From IMG/VR virus record IMGVR_UViG_3300035667_000102, positions 1 through 45,713 of that record: a stretch of DNA of 45,713 nt. The stretch is one strand, 5' to 3'. The translations under genes were made by a program, and so were the position numbers. The stretch comes from a virus. The notes beneath the pieces were generated by a model. It saw only the letters and a list, made by a program, of their open reading frames with translations. It was not told the origin of the DNA and made no database searches. This document shows positions 1-45,713 of the stretch, one piece after another (position 1 is the stretch's first letter; each line of letters starts with the position of its first letter).

Positions 1-345
1 CTAGAAGATGCCGAGGAACCGCCGGCGTGTGGCCTGGCGAACGGCGGCAGCGTCGCGCTCCTCGCACGTTGTGAAGATGTGGATCGTCGCCTTGGTCCGG
101 TCGTCGGCGACGTCGCCCCGGGCGGCCTCGCGATCCGCCTGGACGATCCAGTCACCGACCGCCGCCGTGCCGGCGACTATCGCGTCGACAATCGCAGCCG
201 CCGGAGTCCCGTTCCGCCAATCGGCCGGGATCAGGCTACCGCACCCGGCACGCTGGGTCGTTACGGTGGGACGGCCGCCGGCAAAGAGCGCGCAGCCCTG
301 CAGCATTAGCAGCGGGATCGACAGCTTGATTAGCGCCTTTCGCAT
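1..345 (-). CDS. Rz1-like outer-membrane spanin lipoprotein (putative)
   Basis: This 114-residue protein begins with a lipoprotein signal peptide: a basic start, a hydrophobic stretch and the lipobox L-Q-G-C with the acceptor cysteine at residue 18. The first 110 bp of the gene lie out of frame inside the end of the upstream single-TM protein gene (236-592). That nested or overlapping layout is typical of phage Rz/Rz1 spanin pairs, in which an outer-membrane lipoprotein pairs with an inner-membrane partner to fuse the membranes in the last step of lysis. A purine-rich AAGGAGA lies about 9 bases before the ATG. It is longer and less proline-rich than classic Rz1, so the spanin role rests on position, lipobox and overlap. 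The stop codon is at the first base of the window. Confidence 0.6.
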   Translation of the reverse strand: MRKALIKLSIPLLMLQGCALFAGGRPTVTTQRAGCGSLIPADWRNGTPAAAIVDAIVAGTAAVGDWIVQADREAARGDVADDRTKATIHIFTTCEERDAAAVRQATRRRFLGIF

Positions 346-592
346 TTCGAATATCTCCTTCGTTCTGCCGGGAAACGTCTCCCGAGTTCACCGTATTGGT
401 AGTGACGCCGCTGACGGTGTTCAGCGTGTCCTCGATGCTTTCCACGAGAGCGCCGCGCTGGCCCTCATTGACCTTGATCTGGGCATCGCGGCTTCGGAGC
501 GCATCGCAGGCCTTCGGGCCAGCGATCACAATGATGAGCGCCAAAACGGCGGCGACGATAGCGAGGATGGCCCCGCGCGAGAACTTCGGCAT
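236..592 (-). CDS. Rz-like inner-membrane spanin (putative)
   Basis: This 118-residue protein has one N-terminal membrane segment (about residues 8-25, rich in A, I, L and V), then a charged, Gln/Asn-rich helical periplasmic part and a basic Cys-containing C-terminus. This is the topology of an inner-membrane spanin. It starts one base after the holin stop, with GAGGA a few bases upstream, and its end overlaps the lipoprotein gene by 110 bp. A longer reading to an upstream start would run into the holin and lacks the ribosome site, so ATG at 592 was chosen. In the spanin model it bridges the cell wall to the lipoprotein partner after endolysin action. It could instead be an unrelated small membrane protein. 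Confidence 0.6.
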   Translation of the reverse strand: MPKFSRGAILAIVAAVLALIIVIAGPKACDALRSRDAQIKVNEGQRGALVESIEDTLNTVSGVTTNTVNSGDVSRQNEGDIRNAKGANQAVDPAANAAGLRALCRRPSHRNDPACRVR

Positions 593-593
593 G

Positions 594-920
594 TCATTCC
601 TCCTCGACGGTGTGCACGGGATCACCGGCGCGACCGCTCGCAGGCTCGCTGGAGGCCGGCGCCGATGCGTGCAGCTGGTCGGCCATGCGGCGCTGCTGCT
701 GCGCTTCGATGACTTTCTGGACGATCATCAGCAGGCCAGTGACCGCGCTGGTGAGCAATTCTCCGGCGCCCTCGGGCATATGCCCGTTGATCACGACCGC
801 CCCCACGATGACGCCGATCACGCCGAGCGCGATAGCGGCTATCGTGAAGAGCCAGAACCGGTCGCAGACCGTGCGCACGAATCCGCCCGAACGGGCGACA
901 ATGCCGGGTTTCTCGGCCAT
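594..920 (-). CDS. Holin-like membrane protein
   Basis: This 108-residue protein has a strong TM segment at about residues 20-43 (FWLFTIAAIALGVIGVIV), a second amphipathic or hydrophobic helix at about 52-72, and a charged, disordered C-terminus ending in three glutamates. Size, topology and location between the endolysin and the spanins fit a holin that permeabilises the inner membrane at the lysis time. GGAGG lies 7 bases before the ATG at 920, which favours this start over a TTG one codon upstream. The gene overlaps the preceding nucleotidyltransferase-like gene by one base (TGATG), so translation is probably coupled. It matches no holin family that I can name with certainty. Confidence 0.6.
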   Translation of the reverse strand: MAEKPGIVARSGGFVRTVCDRFWLFTIAAIALGVIGVIVGAVVINGHMPEGAGELLTSAVTGLLMIVQKVIEAQQQRRMADQLHASAPASSEPASGRAGDPVHTVEEE

Positions 921-1336
921 CAACGATCCTCCTTGTTCGAAAAGCGCAGCCCCAGCGCACTGCGCGCGCCAGTGTGACGCTCATTGGCGTGGGTTTGAGG
1001 CTGAAATTGAAAGTCGATCGGCAGACCGGTCAGCTTAGACAGCCGCTCTGAGATCGAGACGGTCAGCAGCAGCCACCGCTCATCGAACTCCCAGTGGTCG
1101 CTCGCGTTCGGGAACAGTGCCGCAAACTCGTCGTCGGGTAGTATGAGGCGGAGGTCGATATCGCGCCAATCCGGGCGCGCGAGCGCGGAGCCGACTAAAT
1201 ACAGGCCACCACAGCCAAAGCCTCCGAACGCCGCCACCACCTGCTGGCACGCCAGTTCCAGAGCGAAACAGGCCGGGGCGCCGACATAGATCCCTTTCCT
1301 GCGCGGGGTGGCCTGACGCCGCTTCTTCGAAGGCAT
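920..1336 (-). CDS. Nucleotidyltransferase-fold protein in the lysis cassette
   Basis: This 138-residue protein carries the signature of the minimal nucleotidyltransferase fold: G49-S50, then D59-I-D61 in a hydrophobic strand (WRDIDLRLIL), then a third acidic residue D108 in a following strand (PIDFQF). All three metal-binding carboxylates appear present. Enzymes with this fold transfer a nucleotide to a protein, RNA or small molecule. The substrate here is unknown. The start at 1336 gives an ATGA overlap with the endolysin stop, and the stop overlaps the holin start, so it is a coupled member of the lysis operon. Its N-terminus is strongly basic. Such an enzyme is not a standard lysis component; it may be cargo expressed late. 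Confidence is high that it is a gene and moderate for the fold. Confidence 0.6.
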   Translation of the reverse strand: MPSKKRRQATPRRKGIYVGAPACFALELACQQVVAAFGGFGCGGLYLVGSALARPDWRDIDLRLILPDDEFAALFPNASDHWEFDERWLLLTVSISERLSKLTGLPIDFQFQPQTHANERHTGARSALGLRFSNKEDR

Positions 1337-2793
1337 CAGGCGTCGCCACCAGCTTGGCGCCACCATTCCGTGCCGGGCAGGAAGGAACGGGTGCGATTAT
1401 TCCAGCCGCCGATGAACTTGCGGTCGGGATCGTCCTCGCCCTCGTTGGTGGCCAGCACCTGGTCGAAGGCAATTCGCACGTCCGCCCAGAGGTGGGCCGC
1501 GCCCTCCTCGGCATGCTGCGCGATGAAGGCGGCATAGGCCCGAGCGGTGTTCGGCCCGATCTTGCCATCAGCGTTGGCGCCGATCATCCGCTGCATCATC
1601 CGAACGGCGGTACCCGGGCCGGAGCCCCAGCCCTTATCCATGATCGACATGGTGACCCGGTTCCAGACGAGCTGATCGAAGCCGGGCCCGGCGTAGAATA
1701 GGACCATCCCGACATCGACGGCGGTGTCGAAGTCGAGCCCGGCCATGGTCTCGCGGGTGATGTTTAACGCCTGATCAAGAGGCATCCCTTTGGCGACGCG
1801 ATAGTCGGCCAGCGCATAAGCGGTAACGCCGAACTTCGAACCCACGTTGACGCCCATGCCGCGACGCTGCGGAAGGACCGGGCGGTTGCGATAGCGGGCC
1901 GGATCGAACCAGTTACCATTGTCTTCGACGTGGACCGACAGCGCCCCCTCATGATCGCCGATGAAGCCCGCGATGAACGCCTTGGGCGTCATCATGCCGG
2001 CGGTCGCCGGGGGCAAAGCCGCCGCATCCTGCGCGGCCGCCACCGCGGCCGCCACAGGTCCGCCGATCCCTGTCAGTAGGCCGCCCACGGCCCCTAGAAC
2101 GGCGTCCAAGCCCCATTCTGGCGCCGGCTGCGACGAAGGCGCAGCAGCGGGCGTAACGGCCGCCGGCACCGGCGTGAGAGCATCTGCCCCGGCAGCGTCG
2201 GCCGTGACCTTGTCGACGAGGAGGTAGGGCACGACGACCGAGCGCCAGGCATTGCCGAACAGCGCCTTCGCCGCCGCTTCCGCCTTTCCATAGAATTCTG
2301 GCCACTGGCTGGGCGGGACCGTCTGACAGCCAAGGCTCGACGTGGTCCCGTCGCCGCCGCGGTGAATGTTGATCCCGAAGCCGCCGCCGTCCTCATAGGG
2401 TCGCGGACTGCCGTCGCGCATAACGCGCACCGGCCCGGCGCGCTCGCACAGGGCCATATATTTGCCGTTGTGAATGTCGAAGCGATGGACGCGGTAGAGG
2501 CTGGGCACGAGCATTGCGATGCCCTTGGCGGCGCCCGTACCGACGCCGGCGCGGAAACGGGATGGATCGGTGTTGCCGTTGAAGGCCCCAAACCAGTCCG
2601 GCGTCACGAGGAAAAGGGCATCGTCATAGACGCCCCGATCGTTCGCGCCGGCGACGCCCATTGTGTCTCGGTAATATCCGCGCACGCCGACGACATAGAG
2701 TTTGTCGGTTGCGGGGTTGACGCCATGTTGAGCGGCGAGCGCCTCGATCTGGGCGCGTGTCATCTGCGGCCTGCCCGCGGGGAGCATTCCCAT
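1336..2793 (-). CDS. Two-domain endolysin: L,D-transpeptidase-like N-terminus plus GH108-type muramidase
   Basis: This is a 485-residue cell-wall enzyme. The N-terminal part (about 1-200) contains I-H144-R-G-G-D-G-T-T-S-S-L-G-C156-Q, resembling the His...Ser-x-Gly-Cys active site of YkuD-type L,D-transpeptidases. An Ala/Pro-rich linker (about 200-265) leads to a GH108-like muramidase: GDHEG with the likely catalytic Glu282 and SKFGVTAYALADY (319-331), followed by a PG_binding_3-like segment (about 378-425, with ADGKIGPNT). There is no obvious signal peptide, so export would depend on the holin. The start was set at 2793 because AGAGGAGA lies 6 bases upstream; an in-frame ATG at 2835 lacks a ribosome site. 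Muramidase action is well supported; whether the N-terminal domain is catalytic is inference. Confidence 0.82.
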   Translation of the reverse strand: MGMLPAGRPQMTRAQIEALAAQHGVNPATDKLYVVGVRGYYRDTMGVAGANDRGVYDDALFLVTPDWFGAFNGNTDPSRFRAGVGTGAAKGIAMLVPSLYRVHRFDIHNGKYMALCERAGPVRVMRDGSPRPYEDGGGFGINIHRGGDGTTSSLGCQTVPPSQWPEFYGKAEAAAKALFGNAWRSVVVPYLLVDKVTADAAGADALTPVPAAVTPAAAPSSQPAPEWGLDAVLGAVGGLLTGIGGPVAAAVAAAQDAAALPPATAGMMTPKAFIAGFIGDHEGALSVHVEDNGNWFDPARYRNRPVLPQRRGMGVNVGSKFGVTAYALADYRVAKGMPLDQALNITRETMAGLDFDTAVDVGMVLFYAGPGFDQLVWNRVTMSIMDKGWGSGPGTAVRMMQRMIGANADGKIGPNTARAYAAFIAQHAEEGAAHLWADVRIAFDQVLATNEGEDDPDRKFIGGWNNRTRSFLPGTEWWRQAGGDA

Positions 2794-2843
2794 CTTTCTT
2801 CTCCTCTGGTGGATGCCGGCCTTCAGCCGGCGCATTCGATCGC

Positions 2844-3290
2844 TTAGTCGTCTGTATCGGGGGCGGCGTCCCCAACGACACGTCGGGCGCTCAGCTTCCG
2901 CTGCACCGCTTGCCGCTCTTCGCCTTTTTGCTCATCGCCGCGCATCCGACGAAGGAATGCCTGCGCGCGTCGCTCGGCCGCCTTCAGCTCCGGCTCGCTC
3001 TCCGACCGCATCGCGGCGAGCAGAGCATGGATATGGTCGAGCGCCTCCTCGAAATGCGCCATTTTCGCCATCAGCGGGCGCAGGCCGCTCAATTCCTCCC
3101 GCGCCTCGTGCAGCTCAGAACGCAGCGCATCGACCAGCTCGAGCGTCGTGTCTGTCCAATGCTCTTGAAGCTTGGCGTCGAATGTCCGCTCGGTCGCGTG
3201 GACGACGCCGAATGTGCGCATCCATTGGACGGCAATTGCCGATCCGGCCCCGCCGAGCCCGGCAAGGACGATTTGAAGCCACGCCGGCAT
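2844..3290 (-). CDS. Single-TM protein with a coiled-coil tail, lysis region
   Basis: This 148-residue protein has a hydrophobic N-terminal helix (about residues 3-22, Gly/Ala-rich) followed by a long charged helical region with heptad-like Leu/Ala spacing and Glu/Arg pairs (about 50-125). GGAGGGG lies about 6 bases before the ATG. It sits between the tail genes and the endolysin, where phages often carry a second holin-like or pinholin-type membrane protein or a lysis accessory. No active-site motif is visible. I do not recognise a family; the membrane and coiled-coil reading is direct from sequence, and the lysis role is only positional. Confidence 0.5.
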   Translation of the reverse strand: MPAWLQIVLAGLGGAGSAIAVQWMRTFGVVHATERTFDAKLQEHWTDTTLELVDALRSELHEAREELSGLRPLMAKMAHFEEALDHIHALLAAMRSESEPELKAAERRAQAFLRRMRGDEQKGEERQAVQRKLSARRVVGDAAPDTDD

Positions 3291-3307
3291 TTATTGCCCC
3301 TCCAACA

Positions 3308-3910
3308 CTATGCCGACCCCTTACCGCCGAGTGGCTGAACCGGCTTTGTAGGATCGGCGAGAGCATCCCATTGGATCGCTGCCTCCGCCCGCTTCTCGGC
3401 TTCGGTGGTCGCCGCAGTGACCGCCTTCTTGGCGCCGAGCCGTGCCGCCTCGATTTTCGGTTCCAGATCGGCCCAGGTATCGGCGCCGGCGATAATCACC
3501 GCGGCCAGCTCTGCCGCCTCAACTCCGGTGGCGGCCGCTTCGGCTTCGATCATAGGCCAAGGCCCCGCGCCGCCGGCCACTAATGCCCGCGCCTCGGTTT
3601 CCTTGCGGCGATAGGCCGATTGTTGCCCGATGATGGTGGTGAGGAAGCGGCCACGAAAAGCGCCGGCGGCGGCGTCGATTGAGGCTAGAAGCTCAGCGTC
3701 GATCGCCGCCATGTCGAGTTCGATCGCGCCGGTTGCCGGATCGATGAACTCAAACTGCTCTGGCGCACGCTCTAGCGTGCAAACGACCGCGTAGCCCGGA
3801 TAGGCGTCGAGCACCCGCTCGGCGTCGGTGCGCTCGTCCGTTACCGCCCGCCCAGGGGCAAGTGCCAGCTTCGGCCGCTCGCCCTCTTTCTCGAGGTAGT
3901 ACCAGCTCAT
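3308..3910 (-). CDS. Tail-fibre accessory protein (unknown function)
   Basis: This 200-residue soluble protein begins MSWYYLEKEGERPKL, starting in an ATGA overlap with the end of the large tail-tip gene. The first about 110 residues look like a small alpha/beta domain; the remainder is Ala/Glu-rich helix with many basic residues. Small proteins directly after a tail-tip or fibre gene are often fibre-assembly chaperones or tip caps, and the helical C-terminus would suit that. No diagnostic motif was recognised, so the role is positional inference. The ATG at 3910 was preferred to upstream in-frame starts because those lie deep inside the tail-tip gene. Confidence 0.5.
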   Translation of the reverse strand: MSWYYLEKEGERPKLALAPGRAVTDERTDAERVLDAYPGYAVVCTLERAPEQFEFIDPATGAIELDMAAIDAELLASIDAAAGAFRGRFLTTIIGQQSAYRRKETEARALVAGGAGPWPMIEAEAAATGVEAAELAAVIIAGADTWADLEPKIEAARLGAKKAVTAATTEAEKRAEAAIQWDALADPTKPVQPLGGKGSA

Positions 3911-6900
3911 GACGTTGCGTATCCCGACCCGGTGATGGTCATCGTTCGGGCGGCACCCGAGTTGATCCTGGCCATAAGGTAGTAGGTGTAGACGGTGGTC
4001 GCTGTGCGCCCAGTGTCGGACGCGCTGCAGACCGCATAGCCTTCGGTCATGACTCCGCCGGTCACGTCCGGGTCGGGATTCGATGTTGAGGCCGAGCCGA
4101 CATCGACGTCGATCGCCCCGGCTTCCCGGACCCACTTGAACTGTATGTCCCAGCTGCCGTTGCCGCCGACCGTCACGGGCGCGATCACCAGGTCGGGCGC
4201 GGAGAGCGCGACGGTCGTCGAACCGGCGGTATGGGTCAAAGTCGCGATGGTCGTGTACGTGCCGCTATTGATCGTGCCGTAGACCGAAACCGAGCTGACG
4301 TTGCCTCCACCGCCGCCGCCGGAGGGGGCATCAGCGTCGACGCGGGGAATTTGCACAGTCTTGGACTGGAGCACACCGTTGTACGTGCAGTCGAGCCTCA
4401 CAATAGCCGACGCACTGCCCATGGCCGTTATGTCCAAGACACCAGTGGCTGCGCCGACCGTACACGTGATCGTTCCGCTGATGACTGTGCGCGTCCAGGC
4501 CCCGGTCACCGCCCCCGTGCCGATCTTCGCGGTATAGGTGGTAGAGATCGGAAGGGACGCCGAGGCGTCGCCAAGATACGTCGCAGGAACGTTGATTGTC
4601 GATTTACCGTCGATCTGAAGCGACGTGGCGCCGTCCTTCTCGCTTACCGCCTTGGCAAGCGCGTCGAGTTCGGCCTGAAGGTCCCTGAACCGATATTTGA
4701 AGACGTCACGCCCAGCCTTATCGAGTGGACCCAAGACTGCGACCGGATCGCGCACGTAAACCGACCCCATCTGTGAGGCCTGGTAACCTGTGGCAGCGAT
4801 ATCGGCCCCCGGGGAGGGATAGATATTGACCACCAGCGACGTGTAGGCAGCCGAGGGCGCCGTGGTCCAAATCAGCCACTCGGTCTCGCTCAGCGCATAG
4901 CATCCGTAGGCACTGGGTGAGCTGTCCGTGAAAATGACCGTGCCCGTATCGGTCGCGATGACGATCCGAGCGTAGGCAATCGTGCCTGCGGTGTTCTCGA
5001 AGCCTATGAGGATCGAACGCGTCGTCTTGGGGATTGCGTCCTTCTTCACAACCACAGCGAAGGTTACGGTGCCGGTGGCGTTCACGGCGATGGTGAAGCC
5101 CGGCTTGGCGAAAGCCCCGGCATTCGCGTCCGTCACCAGTTGGTAGATGCCGGAGGTAGAGAACAATCCGTTATTCGTCGCCCATCCCGCCGGGAAAACC
5201 CCGGTGATCAGGTTCGTCGAGAGCGTCGTGTTTTGGTTCACGTCATCGTAGGAGGGCGATAAGGCCGCGAGGTAGCTCAGGAAGTTGGTCTGAGAGGTCG
5301 CGACGGCTGTCGTGCTGAGGCCTAGCGCCGTCGCCCTTGCGACCAAATAGGCGTAGCGGGCGCCAAGCTCGGCCACCTTCGGGAGAAGGGTGTCGGTTTT
5401 CTCGCCCATGTCGAGAATATTGTCGTCGGCGATCGCCGCAAGAGCCGCCGCCGCAGATGGGTCAAGCCCGCCCAAGCTGGTCCACCGCTCCAGACGCATG
5501 ATCGTCTTGGTGCTCTTCGCGCCGCTCGTTGCCCCCGTCGCGGTCACCACTACCTGCCGGTTCGCGCCGAAGTCGGCGGCCGAGAGGGCGCGGGTCAGAC
5601 CTGTGCCGGTTAGCGTCACAGCCGGCGAGGTCGAGAAAGTCACCGTCTCGGAGCTGTTCTGGCGCGCCGCGGCGAAATTGATCGTCTGCCCACCGGGGGT
5701 AGCAACGCCGTCAGTGAACGTGAACGCCTCAACATCGGCCGTCAGCGTGACAGTCGGCCCGGCCGGCGTTCCTTTCCAGTAAGCGTTCGAGGTCGCCGGT
5801 AGCGTCGGGGGGGCGTTGCCAGCTCCTGGCGTCGCGTTGATGTAGAACCAGTTCACGCCCTGGTCCTGGACTATATTGCCCTCGCGATAGGTGTCCGTTG
5901 AAACATAGGGCCCGCGGTCGACCAGCACCGACGTGAAGGCGATATCGCCATATTCGTGGACGTCCCAGGTCTTCTCCGTCTCGATCGCCATCCGCCAGAA
6001 GGGCGGGTCTATCGGGATCTGGTCGACCGAATCCGTCGGCGGCAGCGATGCTCCGGTCGCGTCCAACGTCACCGAGGCGGCGCCGACCAGGGAGGGAATG
6101 GGCGCTACGAACAGCTGGCTCAGCCAGGAGACGCCCGCAATCGCGTTAACGCTGGCTGCAATGCGCTGGATCGCCTCGCGGATTGTGATCTGCGCATTGC
6201 TGAAGAAGCTGACGTTCCAAGGGCGCGCGATGTCGAGCGCATCGACTGAAGCCTCGCTGAAACGGCCCGTCCCACCGCCGATGAGCGCGATGCGCTTGAT
6301 CATTGCCCCAGGCAGGCGGACCCAGCCGTCCGGGCCAGCCTTGTCGCCCTTCACATGATATACGAAGCGGCCGCCTTGCACCGGTGGTGCCCCATGGCGG
6401 ACTTTTCCTTCGGCTTTGCAAGTCGCCCAGGCGCCGGCCGGGATCGTGGCGGCGGCCAGCGCGGCGTGGCTGGCGTAATCGCCCGCCGACGCCTGAAAGC
6501 GCAGGATCCGCTCGAAGGCGACCTCGATGTCCTCAATGAGGCCATAGGCCGACATCTGGAAAATCAGGCTGTTCGTGTCGACGAGCAGGCCGGGCACGAA
6601 TCGAGGTGCGCCGAGCGCTAGTGGTTTGGGCTGCCCCTTCAGAGGGGCGTCGCCCTCGGCCCCGCCTGTGCCGGCGTAGAGCGCCAGAAGCGGCTTATCG
6701 AGCCACTTGTCGTCGACGCCGATGGGGATCGATGCCCGCCCGTCGGTGACAGTCGGCTGCGCTCTCGTCCGCCCGTCGAACCTGAGAACGAAAGCGCCCC
6801 ACGCGTCCCCCGGATTGCCCGCCCAGATGCGGACCCGCGCGTCGGCGAGGTTGTAGCGAGGCAGGTTCGGCCACGCCTCGACCGAGAGGGCCAATTGGCT

Positions 6901-7104
6901 GTCCGGGGTGGCGATCCGCCCTGAAAAGCCACCGTCGATAAGGTCGTACCGCAGCTCAGGTAGCTGGGCCAATGCAGGCCACCAGACACCGTTCGCGCCG
7001 TCGAGATGGCAGACGCGATCGTCGTTGACGCTCGAAGCGCGCAGTGACACCGCCGCGCCGGCTATCGGGTCATAGCCGTCGATCTGGATCAGATAGGCGG
7101 CCAT
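3907..7104 (-). CDS. Tail tip / host-specificity protein
   Basis: This 1065-residue protein is the last large structural protein. Roughly the first 400 residues resemble a tail-tip base domain. Around residues 400-450 there is an aromatic module with spaced W and Y and the pattern V-x-x-x-G-x-N-W-F-Y, resembling small carbohydrate-binding modules of receptor-binding proteins. The central part (about 450-540) is Thr/Val/Ala-rich beta with Ig-like character, followed by a helical segment (about 560-640), a beta domain (640-800), and a Gly-rich stretch (GGGGGG) before a final beta domain. It probably closes the tail tube and contacts a surface receptor. The C-terminal regions are the likely host-range determinants. 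Located after two distal tail genes and followed by a coupled accessory gene. Confidence 0.7.
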   Translation of the reverse strand: MAAYLIQIDGYDPIAGAAVSLRASSVNDDRVCHLDGANGVWWPALAQLPELRYDLIDGGFSGRIATPDSQLALSVEAWPNLPRYNLADARVRIWAGNPGDAWGAFVLRFDGRTRAQPTVTDGRASIPIGVDDKWLDKPLLALYAGTGGAEGDAPLKGQPKPLALGAPRFVPGLLVDTNSLIFQMSAYGLIEDIEVAFERILRFQASAGDYASHAALAAATIPAGAWATCKAEGKVRHGAPPVQGGRFVYHVKGDKAGPDGWVRLPGAMIKRIALIGGGTGRFSEASVDALDIARPWNVSFFSNAQITIREAIQRIAASVNAIAGVSWLSQLFVAPIPSLVGAASVTLDATGASLPPTDSVDQIPIDPPFWRMAIETEKTWDVHEYGDIAFTSVLVDRGPYVSTDTYREGNIVQDQGVNWFYINATPGAGNAPPTLPATSNAYWKGTPAGPTVTLTADVEAFTFTDGVATPGGQTINFAAARQNSSETVTFSTSPAVTLTGTGLTRALSAADFGANRQVVVTATGATSGAKSTKTIMRLERWTSLGGLDPSAAAALAAIADDNILDMGEKTDTLLPKVAELGARYAYLVARATALGLSTTAVATSQTNFLSYLAALSPSYDDVNQNTTLSTNLITGVFPAGWATNNGLFSTSGIYQLVTDANAGAFAKPGFTIAVNATGTVTFAVVVKKDAIPKTTRSILIGFENTAGTIAYARIVIATDTGTVIFTDSSPSAYGCYALSETEWLIWTTAPSAAYTSLVVNIYPSPGADIAATGYQASQMGSVYVRDPVAVLGPLDKAGRDVFKYRFRDLQAELDALAKAVSEKDGATSLQIDGKSTINVPATYLGDASASLPISTTYTAKIGTGAVTGAWTRTVISGTITCTVGAATGVLDITAMGSASAIVRLDCTYNGVLQSKTVQIPRVDADAPSGGGGGGNVSSVSVYGTINSGTYTTIATLTHTAGSTTVALSAPDLVIAPVTVGGNGSWDIQFKWVREAGAIDVDVGSASTSNPDPDVTGGVMTEGYAVCSASDTGRTATTVYTYYLMARINSGAARTMTITGSGYATS

Positions 7105-7107
7105 GTT

Positions 7108-7926
7108 TCACGGCGCCTTCGGGATCGGGACGAGGTCAACAAAATTCACCTTCCAGACCCAGGCATGGCCAGCGCGCTGGATCGTCCCCATCTCGCCCAC
7201 CATCCAGCCGCCCCAGCAGCGGAGCTGGCGGTCAGCCGCGACCGCAGGGTCGGTGACGATCGCGAACGTCTCCTGGCCGGCAACCAGCTCGATCAGGGGC
7301 TGTATCTTGCCGACCACCTCGTCCTTCTTCGCATTCGAGAAGGTGATCGCCATTGTGCGCAGTTTGGCGGCGCGACGGCGCAGCAGATTGGCGAAGGCCG
7401 AGAAATCGAGCTTGCCGAGATCGCGCACGCCGAAGGCGCCGCCGAAGCCGAAATTGCGCTCGAGCGTCAGCCGGGTGCCGAGCATGAGCCGCGCGACAGT
7501 GACCGCGGCGCTTGCGAGGCTGCCAAACGTGAAGCGCCAATACCGCCGCGAAGGGGGCGCTGTAGCGGCAATCCAGAGCCCGACGCCGCGGCCGTGCGTT
7601 GGCATCGTCGCGCCGGCGAGGAAGGATACCGCCGCTCCGTCCGACCAATAGGCGGTGGCAAAGTCGGCGCTGTTCGCGGCCTCTACGGTCAAGGTCCACG
7701 CCGTCGTCGCGCCAGTGCAACCGAAGAATAGGGCGGCGTCGGGGATCGCGAGGGCGGCGTAGCCGGCGCCGAGGTCGATCGTGAGCGTCCGCGTCGCGGC
7801 ACCGGTGGCGCTCTGCCACACAACGCCGGCATAATCGTTCAGAACGTAGGAGGCATCGTAGCCCGCGGCGGTAGAGCTGGCGCTCATGGTGCCGCTGAGC
7901 GGCTTCAGCGCCCAGGCATTGCTCAT
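7108..7926 (-). CDS. Distal tail structural protein (probable)
   Basis: This 272-residue beta-rich protein has alternating hydrophobic residues and few charges. The N-terminal half (SASSTAAGYDASYVLND, then a discoidin-like run with TLTIDLGAG and YWRFTF) resembles phage carbohydrate-binding or jelly-roll modules. The C-terminal half contains LDFSAFANLL and ends with a strand pattern (WVWKVNFVDLVPIP) often seen in distal tail proteins. It sits between the small 120-residue protein and the tail tip gene, and starts in an ATGA overlap. The likely role is a ring at the tail end connecting tube and tip. No enzymatic motif was seen. Confidence 0.55.
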   Translation of the reverse strand: MSNAWALKPLSGTMSASSTAAGYDASYVLNDYAGVVWQSATGAATRTLTIDLGAGYAALAIPDAALFFGCTGATTAWTLTVEAANSADFATAYWSDGAAVSFLAGATMPTHGRGVGLWIAATAPPSRRYWRFTFGSLASAAVTVARLMLGTRLTLERNFGFGGAFGVRDLGKLDFSAFANLLRRRAAKLRTMAITFSNAKKDEVVGKIQPLIELVAGQETFAIVTDPAVAADRQLRCWGGWMVGEMGTIQRAGHAWVWKVNFVDLVPIPKAP

Positions 7927-8285
7927 CCGATCACCTCATAGGCCGTGGTTTCCGCCTCGAGCGAAAGCGCGATGCGGGCGGGCAGGGTGTTGCCATTGAT
8001 CGCCTGCTCGGGGTCGATCAGCTTCACGATCGGGAAGCCGCTCTCCAGGTCACTCCAGACGAGGTCGTGCGCAATCGCGGTAAAGCGGCGACGGTCGGTG
8101 CCGAGCAGCGCGGCGCGAGCGGCGATAGCGGTCGCCCCGTCAGCCGCATTATCGAAGAACCCCTCCGCCGGGTCAGTCTGACCGTCGCGCGCATTCGGAT
8201 AGCGGGTTTGGACAGCGGCGTCGGACCATGCCTCGATCCGTGCGCGGCGAGATGAAGCGGTAATGTCCGCGGTGGTGGCGGGCAT
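7923..8285 (-). CDS. Small distal tail protein (unknown)
   Basis: This 120-residue protein begins MPATTADITASSRRARI and ends in a strand-like segment (ARIALSLEAETTAYEVIG). It lies one base after the tape-measure stop and overlaps the next gene by ATGA, so it belongs to the tail operon. The size and position between tape measure and distal tail protein match the small conserved proteins of siphovirus tail-tip complexes, but I recognise no family. It contains no Cys and no membrane segment. Confidence 0.55.
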   Translation of the reverse strand: MPATTADITASSRRARIEAWSDAAVQTRYPNARDGQTDPAEGFFDNAADGATAIAARAALLGTDRRRFTAIAHDLVWSDLESGFPIVKLIDPEQAINGNTLPARIALSLEAETTAYEVIG

Positions 8286-8286
8286 G

Positions 8287-11200
8287 TCAGAGCGCCATCA
8301 TACCGGTGAAGCCGTTCCCGCCGCCGATGAAGTCGTTCGCCGCGACCGGGACACCGCCGCCCTGCAAGGTGGCGAGGATCTGGTTGAGCGTGTTTTGGAG
8401 CCCTTCCGTTTGCTCGGTCAGCGTCCCGGTGTTCGCGGCGGTCGCCTCGACGAATGGGTCGACGGCCGTCCTGATCGGGACCGCGCTGTCGATGCGCTCG
8501 ATCGCCTTGTTCGTCGCGGCCATGATCATGTCCATCGCCGTGAAGAACTGATCGGTGGACCCGTAGAGCTGCCGTTCGATGTCGAGATAGGTCTGCGCGG
8601 TCTGCTGGTACTGATCCTGATCGATGCTCTCGCCGGCCGCGATCTTGTCGAGGAAGGGCTGAAGAGCGGCGCGGGCCGTCTCCTCCTGCTGGCGAAGGGA
8701 ATAGGGGCTGTCGGAGCCCATTTTCAGGCTGTCGAGGAACTCCTTGAGCGACGCCGACGCGCTGGCGGTCTTGGTGATCGTCTCTTCCAGCTCGAGCTTG
8801 TAGAGCTGCTGCGCCTGAGCCATCTGCTCGGCGGTCGCGCTACCCTCCTTGAGCGCGGCGACGGTCTTGTCCCACTTCTTGTACAATTCATCGAGCGCCG
8901 CGCCTACCGGGTCGAGCCGCGCCTTCAGCAGCTTGGGAATTTCCTCGATCATGACGGCTTTCTGGATCGCCTTCTCCAGATCCTGCCCGCTGGCCAATAT
9001 CCGCTTGGTGGCGTCTGAAATGCTGCTGATCACACCGTCACGCAAAGCCTCGCCGACGGCCCAGCGGATTGCCGCTTCCTGATCGTCGCCGAAGTCGATC
9101 GCGCCGTTTTTGGTCTTGGTGATTCCCCTACCGGTCGGATCGCCGCGCCAATCGCCATCGCGCAAGCCAAGAGATACCGTCGGGGTTCCGGTGAGGCTTC
9201 CGCCAAGCTGGTCTGCGATGCGGCCGAGCATCTCGGACACACTTCCGATTGCGCCCGTAGAGGCCTCAATCCGCGACTGCGAATTTCCACGAGATGATGA
9301 CGTTCCCAATTCGCCGTACGTGTCGAAGCCGAGCGTAGCAGAGCCGCGGCGCGCCGGCTTTGCGATCTTGAGGATAACGGCGCCGAGCGGCGAAAGGGCA
9401 AAGGCTGTTTCGTCCAGGCCAAGCATGCCCCCAATTTTGCCCATGACGACGGCGGCTGCGGCTGCGGCGGCAAACTGCGGACCCATCGCCGCCACACCCC
9501 CGCTCAGGCCGCCCGCGCCGGCGGCACCGCCAGCGCCGCCGCCCATGCCCCCGGCGCCGATGATGTTGCCCCAGATGCCGCCCGCATCCGCAACGCCGGC
9601 GCCGGTGCCGGCGCCTCCCTTGCCGAACATGCCGAGAATGCTGCCGAGCGGGCCGAAGCCGCCGCTCTGCTCCATCCCGGCCAAAGTCCCGCCCAGGTCG
9701 AACCTCTGCCCGGTCATCATGGCGAGCGTCCATCGCGCCGCGATCTCGGCGATGGCGTCGATGCCTGCCTCTTTGAAGCGGTCCCAGATGCCGTCGACGT
9801 TGCCGCGCATCAGGTCGCCCCAGAGCGCCGCCAGCTCGCGATATTGTTCCTCCTCGCGGCGCCGCATGTCATCCTTCATTCCCTCGAGCTCGCGCTCCTG
9901 CTCCTCGAGGTCCATCCGGGCGGCCTGGTTCTCCTTTTGGCGCAACTCACCAGAGCGACCGACCACCGCGTTCTGCCGGTCCTGGACACGCAGTTGCCGC
10001 TCCTGGAGGGCAAGCGTGTCCGCGATGGTGGCAGCAAGCCCCTGAGCCCGCTCGCGCGTCTGCTGGAGCGCTGCGGCGGCCTCCTCTTCAGCCTGGACCT
10101 GCTCCGTCGTGAGGTGCTCGCGGTCGCGATTGGCGAAGAGCAGTTGATTGAAGACGGTCGCCTGCCGGTCCAGCAGGTCGAGTTGCTCTTGCAGACCGGG
10201 CGTGATTTGCTGCTGCGCGGTGACGATCGCGTCTTGCTCTTGCGCGCCGGCGCCGCGCTCGGCAGCCGCCGCGCGCAGTCCGGCAATACGCTCCGCAGCC
10301 TCGGCGCGCTTCGTGTTGAGCTGCTCTTCGAGAGCAGCTTCGTCGCCGAGGCCGCGAGCGCGCATGTCGCCAAGCCGGGCCTGCTCAACCGCCTGCACTG
10401 TTGACTCGCGCGCCTGGCCAAGGATCCGCGCGCGCGCCTGCTCCTCGCGCTCCAGCGCATTTGCTTGGGCGGCAGCGGCGGCGGCGGCGGCGGCGTCATC
10501 GGCTTCGCGTCCGGTGTGACCGGGCTGGAATGCGGCCCAGGTATTGCGCAACTGGGTCCGATTGCCCCGGACCCTGTTGTACAGCGTCTCGGCTACGCGG
10601 TCCTGGTTGGCGACCGATAAAAGCTGGCTTCTCCAGTCCTCACCGAAGGTCAGGGCTGCATTCTCCCGGAGGGTCCCGCTCTCGAACATGTAGGCGCCCA
10701 CGCCGGTCGATCCCACGTCGCGCGGGCCGCGGCGGCCGCGGGTGAGCGGGCGCATGACGTTGAGCTGGAAGTCATATACCTCGCCCATCGTCATCGAGGT
10801 CAGCAAGCGCGGGGCGTGGACGCCGGCCGCGTTTTGCGTCGGGCTCGTATTGTAAGCGAGCGCGTTGTAGCCGCCCAGCCGAAGAGGGGCCTCGTTGGCG
10901 ATTATGCGCGCGCGCACCTCCGCGAACGGCACGTGAGAATAGTCACGGTTCTCGGCCTCGGCGATGCGCTGCCGTTCTCGCTCGGCCGCGATGGCGACCG
11001 CCCTCCCGGCATTGATAGCGTTCGTTTCCGCGAGGAGCGCCTCGACAGACTTGTGGGTGGCGACAGCGGATCGCTCGGCGTTGCGGACCTGCTCGTCATA
11101 CTGCTGGTTGATGCGGGCGATTCCGTCGCCCATGGCCTGTGCGGCGTCCGCCGCCTGCCCGCGGACGAGCGCCACGCGGGCCTCCCCGATCCCAGTCTCA

Positions 11201-12510
11201 GCTCGAGCAACGCTCTGGTTGGCGAGGCGAAGCTGCTCCTCAAGATCGGCGATGCGCTGGCGCCCGAGGAGAACAGTTGCCTCTGCGATCCCCCCTGGAT
11301 CGTAGGTGGTGCCGCGGGCGCGAGCTACTTCCTCGCGCGCGTCACGCAACTGCCCCTCGATTGCACGCACTTGAGTGCGGAGGTTGGTCAAATTGGTCTC
11401 CGCCCCCTCCAGCGTCCGACGCTGATTTTCCTCAAGGGTTCGGTTTTGATCCTCGAGCGCCTTAGTCTCTTCGCGAATCTTTTCGATAAGCCCGGGCAGG
11501 GTCCGCTCATAGGCTTCCTTGGCCTGCCGCGTGATCTCGGTCTGCGCCGCATTCTTTACGAGCTTCTTGGTCTCCTCCTCAATGGTTGCGGCGGCTTCGC
11601 CGGTCTTGCTCGCCAGCATGCCGAGGACCGTCACGGCGCCGACCACAACGGCTCCCCACGGGCCGGCGAGAAACGTGACCAAGCGCGCCTTGGCTGAAGC
11701 GAGACCGGTGGTCGCTACGGCATCCGCCTCGGCCGCGGCGGCATTGGCGCCGGTCGCGGCCGTGTTCGAATTGGTGGCCGCCGTGCTGGCGCCGGTCGCG
11801 GCTGTGCGTCCTTCCTGGGAGGCGGCATTGGCGCCGGTCGCGGCCGAATTACCCTCAGTCGCGGCGGCACCGGCGCTAAGCACCTCGGTCAGCTGCTCCG
11901 TGGCCCCTTGGGCGCTCTCAATGGCCCCGGCGGCTTCATCATATTGGCTCGTGAGAGACTTGGCCTCGCCAGCGCCGGAGGCCACGGAGCTCCCCATCAT
12001 GCTCAGTGCGTAGAAAAACTGATTTGCCTGTTGGCCGAAGGCCGTAAAGACGTTCTGTCCAAGGCTAACTTGCTGTATAAAGTCACCCATCTGGACCGAC
12101 GTTTGCTGCAGCGCGAACTGGTGCTGGCGGCTCCCCGCAACAACACCCTGCTGCGCAACTGATGTTCGATCGAGTTCGGCCTTCAGGCTGGCCTGGATGC
12201 GCGTATAATTGGCGGTCGAGAGAATGCCGGTCGCATGAAGCTCGTTCGCTCTTGCGATTTGCTGATTGTAGCGCACCTGCGCCGCGAACAGCGGGTCCAC
12301 GGAGGCCAGCATGCGATCCGCCGCGGCCTTGCCGGCAATGAAGGCGCTGGCCGAGCTCTCCGCCGAAAGAGGCGGGGCAGTGACGCCCTTGAGGATGCTC
12401 GTCATCCGGCGAGCGGAGGCGCTCGCCGCGCTCTCCATTTCGGCAAAGCGACCGCGGAAGTCGCTGCTGAAGCCCTCGCCATTGAGGCGGAGGCGCGCGA
12501 TAATATCCAT
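8287..12510 (-). CDS. Tape measure protein with embedded lysozyme-like domain
   Basis: At 1407 residues this is the longest protein in the window. It is long, helical and Ala/Gln/Glu-rich, as expected for a tape measure that sets tail length. The N-terminus forms coiled coil; residues 220-262 are near-repeats of A-A-T-G-A-N/S; residues 265-300 include a hydrophobic segment (GPWGAVVVGAVTVLGML). Residues about 530-665 look like a lysozyme/transglycosylase domain: E540 followed by GGYNALAYN, the MTMGEVYDFQ segment and GVGAYMFESGTL, resembling the E...GGYNA...GxYQ pattern. Further on are Gln/Glu coiled coil (720-900), a Gly-rich stretch and a beta C-terminus. GGAGG lies 7 bases before the ATG. 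A terminator stands just upstream, so this gene needs read-through or its own promoter. Confidence 0.88.
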   Translation of the reverse strand: MDIIARLRLNGEGFSSDFRGRFAEMESAASASARRMTSILKGVTAPPLSAESSASAFIAGKAAADRMLASVDPLFAAQVRYNQQIARANELHATGILSTANYTRIQASLKAELDRTSVAQQGVVAGSRQHQFALQQTSVQMGDFIQQVSLGQNVFTAFGQQANQFFYALSMMGSSVASGAGEAKSLTSQYDEAAGAIESAQGATEQLTEVLSAGAAATEGNSAATGANAASQEGRTAATGASTAATNSNTAATGANAAAAEADAVATTGLASAKARLVTFLAGPWGAVVVGAVTVLGMLASKTGEAAATIEEETKKLVKNAAQTEITRQAKEAYERTLPGLIEKIREETKALEDQNRTLEENQRRTLEGAETNLTNLRTQVRAIEGQLRDAREEVARARGTTYDPGGIAEATVLLGRQRIADLEEQLRLANQSVARAETGIGEARVALVRGQAADAAQAMGDGIARINQQYDEQVRNAERSAVATHKSVEALLAETNAINAGRAVAIAAERERQRIAEAENRDYSHVPFAEVRARIIANEAPLRLGGYNALAYNTSPTQNAAGVHAPRLLTSMTMGEVYDFQLNVMRPLTRGRRGPRDVGSTGVGAYMFESGTLRENAALTFGEDWRSQLLSVANQDRVAETLYNRVRGNRTQLRNTWAAFQPGHTGREADDAAAAAAAAAQANALEREEQARARILGQARESTVQAVEQARLGDMRARGLGDEAALEEQLNTKRAEAAERIAGLRAAAAERGAGAQEQDAIVTAQQQITPGLQEQLDLLDRQATVFNQLLFANRDREHLTTEQVQAEEEAAAALQQTRERAQGLAATIADTLALQERQLRVQDRQNAVVGRSGELRQKENQAARMDLEEQERELEGMKDDMRRREEEQYRELAALWGDLMRGNVDGIWDRFKEAGIDAIAEIAARWTLAMMTGQRFDLGGTLAGMEQSGGFGPLGSILGMFGKGGAGTGAGVADAGGIWGNIIGAGGMGGGAGGAAGAGGLSGGVAAMGPQFAAAAAAAVVMGKIGGMLGLDETAFALSPLGAVILKIAKPARRGSATLGFDTYGELGTSSSRGNSQSRIEASTGAIGSVSEMLGRIADQLGGSLTGTPTVSLGLRDGDWRGDPTGRGITKTKNGAIDFGDDQEAAIRWAVGEALRDGVISSISDATKRILASGQDLEKAIQKAVMIEEIPKLLKARLDPVGAALDELYKKWDKTVAALKEGSATAEQMAQAQQLYKLELEETITKTASASASLKEFLDSLKMGSDSPYSLRQQEETARAALQPFLDKIAAGESIDQDQYQQTAQTYLDIERQLYGSTDQFFTAMDMIMAATNKAIERIDSAVPIRTAVDPFVEATAANTGTLTEQTEGLQNTLNQILATLQGGGVPVAANDFIGGGNGFTGMMAL

Positions 12511-12529
12511 CCGGCACCTCCTTCAAATG

Positions 12530-12556
12530 AAAAGGGCCGCCCCGAAGGACGGCCCT
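12530..12556 (-). terminator. Rho-independent terminator of the cargo cassette
   Basis: Read on the minus strand the site is AGGGCCGTCC, a UUCG tetraloop, GGGCGGCCCT, then a T run (TTTTC). The stem is 10 pairs with a single G-U. It lies between the Rha-type gene and the tape measure gene, so it would end transcripts from the cargo genes and force a late-region transcript to read through. Confidence 0.75.
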
Positions 12557-12578
12557 GCAGACTAAAATTATCGCAGGC

Positions 12579-13364
12579 CTATCCGCGATCGGATGACGCT
12601 GAGGCCTTTCGCCCGATTTGGAGCGAGAACACGTCGCGGCCGTCATAATTGGCCGGCCCGAAATGGTTCCTAAGGTGCCATTTGAACTTGTCCTGCCCGT
12701 ATGGGAGGAGGTCGTTCCCGACGCACCAGTTCAGATAACTTTCCCAGAGCGTCCGTAGGTGGACGCCCGACCCGGGACTGAGTCTCACCGCGCACCCTTC
12801 GAGCCACTGGTAGAGCTCGCCTTTGCGAGCTGCCGGTGGGTCGAGCGCGCGCTCGACCGAGGCCGCGCTGAAATCGTCGATATTCGGCGGCAGCGGCAGG
12901 CCAAGCTCCTTCCACTGCGCTATTGCCGCGTCCCGCCCGCGCGCCGCCATCATCCGGCGCACCGTCTCCATGCCCCGCCCGATGGCATCGCGGCCCTCAG
13001 GGGTGCGGAGCAGTGGGTGCAGCTTCGCCAGGCCGTTATCGTTGACGGCCAGGCTCTGGCTCAGCGCTTGCTCCATCCGCCGGAAGGCCTCGAGGAACTT
13101 CAGCTTCCATTCCAGCGCCCGAGCACCAGTGAACCCCATGGCCAGCAGCGAGAATCCGTCGCGGTCCATTTCGTAGCCCCGGTATGACCGTCCCCGGCTG
13201 ATAAAATCTCGTGGCGCAAAATTGCGCCCCGAGATTTCCGGCGCCAGTGCGATCAGCCTGTCGATCGCGCGCAGCACGTCTTTATGTGCCTTATCAAACG
13301 CCGCCGCCACGTCTTGGCTGCTGGCCCTGACCTCGCCATCGCGGATCGAAACCAGCGCGCTCAT
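12579..13364 (-). CDS. Rha-family phage regulatory protein
   Basis: The N-terminal about 100 residues match the Rha regulatory domain: SSQDVAAAFDKAHKDVLRAI, RNFAPRDFI, YEMDRDGFSLLAMGFTG and KLKFLEAFRRME. The C-terminal part (about 185-245: ELYQWLEGC, LWESYLNWC, KFKWHLRNHF) resembles the winged-helix module found at the end of phage primases and antirepressors. Total 261 residues. Proteins of this family modulate early or repressor control; the target here is unknown. It is coupled by ATGA to the Tat-signal gene upstream and followed by a strong terminator. Finding it among tail genes rather than near the repressor is unusual and suggests a cargo cassette, possibly a superinfection or lysogeny modifier. 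Confidence 0.75.
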   Translation of the reverse strand: MSALVSIRDGEVRASSQDVAAAFDKAHKDVLRAIDRLIALAPEISGRNFAPRDFISRGRSYRGYEMDRDGFSLLAMGFTGARALEWKLKFLEAFRRMEQALSQSLAVNDNGLAKLHPLLRTPEGRDAIGRGMETVRRMMAARGRDAAIAQWKELGLPLPPNIDDFSAASVERALDPPAARKGELYQWLEGCAVRLSPGSGVHLRTLWESYLNWCVGNDLLPYGQDKFKWHLRNHFGPANYDGRDVFSLQIGRKASASSDRG

Positions 13365-13765
13365 GCCCCCATCTCCATCAACGATCGCGCGACCTGGTCG
13401 ATCAGCTCCGTGCTGAGCTCGTCCGCCATATACTCTCGCGCGACGCGAAGCTTGCCGGCCAACCCGCGGGACGAGCTCGCGATCGCGTCCCGAACCGTCA
13501 ACGCGGCCTGATCAGACTGGAGGCTCCACAGCCGGCCCGCCTCATCATCCTCCCCAGGACAAGCCGTCTCCAGCGCCTGCCACCGCATCCATGCCTCATA
13601 GGCGGGGTCGGCCACCCCGAAGCTGCCGGCCGTGGCCGAGCCGGCGACCACGAGTGGTGCCACCGCCAGCGCCCCAAGGAAAACGCGACGCCGAATATCT
13701 TGGTCTGAATTATTTGGTGACGGTCCCACACCGGGAACGCTATCGCTGTCTTCAGCCTGCTGCAT
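13361..13765 (-). CDS. Tat-signal small exported protein (unknown)
   Basis: This 134-residue protein has a twin-arginine-like leader: D-I-R-R-R-V-F-L (about 23-30) then a hydrophobic stretch ending in A-T-A-G near residue 48. The rest is helical and acidic (YEAWMRWQALE, EDDEAGRLW). It could be exported folded to the periplasm by the Tat pathway or be anchored by this segment. It is the first leftward gene of the cargo cassette, divergent from the ribbon-helix-helix gene, with AGGA about 9 bases before the ATG. It shares the spacer 13766-13880 with the operator there. The function is not recognisable. Confidence 0.5.
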   Translation of the reverse strand: MQQAEDSDSVPGVGPSPNNSDQDIRRRVFLGALAVAPLVVAGSATAGSFGVADPAYEAWMRWQALETACPGEDDEAGRLWSLQSDQAALTVRDAIASSSRGLAGKLRVAREYMADELSTELIDQVARSLMEMGA

Positions 13766-13824
13766 GGGTCTAATCCTTGCACGGGTTAGGGTCGCCGGGG
13801 TGGGTCAACACTCCGGCGGCTCGT

Positions 13825-13847
13825 AACTTACACCACTTTTGTAAGTT
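13825..13847. promoter_or_regulatory. Operator-like inverted repeat AACTTAC-N9-GTAAGTT
   Basis: Two perfect 7-base arms separated by 9 bases lie in the divergent spacer between the Tat-signal gene and the ribbon-helix-helix gene. The right arm abuts the -35 element of the rightward promoter. A ribbon-helix-helix autoregulator binding here would block its own transcription. Confidence 0.6.
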
Positions 13848-13875
13848 TGCAACCATGCGCTGGAAACGCTATCAT
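13847..13875 (+). promoter_or_regulatory. Promoter TTGCAA-N17-TATCAT
   Basis: A good sigma70-type promoter with 17-base spacing ends 5 bases before the ATG of the ribbon-helix-helix gene, so transcription would begin at or next to the start codon, giving a leaderless or nearly leaderless message. It overlaps the operator-like repeat. Confidence 0.5.
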
Positions 13876-13880
13876 CACGT

Positions 13881-14045
13881 ATGGAGCGAGGGCACAAAAC
13901 AGAGCGGTTCGGCATGGTGGTCGAACCTCAGTTCTTAGAGCGGATCGATCAATGGCGACGGAAGCAGAAGGACATTCCATCGCGGGCGGAGTCGATAAGA
14001 CGCCTCGTCGAGCGCGCGCTGCAATCCGAAAACTCTTCTACCTAG
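13881..14045 (+). CDS. Ribbon-helix-helix (Arc/CopG-like) DNA-binding protein
   Basis: This small gene of 54 residues reads MERGHKTERFGMVVEPQ, then FLERIDQWRRKQKDIP, then SRAESIRRLVERALQ. The order of a short strand (RFGMVVEP), a helix, a turn with P-S-R-A-E-S and a second helix is the classic ribbon-helix-helix dimer fold found in Arc repressor and antitoxins. It lies directly behind a promoter and an inverted repeat, so autoregulation is likely. The next gene starts inside it in another frame. It might control only this cassette, or act as the antitoxin or repressor partner for the exported protein; no toxin motif is visible in the neighbour. Confidence 0.75.
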   Translation: MERGHKTERFGMVVEPQFLERIDQWRRKQKDIPSRAESIRRLVERALQSENSST

Positions 14046-14515
14046 CAGTCCTCTCATGGGCATGCTTCAGCGTGCCCGCTACTGCGGGATGGCAAGGGTC
14101 TTCTTGGGGAATGACGAGATCACAAGTCCGCGCTGCTATCCCCTTCCCGCTGAACGAACGACCCATCCCCGAGCTAAATTGGTCTACTCCGGAACTGTCT
14201 GGACATTACAACGCCAATGGCTTCAGCTTCGACGCGAGCTTCCTCTTTAGTCACGCTGGGGGCTTAGCTCAGATCGACCTCTCCCTGTCCCCAGCCCAAT
14301 CGTGCGCTGAACTGGAGAGCTTTATGCATAGTTTATATGGTCGCCCTACCCATCAAGAAATTGACGAAAGAGGGGACAAATTTCTCCAGTGGCGCGATGC
14401 TGAACGTCGCAACTTGGTCAGTTTATCAATTCTACCCAATCCAGGAGCTGACCGGATAGGATTTTATTGCTCGATAGGCTACGGCCCACTCTCAGAACCC
14501 GGAACTAGCCTTTAA
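13952..14515 (+). CDS. Exported cargo protein (unknown)
   Basis: The mature part carries a signal-peptide-like segment (RKLFYLAVLSWACFSVPATAG) with a likely cleavage after A-T-A, followed by W-Q-G-S-S-W-G-M-T-R-S-Q-V, a pattern common in small secreted bacterial proteins. The only ATG that includes the leader is at 13952, inside the ribbon-helix-helix gene, giving 187 residues with a long basic N-region. There are two Cys (in QSCAELE and FYCSIG) that could form a disulfide. Codon use is more AT-rich than the neighbours, which suggests later acquisition. The gene converges on and overlaps by 11 bp the opposite-strand gene 14505-14954. A role in lysogenic conversion is possible but not shown. 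Confidence 0.55.
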   Translation: MATEAEGHSIAGGVDKTPRRARAAIRKLFYLAVLSWACFSVPATAGWQGSSWGMTRSQVRAAIPFPLNERPIPELNWSTPELSGHYNANGFSFDASFLFSHAGGLAQIDLSLSPAQSCAELESFMHSLYGRPTHQEIDERGDKFLQWRDAERRNLVSLSILPNPGADRIGFYCSIGYGPLSEPGTSL

Positions 14516-14954
14516 CACCCAATGATACCCCTTGGCTCATTAGATAATCTCGCACTTCCTTGGCGATCAGTGACACTGTTTCGTAATGCGCGGTTCGCGC
14601 GATGCTCTTCCCCGTCAATGCTTCTCGTCCGCTGTTGAATCTCGCCTGCATAGCGCGAGAAATCAAGTCAGCCAGCGGAGGATCATCAAGAATTGAGCAG
14701 GCGATGGCCCGGACTAATGATTTTCCAGCGCGGCCCCAATACCCCATTTTTTCCACTACCGCCTCAGTATATTCATGCACACCCATCAGGAGGTCAAAGC
14801 CGCACTCGTCTAAATCTCCCGAAACGGCGAGGCCGTAACGATATTCCAAATAACGTCTGCACTCATCAGTTACAGGGAACGACCCTGTCACAAGAGCAGG
14901 CGGCTCAACCGAGAAGATTAAAACCCCCTTCGGGTCGAGGCCGATGATTCTCAT
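14505..14954 (-). CDS. Cargo protein of unknown function
   Basis: This 149-residue soluble protein begins MRIIGLDPKGVLIFSVEPP and contains TDECRRYLEYRYG, GVHEYTEAVVEKMGYWGRAGKSL and a helical C-terminus. Its composition is visibly less GC-rich than the phage core, like its convergent neighbour. No signal peptide, membrane segment or known catalytic motif is visible. No good ribosome site precedes the ATG, so start choice is uncertain. It lies inside the cargo cassette between hairpins at 15011-15025 and 12530-12556. Confidence 0.5.
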   Translation of the reverse strand: MRIIGLDPKGVLIFSVEPPALVTGSFPVTDECRRYLEYRYGLAVSGDLDECGFDLLMGVHEYTEAVVEKMGYWGRAGKSLVRAIACSILDDPPLADLISRAMQARFNSGREALTGKSIARTAHYETVSLIAKEVRDYLMSQGVSLGVKG

Positions 14955-15010
14955 TTAGAATGGGTATTACGCATAAAGGCGTTTCGCAACCGTCAGCCTT
15001 CCTAACTAAC

Positions 15011-15025
15011 GAGGCCAATGGCCTC
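15011..15025 (-). terminator. Short hairpin at the end of the tail-completion gene
   Basis: GAGGCC-aat-GGCCTC overlaps the stop codon of the DUF6441-like gene and is followed on the minus strand by GTTAGTTAGG. The stem is short and the T run poor, so it would be a weak terminator at best, but it sits exactly at the border of the cargo cassette. Confidence 0.35.
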
Positions 15026-15686
15026 ACTTTATCGCGTTCGCCAATTGCACGAATGCCGCGGCGACGCGCCCAGGGAACGGTGCCAGCGTGCCTTCGATCG
15101 AGAAGCGAGCGCTGAGGTTCACTTGGGGCATCAGCACGAAGATAGGGACTACGGCGCCGTAGCCCGGGCCGATCCGACGAGCGTCGCGCTTCAGGCTTTT
15201 CCTGAAGCGGCCGGTCCGCATGTTCACGCGGCCATCGGCGACCAGCAAGGGCGCCTTGCCCCGCCGGTAAACTGGTCTCAGCTTCTGCCCAGTCTTGCGC
15301 TCCCATTCCTCCGGCGTAAGCCCCCCGCCGCGCCCTCGTCCGCCAGCCGCGGGCAAGGGGATGGCGACGGGCCCCCCGTCCAGTGCGCGGATGCGGGCAC
15401 CCCGGGAAAAGGAACGCATCGCGCCCTCGGTGCGCCGGCCGCCTTTGGGGAAGATATAGCCGACTGGCTCGCGGGCGAGCCCGCCGATCGGGTAGACCTT
15501 GCTGGTCCAGGCCCGCCCGAGGCGGCCCAGGCCGGCCGCAGCAGTCGCACCCTCTAGCGCCTGCTCGGCCTCCCGCGTCGTCTCCGCGACCGCCCGGCGC
15601 TCAGCCTTCAGATATTCGGTCTCGATGCGATGCAGCTCACGCTCTAGCTGACTGCGATCGACGCTGAACTCGATCGCCGCGGGCAT
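15024..15686 (-). CDS. DUF6441-like tail completion protein
   Basis: This 220-residue basic protein starts MPAAIEFSVDRSQLERELHRIE with an N-terminal helix, then a central Gly/Arg-rich segment (AAGGRGRGGGLTPEEWERKTG) and a C-terminal domain containing GYGAVVPIFVLMPQV. The layout is like DUF6441 and HK97 gp10-type proteins that help close or join the tail. GGAGG lies 7 bases before ATG 15686, better than the GTG one codon upstream. The ATG overlaps the stop of the frameshifted tail chaperone product (TGATG), which suggests coupling to frameshifted ribosomes. It is followed by the cargo cassette rather than directly by the tape measure. Confidence 0.65.
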   Translation of the reverse strand: MPAAIEFSVDRSQLERELHRIETEYLKAERRAVAETTREAEQALEGATAAAGLGRLGRAWTSKVYPIGGLAREPVGYIFPKGGRRTEGAMRSFSRGARIRALDGGPVAIPLPAAGGRGRGGGLTPEEWERKTGQKLRPVYRRGKAPLLVADGRVNMRTGRFRKSLKRDARRIGPGYGAVVPIFVLMPQVNLSARFSIEGTLAPFPGRVAAAFVQLANAIK

Positions 15687-16620
15687 CACTCAGCCTCCTT
15701 GTCGATGTTGCTGTCCAGCAGCGCGAAGGCGTCCATCAGGGCGGCCGGCTGCTCGCCGACGCCACCGGAGCAGGGAAGGGCGGTGAAGCTCCCCATCATC
15801 CCCATATTGCGCCGGCAGGTGAACCACAGGTCGACCACGGCGAACGCCCAGGCCGGCACGGTCAGCCGGGGGTTTTCGACCCAGCGCTCACCCGCGACCT
15901 CCCAGCCTTTTTCGTCGATTTTGCGCCCGAAGGCGAAGTCTTGCGGGCGGAGCCGGACTTCGCGGGCGCAGAGGAGTTTTTTCGCCCCTCCTCCGTCACC
16001 GCTCCGTAGAGCAGCCGATACGCATGGAGGCCGGCCGACTTCATGTCGTTCTGCGCGACGCCGCCGGCCGCCTCAAGGGTGACCAAGCCGTCAGGCCCCG
16101 CCTGGAAGGGCTGCTTCAATCCTTCCCAGCCGACGCAAAAGCGGCGGAAGGCTTCGAGCGGCAGCATCGCGACGCGGCGAGCCTGCTGGGCCATCAGCGA
16201 TCGATAATCGGGCCAATATTTGGCGACGAGCCGCCGTATCTCTTCCAGATCCTGCCGCTGATTGTCGGGCAGTCGCCTCGTCTCCTTTTCGAGGAAAGCC
16301 GGTCGATCCTCTTCCCGGATCTCGAATACGCGCCTGAGCAGATCGGAATTGCTGGCCTCGATCTCCTTCTCAGCGGCGAGCATGGCCTCCAGCTCGGCCA
16401 ATTGGTCTGGCGCATCCGCGAGCAGGAAGGCGACACCGGCCTCGAACGCTCCTTTGACCTCATATTCGAGGACGCGTCCCGCATCATGCTCGCCTGTCAG
16501 CTCGGCTTCGAACATCTCGCGCTCGGCGACGTCGCCGGCGCGGATCATGAACACCGGCCCCATCCCGGTTCCGTACCAGGGCGGCGTGAACGGCTTTGGC
16601 GTGGTCTTGAGGAAGATCAT
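15686..16620 (-). CDS. Tail assembly chaperone, -1 frameshift product (GT-like)
   Basis: If ribosomes slip -1 at the A AAA AAC heptamer (15982-15976), the 215 codons of the shorter product are extended by 96 codons to a stop at 15688-15686, giving 311 residues. The extension reads as a true protein: QDFAFGRKIDEKGWEVAGER, PAWAFAVVDLWFTC and ALMDAFALLDSNIDKEAE, with Trp, Phe and balanced charge. Its stop overlaps the start of the next gene, as expected for genuine coding sequence. Lambda gpG/gpGT and many siphoviruses use the same design, the longer form binding the tape measure during tail tube assembly. The alternative is an isolated error in the sequence, but the downstream stem and spacing favour programmed slippage. 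Confidence 0.7.
15862..16620 (-). CDS. Tail assembly chaperone, unshifted product (G-like)
   Basis: This 252-residue protein begins MIFLKTTPKPFTPPWYGTG, with an N-terminal beta part (VFMIRAGDVAEREMFEAEL) and a helical body containing RRLVAKYWPDYRSLMAQQARR and FRRFCVGWEGL. It follows the major tail protein, where the tail assembly chaperone lies in siphoviruses. After the slippery site (residues 213-215) the zero-frame tail is a low-complexity Ser/Lys/Ala run that ends at 15862. That run looks like a filler frame, consistent with a frameshift gene. The start at 16620 has GGGG about 6 bases upstream. The hairpin at 16641-16673 stands between it and the tail tube gene and may lower its expression. 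Confidence 0.7.
   Translation of the reverse strand: MIFLKTTPKPFTPPWYGTGMGPVFMIRAGDVAEREMFEAELTGEHDAGRVLEYEVKGAFEAGVAFLLADAPDQLAELEAMLAAEKEIEASNSDLLRRVFEIREEDRPAFLEKETRRLPDNQRQDLEEIRRLVAKYWPDYRSLMAQQARRVAMLPLEAFRRFCVGWEGLKQPFQAGPDGLVTLEAAGGVAQNDMKSAGLHAYRLLYGAVTEEGRKNSSAPAKSGSARKTSPSGAKSTKKAGRSRVSAGSKTPG
15923..15982 (-). promoter_or_regulatory. -1 ribosomal frameshift signal: AAAAAAC plus stem
   Basis: On the minus strand the heptamer A-AAA-AAC (15982-15976) is in the correct phase (zero-frame codons CGA AAA AAC). A 6-base spacer (TCCTCT) is followed by GCGCCCG-CGAAG, which pairs with CTTCG-CCTT-CGGGCGC (15938-15923): 7 plus 5 pairs with a 4-base bulge. Heptamer, spacer and stem all fit known bacterial -1 frameshift signals. 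Confidence 0.75.
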
Positions 16621-16640
16621 AAATGCCCCACAGGTTGATG

Positions 16641-16673
16641 GACGAGGGCCGGGGCGACGCTCCGGCCCTCGTC
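16641..16673 (-). terminator. 12-bp perfect hairpin between tail tube and chaperone genes
   Basis: GACGAGGGCCGG and CCGGCCCTCGTC pair perfectly around a 9-base loop. No T run follows on the minus strand, so this is more likely an attenuator or RNA-stabilising hairpin below the abundant major tail transcript than a full terminator. Confidence 0.5.
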
Positions 16674-16696
16674 AAGGAAGGCGATCGAGCCGCCGA

Positions 16697-17932
16697 TCAT
16701 AAGAAGCTCAAGAAGGCGTCGCTGTCGCGATTCTGAGCATCGCGGCCCGGCGAGAGGGCCTGCCACTTCGTCTGATCCGAGCGCAGCTTGCCGCGCATGG
16801 CCGGATCGGCCTGCACGGGCTGGGCGAGCGGAAGGACGAGGCCCCAGGAATTGCCGAAGGTCGCGCCGGCGCGCAGGGCGATCGGATAGTTGGCCGCGGC
16901 GCCGATCTCCGTCATCACGTCGCGCGTGGTGACCAGGGTGCGGAGCGGATCGGCCTCGAAGACCGGCACGCGCCCGGTGATCTGGCCGGGCCCGAAACCG
17001 TACATGGTGTTCGGATCGTCCACGGATTCGAGATTGCCGCCGTTGCGCAGCGCCCAGCTCGAGATTGGAAGCCGCAAGCGGTTGATGATCGCGGCCGGCG
17101 GCGTCGCCGCGCCCTGAACGAGCAGCGGGGCGCTGTGGCTGGCCACCACCGCGTTCGTGGGCATCGCGACCACGGTCGCGCCCAGATAGGTCCCCGTCAT
17201 GTTGAAGGAGGCCTCGCCGGGCCGTGCGTTCTTCCCCTCGAACTCAGCCAGGCCGCGAACGTCCTGCCACTGGTGGAAATTGCCGTCCTCGAACCAGCCG
17301 ACCGTCGCGCAGGGATGGTCGGTGAGCCGGCTGGCCGCGTCGATCGGCGTGGTGCCGGCATAGGTCCAATGCGCGGGGATCGCGGCGAGGGTGGACGTGG
17401 TGAGGACCGGCGAGAAGGTGTCGCTGAGCGTCGCGATCTTGCCAGCCGTGTAATCGGTGACGAACGGGATATGGCCTGCGCCCGGACCCACGGAGAGGAT
17501 CAGCGGCATGCCCCGGTAGAGCTGCGCCGTGCCGGTATAGCCGGTGCCGAGCGTGCCGGTGGTCGCCCCGCCAGCGGCCAGCGCAGCGGCGGCGACCGAA
17601 GTCTGGAAGAAGCCGCGCCAGCCGCAAGCGCCGAGCGCAGCGTGCATCGGGGGCTTGATCAGGCTCGTATAGGTCACCCCGGCGCCCGCGCCCTTCATGC
17701 GCATGCGGAAGCCGATCTTGACCTCTTGGCCGATCACCATCGGCGCGGCCGCGACGAAGCTGCCATTGGCCTCGTTGCTGGCCTCGGTGCCGAACGGCGA
17801 ACCATAGGTGAAGCTGTCCGCCACGATGCCCACCGCATGCAGCGTCGGGTCGAGCGTGACGGGGGAGCCTTCGGCGGTCTGCAGCGCGATGAGCAGCAGC
17901 CCGTTGTCGGGACGAATGACGGGATTGGCCAT
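16697..17932 (-). CDS. Major tail (tube) protein
   Basis: This 411-residue, Gly/Ala/Thr-rich beta protein begins MANPVIRPDNGLLLIALQTAEG, with strand pairs such as EVKIGFRMRMKG and a long C-terminal beta domain. Tail tube proteins of this size with an extra domain are common in alphaproteobacterial siphoviruses. GGAGG lies 6 bases upstream, giving a strong start as expected for an abundant structural protein. It follows the tail terminator and head-tail joining genes and precedes the chaperone with the frameshift, exactly the siphovirus order. No contractile sheath gene accompanies it, which supports a non-contractile tail. Confidence 0.75.
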   Translation of the reverse strand: MANPVIRPDNGLLLIALQTAEGSPVTLDPTLHAVGIVADSFTYGSPFGTEASNEANGSFVAAAPMVIGQEVKIGFRMRMKGAGAGVTYTSLIKPPMHAALGACGWRGFFQTSVAAAALAAGGATTGTLGTGYTGTAQLYRGMPLILSVGPGAGHIPFVTDYTAGKIATLSDTFSPVLTTSTLAAIPAHWTYAGTTPIDAASRLTDHPCATVGWFEDGNFHQWQDVRGLAEFEGKNARPGEASFNMTGTYLGATVVAMPTNAVVASHSAPLLVQGAATPPAAIINRLRLPISSWALRNGGNLESVDDPNTMYGFGPGQITGRVPVFEADPLRTLVTTRDVMTEIGAAANYPIALRAGATFGNSWGLVLPLAQPVQADPAMRGKLRSDQTKWQALSPGRDAQNRDSDAFLSFL

Positions 17933-17944
17933 GGATTGCCTCCT

Positions 17945-18391
17945 TTAGGCAGGTTGCGACGGGTCGCCCCGCACGGTGGAATACTGGATCAGAAAGTCTT
18001 GCTCGAAACCGAGGCGGCGCTTCTTCGCGAGCTCGGCGATGTCGACGCGTCGACGTCCGACGATCTCGATCAATTCGACCATTCCTGGCAGGCCGAGATC
18101 GGAGCCCTCGTCGCCGCACAGCACCTGCACGGCGGCCGCGTGCAGCGCGATCAACGCGTCATGCGCGATGGCGCCCCCGGTCTCGACATAACCGGCGACC
18201 GTGAGCATCAAACCGAGCCTCGTGACGCCGACCTCCGGATCCGGGACCGGTTCGTCGCCGTTGTCGTAAGCCTCGATTGCCGGGAAGCGGTCGGGATCAC
18301 CCGATGGCATGCGTTGGTAGCTCTGAACCCCCTCGATCGCGGCAAGACGGGTATCGATCCTGGCAAAGATGGCCGTAAGCGGCGAGGTCAT
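17945..18391 (-). CDS. Tail terminator (gpU-like) protein
   Basis: This 148-residue protein begins MTSPLTAIFARIDTRLAAIEGV, followed by PAIEAYDNGDE, then GLMLTVAGYVET and HDALIALHAAAVQVL. The mixed alpha/beta layout with a central A-x-x-D-G-D-E strand turn and a long helix is like lambda gpU tail terminators, which cap the tube once length is reached. It starts in an ATGA overlap with the head-tail joining gene and precedes the tail tube gene. GAGGAGG lies about 7 bases upstream. Assignment is from position and shape. Confidence 0.6.
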   Translation of the reverse strand: MTSPLTAIFARIDTRLAAIEGVQSYQRMPSGDPDRFPAIEAYDNGDEPVPDPEVGVTRLGLMLTVAGYVETGGAIAHDALIALHAAAVQVLCGDEGSDLGLPGMVELIEIVGRRRVDIAELAKKRRLGFEQDFLIQYSTVRGDPSQPA

Positions 18392-18699
18392 GGCTGCGCC
18401 TCCTCGACAACGAGCAGCCAGGCCGCAACGTCGTCGCGCTGCGTGATGTCGATCACCGACCAGTGATTTGCACCATGCTGGAGCAGATTGCCGTTCCGCG
18501 GCTCCTCGGACAGCAGGGCTTGGGCGATCTCGAAGCTGACCTCTCGCGCGGTCGAGCCCGGGCCCTGGAATGGGAGCGCAGCGCTATCCGAGGGAATGGC
18601 CATGATGGTCTCGCCGTCGAGGCCGGCGCCGGTGTAGATCACCGGCTCCTCATAGGCGGCGCGGATGTCGGCCAAGGCCGCCGCTTCGTGATCGCGCAT
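18388..18699 (-). CDS. Head-tail joining protein (gpFII-like)
   Basis: This 103-residue protein begins MRDHEAAALADIRAAY, followed by VIYTGAGLDGETIMAIPSD, ending in a strand-rich segment (HWSVIDITQRDDVAAWLLVV). It is the size of lambda FII-type attachment proteins, with an N-terminal helix and a small beta barrel, and lies where they do, between capsid genes and the tail terminator. The start at 18699 forms an ATGA overlap; longer in-frame readings upstream cross another gene and look non-coding. No catalytic residues are expected. Confidence 0.6.
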   Translation of the reverse strand: MRDHEAAALADIRAAYEEPVIYTGAGLDGETIMAIPSDSAALPFQGPGSTAREVSFEIAQALLSEEPRNGNLLQHGANHWSVIDITQRDDVAAWLLVVEEAQP

Positions 18700-18974
18700 C
18701 AGGCGTCGGCGGCCTTCGGCGGTGTCGGCGAAGGCGCGGGGCTCGAGGGCGATTTGGCCTGCTCTCTGCCGGCACCGCCTTTCGGCTTTGCTTTCGGCTT
18801 GGGCGACGCCTGCACGCGCACCACTTCGGCGCCACCGCTCGCGATCAACGCCTTCGCGCTCCCCTCGTCGATATGGCCGGCCTGATGACGCCCGCTGACG
18901 CTGAGCTCGCCGCCCGCGTCCACGAAATTGCCCACGCTGTCGCTCGCGGGTCCGTTGAGGATGATCTTCTTCAT
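18699..18974 (-). CDS. Small head-region protein with Lys/Pro-rich tail
   Basis: This 91-residue protein has a folded first half of about 50 residues (MKKIILNGPASDSVGNF, then GGELSVSGRHQAGHI and SAKALIASGGAEVV) and a disordered tail of K, P, A and S. AAGGAAA lies 7 bases before the ATG. It is the first gene after a strong hairpin terminator and overlaps the head-tail joining gene by ATGA. The short beta start resembles small proteins found beside DUF2190 decoration genes, but its function is unknown. Confidence 0.55.
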   Translation of the reverse strand: MKKIILNGPASDSVGNFVDAGGELSVSGRHQAGHIDEGSAKALIASGGAEVVRVQASPKPKAKPKGGAGREQAKSPSSPAPSPTPPKAADA

Positions 18975-19000
18975 GGAAAAGTTTCCTTGCGGGAGGACCG

Positions 19001-19034
19001 AAAAGGGGCGGCGCAGGGGGAGACGCCGCCCCTT
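19001..19034 (-). terminator. Rho-independent terminator after the decoration gene
   Basis: On the minus strand AAGGGGCGGCG pairs with CGCCGCCCCTT around a 10-base loop (11 perfect pairs) and ends in TTTTC. A second hairpin, GGCTCCGC-agc-GCGGAGCC at 19040-19058, stands just before it, between the DUF2190 stop and this stem. Together they fill the 90-base gap 18975-19064 and probably reduce read-through from the highly expressed capsid genes. Confidence 0.65.
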
Positions 19035-19064
19035 CCTTTGGCTCCGCAGCGCGGAGCCTCAGCT

Positions 19065-19397
19065 TCAAGCGACGATGCCGAGCCGCACCCGTGCCGTGGC
19101 ATCCGCGCCGGCGGCAGCCTGCGTTGCGACGCCGATCAGCGTATTGCCGCTGGACGTGCTCGTGACGGTCTTGGCAGTGTTGTCCCAATAGACCTTGGCG
19201 CCCTGAGTGAAGGTGTTGCTGGCGGTCTTCGCGAGGTCGAAGACCCCGACCGTGCGGCCCTCCACCGCGGCGCCGCTGAGTGCCGTGTTCAGGGCGACCG
19301 CGAAGAGCGCCCCGACCAGCATGCCCCCGCCCGACACGACGTCATAGGGAGCGGTGAGGGGGAGCGTTTCCCCCGGCTGAACGAAATTCTTGGCCAT
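19065..19397 (-). CDS. DUF2190-type capsid decoration (cement) protein
   Basis: This 110-residue protein begins MAKNFVQPGETLPLTAPYDV and contains GGGMLVGALFAVAL, GRTVGVFDLAKTA, WDNTAKTVT and NTLIGVATQAAAG. These are the hallmarks of DUF2190: an N-terminal Q-P-G segment, G-x-L-V-G strands and W-D-N. Proteins of this family bind outside HK97-fold capsids and stabilise them. The ATG at 19397 was preferred over a GTG eight codons upstream. It lies two genes after the capsid gene and is followed by paired hairpins. Confidence 0.8.
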   Translation of the reverse strand: MAKNFVQPGETLPLTAPYDVVSGGGMLVGALFAVALNTALSGAAVEGRTVGVFDLAKTASNTFTQGAKVYWDNTAKTVTSTSSGNTLIGVATQAAAGADATARVRLGIVA

Positions 19398-19444
19398 CGT
19401 GCTGTCCTCATTTGCGGCCACAGCCGCGTGGGGTTGAAATGCGC

Positions 19445-19795
19445 TCAGTCTTTCGGTTTGGCGCCACCGGGCCTGGAGCCGCCCTTGCGGCCGTCTCCGT
19501 CATGGTCGAGCGGATCGGGCGCCGCGGCGGCCTGGCGCTCTGCAATGATCCGAGCATTCTCGGCACTCGGGTCGAAGGCCGCAAGCGGCGACGCTTGGCC
19601 GGTCTGGACGGTGACGCTTTCGACCGGCGCCTCCTTGCGCTGCTCGGTCGAGAAGTCCCCGGTCACATCCTCGCCGGCGGCGTTTTCGATCAGGCGGTCT
19701 GCCTCGTCGTCCTCGAGGTGAAGGACGCCTTCCGACGGATGACGAAGGCGCCCGTTGACGATCGCTGAGGTCCAAAGCTTGATGAACTTGCTCAT
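19445..19795 (-). CDS. Small head protein (unknown) with acidic DHDGDGRKGG end
   Basis: This 116-residue protein begins MSKFIKLWTSAIVNGRLRHP, followed by EGVLHLEDDEADRLIENAAGEDVT (read in two parts), then a disordered middle and a C-terminus with D-H-D-G-D-G-R-K-G-G, resembling a calcium-loop-like or flexible docking tail. GGAGA lies 6 bases before the ATG. It sits between the capsid and decoration genes, suggesting a head accessory or capsid-binding protein. No family is assigned. Confidence 0.55.
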   Translation of the reverse strand: MSKFIKLWTSAIVNGRLRHPSEGVLHLEDDEADRLIENAAGEDVTGDFSTEQRKEAPVESVTVQTGQASPLAAFDPSAENARIIAERQAAAAPDPLDHDGDGRKGGSRPGGAKPKD

Positions 19796-19819
19796 CTTAT
19801 GTCTCCCGAAACGGAAAGA

Positions 19820-19834
19820 GCGGCTCGAAGCCGC
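19820..19834 (-). terminator. Short hairpin after the capsid gene
   Basis: GCGGCT-cga-AGCCGC, followed on the minus strand by TCTTTCC, lies in the 77-base gap after 19795. It is between the capsid fusion gene and the next small gene on the opposite side of transcription order, so it may act as a weak attenuator. Evidence is limited to the stem. Confidence 0.3.
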
Positions 19835-19872
19835 CCTTCCGAATTCACTGGCTGTTGAAGGTGGGGTCGCGA

Positions 19873-22047
19873 TTAGGCGCCGGGCTGCTTGTGCGCCGAG
19901 CGGAAGTTGACGGCGCCGACGCCATAGTCGTGCCGCACCTTCCATTCGACGCCGTCGACCCGCCAGCCTTCCTCGCTGTCGGTGAACGGCTCGGTGACAC
20001 CGTTCAGGAACACGACCTCGATCGCCGGCGCCACATTGGGATCGGCGAAGGCGTAATAGGCCGTGCCGGTCAGTCGTGGCGTGTCGACGATCTCGGAGAA
20101 GAGGCCGTTGACGATGTTCGGCCGCTGCAGCTTGTTGACCGCGTCGGGATCATATTGGCTGCCGTTGAGGATCTTGGCGACGCCGCCCAGGCCAAGCGGG
20201 AAGAGCCCGATCGCAGGACGGATTTCGAGATATTCGTTGCCGCTCAAATCCTTCTGCGAAGCCATCGCCACCCGAATCGCGTCGAACGCCGCGACGGTCG
20301 GCGCGACGCCCGAGCCGGCCAGGTTCCCGTGGCTGGCGTGGAACAGCGCGACGCCGTCGTTCATGGTCGGGTTCGAGTTGAGCAAGGCATAGACATCGAT
20401 CTCGATCGTCAGCTTGGCCGCACGGCCAAGGTCGACCGCGAGGCCGGAAAAGGCCTCCATGTCGTCGTTGACGATGGCCTGCCTGGACAGGTTGATGATG
20501 TTGCCCTTGGTCGTGGCCCGGATCTTCTCCTTCGCCAGGTCCGGGATCGGCTTGTTCTTGAACTCGCCGGCCTCGTTGACGCTGTCGAGCGCGCCGAAGC
20601 TGCCCCGCAGATAGCGATGGTGATCGCGGAAGTCGGTGACCGTGCCCGTCCCGGCGAATTTCGTCCAGGTGTCCGGGGTGACCGCATAAGCCGCCTGAAG
20701 CGTCTTGTGCATCGCATCCTCGAAAAGCACCGGGAAATCGCTCGTCGTCTGCGTGATGGCCGAGCGGGTCGTCATCGCCTCGCGGACGATCATGTCGGGA
20801 TCGCGATGGTTCGCCCGAATGCCCGCGATCTGCAGGGCTTCGCGAGCCAGGTCGGAGTTGCGAACGCCGCGGAACTCGCCGGGGTCGATCTTCAGGGTCT
20901 CGCCGCGCAGCGCGGCCGCCTGCTCGACCATGCGGGCGACTCCCGCCTTGACGAGGATCCAGTTCGTCGCGCCCTCGCGAAACTTGTCGCGAACGTCCTG
21001 GGTGACCCTCATCGGCCCGTTATGGCCGATCTGCGCGCCATCGGACTGCGTGGCGAGCCTGTCGAGGATCTTCTCGCGGGCGGTCGCGAGCGTGGTCTCG
21101 GAATTGACCAGGGGGCCGATGAAGGTGTCGTCGAGGCCGTGCTTCTGGCCGAGCGCGCGGATCTCCGCGACGCGGGTGCGCTCGGCGGTGACAGCCGCTT
21201 GCACGTCGGCCGAGGTCAGGGCGGTCACCGGCTCGATGACGGTCGCGGTGACCAGCTCCAGCTCAGGGGCGAGAGCTCCGGTCTTCGGCAGGACGTCGTG
21301 CGCCTCGAGGGCCACGGCAGAGGCGGCGATCTTGTCAATCTCGGCCTGCGTGCCGCCCTCCTTCTGAAACTTGGAAATTGCGGCAACCAGCGCCGCGCGG
21401 GTCTTGTAGAGGTCCATGATGGTTTCCTTCGGTTGAGGCGCGGGCACGGCCGCCCTTTTCAGGCTCATCGCCATGGTGGTGATGAGCGGGCTATCGGGGG
21501 CCTTGCGGAACCCGAATGCTTGGACGTTGATCGCCGCGGCTACCTGAAGGGCCGAGGCGATCTCGGTGATGAAGCCCTGATCGAGCGCCTCTTCGGCGCT
21601 CATCCAAGTCTCGGCGTCGAGCATCGGGATCAGCTCTTCAGCGCTGAGCCCGGTTTGCCCGGAATAGATGCCCACAAGCTGGTCCCGGATGATGTCGAGC
21701 TTGTCCGCCTTGCGGCGCAGCTCGGCTGCGTCGCCGCAGGCGCAATCCCACGGATTGTGGATCATCAGCAGTGCGTTGTCGGCCATGCTGATCGTCTCGC
21801 CGGCCATCGCAATAACCGAAGCCATCGACGCACACAGGCCGTCGATCGAAACCTCGACCTTGCGGCCCTTTCCCTGCTCGCGGATCAGGGCGTTGTAGAT
21901 GGTCAGGCCTTCCATGACGTAGCCGCCGGGGCTGTTGATCCGGATGATCAGGTCGTCATCGCCTTCGGAGATCATCGGGACGAGCGTCTTTGCGTCGAGA
22001 CCGTCCCAGCTGTCGCCGACGATCCCGTAGAGGAGGATTTCGGGCAT
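19873..22047 (-). CDS. ClpP-like prohead protease fused to major capsid protein
   Basis: This 724-residue protein joins two head proteins. Residues 1-185 are a ClpP/S14-like protease: INSPGGYV (37-44), the C-A-S-M-A-S motif with nucleophile Ser74, and M-I-H97-N-P. Residues from about 211 (MDLYKTRAALV) to the end form a scaffold-like helical segment (211-330) and an HK97-type capsid protein. The protease would cut the scaffold from the capsid during head maturation. Such fusions are known in several siphoviruses. The ATG at 22047 has AGGAAA just upstream and lies one base after the portal stop. The codons just before MDLYKT encode AAGGAAA, a possible internal ribosome site (see findings). Confidence 0.85.
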   Translation of the reverse strand: MPEILLYGIVGDSWDGLDAKTLVPMISEGDDDLIIRINSPGGYVMEGLTIYNALIREQGKGRKVEVSIDGLCASMASVIAMAGETISMADNALLMIHNPWDCACGDAAELRRKADKLDIIRDQLVGIYSGQTGLSAEELIPMLDAETWMSAEEALDQGFITEIASALQVAAAINVQAFGFRKAPDSPLITTMAMSLKRAAVPAPQPKETIMDLYKTRAALVAAISKFQKEGGTQAEIDKIAASAVALEAHDVLPKTGALAPELELVTATVIEPVTALTSADVQAAVTAERTRVAEIRALGQKHGLDDTFIGPLVNSETTLATAREKILDRLATQSDGAQIGHNGPMRVTQDVRDKFREGATNWILVKAGVARMVEQAAALRGETLKIDPGEFRGVRNSDLAREALQIAGIRANHRDPDMIVREAMTTRSAITQTTSDFPVLFEDAMHKTLQAAYAVTPDTWTKFAGTGTVTDFRDHHRYLRGSFGALDSVNEAGEFKNKPIPDLAKEKIRATTKGNIINLSRQAIVNDDMEAFSGLAVDLGRAAKLTIEIDVYALLNSNPTMNDGVALFHASHGNLAGSGVAPTVAAFDAIRVAMASQKDLSGNEYLEIRPAIGLFPLGLGGVAKILNGSQYDPDAVNKLQRPNIVNGLFSEIVDTPRLTGTAYYAFADPNVAPAIEVVFLNGVTEPFTDSEEGWRVDGVEWKVRHDYGVGAVNFRSAHKQPGA
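21415..21432 (-). promoter_or_regulatory. Possible internal start (AAGGAA then ATG) for capsid-only product
   Basis: On the minus strand AAGGAA-ACCATC-ATG falls inside the fusion gene exactly at the junction between protease and scaffold/capsid. The spacing of 6 is suitable for a ribosome site. Initiation here would give a 514-residue capsid precursor without protease, reminiscent of the nested C/Nu3 genes of lambda. Confidence 0.45.
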
Positions 22048-22048
22048 A

Positions 22049-23566
22049 TTATTTCCTTTCGGTTCCACTCGCCGGAGGCGCAGCCGGGTTGCCCACGGCG
22101 GTCACCTTGCGGGGGTCGCTGTCGAGCACGAGCTTAAGGTCATCGATCAGCCTGTTGTCGGCCGCGCGCTCGGCGAAGTGCTTGTCCGGATCACGTCCTC
22201 GTTCACGGATTGCCTCGCTGAGGTTCATCTGTCCGGACCTGATCGCATCTCGGATCGCCGGGATCTCGCTGGCCGGGTCGGTCATTTCGAAGCTCGGCGG
22301 CGTCCATTCGAAATACGCGTCCTTGACGTTGTGCCCCATCATCTCCGCGGCATCGAAGAACCAGCGCTCGGCGCCGCCGCAAAATTGCGGGATGAAGCTG
22401 AGCCACTGGATCGTCGAAACCGATCGGCGGAAGGCGAGCCGGCCGAGCCTGCCGGAAATGAAACTGACGCCGGTAAGGTCGCCGGTCAGCAATTCGTAGG
22501 GCAGCCCGAGCAGTCCAGCTCCTACGGCGCGCAAGCTCACCCTCGAGAAGTCGAGATACCCCTCCACTCCGGGAGGCGTCGCGAACTTGACGTCCCGGCC
22601 CGGCGGCAAGTGCTCGATAATCCCGGGCTCAAGCGCCTCGATCATGCTGCCGTCGCCGCCCTCCGGGCTGGTGGGCGTGGGCTGGGCGTCGCCAATATCT
22701 CCTTCGGAATCTGTGGTGAATACCGAGAAGCAAGAAGCGATCTTCTCGCGCATCAGCCGAGCGTCTTCGAAATCGGCGAAGTCCCGCATCCGCATGATTA
22801 CCGGAGCGAACCACGGGGTTCCGTGCTGCTGCTCTGGCCGGTCGGCGCGGTAGCAGTGGATCACGTCCTCCGCCGGCACCGGCTTGGTTTCGAATATGAA
22901 CAGGCGACGCTCGCCGGGGTGGCCCGAGCGCATCCAATATTGCTTGCGCCGACCGATCGGGTCGAACTCGATGCCGTTGACCATATGGCCACCGTCGAGC
23001 GGCCCGTCCTTGCTCATGTCGATATAGTCGGGCTCGAGCACTTGCATTTGGAACGGCAGAGGAAGGCCGTCCGACGCGCGGCGCCACCTTCGGCGGGTGA
23101 TCGCGGCCCCGCTTTCGACCATCGCTCCAGCAGCCTGGAGCTGCAGTCCGTAGAGATCGTGCCGGCCTTCCGCGTCGCATGCAGTGCTGTCGAAATGGCG
23201 GCGAGCGAGATCGGTCAGCTTCTCGTCAATTTCTGCCTTGCCGTTGACACGGCGATAGACCTGGAACGTTATGCCGGTTCCGACCAGATGCTCTGCCCAA
23301 GCCTGCTTCCCCCGCGCCGCATAAGGATTGTTGCGAACCAGGTCGTGGGAAACGCCCCTGAGTGCGTTCATAACCGCCGGGGTCAGCTCCCCATTGGCGC
23401 TGCGCAAAGACCGCCGCCAGCCAAGCGCGCGGCGGCCGAGAGTAGCACCATCGAACTCGGCCTTGGTCTTATCAACCATCGCCAAGCGCAGCCGCGCCCG
23501 TTCCCGCTCCAAGGCCAGGCGGGGTGCCACCGCGGCGATCGCGCGGTCCAAGATGTTCCTCGCCAT
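22049..23566 (-). CDS. Portal protein (lambda gpB-like)
   Basis: This 505-residue protein contains the landmark stretches of lambda-type portals: GRRALGWRRSLRSANGEL, RGVSHDLVRNNPYAARGK near the N-terminus, VLEPDYIDM, VIHCYRADRPEQQHGTPWF and then GLPYELLTGDLTGVSFISGR. The last includes the conserved L-T-G-D segment of the clip domain. The portal is the dodecameric ring through which DNA is packaged and ejected. It lies between gpW and the protease/capsid gene in the same order as lambda (gpA, gpW, gpB, gpC). The C-terminal end is Pro/Ala-rich. Confidence 0.88.
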   Translation of the reverse strand: MARNILDRAIAAVAPRLALERERARLRLAMVDKTKAEFDGATLGRRALGWRRSLRSANGELTPAVMNALRGVSHDLVRNNPYAARGKQAWAEHLVGTGITFQVYRRVNGKAEIDEKLTDLARRHFDSTACDAEGRHDLYGLQLQAAGAMVESGAAITRRRWRRASDGLPLPFQMQVLEPDYIDMSKDGPLDGGHMVNGIEFDPIGRRKQYWMRSGHPGERRLFIFETKPVPAEDVIHCYRADRPEQQHGTPWFAPVIMRMRDFADFEDARLMREKIASCFSVFTTDSEGDIGDAQPTPTSPEGGDGSMIEALEPGIIEHLPPGRDVKFATPPGVEGYLDFSRVSLRAVGAGLLGLPYELLTGDLTGVSFISGRLGRLAFRRSVSTIQWLSFIPQFCGGAERWFFDAAEMMGHNVKDAYFEWTPPSFEMTDPASEIPAIRDAIRSGQMNLSEAIRERGRDPDKHFAERAADNRLIDDLKLVLDSDPRKVTAVGNPAAPPASGTERK

Positions 23567-23569
23567 GTG

Positions 23570-23785
23570 TTAGGTTCCGCTGCGGAACGCGGCGAAGCGC
23601 CTGCGAACGATGCCGGCCGCGCTCTCGGCCGCCATCTGCAACTGGGCGGAGATCACTCGCCGGACAGCCAGCATCTGATCAAGATTATGGTACTCGACCT
23701 TCCTCCCGTCCGCATAGGTGACGCTGCGAACATTGCTCGCGATCGCCGCCTCGATTCGGTCGAGGTCTGCCTGCACCCACGCCAT
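23570..23785 (-). CDS. Head-tail joining protein gpW-like
   Basis: This 71-residue protein, starting MAWVQADLDRIEAAIASN and containing the V-T-Y-A-D-G-R-K-V-E-Y strand pair followed by NLDQMLAVRRVI, matches the small alpha/beta gpW fold. gpW binds the portal and stabilises DNA in the head before tail joining. The ATG at 23785 overlaps the terminase stop (ATGA); the longer in-frame reading starts inside the terminase gene. It has the lambda position between terminase large subunit and portal. Confidence 0.82.
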   Translation of the reverse strand: MAWVQADLDRIEAAIASNVRSVTYADGRKVEYHNLDQMLAVRRVISAQLQMAAESAAGIVRRRFAAFRSGT

Positions 23786-25974
23786 CAGTGTCTCCTGTCC
23801 AGCCAGCGGCCGCTGCGCGGCTTGACCCAATCTTTCCTGTTCGTTCGTCGCGCTCGCGCTGGTTGCGCCGGTGGCGGCGACGGCGTCTCGCGGGCTCCAT
23901 CCTTGTCGGGCGGTATCGCCGAAGCTGGTTCGGCGGCCGGCTTGACTGCAGGCTCATCGGCTTCGCGCTTCTGATCCGGCACCCGGAAGGCCGCCGGAAC
24001 CCACCTCATGTGCGTCCGCGACTGAGCGAATGGCGGCCGCAGGATCGAGGCATAGGCCGCGACGATCAGATCGAGCGTCTCGTTGCGCGGCCTGATCTTG
24101 ACCCAGCGGCCTTTCTGCAGCTCCTCGGCAGTGATCTCGTCGATGTAGCTGTCGAGGAGCCGGCCAGTCGTGTTCTCGTCCTGTCCTGGCTTCAGTTGAC
24201 CGCCGCCGACCTTTCCGCCTGGCAGGTGGATGAAACCGGCTCCAGCATCCGTCCGTCTCAACCTCGCGTCGATGATGTGCTTCAGCCGATGGACGTTCGG
24301 TAGCCAGAGCTCGGCGGACGTCCGCTTCGGCCCGCCGCGACGACGCTGGTCCGCAAACTTGGCCCGGGGCATCAGATCGCCGGTCAGGCTGCTACCGCCC
24401 TTCGTGAGCGTGATCCGCGACTTGTGAATGCCGAGCGCGCGCGCGGCGTTCCAGAATGCTTTCGCGAACTCTGTCGCCCCCTCGCCCTTATTGCCGCCGC
24501 CGCCGACGTCCAGTTGGACCGTAAGGGGCGGCGGCGAAAGGCCTGACCCGTCCGCCAGCGGGAGCCGCAGGTTGAACAATGGCAGCAGCACGGCGCTGTG
24601 CTCCGGGTGGCTGAACGGCGCCAGCGTCGTCAGCCCGTCGTCGAGCACGTCGATCGGCCAGCGCTTGAGGACCCACCCCTCCAGATCGTCGCCCCACCCG
24701 AAAGCCTGGCATTCGACCCGATTGTGCTGAACGTCGACCTGGACGCCCCAGACCTTCACGCCGGCGGGGATCGTCCCAATGTGGAAGCCCTCTTCTCGAC
24801 GAGCCCTCAGCGTCTCACTGTTCAGCGGCTTCTCACCACTCAATTGGGAGCGGTAATTCTTGCCGGCCTTCGTGTTCCAGAACGTCCGCAGCAGGCTCTC
24901 GTCCTGCCGAATCTCCCATTCTATCTGCGCCTCGCGCCACAGCCTGGCCAGCTTCGGCCAGCTGGTCAGCGCCATCAACCCATCGATCCGGAATGTCCGA
25001 CGACGCTTCGAGACCTTGCCGTTCGCGGCAACGAAGCCGCGCGCGGGCAACGCAACCAGGCTGTCGAGCAGTTTGCGCCGGTCGCTCGGCGCCAGAATGC
25101 AGCCGTTGGCCGGGCAGATCACATGCGCCGTCACTTCGGCCTGGTCGGCCGAGCCCTTCGCGTCGAAGCGAAGGTCCAGGATTAGGTCAGGTTCGAACCG
25201 CTCCTCACATTGCGGGCACCGCGGGTTGATCCGCTCGTCCGTGCCGCCGGCGACGAAGGCCTCCGTCTTGCCGCCCTTGTCATCAGCGGGCGAGGAGGAG
25301 ACGAACTTTTTTTCCCTGCCCTCGTGCGAGGTGAAGCGCCCTTCCAAGAGCGAGATAGCGGATCCCTGCCCGCCCTCACCGCCGACGGCACCGATATTCT
25401 CCTCAATCTGATCGTAATCGTCGATCCATCCGAACCTGATAGGCCGCTGCGCAAACTGCGCAGGCACCGGCCAGATCGAGGCCAGAGACATCCCCCTAAA
25501 GAGTTTCAGGTCGATATTGTTCGCGTTAGAGACCGGCTGCAGCTTCAGCTTCACCACCGTCGTCGTCTCGATCATGGGATCGAGGCGCGTCTTGACGAAA
25601 TTCTGCGCCATTGCCCGATCGGGCTGGCAGATCAGCATGTCCGAAGGATCGGTGTCGATGATCCATCCGGTCCAAGCCAGCCCGATCTCGGACTTCCCAC
25701 CTTGGCTCGGTCCGAGAAGTCCGACTTCCGAGACTTCCGGATCGCTCAGGGCGTCCATCACTTCGGCCTGCCAAGCCAGGCTCTCGGGGTCGAATTCCCG
25801 GTGGCGCTCGGCCCAGGCGCTTACGGTCAGCTTCTCCTGCGGGCGGTAGAGGTGTGCTTGGCTGCGGACGATATCCGCGCCGGTCCTAAACGGCGGAATG
25901 CTCCACCGCGGCGGCGGGATGGCCGGCGCCTGGCGCGGCCGCGCCAGCGTCGACGCTCTGCTCACCGCCGACAT
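23785..25974 (-). CDS. Terminase large subunit, GpA family
   Basis: This 729-residue protein has the lambda gpA layout. The ATPase has G-P-S-Q-G-G-K-S-E as Walker A (near residue 90) and F-G-W-I-D-D-Y-D as Walker B. A Cys cluster (CPQCEERF and later CPANGC) may bind zinc. The nuclease half contains VWGVQVDVQHNRVE and later a D-x-G-G-G-G-N segment. The C-terminus is Pro/Ala-rich and basic. It would package and cut concatemeric DNA with the small subunit, probably at cos sites. It starts 89 bases inside the small subunit gene; no later ATG fits before the ATPase. GpA-type enzymes suggest cohesive ends. Confidence 0.9.
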   Translation of the reverse strand: MSAVSRASTLARPRQAPAIPPPRWSIPPFRTGADIVRSQAHLYRPQEKLTVSAWAERHREFDPESLAWQAEVMDALSDPEVSEVGLLGPSQGGKSEIGLAWTGWIIDTDPSDMLICQPDRAMAQNFVKTRLDPMIETTTVVKLKLQPVSNANNIDLKLFRGMSLASIWPVPAQFAQRPIRFGWIDDYDQIEENIGAVGGEGGQGSAISLLEGRFTSHEGREKKFVSSSPADDKGGKTEAFVAGGTDERINPRCPQCEERFEPDLILDLRFDAKGSADQAEVTAHVICPANGCILAPSDRRKLLDSLVALPARGFVAANGKVSKRRRTFRIDGLMALTSWPKLARLWREAQIEWEIRQDESLLRTFWNTKAGKNYRSQLSGEKPLNSETLRARREEGFHIGTIPAGVKVWGVQVDVQHNRVECQAFGWGDDLEGWVLKRWPIDVLDDGLTTLAPFSHPEHSAVLLPLFNLRLPLADGSGLSPPPLTVQLDVGGGGNKGEGATEFAKAFWNAARALGIHKSRITLTKGGSSLTGDLMPRAKFADQRRRGGPKRTSAELWLPNVHRLKHIIDARLRRTDAGAGFIHLPGGKVGGGQLKPGQDENTTGRLLDSYIDEITAEELQKGRWVKIRPRNETLDLIVAAYASILRPPFAQSRTHMRWVPAAFRVPDQKREADEPAVKPAAEPASAIPPDKDGARETPSPPPAQPARARRTNRKDWVKPRSGRWLDRRH

Positions 25975-26524
25975 CGCCCAGATCCTTGCCCAAATTCTCC
26001 ATCATCCGCGCGAGCTCGGCCTGATCGGCTAGCGCGAGACGGTCGATCGCCGTAATCTGCTCGCGGGTCAGGTCGACCTTCTTCGCGAGCCGCGCCGCGA
26101 AGGTGGTGCCCCGCTGCCGGAAGCGAACCAGCACATCGCCGAAGGCCGCTTCGACCGACGCCCGCGGCACCAGCTCTCGGCGCTCCTTCGCGATCCTGAT
26201 CGCGACCAGCTCCTCCTCGAGCAACTGCTTGCGCTCGGCGATCGACAGGCCGACCGGCCCGTCTTCGTCACCGCCCAGGCCCAGGTCGAGCCCGAGTTGC
26301 TTGATCTGATCCGCACGCTGGCGCGCCTCTTGAGCCTTGGCGTCCTCTCGAGCCCGGAAGGCCGCGGCGGCCTCCTCCAGCTGAATCTCGTACGCGTCGC
26401 CATTCGACCCGCGCTTGATGATCCAGGGCTGATCGGGCTCGGCCGCGATCCACTTCCTCAGGGTCGGCTCAGAGGCCAGCCCAGTGGCGGCGAGATCGGC
26501 CAGATTGCCTCTCACCTGCCCCAC
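25886..26524 (-). CDS. Terminase small subunit (DNA-recognition)
   Basis: This 212-residue protein starts with GTG at 26524, only 7 bases from the tRNA 3' end. Residues 5-40 (GNLADLAATGLASEPTLRKW) look like a winged-helix DNA-binding head such as lambda Nu1 uses to bind cosB. Then come EIQLEEAAAAFRAREDA, a charged coiled coil and a helical bundle with ELVPRASVEAAFGDVLVRFR. This is typical of Nu1/DUF1441-like small subunits, which load the large subunit on viral DNA. The C-terminus is Ala/Gly-rich and overlaps the large subunit gene. A second GTG three codons in is also possible. Confidence 0.78.
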   Translation of the reverse strand: MGQVRGNLADLAATGLASEPTLRKWIAAEPDQPWIIKRGSNGDAYEIQLEEAAAAFRAREDAKAQEARQRADQIKQLGLDLGLGGDEDGPVGLSIAERKQLLEEELVAIRIAKERRELVPRASVEAAFGDVLVRFRQRGTTFAARLAKKVDLTREQITAIDRLALADQAELARMMENLGKDLGDVGGEQSVDAGAAAPGAGHPAAAVEHSAV

Positions 26525-26531
26525 CTGAGCA

Positions 26532-26606
26532 TGGTTGCACGGGCGGGATTTGAACCCGCGACCTCTTGGTTATGAGCCAAGCGAGCTACCACTGCTCCAC
26601 CGTGCG
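26532..26606 (-). tRNA. tRNA-Met (CAT), initiator-like
   Basis: The 75-base gene folds into a full cloverleaf with an encoded 3' CCA. The acceptor is CGCACGG against CCGTGCA; the D arm is GAGC/GCTC with a short 7-base loop; the anticodon arm is CTTGG-CTCATAA-CCAAG (anticodon CAT, 26574-26572); the T arm is GCGGG-TTCAAAT-CCCGC. The first acceptor pair is C-A, the hallmark of bacterial initiator tRNA, and the D and variable regions also resemble initiators. However, the anticodon stem ends TGG/CCA, where initiators normally have GGG/CCC, and the D loop is two bases shorter. It lies just upstream of the terminase small subunit and is probably on the late transcript. Confidence 0.88.
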
Positions 26607-26921
26607 CCACGCTGTAAGATGCTGAACAGAAACCGAAAGAACAACAGCAAGCCCGCAAAAAAATCAGCAAATTCGCGCCTTTTGCGCCTTTGGCCCCCGT
26701 ATACGGTTGGGTGCCGGGAAGGACCCAAGGGCACCCCCTCCAGGCCGTGACGAGGAGGCGCGGCCGACGCAGCGGGCCCGCCCTTGCGAGCAGGCCCGTC
26801 ACGATCAGAAGCTGCGCATCTCCAGTCTCCATCGCTCGGGAAGTCCCAGGGGCAAACGGGTTCGCCCAGTGTGACGAGAAATCGCACCCCACAGCCCCGG
26901 AGACCAAGTACAAATATTTTG
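26607..26921. other. Gene-free spacer with dyads, candidate cos/packaging region
   Basis: No convincing gene fills these 315 bases. A reading that starts in ATGA overlap at 26925 and runs to 26512 crosses the tRNA and looks non-coding. The spacer holds the 10-base palindrome GCGGGCCCGC (26772-26781) nearly centred inside arms CGTGACG (26746-26752) and CGTCACG (26797-26803), the dyads TTGGGT/ACCCAA (26707-26728) and GGGTGCC/GGCACCC (26709-26736), and tandem GCGCCTTT (from about 26683). Lambda-type cos lies just upstream of the small terminase gene, so this is the best place for one, but no known cos sequence was recognised. Confidence 0.4.
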
Positions 26922-27530
26922 TCATGACGAGATTACTGGACTTGACGCACTACCGGCGCGGTTTTCCGCCATTTTCACGCGCTCGACGATCTCCAGAACG
27001 GCCTTGGAATAGCGCACGCGCACCCCTTTCGGGGCATAGGGATTACTGGACAGGGCGTTGAGGACGTTCGCGATCAGCTGGATTGCCTGCGAATAGCGCC
27101 ACTCCAGACCTCCCGCGCCGATGGTATGGCCGAGCGTCCTGAGCAGGGAGCGCCATGGCACCTGGCTCATACCCTGCGCCTTCTTACCGAGCGCCAGCAC
27201 AAGCACGCGCCGCTTGTCCTCGGGCACCCACGTGATCCACTCCGTCGCCTCCTCCATCGCTGTGACCTCGGCACGGCGAAGCGGCAGCGACCGCATCGGC
27301 TTCGGGTCGCGGGCGTCCCAGTCCTCCCATTCCTTGCGGATCAGATGCCATGGTCCATCGCTCGCGAACGGCCAGCGGCCGCCGCCGGGCATACGCCACC
27401 AGCAGCGCACCGTCTCGATCAGCCGCTCTTCGACCGCCTCACAAGTCCAGAAGGTCGCGTCATCGCCCACCCTTCCGAGACCGGAAGCCTCCGCCTGGAC
27501 CCTTCCGGCATTGGTGTCCGCATACTTCAT
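26922..27530 (-). CDS. DUF6362-like phage protein, probable HTH regulator
   Basis: This 202-residue protein shows a pattern I associate with DUF6362: EAVEERLIETVRCWWRMPG, a Trp-rich start, a helix with RRAEVTAMEEATEWITWV and then MSQVPWRSLLRTLGHTIGAG followed by LEWRYSQAIQLIANVLN, which resembles a sigma-region-4-like helix-turn-helix. Members sit next to terminase genes in alphaproteobacterial phages and may regulate late transcription. Here it is the first gene after the primase and the repeat cluster, and the last protein gene before the tRNA and terminase. Its beginning includes two copies of the CCTTCC motif that recurs in the spacer upstream. Confidence 0.6.
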   Translation of the reverse strand: MKYADTNAGRVQAEASGLGRVGDDATFWTCEAVEERLIETVRCWWRMPGGGRWPFASDGPWHLIRKEWEDWDARDPKPMRSLPLRRAEVTAMEEATEWITWVPEDKRRVLVLALGKKAQGMSQVPWRSLLRTLGHTIGAGGLEWRYSQAIQLIANVLNALSSNPYAPKGVRVRYSKAVLEIVERVKMAENRAGSASSPVISS

Positions 27531-27566
27531 TGAGTTAAAGTCCTTTTCCTATTCAATTGGAAACAA

Positions 27567-27663
27567 TGGAAGGGTTGGAAGCTTTTGCGTGAATGATGCA
27601 TCCTGCATGCGCGCGCATGCCTGTGTGCATTGCAACCCGTCGCCCAAGCTTCCAACCCTTCCA
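27567..27663. repeat. 18-bp perfect inverted repeat enclosing a 16-bp palindrome
   Basis: TGGAAGGGTTGGAAGCTT (27567-27584) is the exact reverse complement of the stretch at 27646-27663. The 61-base interval holds the 16-base palindrome GCATGCGCGCGCATGC (27605-27620), flanked by TGCAT-type words. The cruciform-prone block lies between the primase gene and the DUF6362-like gene. It could be a replication origin, a large terminator or a regulator site; no T run was seen at its end. Confidence 0.7.
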
Positions 27664-27696
27664 AAGGCGCAGAAATCCGCGCTTTTCCCGTTCCGC

Positions 27697-27732
27697 CGAC
27701 CCTTCCGCCATCCTTCCAAACCGGAAGGGTCG
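27697..27732. repeat. 11-bp inverted repeat CGACCCTTCCG / CGGAAGGGTCG
   Basis: Perfect 11-base arms with a 14-base interval that itself holds another CCTTCC. It lies immediately after the primase stop and belongs to the same GGAAGGGT-rich cluster. The spacer 27531-27746 (216 bases) contains these two repeats and no gene. Confidence 0.65.
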
Positions 27733-27746
27733 TTATGTCTTCCGCC

Positions 27747-30700
27747 CTACGGCAGCCAGTCCTCGCCATTGTCAGGCTGCGAGGGTGCACCGTCGTCGCC
27801 CGCATGTCCGCGCTCATGCTCCATGCGCGCCTTCTCAAAGGGATCGTCCATATCCGGCAGCTTCTCGCGGACCTTGCCTTGGTCATCGACGAACTCGTCC
27901 GCGCTCCGGACCAGCCTGAGCCCGAGCCAGCGCATTCCGTCACTGCGCGTCTTAGTGAAACCCTTGTCGGTCATCGCATTGGCAAAGCCTTTGGCGCTCC
28001 ACTCCTTCTCGCCGGCGGCCTTGCACCACGCGGCGAACACCGCGTGCAGCTCGGATGATTTCTCCCGAGCCTCGGGATCGACGACGGTGCAGAGCCGCAG
28101 GAAGCGGGCGAGCGGATCGCTATGTTCGCGATAGGCCTGTGTCGCCGCTGTCACGCCCTCGGGCTCGACGAAGCCATGTTCGATGTAGTCGATCAGGCCG
28201 GCGACGAGGCGGGCGAACACGCCCGGCAGTTCGCCCGCCTTGATCTTGTCGAGCAGCTTGGTGTCCTTCTTCGGCCAGTTCTCTACCCCAGGCTCGGGCT
28301 GGTCTATGTTGCGCAGCCATGGTGAGAGCTTCATCCTGCTCCAAATGCCCTCATCGGTGTCGGGGATTTCGGGTCGACTATTGCCGCTCATCAGCAGCTT
28401 GAAGCGCGGCAGCAGGTCGAAGAAGCCTCGGTGTAGCGCCCGCACCGCCATCGGCTCCCCGCCCGTCGCCGCCTTGATCAGCGCGGAGTTGAGCTTTGCC
28501 CCACGCTCCGGCTCGGACGCGCGCAGCATCCTTACGCCGCCGAGCCGCGCGAGATCGGGCGTCGCGGCGTCGCCGCGCTTCTTGATGCCCTGGTCGAGGA
28601 AGCTCTCGATCCCGATCGTGCCGGAATAGTCGCCGAGCGATGAGCACCAGCTGTCGATCGTCGTCGACTTGCCGTTGCGGCCGCGCCCGTAGTTGAACCA
28701 CAGCTTGTGCTCGCCGGTGTCGCCGCTGGCCGCATAGCCGCCGACCTGGTGAAGATAGCGCCGCATGGCGGCTTCGGGCTGCGCCCATGCGATCATAGCG
28801 TCGTAGAGTGGCGCCGGCGCCTCCCTGTCATATTCCACCGGAGCGAGCCGGGTGATCAGGTCCCCTCGCCGATGCGGCTCAAGCGAGACGCGTGCCTTCA
28901 CCGTCCCGTCGGGCCGGGATTCGGGGGAAAGCCGCAGCGTTCCGTTCAGGACGTTGATCGCCATCAACTCGCAATCGAAGCGCTCGATCGGCACGGTCAT
29001 GAACCGGCTGCGCTCTATCCCCGGGGTGCCGCGCGCCAGATTGGCGATAGCGGCGGGCTTGCCCGCCTGCTCGCATTGGCGCCCCCATCCCGCGATCAAC
29101 GTGGAAAAGCGCTTCCACGACTTCCCGACCGGCACCCAGTGATCGAGCGAATGTGGGTTTGGCTCGGCCAGGTCCAGCTCCTGCTGCTTGCCCTTGGTCA
29201 CCAGCTCGATCTTGAGGCCGGTTTCGGCGACGCGCCGCGCCTCGCGCTGCACGGCGCGAATCGTTTCGAACACCGCCGCGATCAACTGAGCCGGAAGCGT
29301 GTCCTTGTCCTGGTCCAGCACCGCCCAGCGCCACCCATCCCAACCCAGCCAGCCCTTGGCGGTGGTGAACCGGAATTCTTCCCCGTAGCGCTCGAGGAAA
29401 CGCTCAGCCAGGCCGAAGTCGGTCATCGGCAGCAATGCGCACCGAAGGTCGACGAGCAGCGGCCGCGGATCGAACCCGCGCGCTATTCCGTCGGCGAGGG
29501 ATCGGTCGATATCGGCATGCTGAACGTCCGCCACGCCCTCGTAGATGGGCCACAGCGCCTCCTTGGACTGACCTTCATCGATCAGGTCGGCCGAAACGCG
29601 ACGGCCGATCGACCAGGCGAGCGCGGTCAGCGCCTCCTTCGTCCGCTCGACATGATCCAGTCGGCGCTCAAGCCATGCAACCGAGATCCGCTTGAGCCGG
29701 TCGAGCTCGGCTTCGCTGAGCGCTACCGGGGGGGCGACGTCGTCACCCCCGGGCCCCCGTCCCTGTGATTGGCGAGCCATCCTTCCGTCCCGGAAGGGAG
29801 GTGTTTGATCATCCCCACCAGCCGGGGAGCGCGCAGGCCCGCGAGCAGGCGGCGCCCGCGATCCGGAGCCGGAACCGCCGGAAAGGCGCTGCCTACTACC
29901 GCTACGGGACGCGCGGTCGCGCGCTGCGGCCGCGATCTCGGTGAGATCGCGAGGGTTGTTGATCCCGGCGGACCAGCCGCTCTCGATGGTTGCGATGAGC
30001 TGGCGATCGTCGTCCCGGCCGGGATTGGCCCGGGCGGCCGCCTCCAGGCTACCCCGCGCGATCGTCTCGTCCAGCGCGCCTGAGGCGACCAGCGAGGCGA
30101 TCTTGAGCGCGCTTTCGTTCAGCTGCGGGTTGCGCCGGCCGCTTGGCGCCTCGCGCACGGCCCGGCATTCGAGATCGAGCCCACTCAGCGCATATTTGCG
30201 GATCGCCTCGCGCTCGGCCTCGCCCAGGTCGGCGGGCATCGGCCGCCCCGGCCCGCTCGGCCGAGCGCCGCCCTCGGCGGTCTTGCGCTCTCGCAGCACT
30301 TCGATCAGCCGCTCCGGCGCCCTCGCGATCCCGCCGACCGGCTCCTTGCGGTGCCACCGATATTTCAGGCCGGCCTGTCCCTTGATCGCGTTCGGCCCCA
30401 TCACGCTCGGCGGCGCAATCACGTAGCCGCCCAGGCCGCGCACATCGACATGTTCGGGCAGATTGCCGCGATTGGTGATCGCCGGCCCGTCGTCGCCCTG
30501 CAGCAGATAGGCGTGAACGCCGTCCGACGGCGTCAGCGCCGCCAGCGTGACCGGGAATTCGCAGCCGAGCTGCGCCTCGAGCTCGGTCTTGAGCCGCTCC
30601 AGCGTCCAGACCTCGCCGGTGTCCTTATCCTCGCGCGGGTCGAAATCGACGACGAACAGGCGCAGCCCGCCGGCGTCGAGCGTGGCGTGCCCGGTCGCGA

Positions 30701-30923
30701 TCGCGATCAGGGCCTTGGGCCAGCGCTTCCACCAGCCGCGAATCTGGTCCGGGTCGGTCGACGCCTTGACTAAGCCGCCGCTGTTCGGGATCGGCTTGTT
30801 CGTCGCCGGGTCGACGTCCTTGGGCAGCAGCGGCCGCTTGTCCTTCGGGCTGCACGGAAAGACCGGCCAGCCGCGTGCGGCATAAGCCAGGGCGGCGTCG
30901 AGAAGGGGATTGTCTCCGCTCAT
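27747..30923 (-). CDS. Primase-polymerase / SF3-type helicase replication protein
   Basis: This 1058-residue protein combines two replication enzymes. The N-terminus (1-220) is a PrimPol domain: ALAYAARGWPVFPC, the metal site F-V-V-D-F-D, GVHAYLL, and VDVRGLGGYVIAPPS. The middle is helical and disordered. The C-terminal 400 residues form a D5/P4-type helicase: N-Y-G-R-G-R-N-G-K-S-T-T (Walker A), then RMLRASEPERG, FKLLMSGNSRP and IWSRMKLSPW. The end (SELHAVFAAWCKAAGEKEWS) is the winged-helix seen in such primases. It likely opens the origin and primes synthesis, and the inverted repeats just downstream could be that origin. It starts in ATGA overlap with the DndC-like gene. Confidence 0.85.
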   Translation of the reverse strand: MSGDNPLLDAALAYAARGWPVFPCSPKDKRPLLPKDVDPATNKPIPNSGGLVKASTDPDQIRGWWKRWPKALIAIATGHATLDAGGLRLFVVDFDPREDKDTGEVWTLERLKTELEAQLGCEFPVTLAALTPSDGVHAYLLQGDDGPAITNRGNLPEHVDVRGLGGYVIAPPSVMGPNAIKGQAGLKYRWHRKEPVGGIARAPERLIEVLRERKTAEGGARPSGPGRPMPADLGEAEREAIRKYALSGLDLECRAVREAPSGRRNPQLNESALKIASLVASGALDETIARGSLEAAARANPGRDDDRQLIATIESGWSAGINNPRDLTEIAAAARDRASRSGSRQRLSGGSGSGSRAPPARGPARSPAGGDDQTPPFRDGRMARQSQGRGPGGDDVAPPVALSEAELDRLKRISVAWLERRLDHVERTKEALTALAWSIGRRVSADLIDEGQSKEALWPIYEGVADVQHADIDRSLADGIARGFDPRPLLVDLRCALLPMTDFGLAERFLERYGEEFRFTTAKGWLGWDGWRWAVLDQDKDTLPAQLIAAVFETIRAVQREARRVAETGLKIELVTKGKQQELDLAEPNPHSLDHWVPVGKSWKRFSTLIAGWGRQCEQAGKPAAIANLARGTPGIERSRFMTVPIERFDCELMAINVLNGTLRLSPESRPDGTVKARVSLEPHRRGDLITRLAPVEYDREAPAPLYDAMIAWAQPEAAMRRYLHQVGGYAASGDTGEHKLWFNYGRGRNGKSTTIDSWCSSLGDYSGTIGIESFLDQGIKKRGDAATPDLARLGGVRMLRASEPERGAKLNSALIKAATGGEPMAVRALHRGFFDLLPRFKLLMSGNSRPEIPDTDEGIWSRMKLSPWLRNIDQPEPGVENWPKKDTKLLDKIKAGELPGVFARLVAGLIDYIEHGFVEPEGVTAATQAYREHSDPLARFLRLCTVVDPEAREKSSELHAVFAAWCKAAGEKEWSAKGFANAMTDKGFTKTRSDGMRWLGLRLVRSADEFVDDQGKVREKLPDMDDPFEKARMEHERGHAGDDGAPSQPDNGEDWLP

Positions 30924-32128
30924 GTTCCGACCAGGTCTCGGTAGAGGAGAGGCTGGACCGAGCCGTCGCCGTAGACCGCGTCGAGCCAAGCATCGGCGCG
31001 CGGCTCGTCGCCTTCCCACTTATCCGGGAATGTGCGTGCCGCGATAAGCTCGCGGATCCGCGCCTCTTCCTCATGGTTGATCAAATCGACGCCGGCGCGG
31101 CGCTGGATATCCAGAATGCGCTCCAGCGCCTCAGAGCGCGCTTCCAAGGTCAGAGGGCCCATTCGCTGCGGGTTCTTCGCGATGGAGCCGTCCTTGAGCC
31201 TCTCGACCCCCGATTTGCGCAGCCGCTGCTTCGGCAGCCGCATCCAGCGGTAGATAGGTTTTAGCTCCATCAGCGGTGCCAGATGCGCCCAAGCTGGCAT
31301 CGCGATCACGGTCTCGAGGGCCGTGTCCCTCGATGCCAGCGGGCAGCCGATGCAGCCGGTCCGAGCGTTGATCTCCTCCGCCTCGTCGCCGCCATAGGCA
31401 TCGGCGAGGATCTTGGTCGGCCAGCCCCCGAACTCGGGCTGCGCGGCGTAGAAGCGCAGCCAGTCCCAGACGATACACACCCGCCAATGAAGGATCGGTG
31501 CGAGCGTCGCGATACGCCCCCTGATCCCTTTCGCGTCGGGAAGAACCTGCTGATACCAGCCCTGCCCGCACTCGGCGCCGTCCTTCGAGCAGGACATCTT
31601 GATCCGGCCGTCACGTACGGCGCTCTCGCCCTCGCGAACGCCGGTGATCATCAGCGCCGTGCCCGGTAGCGCCGCGATCGCCTCCTCCAGCGCCGCCGCC
31701 ATTGGCTCGACCTTGATCTGCCGAGTACACCAGCGCAGCGTGTTGTTGTTCGGCGGCGGCACGCCCCGGCCCAAAATGTAGACCATGAACCGCTTGTCGA
31801 GCGGCGCGCGAACCACGCGAACCTCGATCCAGTTTCGCTCGCGAAGCTTCTCCATGATAGCCTCGGCCGCGGCCTGGAGGGGCGGCAACTCCTGTCGCGT
31901 GTCGGCATAGAAGACGTACAGGCGCTCAGGCTGGGCCAGCTCGCCGGCATCGATCAGATGGATCAGGAGGGTGAGGGTGGCCGTGCTGTCCTTGCCGCCA
32001 GACCAGGCGACCGCGACATGGTCATGGTTCGGCCAATAGGCGCGCAGCGATTGGAGCGTCAGCTCCACCGCCTCCTCGTGGACCATGCGAACGCCACGGG
32101 AGAAGAGATTGTCGACGGGACGCCCCAT
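30920..32128 (-). CDS. DndC-like PP-loop, Fe-S-type sulfurtransferase
   Basis: This 402-residue enzyme has the PP-loop S-G-G-K-D-S-T (residues 43-49) that activates a substrate with ATP, then NTLRWCTRQIKVEP (C134), TGVREGESAVR, C180, C187 and G-C259-I-G-C262-P. The W-C-T-R, G-V-R-x-x-E-S and C-x-x-C order resembles DndC, the Fe-S component of phosphorothioate DNA modification, more than plain PAPS reductase. No dndB, dndD or dndE is visible nearby. It could modify a nucleotide or tRNA, or protect phage DNA. The start at 32128 forms TAATG with the upstream stop. It lies in an early operon between a GcrA-like regulator and the primase. Confidence 0.75.
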   Translation of the reverse strand: MGRPVDNLFSRGVRMVHEEAVELTLQSLRAYWPNHDHVAVAWSGGKDSTATLTLLIHLIDAGELAQPERLYVFYADTRQELPPLQAAAEAIMEKLRERNWIEVRVVRAPLDKRFMVYILGRGVPPPNNNTLRWCTRQIKVEPMAAALEEAIAALPGTALMITGVREGESAVRDGRIKMSCSKDGAECGQGWYQQVLPDAKGIRGRIATLAPILHWRVCIVWDWLRFYAAQPEFGGWPTKILADAYGGDEAEEINARTGCIGCPLASRDTALETVIAMPAWAHLAPLMELKPIYRWMRLPKQRLRKSGVERLKDGSIAKNPQRMGPLTLEARSEALERILDIQRRAGVDLINHEEEARIRELIAARTFPDKWEGDEPRADAWLDAVYGDGSVQPLLYRDLVGT

Positions 32129-32559
32129 TACGCAGCTCGCAGCTCCAACATGAATTGATCCTCGTCCGCCGCCATCGGCGCGGCTTCGCCGCGCGGAGCC
32201 GCCCAAGCACTCTCTGCCAGCGCCTGCGCCTGGCGCTGCTCCCGCCTAAGGGTGACGACCCGCATTCTGATCGATTCGGCCGTGCGACCGAACCGAGCGA
32301 CCAGGTCTGCGGGCTTGGACCCGGCGCCGATCGCGTGAAGCAGCGCGAGATCCTCGGCCCGGTCCCAGCGCCTGTTGCGCATGGCCAGCAGACCTGCGCG
32401 CTGCAGACGGGCGATCTGATGATCGAGCGCCCCGGTCGAAACGCCGAGCGCAAAGGCGATAATCTTCACCCGCTCGCCGGCACGATAGCGGCGGATCAAC
32501 TCGGCATCCCGCTCAGCTGACCAAGGGGCGTAGCCACCGCGTAGGGCGTCGGCACTCAC
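32128..32559 (-). CDS. GcrA/Myb-like double HTH DNA-binding protein
   Basis: This 143-residue protein has two related modules: WSAERDAELIRRYRAGERVKI followed by GVSTGALDHQIARL, and WDRAEDLALLHAIGAGSKPADL followed by RTAESIRMRVVTLR. Each begins with an aromatic (W) and has the three-helix SANT/Myb-like or GcrA-like pattern in which the last helix contacts DNA. GcrA is an alphaproteobacterial cell-cycle regulator; phages of these hosts often carry GcrA-like proteins. It overlaps the ASCH gene (ATGA) and the DndC-like gene (TAATG). Its target is unknown. Confidence 0.65.
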   Translation of the reverse strand: MSADALRGGYAPWSAERDAELIRRYRAGERVKIIAFALGVSTGALDHQIARLQRAGLLAMRNRRWDRAEDLALLHAIGAGSKPADLVARFGRTAESIRMRVVTLRREQRQAQALAESAWAAPRGEAAPMAADEDQFMLELRAA

Positions 32560-33032
32560 AGCAGTAGCCCTTGGCGCGCCGCAGGTGGTGGAGGCTTCAA
32601 GGGAGCGTCAGCGGGTTCGGGCAGGGCCTCGCCGCGGAGGACGGCGTCAGGCACATCGAACAGGCCTTGCGCCCCTCTAAACAGGATCGGGACGGGCAGC
32701 GCCACAATGTCCTCGAATATCCAACCGTACCGCTCTGGGGCGTAATTGCCCCAGCAATGCTCATCGTCGGAAATGCGGTCGACCAGCTGCTCGGTCCGCT
32801 TCACGTCGTAGAGGCGGGCTGTGGCGACGACAGCGCCGAGCGGCAGCTCCGCAGGCATCCGCCCCGCCTCATGCTCGATCGCGTGAAAATCCCGCTCGTC
32901 CGCGGTCCAGCGCTTCGCCGCGTGGATCGCCATCAGACCGCGATACTTGGTCGACCAATGGCGGGTCTCAATCCGCTTGAGGCCAAGCGCCATCGCCGAT
33001 GCCCAGGGCTGCCAGAGAGAAATCGCCTTCAT
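32556..33032 (-). CDS. ASCH-domain protein
   Basis: This 158-residue protein begins MKAISLWQPWASAMALGLKR, followed by IETRHWSTKYRGLMAIHAAK and later V-V-A-T-A-R-L, the well-known ASCH pattern (a small beta barrel related to PUA). ASCH proteins bind RNA or modified nucleotides and some are nucleases; the phage role is unknown. It is coupled on both sides, following the DUF1643 gene. The C-terminus is Pro-rich and short. Its placement near the DndC-like enzyme could point to RNA or nucleotide handling, but this is inference. Confidence 0.82.
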   Translation of the reverse strand: MKAISLWQPWASAMALGLKRIETRHWSTKYRGLMAIHAAKRWTADERDFHAIEHEAGRMPAELPLGAVVATARLYDVKRTEQLVDRISDDEHCWGNYAPERYGWIFEDIVALPVPILFRGAQGLFDVPDAVLRGEALPEPADAPLKPPPPAARQGLLL

Positions 33033-33610
33033 GCGGCCCTCCAGAGCAAGGGCTTTTGATCTCGCGCGATTCGATGCGCGCCCCTTGCCATCGGATGCTT
33101 AGGCGCACCGCTAGCGGTGAAGCCCCAGCACCAGAGATCAGGATAGGGCGGCTCGCCCGTCTGGATTTCCTCCACGACATGGTCGATCCAGTCCTGGTCC
33201 CAAGCGATCGCGCCCCAGCAGGCGAAGACCTGGTCGGCCTCCTTGGCGGCCTTCACGACGGCGGGGAGGTTGACAAATGCCAAGAGATCGCGGGCGCCCC
33301 AGTCACCGGCGAAGGCAGAGGTGGCAATCTCCCTGCATTCATGGGGTGAAGATGTGACGAAGGGATAGAGATTGACCCCTACATAGCTACCAAAGCCGAA
33401 CAGCTTGCACCAGTTGATCCACCAGTGACTTGTCGGGTCGTCGCGATCAACGCCGGCATCCGATGGGTTACAGCCGATCATGCAAGCGGTCGGGCCCGGG
33501 CCCCAGCGCCGCCACAATTCGATCCGGCCACCTCCGACGAAACGAGCCGATCGGTGGAGCGTCTCGCGTCCAAACAGATCGAGCTCAGCCACTGTGCCGG
33601 TACCCGGCAT
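33029..33610 (-). CDS. DUF1643 family protein
   Basis: This 193-residue protein contains ACMIGCNPSDAGVDRDDPT, then GYVGVNLYPF-type sequence (GSYVGVNLYPFVTSSP) and a V-F-A-C-W-G-A segment, the characteristic layout of DUF1643 (N-P-S-x-A, N-L-x-P, W-G). The function of the family is unknown, though it is frequent in phages and mobile elements. The start at 33610 lies 26 bases inside the upstream Cys-rich gene; earlier in-frame starts look non-coding. It overlaps the ASCH gene by ATGA. Confidence 0.78.
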   Translation of the reverse strand: MPGTGTVAELDLFGRETLHRSARFVGGGRIELWRRWGPGPTACMIGCNPSDAGVDRDDPTSHWWINWCKLFGFGSYVGVNLYPFVTSSPHECREIATSAFAGDWGARDLLAFVNLPAVVKAAKEADQVFACWGAIAWDQDWIDHVVEEIQTGEPPYPDLWCWGFTASGAPKHPMARGAHRIARDQKPLLWRAA

Positions 33611-33836
33611 CAAGGCCTGAAGGGCCAAACTCCGCCTCGAGCTGCGCAAGCTCGGCCGTTTCGCGCTCGGTAAGGCCGAAGATCGCGCCGTCCTCGGCGA
33701 GGATAGACCAGCGCCGCCGGCGCTCCCTTCTCTCCCACGCGGCGTCATCGCAGTGCCCACAAGCGTGGGGCCATCGGATGCCATGCGCGCAGACGTGGCC
33801 GGGTCCGATCCGATCCGAATCAATGACGTCAGGCAT
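33585..33836 (-). CDS. Small Cys/His-rich protein (probable zinc binder)
   Basis: This 83-residue protein has C-A-H-G-I-R-W-P-H-A-C-G-H-C near its N-terminus, a likely zinc knuckle, followed by a charged helix (AAWERRERRRRWSIL) and an acidic end. It overlaps the MazG-like gene by 8 bases upstream and the DUF1643 gene by 26 bases downstream. Small proteins of this kind are common in early phage operons, often host-interaction factors; its partner is unknown. Confidence 0.5.
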   Translation of the reverse strand: MPDVIDSDRIGPGHVCAHGIRWPHACGHCDDAAWERRERRRRWSILAEDGAIFGLTERETAELAQLEAEFGPSGLDAGYRHSG

Positions 33837-34125
33837 CGCTGAGTACTCCCTGCTCGCGCGAGATCGCCATGAATTTCTCGATCTTGGCCCGCTTCGCCTC
33901 GATCTCGGAGATCGACGGCTGCGGAAAAGGGATGAGCCCGGCCTGGGCGCAGATGATCGCGGCGGCCCAGACGTCTTTCAGCTCAGCCGTGATCCGCTGG
34001 GCGTTGGTCATCTTCTGCCCGGGCTGGACCTCGCTCAGCCCGAACCGCAGCGCCTTCGACGCGCGGATGCTGACCTCGCTGCATTCTTCACCAAGGCAGG
34101 TCAGCAGATGCTCCGCGCGATTCAT
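33829..34125 (-). CDS. MazG-like nucleotide pyrophosphohydrolase
   Basis: This 98-residue all-helical protein has L-G-E-E-C-S-E-V, then SKALRFGL and T-N-A-Q-R-I-T-A-E-L-K-D-V-W-A: the E-E-C-x-E and E-x-x-D metal sites of the MazG-like family. Such enzymes remove pyrophosphate from nucleoside triphosphates, and phage members may alter alarmone or modified nucleotide pools. The start is in an ATGA overlap with the next gene upstream. It is compact, as expected for the phage all-alpha class. Confidence 0.72.
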   Translation of the reverse strand: MNRAEHLLTCLGEECSEVSIRASKALRFGLSEVQPGQKMTNAQRITAELKDVWAAAIICAQAGLIPFPQPSISEIEAKRAKIEKFMAISREQGVLSDA

Positions 34126-34397
34126 TCCCGTTCCCCCATCATCCGGGCGGTCTGGGCCGCCGCCGCGGCGGCCACCTCCCCCGCGCGCGCGGCAAGGGCG
34201 GCCGCCCCGTCACTCATCAGCTTTGAAACGATGTGCGGCGCCTGCGCCTCCCGCGCCTCTCGGATCGCGTCTCGCGTCGCCCAGGGCAGCGCGCGGAAAT
34301 GCGTGTCGCAAAGCACCTTCCACGACTCGATAATCGAGCCGCAGCCCTTGACCAGGCAGACCTTCGGTTCGCGGGGCTGGCGGTAGCGGCGAGTCAT
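34122..34397 (-). CDS. Small zinc-finger-like early protein
   Basis: This 91-residue protein begins MTRRYRQPREPKVCLVKGCG, with C-L-V-K-G-C and later L-C-D-T-H-F-R-A-L-P-W, forming a possible C-C-C-H zinc site. The second half is a long Ala-rich helix. Basic N-terminus and zinc site suggest nucleic-acid binding. It is coupled at both ends by ATGA and lies between the small membrane protein and the MazG-like gene. I know no family. Confidence 0.55.
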   Translation of the reverse strand: MTRRYRQPREPKVCLVKGCGSIIESWKVLCDTHFRALPWATRDAIREAREAQAPHIVSKLMSDGAAALAARAGEVAAAAAAQTARMMGERE

Positions 34398-34564
34398 CCT
34401 TGCCCCCACTTCCACCAAAAGAAAAAGGCCACTGCCGCGTCCGCCAGCTGCATAGCCGCTTTGCTGGGCTCGCCCGTGAAGAGGCAATACAACGCCAATC
34501 CAATCGCCAGCCAAAAGGCGATGTCGGCGAGCAGCCTTGCGATCCTGTTCAGCCGCGCGATCAC
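34394..34564 (-). CDS. Small two-TM membrane protein
   Basis: This 56-residue protein starts with GTG, whose last bases overlap the stop of the helicase-methyltransferase gene (GTGA). It has hydrophobic stretches LLADIAFWLAIGLALYCLF and LADAAVAFFFWWKW around a short loop, so two membrane helices are likely. It ends in an ATGA overlap with the next gene. A long reading that includes it is a shadow upstream. Function unknown; early small membrane proteins often interfere with host physiology or superinfection. Confidence 0.5.
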   Translation of the reverse strand: MIARLNRIARLLADIAFWLAIGLALYCLFTGEPSKAAMQLADAAVAFFFWWKWGQG

Positions 34565-37218
34565 TCGGCTGCCTCCAGTTCTTCCGGCACGTCCTCGTCG
34601 CCGGGATCCGCGGCTTCCTCCGCCGCAAGCAGGTCGAATAGTGTGAGGGACTGCCGCGCCTGATCGGCCTCGCGCAGGATCGTCACGCCGTCGTCGAAAT
34701 AAGAGGAATTGAGCTCGACCCCGAGCCCGCGCCGGCCGAGCCGCACGGCGCGCAGCGGCACCGTCATCAGCCCGCCGAAAGGATCGTAGACCAACTCGCC
34801 GGGGTTCGAGAAGCGGTTGATCAGGCGGTCGACGATGTCGAACTGGAGCGGGCAGAGATGCCGCTCGCGGCCTTTGGCGACCTGCACCCCGTTTAGCGTG
34901 CGCATCCGGGTCACGTCTGACCAGACGTCGGGATGCCGGGACACCGGCTTCAGCGTCATAAAGTGCGTCGGCAGCTGGTTGGCGTCGTCGAGCGCCTTGG
35001 CGATCGCGACGTGCCGATCGTAATCGTAGACGCTCTCGGCCGAGAAGCCGCGGAACATGCGATAGACTGTCTTGGTGTCCAGCCCGAGCAGCTCCTCCGG
35101 CTCGAGCAGCCGGTCGCCGCGCGACTTCCATAACGCGTGCGCGTCCAGTTGCCAGCGAGCCCGGCTGTACTCGGCCTTGGTCTTCTTCACCGGCTCGTCG
35201 GCGTAGCCGTCCGACGTGTCCGTCGGGGGCTTGCGGAACAGCAGCACATATTCGGGCATGCCGACGCTCATCCGGCTGCCGTCGTCGCACTGCATCGACC
35301 ATCCGAGCCGATAGGTGGCGTTGTTCTCGCGCACCACGTCCGTCACGACCGTGATCATCCCCATGTAGAACAGGCCATGCCGGCGCCGGTGCGCGATGCA
35401 TTCGGCGTGGAAGGGCGAGACGCTCTGGAAGCTGACCCCGTCGAGACCGCCGGGGCGGATGCGATCCTTGACGTGGAAGCACATCATCCGTCCCGGCTTC
35501 AGCGCGCGCACCAGTTCCGGCAAGAGATAGTCCATCTGCGCGAAGTAATGGGCGTCGTTGTCGGTGTGGCCGAAGTCGTTATAGCTCGGCGTATATTCAT
35601 ATTGGGTCGAGAAGGGCTCGGACGTGACGATCAGGTCGAGGCTGTCCTCGGCCAGTTGCGCGGCCTCGATCACCGTGTCTTGGTTGATGACCTGCCAAGC
35701 CGGTTTGCCGTCGATCGATGCCGCCGAAGCCGCCTCGCGCCGTTCGACGCCGATCGACCGGCCGAGCAAATCGTCGGCGCCGGCGAGACCGAGCCCATAA
35801 GTGCGGATGATCTCGCTCATCCGGCGGCACATTTCCTCGTGCCTCTTCCACTTGCCTTCGAGGCTCGCGCGCACGCTGCGCTCGGCCTCGGTGAAGATCA
35901 GGTCGATCCGCACCGGCTTCGTCTGCAGGAATCGCTGGATGCGGTGGATCGCCTGGATGAAGTCGTTGAACTTGAAGCCTATGCCGAGGAAGATCGCCCA
36001 GGCGCAGTGACGCTGGAAATTGCAGCCGGAGCCGGCGAGGATCGGCTTGGCCGCCAGCTCCTGAATGTCGCCGTCCGAGAAGCGGATGATCGCCCGCTCG
36101 CGATCGTCGAGATCTTGGGCGCCGTAGACCGAGACCGCATTCGGCACCGCCGCCTCGATCGCGCGGCGCTCATCCTCGAGGTCGTGCCAGAGCAGGCGGT
36201 GTGCGCCCGGATCCTCGCTGCACAGCTCGAGCATCTTGGCGATGCGCGCGCCCAGGCTGTCGCGCTTCTCGCGCGCGGCGTCGACGATCCCGATCGCGCT
36301 GGCCTTGAGCAGACGCCGCTGCCCGTCCACCTCCTCGCCCGCTTTGCGATGGTCGGAGGGGACTTCGTGCCAGCGCACGTCGAGAGGGGGCAGATCGTAG
36401 CCCTCGTCGGAGAAGCCGAGATCGGAGGGGCGCTGGATGAAGGCCGCCCAACTGTTCACCCACAGCCAGAATTCGGCCTCCTTGTGCGGGTGGATGGTGA
36501 GCGCGTCGGCCTTCTCGCTGTTGCGCTTGAAGAAGCGGGTCTTGGCCTGGCCGACGTCCATCACCTCCAGGAATGCGGCGTAGGCGAGCAGCTCGATATA
36601 TTCGTTGGGCGAGGGCGTCGCCGTCGCGACGAACTTGAACCGGACGCCGTCGAACAGCTTCATAAACTCGCGGAAGGTCTTGGTCCCGCCGAAGCCCCGA
36701 AGGCAGGAGGCCTCGTCTAGCGACACCGCGGTCAGGATCGACGTGTCGATCTTACCCTCACGGACCGATTCGTAATTGGTCAGGTAGAGCCCGCGGAAGC
36801 CCGCTGCCTGCGCGTCGAGGATCTCGCGGGTGGTGCGGACGAAGCGGACGTCGATGCCGAGCTTTGCGGCGTCCGTTTTGAACTCGGTAACGACGGTCAG
36901 CGGGATGACGATCAGGCAAATCGGAGAGCCAGCGCCCTCGTAGCTCGATTGCTCGCGCACCGCCTCCAGCACCAAGCGCATCGCCTCGAGCTGGATCATC
37001 GTCTTGCCGAGCCCGAAATTGGCGAACAGCGCGCGGCGACCGCCCTCGACCAGCCATTTGACCAGGACAGGCTGATGCCTGTGCAGCAGCGGATGCACGT
37101 CGCCGATCGCTACCGGCAGTCCGAGTTCGGGCGCCCGTACCGCCTTCGCCTTGACGAAGTCCAGATAGTCTAGGGGCTCAGATCCCGGATCGGCGGGGAT
37201 GGCAGTGCCATATCTCAT
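34561..37218 (-). CDS. SNF2-like helicase fused to DNA methyltransferase
   Basis: This 885-residue protein has an N-terminal SF2 helicase: F-A-N-F-G-L-G-K-T (Walker A, about 65-73), V-S-L-D-E-A-S, A-T-A-T-P-S-P-N, and a C-terminal helicase lobe with QAIHRIQRFLQT. From about residue 500 it becomes an amino-methyltransferase: L-I-V-T-S-E-P-F-S (motif IV; usual S/D-P-P-Y/F), GRMMCFHVKDRI and, near the end, V-Y-D-P-F-G-G-L-M-T-V-P (SAM motif). The order IV before I is that of beta-class enzymes. It could methylate phage DNA as it is translocated. The ATG at 37218 was preferred because AAAGG lies just upstream; another ATG is at 37233. Confidence 0.82.
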   Translation of the reverse strand: MRYGTAIPADPGSEPLDYLDFVKAKAVRAPELGLPVAIGDVHPLLHRHQPVLVKWLVEGGRRALFANFGLGKTMIQLEAMRLVLEAVREQSSYEGAGSPICLIVIPLTVVTEFKTDAAKLGIDVRFVRTTREILDAQAAGFRGLYLTNYESVREGKIDTSILTAVSLDEASCLRGFGGTKTFREFMKLFDGVRFKFVATATPSPNEYIELLAYAAFLEVMDVGQAKTRFFKRNSEKADALTIHPHKEAEFWLWVNSWAAFIQRPSDLGFSDEGYDLPPLDVRWHEVPSDHRKAGEEVDGQRRLLKASAIGIVDAAREKRDSLGARIAKMLELCSEDPGAHRLLWHDLEDERRAIEAAVPNAVSVYGAQDLDDRERAIIRFSDGDIQELAAKPILAGSGCNFQRHCAWAIFLGIGFKFNDFIQAIHRIQRFLQTKPVRIDLIFTEAERSVRASLEGKWKRHEEMCRRMSEIIRTYGLGLAGADDLLGRSIGVERREAASAASIDGKPAWQVINQDTVIEAAQLAEDSLDLIVTSEPFSTQYEYTPSYNDFGHTDNDAHYFAQMDYLLPELVRALKPGRMMCFHVKDRIRPGGLDGVSFQSVSPFHAECIAHRRRHGLFYMGMITVVTDVVRENNATYRLGWSMQCDDGSRMSVGMPEYVLLFRKPPTDTSDGYADEPVKKTKAEYSRARWQLDAHALWKSRGDRLLEPEELLGLDTKTVYRMFRGFSAESVYDYDRHVAIAKALDDANQLPTHFMTLKPVSRHPDVWSDVTRMRTLNGVQVAKGRERHLCPLQFDIVDRLINRFSNPGELVYDPFGGLMTVPLRAVRLGRRGLGVELNSSYFDDGVTILREADQARQSLTLFDLLAAEEAADPGDEDVPEELEAAE

Positions 37219-37226
37219 GCCGCCTT

Positions 37227-37781
37227 TCAACATGACACCACCGCTGTCCGCTTGCCGGTGGCGACGATCGTCGCCACCCTGCAGCCGATGGCGGCCGCCT
37301 CGACCCTGAGCCGTCCCGCGCTGATCTGCTTGCGCAGCAGATAGGCGACGCGGTCGGGCAAGATCGGCGCGCTCATCCCGGCGAGATCGGCAATCTCCTC
37401 GCCCAGCTCGCGGTTTGTGCCCATCGGCGCCGAGCGCGCGGCGCGCCGTCGCAGCGCCGCCATAAGCAGCGCAATCTCGTCATTGTCCTCGCTCGGTATC
37501 GGGGGCGCCAGGCGGTTGGCGGGGCCTGGTCGGCGGGGGTCGGCGCAGCGCTGGGCGATGTAAGAACGATCGAACTCGGCGTGCTTCACCTGCTTGAATG
37601 TGACGCGACCCTCATCATGGGCCACCTGGAGCGCCCGAACCCCGTCGGAGGCGTGGAGCCGGTCGCCCCTCGCATAAACGATCTGATCGCCGGGTCTGGC
37701 TTTCTCAAGCCATTTCTCGACCGCGGGCGCCGACAGGGTCCAGACCCTCTCCATCTCCGCGCCCTCGCCTCCCCGCGCCAT
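37227..37781 (-). CDS. Early protein of unknown function
   Basis: This 184-residue protein has an N-terminal part containing V-E-K-W-L-E-K-A-R-P-G-D-Q-I-V-Y-A-R-G-D, then a Gln/His segment, then a helical part with NDEIALLMAALRRRA and a C-terminal winged-helix-like segment (REL, GEEIADLAGMS, VAYLLRKQISAGRLRV). The last could bind DNA. The start at 37781 forms TGATG with the upstream stop; the end overlaps the helicase-methyltransferase region. It follows the regulator genes and may belong to control of early expression. No family was recognised. Confidence 0.55.
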   Translation of the reverse strand: MARGGEGAEMERVWTLSAPAVEKWLEKARPGDQIVYARGDRLHASDGVRALQVAHDEGRVTFKQVKHAEFDRSYIAQRCADPRRPGPANRLAPPIPSEDNDEIALLMAALRRRAARSAPMGTNRELGEEIADLAGMSAPILPDRVAYLLRKQISAGRLRVEAAAIGCRVATIVATGKRTAVVSC

Positions 37782-38272
37782 CAACTTTCCTCCAAGGCTC
37801 GCGCGGCAAGCTGGTCCAGTTGCGCAAGGCGCTCTTGGGCTTCGGCGATCTGCGCGCGAATGTCGGCGGCCCTGATTTCAGCCGCCGACACCCCGCCGGG
37901 CAGCGCGCGCAGCAGGCGCTCCTGGACATCGTTGAAATCCGCGACGGCATCGCCGAGCGCAGCACACCAATCCGCCGTAGCCAGCAGAGCCGCTGGCTTG
38001 GCCACGAGCATGTAGCCGGCCTCCGCGGCGAGCCACCGCGTCACGTGCGGATGGCCGGGCGTGCCGTGGGTGCGCCCCTCGAGGCTCACCACCACATCAA
38101 TACCCACGAAGTCGGGCGTGTTCGGCCCGCCATAGGCGCTCAGTCGAGCCTGCGATTTGCCGGTCTCAGCCGCCGCCGCTTCCTGCCCGCCGAAGGCGCG
38201 GATCAGCGCCTTAGTCGCCGCCTTGCCGCCCTGCAGCTGCGGCGGATGAACGATTTCGCGGTCGCCATTCAT
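37781..38272 (-). CDS. Probable HTH regulator in CII position
   Basis: This 163-residue protein contains G-G-K-A-A-T-K-A-L-I-R-A-F-G-G-Q-E-A-A-A and KSQARLSAYGGPNTPDFVG, reading as two helices of a helix-turn-helix followed by a segment (EGRTHGTPGHPHVTRWLA) and a C-terminal coiled coil. It is the second gene left of the switch, where lambdoid phages keep CII-type activators, and is coupled by ATGA to the Cro-like gene. The name is positional; the HTH reading is moderate. Confidence 0.55.
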   Translation of the reverse strand: MNGDREIVHPPQLQGGKAATKALIRAFGGQEAAAAETGKSQARLSAYGGPNTPDFVGIDVVVSLEGRTHGTPGHPHVTRWLAAEAGYMLVAKPAALLATADWCAALGDAVADFNDVQERLLRALPGGVSAAEIRAADIRAQIAEAQERLAQLDQLAARALEES

Positions 38273-38712
38273 GCCGCGTCAGCCGGCGGCATGGCTGACG
38301 CTCCAGGCGAAGAGACTGGGGTGTTCGACCCCAATTGATCGGCTCTCGCGTCGACCTGCGGGCGGGTCGACGTTCTGGAACAGGTCACAGAGAAAGGGTG
38401 GCCGGGGCCGGCCTCCTCATCCGGGCGGATAATTTCGGCGCCGTTATTTGCTGACTGGATCGGCCATTCGGGTTCAGAACTTCCCGCATGCAATGCGAGA
38501 TCGCTCTTGGCCTCGGGGGGCAGGAAATCCTCCAGCCGCAAGAGGCCGCCCTTAGCGGCCGCTGCCTTGATTATCTTAGGCCAAGCGCGGGAGGGGATGT
38601 CGCGTCGATTGCGCCATTGCCGCACGGTGACGCCGAGCTCGTCGATGTCTGCGGCCATCGCTTCGGCGTTGCCGCCCCACACATCGTATATGGGCTGGAG
38701 GTGATGTGACAT
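38269..38712 (-). CDS. Cro/YdaS-like HTH regulator
   Basis: The first 55 of 147 residues (YDVWGGNAEAMAADIDELG, then VTVRQWRNRRDIP and SRAWPKIIKAAAAKGG) form the helix-turn-helix of YdaS/Cro-type repressors, and the rest is disordered. It reads left from the switch, opposite the CI-like gene. The promoter at 38748-38721 ends 9 bases before the ATG, so the mRNA would be leaderless or nearly so, and no ribosome site is seen. It probably turns off the repressor or its own promoter by binding the same dyads. The end overlaps the next gene by ATGA. Confidence 0.72.
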   Translation of the reverse strand: MSHHLQPIYDVWGGNAEAMAADIDELGVTVRQWRNRRDIPSRAWPKIIKAAAAKGGLLRLEDFLPPEAKSDLALHAGSSEPEWPIQSANNGAEIIRPDEEAGPGHPFSVTCSRTSTRPQVDARADQLGSNTPVSSPGASAMPPADAA

Positions 38713-38720
38713 GCTGTCAC

Positions 38721-38748
38721 GTAATACGCATCGTATTATTCCTGTCAA
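38721..38748 (-). promoter_or_regulatory. Leftward early promoter TTGACA-N16-TATTAC
   Basis: On the minus strand TTGACA (38748-38743), 16 bases and TATTAC (38726-38721) form a near-consensus promoter for the Cro-like gene. The -35 lies in the second operator and the -10 in the first, so repressor binding would occlude it. Confidence 0.7.
38722..38738. promoter_or_regulatory. Operator 1: TAATAC-GCATC-GTATTA
   Basis: A perfect dyad (7-base arms TAATACG/CGTATTA around CAT) between the Cro-like and CI-like genes, covering the -10 of the leftward promoter. It is the best match to the consensus TAATAC-N5-GTATTA shared by four sites. Confidence 0.75.
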
Positions 38749-38762
38749 TACCCCATGTATTA
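38746..38762. promoter_or_regulatory. Operator 2: CAATAC-CCCAT-GTATTA
   Basis: One mismatch from the consensus, placed exactly 24 bases from operator 1 and covering the -35 of the leftward promoter. It is nearest to the CI-like gene on this side and could control its transcription. Confidence 0.7.
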
Positions 38763-38785
38763 CACAATTTGCTACGCTGCGCATT

Positions 38786-39523
38786 ATGGCGAGCCGCAAG
38801 GATATCATGGCCGAACGGCTGCGGGAGGCCCGACAGGGCGCCGGGTACGGCACGGTCGCCGCCGCGGCCGAAGCGTTCGGTTGGCCCCCGGCCACGCTCA
38901 CCAGCCACGAGAACGGAACTCGCGGCTTCGATGTGGATGCGGCCCTTCGTTACGCGCGCGCCTTCAGGCGCCAGCCGGGTTGGTTGCTAGGCCTGGATCA
39001 CATCGAGGCGCCAGAGTACGGGGCCGCTCGCGGCTACAGCGTCGTTCGGAAGATCCCGCTGCTCGGAACTGTGGCCGCCGGGATTTGGCGCGAAGCGTCG
39101 GTGCTTGATGCCGACGAGCCTCAGGAAATCGACTTTACCGCTTTGACCGGTGATGAGGGGGAGGAGATGTTCGCGGTCAATCTGGAGGGCCAGAGCATGA
39201 ACCTGACCCTCCCGACCGCGGCCACCCTTATTTGCCGGCGCATCGCGTTCGGCAGGATCGAGGCCCAGCCCGGCGAGCTAGTGATCGTCCAGCGCCAATC
39301 CCATGACCTGGTGGAGCTTACCTGCAAAAGACTGGCGCTGATCGATGGTCAATATGTCCTGCTTAGCGAATCGGATCGGCCTGAGTTCCAGAAGCCGATC
39401 GTCTTAGGCGCGCCAGACCTTGAACATGCGGCGGACGACGAGACGCGCGTGATCGGCGTCGTGCGTCGCGCAATCTTGGCGAGCTTCCCGCCTCCAGCAA
39501 ACGGCCCGACGACGCTCCAATAA
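38786..39523 (+). CDS. CI-like repressor with LexA/S24 self-cleavage domain
   Basis: This 245-residue protein has an N-terminal HTH (MAERLREARQGAG, VAAAAEAFGWPPATLTSHEN) and a C-terminal S24 peptidase. The cleavage site is T-V-A-A98-G99, the nucleophile Ser137 is in L-E-G-Q-S-M, and the general base Lys181 is in E-L-T-C-K-R-L. SOS activation of RecA would therefore induce the prophage. The start at 38786 is favoured because the HTH begins at once. Its stop codon TAA is the first three bases of operator 3, so the repressor gene runs directly into its second control region. It sits between two dyad pairs and would hold both early operons silent. Confidence 0.88.
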   Translation: MASRKDIMAERLREARQGAGYGTVAAAAEAFGWPPATLTSHENGTRGFDVDAALRYARAFRRQPGWLLGLDHIEAPEYGAARGYSVVRKIPLLGTVAAGIWREASVLDADEPQEIDFTALTGDEGEEMFAVNLEGQSMNLTLPTAATLICRRIAFGRIEAQPGELVIVQRQSHDLVELTCKRLALIDGQYVLLSESDRPEFQKPIVLGAPDLEHAADDETRVIGVVRRAILASFPPPANGPTTLQ

Positions 39524-39537
39524 TACACAACGTATTG
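39521..39537. promoter_or_regulatory. Operator 3: TAATAC-ACAAC-GTATTG
   Basis: One mismatch from the consensus, overlapping the stop codon of the CI-like gene and the -35 of the rightward promoter. It pairs with operator 4 at 24 bases. Confidence 0.7.
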
Positions 39538-39562
39538 ACACTGGCGTTACGACACGTATTAT
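39535..39562 (+). promoter_or_regulatory. Rightward promoter TTGACA-N16-TATTAT
   Basis: A consensus -35 and near-consensus -10 with 16-base spacing, the same design as the leftward promoter. It drives the operon from 39589 to the integrase. Operators 3 and 4 overlap its -35 and -10. Confidence 0.72.
39545..39561. promoter_or_regulatory. Operator 4: CGTTAC-GACAC-GTATTA (degenerate)
   Basis: The right half is perfect and the left half matches at three of six bases. Its spacing of 24 from operator 3 and its overlap with the -10 support it. It would be the weakest of the four. Confidence 0.5.
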
Positions 39563-39588
39563 CCGCCTCCTGAACCTCAGGAGGCCCC

Positions 39589-39963
39589 ATGCTCGACAAC
39601 CACGCTCCATTCCCGCTTGCGGGCAGCGCCGCGCTCATCGATCTGGACGGCAGCCGCGCCCTCGCCCGCATCAACCTCGTGCATGACGACGGCACGCGTA
39701 CCGTCTTCATCGGCAATCACTTTCGCGCATCCGCGACAAAGCGGGTGCCCCTCAACGATCTGATCGACGGGACGCCGCTGACGGACGCGGAAGTCGGCGA
39801 GCTGGCTAAGCTCGACCGGGAAATGGCGGGCAAGGCCCGCTCCACGGCCAAAAAGCTCCAGCGCTTCAACGTCCTGCTCGACCGCCAGGCCAACGCCCCA
39901 GTCCTCGAAGGCCTACTCGCCCGCCACAGACGTAGTCTGGAACGGCAGGGGCAAGCGGCATGA
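39589..39963 (+). CDS. First protein of the rightward operon (unknown)
   Basis: This 124-residue protein has a strong ribosome site (AGGAGG, 4 bases before the ATG) after the repressible promoter. It begins MLDNHAPFPLAGSAALIDLD, with beta strands (ARINLVHDDG, TRTVFIG) then helices (GELAKLDREMAGKARS, AKKLQRFNVLLDRQ). No Cys or membrane segment. It starts a chain of tightly coupled genes and may be the most abundant early rightward product. It could be a host takeover or antirepressor-like factor, but no family was seen. Confidence 0.6.
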   Translation: MLDNHAPFPLAGSAALIDLDGSRALARINLVHDDGTRTVFIGNHFRASATKRVPLNDLIDGTPLTDAEVGELAKLDREMAGKARSTAKKLQRFNVLLDRQANAPVLEGLLARHRRSLERQGQAA

Positions 39964-40136
39964 CGGACCCCAAAATCCGCCTCAAGGCGTGCCCGTGCTG
40001 TCGAAGCCGCGACGTCGAGATCATCGCACTCGGCGGTGGAAACGGCTTCTTCCCCGTCTGCCACGATTGCGATTTCCGATGCCGGCCCGACTCCCCCACG
40101 AGGGAAGCGGCCGCCGCTCAATGGAACGCGCGATGA
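39960..40136 (+). CDS. Lar-like restriction alleviation protein
   Basis: This 58-residue protein has a zinc ribbon: LKACPCCRSRDVEI, then F-P-V-C-H-D-C-D-F-R-C and an end with R-E-A-A-A-A-Q-W-N-A-R. The order C-P-x-C, C-x-x-C and the final W-N-x-R matches Lar-family proteins, which protect DNA from type I restriction by favouring host methylation. It overlaps the genes on either side by 4 bases. The fit by eye is good, and the presence of two methyltransferases in the same phage fits an antirestriction role. Confidence 0.7.
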   Translation: MTDPKIRLKACPCCRSRDVEIIALGGGNGFFPVCHDCDFRCRPDSPTREAAAAQWNAR

Positions 40137-40363
40137 GCGCGGTCGCACTCGCCGGCCAGGGCGGTTCCATCGCGCGTCGCGGCTACCATGTCGCCTATCG
40201 CGGGGGCGGCGCCGACGTATGTCCCGGCTGCGGGCGGTCACATTTTCATGTCGGCCGCGTCAGCGCCGAGTGCGCCTTCTGCGGTACAGCTCTGCCGCTC
40301 GTCGGAGCCCCGAACAGCGGCGGAGGGGGCTCGTGGCAGCGCGGCCGCAAGGTGCCGACATGA
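40133..40363 (+). CDS. Zinc-ribbon protein
   Basis: This 76-residue protein contains C-P-G-C-G-R-S-H-F-H-V and later E-C-A-F-C-G-T-A-L-P, a C-x-x-C...C-x-x-C zinc ribbon. The N-terminus is Gly- and Tyr-rich and the C-terminus is Gly- and basic. It starts in an ATGA overlap with the Lar-like gene and could be a second small antirestriction or DNA-binding factor. No more specific family. Confidence 0.6.
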   Translation: MSAVALAGQGGSIARRGYHVAYRGGGADVCPGCGRSHFHVGRVSAECAFCGTALPLVGAPNSGGGGSWQRGRKVPT

Positions 40364-40491
40364 TTGCCGAAGCGCGCCGGAGCGCCACCGCGGCGCTCAG
40401 CCTCGCCGTCTCCGCGATCCTCTTCGCCCAGATCATCGTGCCGGGCGCGGCCTGGCTTCTCCCGAAAATCGGAAAGGACCTGCTCCCATGA
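40360..40491 (+). CDS. Single-TM microprotein
   Basis: This 43-residue protein has one hydrophobic helix (AALSLAVSAILFAQIIVPGAAWLL) between a basic start and a basic end (PKIGKD). Four-base overlaps join it to the genes on both sides, which supports translation. Its function is unknown; it may interact with the membrane in early infection or lysogeny. Confidence 0.5.
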   Translation: MIAEARRSATAALSLAVSAILFAQIIVPGAAWLLPKIGKDLLP

Positions 40492-41153
40492 CGAAGCAAC
40501 CGGACGCCGCCCCCAAGCTCTGCATCACCGTCGGCGAATTGAGCAAGCTCAAGCCCTGCGTCGGAGACGGTCGACGGGTGCGGGCGGCGCTAAAGCGCCT
40601 GAACTGCGACCCAGGTTTTTGCTTCAGCGCGGCCGCCGCTCGCGAGGCGGGTTGCACATATTCCGACGTGATCTGGGCGGCCTCCGCGATCGCCATGGAC
40701 GATAACGAAGTCGCGCGGCGGCTGACCTATTTCGTCAACGATAGCGCGATCAAGGTGCTGCACATCTTCGAAGAGCGCTGGCCGGAGGATCAGCGGCCGC
40801 GGCTCGCCATCAAGGCGACCTTGGGCTTCCTCGCCGGCCGCGTCTCGGACGAAGAATGGGGGCGTGCCAGTCGGGCTGCGCGGGATGCGTGGGATGCGTG
40901 GGATGCGCGGGATGCGTGGGATGCGTGGGATGCGCGGGCTGCGTGGGCTGCGCGGGCTGCGTGGGCTGCGTGGGCTGCGCGGGATGCGTGGGATGCGCGG
41001 GATGCGTGGGCTGCGTGGGCTGCGTGGGATGCTGCCGAGAAGGAGTTCGAGGCCTCGCAGTTCGACCGGCTCATCTTGTGGCTCAGCGACGCCCCGCCGA
41101 AACCGCTACGCCTCCCGTCGCGCCCCAAGGCTGCCGCCAAGGCCGCAGCATGA
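40488..41153 (+). CDS. Protein with an N-terminal helical domain and Trp/Ala tandem repeats
   Basis: This 221-residue protein has residues 10-125 that read as a helical domain ([52 protein letters not shown]), followed by about 53 residues of three-residue units [W/R]-[D/A]-A (129-182), then [18 protein letters not shown] and a basic tail. The repeat is encoded by a 9-bp DNA repeat (40873-41033). Phages carry similar Ala-rich repeat proteins of unknown function, and some resemble putative immunity proteins. It is coupled by ATGA to genes on both sides. The repeat could vary in copy number. Confidence 0.65.
40873..41033 (+). repeat. Tandem 9-bp repeat, 17 copies plus a partial
   Basis: The unit is GGG-[A/C]-TGCG-[T/C], in phase with the coding frame, encoding [W/R]-[D/A]-A. 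Variation is only at the fourth and ninth positions, as expected from slipped-strand or unequal expansion. All plus-strand frames stay open through it. Confidence 0.9.
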
Positions 41154-41554
41154 GGATCGCGGCTACGCCGCGATCAGGGGCCGGCGCGACGCCGACACCC
41201 CGCTATGTCAGGCGTTCCAGGAAGAAAGGATTCCGCACGCCCGAGGGCGTGATCTACTGCGGACGCCCGACGGTTCGCGGTAACCCCTTCGACTGGCGCA
41301 TCCATGGGATCGCCCGCGCTGTCCGCCTCTATGCCGATTGGTTCGATTACAGGCTGAGCGCGCTCGCGCTTGAACGCATGGGCTTCTGCCCGGCCGAGAT
41401 CGATGCGCTGACCCGCAAGCGTGAGCGCCTGCGGCAGCAGGAGGCGTGGCTTCGGGGCAAGGAACTCTCCTGCTGGTGCGCCGAGAACGCGCGCTTTTGC
41501 CACGTCCGCACTGTTCTGCTCCCCCGCCTCAACGCCCCGGAGACACCTTCATGA
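41150..41554 (+). CDS. DUF4326 protein
   Basis: This 134-residue protein has the markers of DUF4326: V-I-Y-C-G-R-P-T-V-R-G-N-P-F (about 38-51), Y-A-D-W-F, and L-R-G-K-E-L-S-C-W-C followed by C-H. The last is a probable metal or redox site. The family is widespread in phages and has no established function. It starts in ATGA overlap and is followed by the methyltransferase gene in another ATGA overlap. Confidence 0.75.
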   Translation: MRIAATPRSGAGATPTPRYVRRSRKKGFRTPEGVIYCGRPTVRGNPFDWRIHGIARAVRLYADWFDYRLSALALERMGFCPAEIDALTRKRERLRQQEAWLRGKELSCWCAENARFCHVRTVLLPRLNAPETPS

Positions 41555-43854
41555 AGCATCCCGATCTGCTCGACGGCGCCTCGCCCGTCGCCTTCGTCCG
41601 CGTCTGGGGCGAGGGCATCATCGTCGACAACTTCGCCGGCGGCGGCGGCGCCTCGACGGGCATCGAGGCCGCGATCGAGCGCCCCGTCGACCTCGCCATC
41701 AACCACGACGCCGAGGCTGTGGCGATGCACCTCGCCAATCACCCGGCGACGCATCACCTTTGCCAGTCGATCTATGCCGTCGACCCGCTCGAGGCGGTCT
41801 CGGGCCGGCCAGTCCTGGGGGCGTGGTTCTCGCCCGACTGCAAACACTTCTCCAAGGCCAAGGGCGGCAAACCCGTCGAGAAGAATATCCGCGACCTGGC
41901 ATGGACCGTCGTCCATTGGGCCGAGCGGCTCGGCCCGCAGCTGCGGCCGCAGATAATCTGGCTGGAGAATGTCGAGGAGTTCCGCACCTGGGGCCCGCTC
42001 GGCGCCGACGACAAGCCCGATCCCGCGCGCAAGGGCGAGACATTCGACGAATGGGTGGGCCGCCTGCGCCGGGCCGGCTACAAGGTCCAGTGGCGCGAGC
42101 TGAGGGCCTGCGACTACGGCGCTCCGACCAGTCGCAAGCGCCTGTTCATCGTCGCCCGCTGCGACGGCGAGCCGATCGTTTGGCCCGAGCCGACGCATGG
42201 CAAGCCAGGGTCACCCGAGGTCCTGTCCGGCAAGCGCCTGCCATGGCGGACCGCGGCGGAGATCATCGATTGGTCGATTCCGTGCCCGTCGATCTTCACC
42301 CGAAAAAAGGAGCTGAAGGACGCAACCAAGCGCCGGATCGCTCACGGCATCATGCGCTTCGTCGTCAACAGCCCGAAGCCGTTCATAGTCCCGATCACGC
42401 ACAGCGGCGGCGACAGCCGCGTTCACTCGGCCGACGATCCGCTCCGCACCGTCACCACGGCCGCGCGCGGGGAGTTCGCTATGGTCGCCCCCGTCTTTGC
42501 CCGCACTGCCCATGGCGAGCGCGACAGCAAGGGCAAGAAGCGAGGGAAGGGCGACCATGGCCCGGCCGAGCCTTTCCCGACCGTCCTCTCCAGCCAGGAT
42601 AGCGCCCTGATCAGCGCGACGATCGTCGGCTGTGGCGGGCGGCGCGGGCAGAGCGGCCCGGTCGACGTCCTGGGCCCCTATCCGACGACGACGGCCAAGG
42701 GCGACGCATGCCTGGTCACCGCCGCGCTAATCTCGAACCAGTATACGAGCAACACCAATGGCGGCCGCGGCGACCCTGACCGGCCCTTTAAGACGGTGAC
42801 AGCAGGTGGCGGCCACCATGCCTTGGTCGCGGTGTCGCTGGTCAGCGTCGACAACACCTCTACCCGGGCAATCCGGGCATTCGAGGCTAACGATCCTCTA
42901 CGCACCGTCACCAGTTCAGGCGGCGGCTTCGCAGCCGTAAGCGCGACGCTGATCCAGATGGGCTACGGCGAACGGGAAGGGCAGGCGCCTCGCGTCCTCG
43001 ATCTCCATATGCCGCTTGGCACCATCGTCGCTGGCGGGATCAAGCACAGCGTCGCGACTGCTCTGCTCGTCCCGCACGTCATGACGATGCGCAATGCTCA
43101 GAAGCCCTACACCGCGGGAGACGAGCCGACGCATACGATCACGGCGGGAGGCGCGCATCAGAACCTGGTCAGCGCGTTCCTCCACAAATACCGGCCCGAT
43201 CATCCGGGCCAGTCGCTCGACGATCCGGCGCCGACCGTCACCGCCAACAGCTACATCAAGCGTCCCGGCGGCGCGCCGCCGCTCGCAGTCGTCACCGCCC
43301 ACATAGCGCAGCACAACAGCGGCAAGACCCCGAATGCCGGGCGGACGGCAGAGGCTCCGCTCAGCACGATCACAAGCAGCGGATCACACCAGCAGCTCGT
43401 GGCTACGACCGTCATGAAGTTGCGCGGCACGTCGAAGGACGGCCAGCCGATCGACGTGCCGCTGCATACCCTCTCCGCCGGCGGGACGCACTTCGCCGAG
43501 GTCGCCGCCTTCCTCATCAAATATTACGGCAACGAGAATGGAGGCTACGGCTTCGACCAGCCGATCGGCACGGCCACGACCAAGGAGCGATTCGGCCTCG
43601 TCACCGTGACGATCGACGGCGAGGAATATGTCATCGCCGACATCGGCATGCGGATGCTGACGCCACGCGAGCTGGCTCGGGCCCAGGGCTTCCCCGACGA
43701 CTATATCCTGGACCCGATCGTCAACGGCAAGCCGCTCACCAAGACGGCACAGATCCGCATGATCGGCAACAGCGTCTGCCCGCCTCTCTCCGAGGCGCTG
43801 GTGCGCGCCAACCTTGCCGACGCCATCGTCGGCGTGGCCGCGGTGGCGGCATGA
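41551..43854 (+). CDS. C5 cytosine DNA methyltransferase with repeated recognition region
   Basis: This 767-residue enzyme has the C5-methyltransferase core: V-D-N-F-A-G-G-G-G-A-S (motif I, 25-35), F-S-P-D-C97-K-H-F-S (motif IV, with the catalytic Cys in a P-D-C rather than P-C-Q setting), L-E-N-V (138-141), GAPTSRKRLFIV (motif VIII-like), and R-M-L-T-P-R-E-L-A-R-A-Q-G-F and IRMIGNSV (IX, X). Between VIII and IX, about residues 310-690 hold 11 degenerate units with P-x-x-T-[V/I/L]-[T/S]-[A/S/T]. It would methylate cytosine in target sites and shield phage DNA. It is coupled to DUF4326 and a tiny membrane protein. Confidence 0.88.
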   Translation: MKHPDLLDGASPVAFVRVWGEGIIVDNFAGGGGASTGIEAAIERPVDLAINHDAEAVAMHLANHPATHHLCQSIYAVDPLEAVSGRPVLGAWFSPDCKHFSKAKGGKPVEKNIRDLAWTVVHWAERLGPQLRPQIIWLENVEEFRTWGPLGADDKPDPARKGETFDEWVGRLRRAGYKVQWRELRACDYGAPTSRKRLFIVARCDGEPIVWPEPTHGKPGSPEVLSGKRLPWRTAAEIIDWSIPCPSIFTRKKELKDATKRRIAHGIMRFVVNSPKPFIVPITHSGGDSRVHSADDPLRTVTTAARGEFAMVAPVFARTAHGERDSKGKKRGKGDHGPAEPFPTVLSSQDSALISATIVGCGGRRGQSGPVDVLGPYPTTTAKGDACLVTAALISNQYTSNTNGGRGDPDRPFKTVTAGGGHHALVAVSLVSVDNTSTRAIRAFEANDPLRTVTSSGGGFAAVSATLIQMGYGEREGQAPRVLDLHMPLGTIVAGGIKHSVATALLVPHVMTMRNAQKPYTAGDEPTHTITAGGAHQNLVSAFLHKYRPDHPGQSLDDPAPTVTANSYIKRPGGAPPLAVVTAHIAQHNSGKTPNAGRTAEAPLSTITSSGSHQQLVATTVMKLRGTSKDGQPIDVPLHTLSAGGTHFAEVAAFLIKYYGNENGGYGFDQPIGTATTKERFGLVTVTIDGEEYVIADIGMRMLTPRELARAQGFPDDYILDPIVNGKPLTKTAQIRMIGNSVCPPLSEALVRANLADAIVGVAAVAA

Positions 43855-43982
43855 TCGGCTGCTTTCACTTCTTCGTCGCAGCGGCGGCTTGCGTCGTCTG
43901 GGCCCTAGTCGGTCCCACCGGAGCATTGACGTTCACCCTGATCCTACTGGTCCTCGCGGCGATGCTGGACTGGGCCTCGTGA
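43851..43982 (+). CDS. Two-TM microprotein
   Basis: This 43-residue protein has helices FHFFVAAAACVVWALVG and LTFTLILLVLAAMLDW separated by P-T-G-A. It starts in an ATGA overlap with the methyltransferase stop and ends overlapping the next gene by one base. It may be part of the same phage takeover set as the other small membrane proteins, but no role is known. Confidence 0.5.
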   Translation: MIGCFHFFVAAAACVVWALVGPTGALTFTLILLVLAAMLDWAS

Positions 43983-44407
43983 TGGTAGATTTCCTCTCGG
44001 TCGCAGCGCGCGCCGGCTATGCGCCGGATGCCGCGCGCGAGCGCGATGAGCGGGCGCGCCTCTATCCCGCGAGGATCCGCGAGGGAAAGATCGAGCGCGG
44101 CGACGCTGAGACAGACTATGCGGCATGGGGCGCGATCGCGCGCTGGTGCGAGGGGTCATGGGGCTCGACGATCATCGTCGACGCTGATGGCGCGGAGATC
44201 ACGCTCGAGACGATGGAGCTCGCCGCCGCACGGGCCCTGCAGGCGGGCGAGGCAGCCGTGGCCAAAGCCCCGGCCGGATCCGCCCGGACTGCCCGGCGCG
44301 ACGCCGTGGCGGCCATCCACGGGCTTCTGAGCCGCTATCGCGCATGGCTCGGCGGGCTCAACGCCGAGGTTCGCGCCCAGGCCGCCGCGAGGCGGCAGGC
44401 CGCCTGA
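43982..44407 (+). CDS. Small helical protein of unknown function
   Basis: This 141-residue protein starts MVDFLSVAARAGYAPDAARE, then is rich in Arg, Ala and Glu helices (ERDERARLYPARIREGK, ELAAARALQAGEAAVAKAP). A segment (STIIVDADGAEITLE) may be a strand pair. It precedes the excisionase-like gene and is coupled on both sides. No motif recognised. It could be a small regulator of integration or cargo. Confidence 0.5.
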   Translation: MVDFLSVAARAGYAPDAARERDERARLYPARIREGKIERGDAETDYAAWGAIARWCEGSWGSTIIVDADGAEITLETMELAAARALQAGEAAVAKAPAGSARTARRDAVAAIHGLLSRYRAWLGGLNAEVRAQAAARRQAA

Positions 44408-44661
44408 TGACCGCCCAGGCGCGGGTGGCGCTAATGCCGGACTGGCCAGCGCGCATGGGCGAGGATCTCGCTTCGCTCTATCTGGGCGTCTCGCAATCGA
44501 CATTCCGTGATCGTGTCTCGGCGGGCAGCTACCCGCAGCCGATCAGCGATGGGCGGCGCCGGCTTTGGTCGCGCCGCCAGCTCGATCGCTATGTTGACGC
44601 CCAATTCGGCTTGCCGCAGACCGGCGATCCGGAGGATGGGTCGTGGGACGACTTGAAATGA
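44407..44661 (+). CDS. AlpA/Xis-like excisionase
   Basis: This 84-residue protein has a winged-helix pattern: L-A-S-L-Y-L-G-V-S-Q-S-T-F-R-D-R-V, a short wing (GSYPQPISDGRRRLW) and R-R-Q-L-D-R-Y-V. This is typical of AlpA or MerR-like excisionases that bind att DNA and direct the integrase. It sits immediately before the integrase and overlaps it by ATGA, which would keep their amounts linked. The C-terminal acidic tail is disordered. Confidence 0.72.
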   Translation: MTAQARVALMPDWPARMGEDLASLYLGVSQSTFRDRVSAGSYPQPISDGRRRLWSRRQLDRYVDAQFGLPQTGDPEDGSWDDLK

Positions 44662-45713
44662 AGGGCGTCTGCCAGAAGCACGGGCGCACCTATTACCGGC
44701 GCAAGGTGGCGGGCAAGGATCACTACATCCGCCTGCCGGACCCGGCCGAGCCTGCTTTCGCCGAAGCCTATGCCATCGCCAAGTCGGACGCGCCGGCGCG
44801 GCTCGGCCCCGCGGCGGGCACGCTCGCCGCCCTGGTCGCCGCCTACCGCGCCAGCGCCGACTATCGCTCGATCCCGTCGCCCCGGACGCGGACCAATTAT
44901 GCCCGATATCTCGACATGATCGCGACCGAGGACGGGCATCGGACCGTGCGCAGCGCCACGCCCTATCTCGTTAGGCGCATGCGCGATCGCTATCAGGAGC
45001 ATCCGGGCAAGGCGAACAACTGGTTGAACGTCTTCAAGACGCTGATGGGCTGGGCCGCGCTGAACGACTGGCGCCGCGACAACCCGGCCGCGCCGGTCAA
45101 GATGCTGCCGATCGGCGAGCACGAGCCCTGGCCGGCCGACGTCCTCGCCCGCGCGCTCGAGGCGGCTTCGCCGATGCTGCGCCTGGCGATCGTCACCGGC
45201 CTGTGCAGCGGCGCGCGAATCGGCGACGTCATCCGGATGCAGCATGGCTGGCACGATGGGCGGATCATGGAGTTCGTCACCGCGAAGAACCGGGCCCACG
45301 TCGCGGTGCCGATGCACCCGGCCTGGACGGCCGAGCTGGCGAGCCACAAGCGCAGCGCGGTGACCCTGCTCTACGACCGCAGCGGCAAGCCCTTCGCATC
45401 TACCAAGATCGTCCAGGAGCGCATCCGCCGCCTGATGAGCGATATCGGCGGGCCCACCTATGTCACCAACGGCCGCGAGCGGGGCTACAGCTTCCACGGC
45501 CTGCGCAAGAACGCGACCTGCTACCTCGCCGAACTCCGCCTGAACGACAGCGAGATCGGCGCGATCTGCGGCATGACGCCCGAGACGGTGCGCCACTACA
45601 CCAAGCGCGCCAAGGCGCTGATGATCGCCCAGGGCGCGGCCGCGCGCATCATGCGGGGGGACGTCATTTCGCTAAAAGGGGGACGCCGCGAAACGCGCGC
45701 GAAAAATCCCTAG
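44658..45713 (+). CDS. Tyrosine-family phage integrase
   Basis: This 351-residue recombinase has all the catalytic residues: R187 in G-L-C-S-G-A-R-I-G-D, K210, H280-G-L-R283, H313 and the nucleophile Y314 in V-R-H-Y-T-K-R. The N-terminal part is an arm- and core-binding region (RRKVAGKDHYIRLPDP; then the segment around 60-150). It would integrate and excise the phage at an att site. The ATG at 44658 overlaps the excisionase stop (ATGA); an in-frame GTG at 44643 is less likely. The stop TAG is the last three bases of the window, so att sites, if any, lie outside it. Confidence 0.92.
   Translation: MKGVCQKHGRTYYRRKVAGKDHYIRLPDPAEPAFAEAYAIAKSDAPARLGPAAGTLAALVAAYRASADYRSIPSPRTRTNYARYLDMIATEDGHRTVRSATPYLVRRMRDRYQEHPGKANNWLNVFKTLMGWAALNDWRRDNPAAPVKMLPIGEHEPWPADVLARALEAASPMLRLAIVTGLCSGARIGDVIRMQHGWHDGRIMEFVTAKNRAHVAVPMHPAWTAELASHKRSAVTLLYDRSGKPFASTKIVQERIRRLMSDIGGPTYVTNGRERGYSFHGLRKNATCYLAELRLNDSEIGAICGMTPETVRHYTKRAKALMIAQGAAARIMRGDVISLKGGRRETRAKNP

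Follow-up and report, generated by a model that had tools for sequence, protein, structure and literature searches.

Does the gene that directly follows the putative tail tube gene in this viral genome yield one protein or two? The window, by which we mean the whole 45,713-base IMG/VR virus record analysed here (65.8% G+C), carries its structural genes on the minus strand; among them is an open reading frame (ORF) overlapped by an extension that lies in the −1 frame and runs up to the next gene. An initial annotation had read this arrangement as a programmed −1 frameshift generating a long tail chaperone, by the strategy of lambda-like tails. On comparative sequence evidence, we consider it very probable that programmed −1 ribosomal frameshifting does operate in this tail assembly chaperone gene.

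Layout of the locus

The frames proposed at the outset were confirmed. The A-AAA-AAC heptamer is in the correct phase, the spacer comprises 6 bases, and a −1 shift opens 96 further codons that end at the next gene, with which the terminal TGA overlaps as TGATG. The coordinates were also right; that the features lie on the minus strand had been left unstated. The relevant features are as follows.

16620..15862, minus strand: zero-frame ORF, putative short tail assembly chaperone (G-like), 252 aa, ATG at 16620
15982..15976, minus strand: slippery heptamer A_AAA_AAC, in phase as (CG)A_AAA_AAC
15975..15970, minus strand: spacer TCCTCT, 6 nt
15923..15969, minus strand: 3' stem-loop, arms 15969..15956, 15940..15933 and 15928..15923
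15862..15975, minus strand: zero-frame tail past the heptamer, 37 codons and TGA, overlapping the extension
15686..15976, minus strand: −1 frame extension (T-like), 96 codons and TGA (15688..15686)
15686..16620, minus strand: putative whole long (GT-like) product, 311 aa
15024..15689, minus strand: next gene, DUF6441 protein (PF20039, E=4e-18)
16697..17932, minus strand: putative tail tube protein, directly upstream of the chaperone ORF, named on its position
8287..12510, minus strand: tape measure protein (phrog_9959, tail length tape measure, E=1.7e-4)
12579..13364, minus strand: Rha-type regulatory protein (Phage_pRha, E=9e-22), in a cassette
13361..13765 and 14505..14954, minus strand: two cassette ORFs without Pfam matches
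13847..14515, plus strand: opposite-strand cassette ORF, 222 aa, with a signal-peptide-like stretch

Homologues of the zero-frame ORF share an N-terminal start of the form M-I/L-..-F-T-P-P-W (alignment A7). The DUF6441 gene opens with GTG at 15689, followed by an in-frame ATG at 15686, and overlaps the TGA of the extension. The tail tube candidate has no match in Pfam or PHROGs, and the phrog_9959 profile that identifies the tape measure protein also matches, with E=2.5e-31, the protein annotated as tape measure in Rhodobacter phage RcKemmy (L008).

Other parts of the window hold features of separate interest. The cassette between the DUF6441 and tape measure genes (12579..14954) resembles a moron inserted into the tail operon. 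At 19873..22068, a single 731-aa ORF joins a major capsid protein to a Clp-type protease (PF00574 and PF25209); RcKemmy and RcKvothe have this fusion annotated too. A likely replication primase-helicase of 1,090 aa, containing Prim-Pol and D5_N domains, is encoded at 27747..31019, upstream of the terminase genes.

The junction across the family

Within the genes of the window, AAAAAAC occurs in phase once among 8,080 codon positions, namely here, and any in-phase X_XXY_YYZ heptamer with Y = A or T occurs four times; about 0.03 such heptamers would be expected by chance in the stretch of roughly 70 codons where a shift could work. Single-protein scans for relatives returned one near-identical contig only, and one genome_contigs scan returned none. 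Contig L001 is independent of the window and has 90% amino acid identity to it; the 58-nt identical run that the two share around the heptamer is not significant, the longest run, of 59 nt, having P = 0.18. Searched by tblastn with the shifted 311-aa product, 50,697 phage records gave a single match, Synechococcus phage MinM1, at 35% identity and from residue 214, which is the junction. The same junction in MinM1 reads GCA_AAA_AAC_TGA, and the −1 frame extension again runs to a DUF6441 gene. Family members also occur on two Azospirillum plasmids, with A_AAA_AAC on one and G_GGA_AAC on the other.

A scan of IMG/VR with the alignment gave 80 loci. Automated frame analysis and removal of near-copies left 58 loci with a heptamer, from metagenomes, the Azospirillum plasmids and MinM1. 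In these 58 non-redundant relatives an upstream ORF is followed by the extension in the −1 frame, and the heptamer is kept at the homologous position, as A_AAA_AAC in 39 and G_GGA_AAC in 19, which lends strong support to the proposed long chaperone form. The heptamer is followed by T in 58/58 and usually precedes the homologous first Leu of the extension by exactly 6 nt. In these ORFs only 13% of Lys codons are AAA and 7% of Gly codons GGA, and A fills just 6% of third codon positions. Given this scarcity, what is conserved in the heptamer must be its nucleotides and not the amino acids they encode. On the extension tree, heptamer type switches at least 4 times by supported branches, and 12 times on the best tree, with slipperiness kept throughout. 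Three further loci (L062, L087, L098) carry A_AAA_AAA, and L078 is uncertain. One population (L054/L055; L054:3960-4100) is without a heptamer and has ACT_TTT_CAG at the same junction, where slippage on a U_UUU tetramer could perhaps replace it.

Two rival explanations turn on the run of As itself. In a virus record of metagenomic origin, a frame break at a homopolymer raises the suspicion that an A was lost or gained in the A6 run, splitting one continuous gene. However, in L001, the isolate MinM1 and more than 50 other loci the frames are related in the same way at this position, the G_GGA_AAC relatives have no run longer than 3, and no relative fused in frame was found. Because independent contigs and isolates share the break, a shared error is excluded, and we give this explanation next to no chance. 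The six As might also cause transcriptional slippage, giving mixed mRNAs. Six As are short for polymerase slippage, and G_GGA_AAC, used by 19/58 relatives, has no long homopolymer, which argues against such a process; moreover, the heptamer invariably stands in the phase that tandem tRNA slippage requires. Transcriptional slippage is accordingly highly improbable, and ribosomal frameshifting remains our reading.

Substitution patterns indicate which of the overlapping frames is constrained. Across 12 close pairs, substitutions in the dual-coded stretch number 14/24/56 at positions 1/2/3 of the −1 frame, equivalent to 24/56/14 in the zero frame; upstream of the overlap, the same pairs show 39/33/143 in the zero frame. 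The window and L001 alone give 1/2/6 and then 1/1/9. As third-position substitutions favour the −1 frame, it is the extension, and not the zero-frame tail, that is the protein under selection. The extension had been credited with real protein character, and purifying selection on its frame, together with residues invariant across the 58 rows of the alignment (L1, W25, P36, P68, Q76, A83 and F84), bears this out. The zero-frame tail, described as low complexity, is indeed so in the window, where its 37 codons are rich in S, K, A, P and G; across relatives it ranges from 0 to 62 codons, is one quarter Ser, and is not conserved. The initial annotation had suggested aligning relatives for conservation of both frames: the −1 frame extension is conserved and the zero-frame tail is not.

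An extension under selection might still be a separate gene with its own start, or be reached by re-initiation after the zero-frame stop. GenBank annotates MinM1 in this way (UXQ89170, with an internal start), and in some relatives, considered below, the zero frame ends right before the extension. However, ATG, GTG or TTG occurs in the extension frame near the conserved start in 1/58 loci only, leaving 57/58 without a start of their own. The conserved part opens at the codon read straight after the slip, an invariant Leu (alignments A5/A6), and the internal start annotated in MinM1 would lose about 20 conserved residues. Independent initiation also leaves the conservation of the heptamer unexplained, and we consider it very unlikely compared with a frameshift. 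On the comparative evidence as a whole, chance, sequencing error and a dead overlap are all untenable. Counted against the frameshift reading are the L054/L055 population without a heptamer, the lack of covariation in the stem of the window, and the lack of significant likeness to a characterised chaperone.

Hairpin, upstream element and abutting stop

Under the proposed mechanism, most ribosomes would stop at 15864..15862 and release the short chaperone. A minority would slip at A_AAA_AAC, where tRNA-Lys on AAA and tRNA-Asn on AAC would re-pair one base back, probably helped by the hairpin 6 nt downstream. These ribosomes would read 96 more codons to give the 311-aa long chaperone. In E. coli, A_AAA_AAC slips only moderately when set beside A_AAA_AAG (PMC5009743), a further point against the frameshift reading; nearly all such heptamers shift measurably in that host when stimulated (PMC4066793).

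The window hairpin was initially described as a bulged stem of 12 pairs. The bulge is present (4 nt, on the 3' side), while the pair count is 14, in segments of 6 bp and 8 bp, with 2 apical pairs besides. The structure starts 6 nt after the heptamer, which fits the 5-8 nt spacing of stimulated −1 signals of the dnaX/IS type. Its minimum free energy is −26.6 kcal/mol (z = −2.93), a value that 3/200 shuffles match; over a longer stretch of 91 nt, z is only −0.93. Averaged over the 58 loci, folding is most stable immediately past the heptamer: the 50 nt that start 3 nt after it (+10..+60) have a family mean z of −1.24 (SEM 0.22), against values of about 0 to −0.6 at the majority of positions. Among relatives with a zero-frame tail, the mean is −1.75 for A_AAA_AAC, compared with −0.33, indicating weak hairpins, for G_GGA_AAC. 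The geometry of the window stem recurs in L001, L031, L035, L056 and L065 and is similar in L093, a subset of about seven relatives chosen after their folds were seen.

Covariation of the window stem was sought in 30 distinct relatives, in which 57.7% of cells were paired, as in shuffles, and RNAalifold found no consensus structure across the family. We therefore reject a single RNA stem conserved family-wide. A Shine-Dalgarno-like peak lies upstream of the heptamer and is no stronger than in synonymous controls (p = 0.15); amino acid content accounts for it, and an upstream stimulator of this kind is unsupported. In view of the folding averages and of these covariation and control tests, we regard assistance by a 3' hairpin as likely, though unproven, and a Shine-Dalgarno element as unsupported.

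About ten relatives lack the zero-frame tail altogether, their zero-frame stop following directly on the heptamer (AAAAAAC or GGGAAAC, then TGA or TAG). The slip-stop variants are listed here.

Slip-stop variants: L022, L051, L053, L061, L067, L088, L090, L094, L019-L021 and MinM1 (L002 and L005)

At least 4 changes are forced on the extension tree, and the abutting stop has apparently evolved several times. A simple model in which the stop replaces the hairpin is unsupported, since slip-stop relatives are not without 3' folding (mean z −1.49, versus −1.28). We tentatively suggest, as a possibility more doubtful than likely, that one chaperone family uses the same heptamer in two contexts, in which a stop codon at the point of slippage can act alongside the 3' hairpin to set the ratio of long to short product, the zero-frame tail being dispensable.

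Chaperone assignment and comparison with known systems

Neither half of the putative long product matches Pfam, PHROGs or PDB sequences, and the extension is also without an NCBIfam match. The halves were modelled apart, as the fused 311-aa product is not read in one frame. AlphaFold2 gave a confident, mostly helical model of residues 1-215 of the short form (mean pLDDT 93.3) and a fair model of the extension (pLDDT 84.7). Foldseek found nothing significant for either half, no E-value being better than 0.27. Among the weak viral matches to the short form are several named tail assembly chaperones (best E 0.28); none is significant, and they amount to no more than a hint.

We infer a chaperone mainly from gene order. 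A homologue of the tube candidate lies directly upstream in 56/58 relatives, a tape measure gene downstream in 48/58, and a DUF6441 gene downstream in 44/58. It might be argued that the frameshift is real and the protein something else, for example a head-tail or other assembly factor: it has no recognised chaperone domain, and DUF6441, a 'minor tail protein' in RcKemmy, sits between the gene and the tape measure. Nevertheless, in most relatives the gene stands right after the tube and before the tape measure, and the corresponding slot in RcKemmy holds an annotated frameshifted tail chaperone with G_GGA_AAC at its junction, beside a homologous tape measure. These observations, and the weak fold matches noted above, lead us to consider another assembly role unlikely and a tail chaperone the better assignment.

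The lambda gpG/gpGT pair is reportedly the product of such a frameshift in a tail assembly chaperone gene (Levin 1993; Xu 2004, 2013, 2014; review, PMC5009743). By analogy, coating of the tape measure protein would fall to the part common to our two products, and recruitment of tail-tube subunits to the rare extension. The likeness to a G/GT system drawn in the initial annotation extends to organisation: the slot between tail tube and tape measure, a −1 shift near the 3' end, a C-terminal extension in the −1 frame, and both forms apparently kept. It does not extend to sequence or significant fold similarity with any known G or T protein, and the extension domain is either unrelated or has diverged beyond recognition. 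Unlike in lambda, DUF6441 here precedes the tape measure, and some relatives have a stop directly after the heptamer. The lambda layout is widely conserved in long-tailed phages despite low sequence similarity (PMC5009743).

Other phages offer parallels in the signal. The tape measure chaperones of phiCbK and Colossus, phages of the alphaproteobacterial genus Caulobacter, use AAAAAAC and GGGAAAC, respectively (PMC3556154), which are exactly the two heptamers of this family, in the same gene slot; the parallel drawn is one of heptamer and slot. The Rhodobacter phages RcKemmy, RcKvothe and RcOceanus have homologues of the tape measure, of DUF6441 and of a 148-aa tail protein, and their chaperone is annotated as a frameshifted join with an in-phase G_GGA_AAC near the junction. 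Their extension, in contrast, has CxxC motifs and by eye does not appear homologous, and their DUF6441 gene precedes the tube instead of following the chaperone. MinM1 has the homologous extension (UXQ89170.1, hypothetical protein) and the same heptamer and junction, but with TGA at once after the heptamer and the frameshift unannotated. Its linear record (L002, ON981384.1 near 42,756 and 1-577) happens to be cut within the chaperone gene, the zero-frame part being a misc_feature at one end and the extension, with an internal start, lying at the other.

The frameshift trick itself is already known from many phages. What is new is the chaperone family, together with a natural series of signals that includes slip-stop forms; judged by sequence, the extension belongs to a new protein family that has no entry in Pfam, PHROGs or NCBIfam. 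The locus defines an uncatalogued two-part tail chaperone family that annotation misses, there being no model for either half, and the single phage record that holds it, of 50,697, carrying no annotated frameshift. Its roughly 60 natural variants, with two heptamers, stronger and weaker hairpins, presence or absence of an abutting stop, and one possible tetramer, form a test set for −1 frameshifting efficiency outside E. coli.

Follow-up and report, generated by a model that had tools for sequence, protein, structure and literature searches.

In phage lambda (NC_001416), cI lies between two outward-directed operons and encodes a repressor with a LexA-like fold. The operators are 17 bp long, OR3 sits beside the cI start, and both OR1-OR2 and OL1-OL2 are 24 bp apart by the annotated coordinates. 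PMC8053113 reports that looping between the two operator clusters, 2.3 kb apart, has been shown for lambda CI; it also describes HK022, in which OL and OR are separated by ~700 bp, divergent lytic operons surround cI, and looping is thought possible. Phage 933W has five operators and no OL3 according to PMC3317979 and PMC10742460, and its repressor is reported in the former to be non-cooperative.

Here we describe a cI locus from IMG/VR virus record IMGVR_UViG_3300035667_000102, the whole 45,713-nucleotide stretch of which is referred to below as the window. The locus shares with lambda the operator length, the 24-bp spacing of both primary pairs, the placement of cI between two outward operons, an OR3-like site beside the cI start, and the predicted fold of CI. 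It differs in operator letters and repressor sequence, in having five detected sites where lambda has six, in the distance between clusters (~775 bp versus 2.3 kb), in a Cro-like mRNA that is predicted to be leaderless, and in where site 2 falls relative to the cI start. By description, it is like HK022 in its cluster distance (~700 bp there) and in operons that diverge from cI, and like 933W in its five operators, although the repressor of 933W, reported as non-cooperative, would set that phage apart.

A further comparison is offered by Synechococcus phage Yong-M3-232 (OM868076; L128 in our set), whose CI is 41% identical to that of the window. Its sites lie at -65, -40, and -16 of cI, with two more past the stop codon, at spacings of 25, 24, and 25 bp. 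It differs in having Arg39 and mainly CGATAC arms, as well as a possible sixth site that lies at the cI stop with a 23-bp step to its neighbor. Yong-M3-232 is a cyanobacterial record, yet its CI family is shared with alphaproteobacterial contigs, and its host assignment may be worth verifying.

From these comparisons, which are of sequence and predicted structure, we conclude that the region is very probably a lambda-type lysis-lysogeny switch with CI acting on paired dyads. The design is textbook lambda; what we add is a fifth site, an explanation of the spacing, and a correspondence between repressor residues and operator bases. A literature search, thin on subscription journals, found no paper on the CI operators of phages in this group.

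RESULTS AND DISCUSSION

Five operator-like dyads around cI

Five 17-bp dyads surround cI, three on its left and two on its right, with a step of exactly 24 bp within each cluster (Table 1) and 775 bp between the centers of sites 2 and 4. The original prediction had named four dyads; all four are present, but the site at 38770 had been overlooked. The form TAATAC-N5-GTATTA that it gave them is exact at one of the four, the others carrying 1, 1, and 3 mismatches. Its account of the surroundings can be read directly from the letters: a 24-bp distance within both pairs, one pair on each side of cI; a TTGACA-N16-TATTA(C/T) promoter under each pair; and the cI stop codon (TAA, 39521-39523) inside the third of the listed operators. 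Sites 3 and 5 are poorer matches, with 9 of 12 consensus arm letters each, and the window, with three sites on the left and two on the right at up to 3 mismatches, does not show the six-site form of three per cluster. Thus, the array is of the lambda kind by layout and not of the six-site form.

TABLE 1 Positions of predicted operators, promoters, and genes in the window; mismatches are counted against TAATAC-N5-GTATTA
Feature	Positions	Strand	Remarks
Gene with helicase and DNA methyltransferase matches	34561-37233	-	Pfam/PHROG matches
CII-like activator gene, after Cro-like gene	37781-38272	-	phrog_101, E 1.8e-15
Cro-like gene, first of leftward operon	38269-38712	-	Position and N-terminus common to several homologous loci
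Leftward early promoter (PR-like)	38721-38748	-	TTGACA 38748-38743, spacer 16, TATTAC 38726-38721; read from sequence
Site 1 (OR1-like), TAATACGCATCGTATTA	38722-38738		0 mismatches; overlaps leftward promoter -10
Site 2 (OR2-like), CAATACCCCATGTATTA	38746-38762		1 mismatch; left half is TTG source for leftward -35
Site 3 (OR3-like), TGCTACGCTGCGCATTA, weak	38770-38786		3 mismatches; cI ATG begins at its final base
Candidate extended -10 of cI promoter (TGC TACGCT)	38770-38778	+	Inside site 3; weak, suggested by sequence
cI, 245 aa	38786-39523	+	HTH N-terminus, Peptidase_S24 C-terminus
Site 4 (OL2-like), TAATACACAACGTATTG	39521-39537		1 mismatch; holds cI stop; TTG source for rightward -35
Rightward early promoter (PL-like)	39535-39562	+	TTGACA 39535-39540, 16 nt, TATTAT 39557-39562; 11/12 consensus letters
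Site 5 (OL1-like), CGTTACGACACGTATTA	39545-39561		3 mismatches, 9/12 arm letters; overlaps rightward -10
First gene of rightward operon, 124 aa	39589-39963	+	No Pfam or PHROG family

Operator arms and promoter elements have letters in common, so the dyads might be chance, or AT-rich promoter-like words in GC-rich DNA. At up to 3 mismatches, however, the whole window holds five matches to TAATAC-N5-GTATTA compared to 0.79 expected (sd 0.89); shuffled windows (n = 100) gave at most four, and 0/100 reached five. Because all five also fall within 840 bp, a chance origin is untenable. In the close IMG/VR relatives L004 (97% CI identity) and L005 (91%), the arm letters of all five sites are unchanged, whereas the N5 core is altered in at least one of the two at four of the sites (that at 38770 being the exception) and the linkers vary too. 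Together with the recurrence of such pairs in homologues, described below, these results leave the chance reading a negligible probability.

The weak third site was considered separately. None of 2,000 random draws was as good a match, and a weak third site placed 16 bp before the cI ATG is also found in Yong-M3-232 and in L214. Across the 41 phages used for the covariation analysis below, a third site was detected in 7, including the window, compared to 0.10 expected.

A LexA-like repressor

By its sequence, CI is a LexA-like repressor with predicted self-cleavage. It matched Pfam PF00717 (E 4.1e-10, above the cut-off) and phrog_4 (E 6.2e-21), and its match to HTH_31, at 26.8 bits, was just under the cut-off of 27. 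Residues A98-G99, S137, and K181 align with what we take to be the cleavage site and catalytic pair of LexA, and these putative cleavage and Ser/Lys residues are invariant in a three-row CI alignment. The predicted structure (mean pLDDT, 79.6) had lambda repressor and LexA as its best solved-structure matches (lambda repressor fragment 2hnf, Foldseek E 7.1e-07; 8gmu, Z 14.1, rmsd 2.5 over 122 residues); a sequence search of the PDB (E up to 0.01) did not recover lambda CI. Residues 39 and 40 sit in a predicted helix spanning residues 35 to 42.

A consensus promoter scan listed neither a cI promoter nor the leftward early promoter. Relative to the cI start, which is predicted to be leaderless, the center of site 2 falls at -32, whereas lambda OR2 is centered near -42; lambda-style activation of cI from site 2 is therefore doubtful.

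Recurrence of paired sites in homologous loci

To collect homologues, a single-protein search of bacterial genome contigs returned no CI relatives, and for P0003 the only matches were the two close relatives. A profile built from three CIs, in contrast to the single-protein search, returned 29 loci in bacterial contigs, along with 52 in IMG/VR. With five phage records, the results of a further scan, the window itself, and the two relatives found first added, the set came to 98 loci, of which 97 had a start (L190 had none) and which reduced to 60 CIs under 90% identical to one another, the window included. Pairs of dyads were scored without a model of the letters, allowing spacings of 17 to 40 bp and calling a pair strong at 21 or more of 24.

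Strong upstream pairs were found for 42/60 CIs, at 24 bp in 12, 25 bp in 23, 35 bp in 5, 33 bp in 1, and 39 bp in 1. Downstream, 15/59 loci had a strong pair, all at 24 to 26 bp, and 44/59 had none; the window's own downstream pair scores 20, under the cut-off, and so is not among the 15. The two spacings were equal in 10 of the 15 loci with strong pairs on both sides. Flanking pairs are thus recurrent but not universal, and equal spacing is no rule. Since both primary pairs of lambda are likewise 24 bp apart, the identical spacing in the window is not special.

An earlier run had used 64 hand-picked CIs, leaving out near copies along with L156, L157, and L162, in which no pair had been found; it gave 43/58 upstream and 15/57 downstream, and the 98-locus recount was run to include the rows omitted by hand. 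Block shuffles reached the observed score for none of those 43 upstream pairs (0/40 for any of them), and among the 15 downstream pairs only Yong-M3-232 had a shuffle that did so (1/20).

A second class of operators was seen in nine loci (L194, L196, L199, L200, L203, L204, L205, L208, and L222), mainly of the form CTGTAT-N5-ATACAG and 35 bp apart. L222 is a viral contig, the others being contigs of Phenylobacterium and Caulobacteraceae, and the recognition helix in this class reads NTYASNENGN or NTYSSNENGN. A set of 51 more distant host-genome loci included 40 with the HTH, 6 of them already in the homology set; only 10 of the 34 new matches had a strong upstream pair (6 at 24 to 26 bp, 4 at 34 to 37 bp).

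IMG/VR was also scanned for operators alone. Spacings of 24 or 25 bp accounted for 136/178 AATAC pairs among the matches listed, for 25/25 CGATAC/CAATAC pairs (17 to 37 bp allowed), and for 48/53 AATAC pairs with TTGAC (20 to 38 bp allowed). Two of the 120 loci listed in the first AATAC scan, L076 and L122, matched the HTH of this CI at E 1e-3 and the others did not, so that the ~24-bp spacing is common to loci in which no CI of this family was detected. In the CGATAC scan (23 loci), the HTH was found at E under 1e-19 in 15, all with Arg39, while 2 loci had weak HTH matches and 6 had none; in the AATAC-plus-TTGAC scan (50 loci), it was found at E under 1e-10 in 6, all with Thr39. Counted as distinct lineages, these are 13 Arg HTHs from CGATAC, nine of which are also in the homology set, and 4 Thr HTHs from AATAC, of which only L076 and L122 are new. 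The operator-only scans are accordingly only partly independent of the homology-set covariation described next.

Operator letters follow recognition-helix residues

We compared operator letters with recognition-helix residues in 41 of the 58 CIs. Of the 17 dropped, seven belong to the CTGTAT class, one (L131) has a TCGTAC pair with 35-bp spacing, and the remaining nine have best pairs that are weak or in a different register; L141, L161, and L168 were kept at scores of only 19 to 20, and for L153, L197, and L130 the pair was taken in the 24/25 register although the best pair lay elsewhere. Residue 39 corresponded to half-site position 2, with Thr going with A in 9/9 phages and Arg with G in 22/29, the other 7 homologues being exceptions (Fisher p 7e-5, kinship ignored). 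Residue 40 corresponded to position 5: Ser, His, or Ala with A in 37/37 and Gln or Gly with G in 4/4.

On a tree built without columns 39 and 40, residue 39 had changed at least five times, and the base changed in parallel with it in an average of 3.8 of 5 Arg/Thr contrasts (over random pairings) and in the opposite direction in none; with only five independent contrasts, this test cannot reach 0.05. The distant host-genome loci were scored by eye. Among them, Arg went with G in 2/6 (L277 and L282, but not L288, L289, L293, or L294; the pairs of L288 and L294 score 20), and Gln or Gly at residue 40 went with G in 4/4 loci with a plausible dyad (L256, L265, L273, and L278; L256 and L265 score 20), no plausible dyad being seen in L251 and L258. 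The sole distant Thr39 locus, L285, has A at position 2 and mixed letters at position 5. The Arg39-to-G rule therefore weakens in distant loci, and we do not claim it as general.

The Cro-like protein or some other regulator could bind the dyads, with CI acting elsewhere. The Cro-like gene adjoins the array, and lambda CI and Cro share sites (PMC4488713), but operator letters that track residues 39 and 40 of CI itself point away from this alternative, which we consider improbable; the two proteins may nonetheless share the dyads. The comparison of homologues instead makes binding of the dyads by CI likely. Together, the homologous loci and the covariation between operator and recognition helix support the proposal, made in the original prediction, that one repressor may control two divergent operons through paired sites.

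Half-sites double as promoter elements

Reading the sequence, we found that operators overlap the early promoters, both of the sigma70 type, on the two sides of cI. The -35 starts within the promoter-distal site half (gtaTTGaca; in the window, GTATTG and then ACA), and the -10 box is half of the promoter-proximal site (gTATTAt). The site step consequently equals the promoter spacer plus 8, a step of 24 bp going with a 16-nt spacer (14 phages) and one of 25 bp with a 17-nt spacer (27 phages); that this holds in all 41 is geometry, not a statistical finding. At the place expected for the -35, TTG was present in 37/41 phages and TTGAC in only 21/41. Position 2 of the -35-overlapping half is A in 40/41 phages, whereas the other halves of Arg phages have G in 68/87. 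Keeping A at this position allows the -35 to read TTG. In lambda, OR2 and OL2 end in GTGTTG, which supplies the TTG of the -35, while the other four operators end in GATA. Judging by these letters, the -35 half deviates from the operator consensus to retain TTG, as lambda OR2 and OL2 do.

This arrangement raises the possibility that the 24-bp step is a mere by-product of half-sites doubling as -35 and -10 with a 16-nt spacer, and that it has no role in dimer pairing. Such an account would fit the step-spacer relation, the departure of the -35 half from consensus, and the non-cooperativity reported for the 933W repressor in PMC3317979. It sits less well with the CTGTAT class, whose 35 bp is about one helical turn beyond 24.5 and whose linker carries TTG in 9/10 loci inspected, suggesting that helical face matters by itself, and with the third site, which stands 24 bp from the second in five of seven phages (22 bp in two) with no evident shared promoter. 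We regard the by-product account as a serious but unlikely alternative.

In the preferred reading, a lambda-type switch with CI on paired dyads, CI dimers would occupy the 17-bp dyads in the two clusters flanking cI, and the 24-bp step would align two dimers along a similar helical face, where they would probably bind cooperatively. Because site halves double as -35 and -10, CI on each pair would block RNA polymerase at both outward operons. Weak site 3, over the cI start, would lower cI at high CI in the manner of OR3, and a DNA loop may form between the clusters 775 bp apart. Upon DNA damage, the conserved residues suggest, CI would cleave itself by means of its LexA-like peptidase and both operons would be released.

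Flanking operons and leader RNAs

The label "Cro-like" rests on position and on a shared N-terminus, which resembles the MSHLKPIYDVW...GVTVRQWRNR of several homologous loci, as the gene had no match in Pfam or PHROG. Its ATG lies 8 nt downstream of the -10 in the window, so near that its mRNA is probably leaderless. The Cro-like start falls 6 to 8 nt past the -10 in 29/41 loci by a first-long-ORF rule, which chose another frame in the window itself. For phage PY54, cI and cro mRNAs have been mapped as leaderless, according to PMC4488713.

Over the Cro-like start codon, positions 38706 to 38720 form a perfect dyad, GTGACA-tgc-TGTCAC, which may be a Cro site or chance. As a Cro operator, this sequence (GTGACAtgcTGTCAC) was set aside; it is present in L004 and L005 and absent in Yong-M3-232.

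Just past the rightward promoter, CCTCCTGA-acc-TCAGGAGG (39566-39584) spans the first gene's Shine-Dalgarno, and L005 has the same stem with a different loop. A leader hairpin over the rightward Shine-Dalgarno was rejected as a shared feature, since 50-nt leaders taken from the predicted start clearly beat shuffles in folding (z under -2) in only 2/22 loci, L169 and L170; the window had a z of 0.65. Separately, a leader RNA with a common stem follows the rightward promoter in L160, L163, L164, and L166 (~3263-3308) and in L169 (3250-3306), the last of which aligns poorly to the other four. Of the 12 base pairs predicted for it, three have both partners altered in one or more of the five sequences. 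This leader is absent from Rfam, and its pattern matched 1/296 genomes. Rfam itself gave only a tRNA in the window and nothing in six relatives; a tRNA-Met (CAT) gene lies at 26532-26606 (minus strand).

Beyond the genes in Table 1, a second large gene at 41446-43854 (plus strand) has DNA methyltransferase matches at both ends. A Rha-like or antirepressor-like gene at 12579-13364 (minus strand), outside the immunity region, might antagonize CI.

Host and wider meaning

Terminase, portal, and primase genes in the genome mark a tailed phage. Named hosts of the CI relatives are alphaproteobacteria (Sphingobium, Rhodobacteraceae, Phenylobacterium, and others), and the window is probably from a temperate phage of an alphaproteobacterium.

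We give roughly even chances to a broader proposal: that the phage belongs to a large group of lambda-like switches, alphaproteobacterial prophages included, in which operator letters could be read from residues 39 and 40, one half-site per pair would be held off consensus to serve as a -35, specificity and promoter strength would co-evolve, and divergent mRNAs would start at the ATG. The textbook lambda layout, even to its 24-bp step and the -35 letters that operator and promoter share, recurs in phages with alphaproteobacterial relatives. These loci form a natural data set for reading an operator from its repressor's sequence, which could help to predict which prophages share immunity. If the proposal is true, repressor specificity and promoter strength must evolve jointly in these phages.
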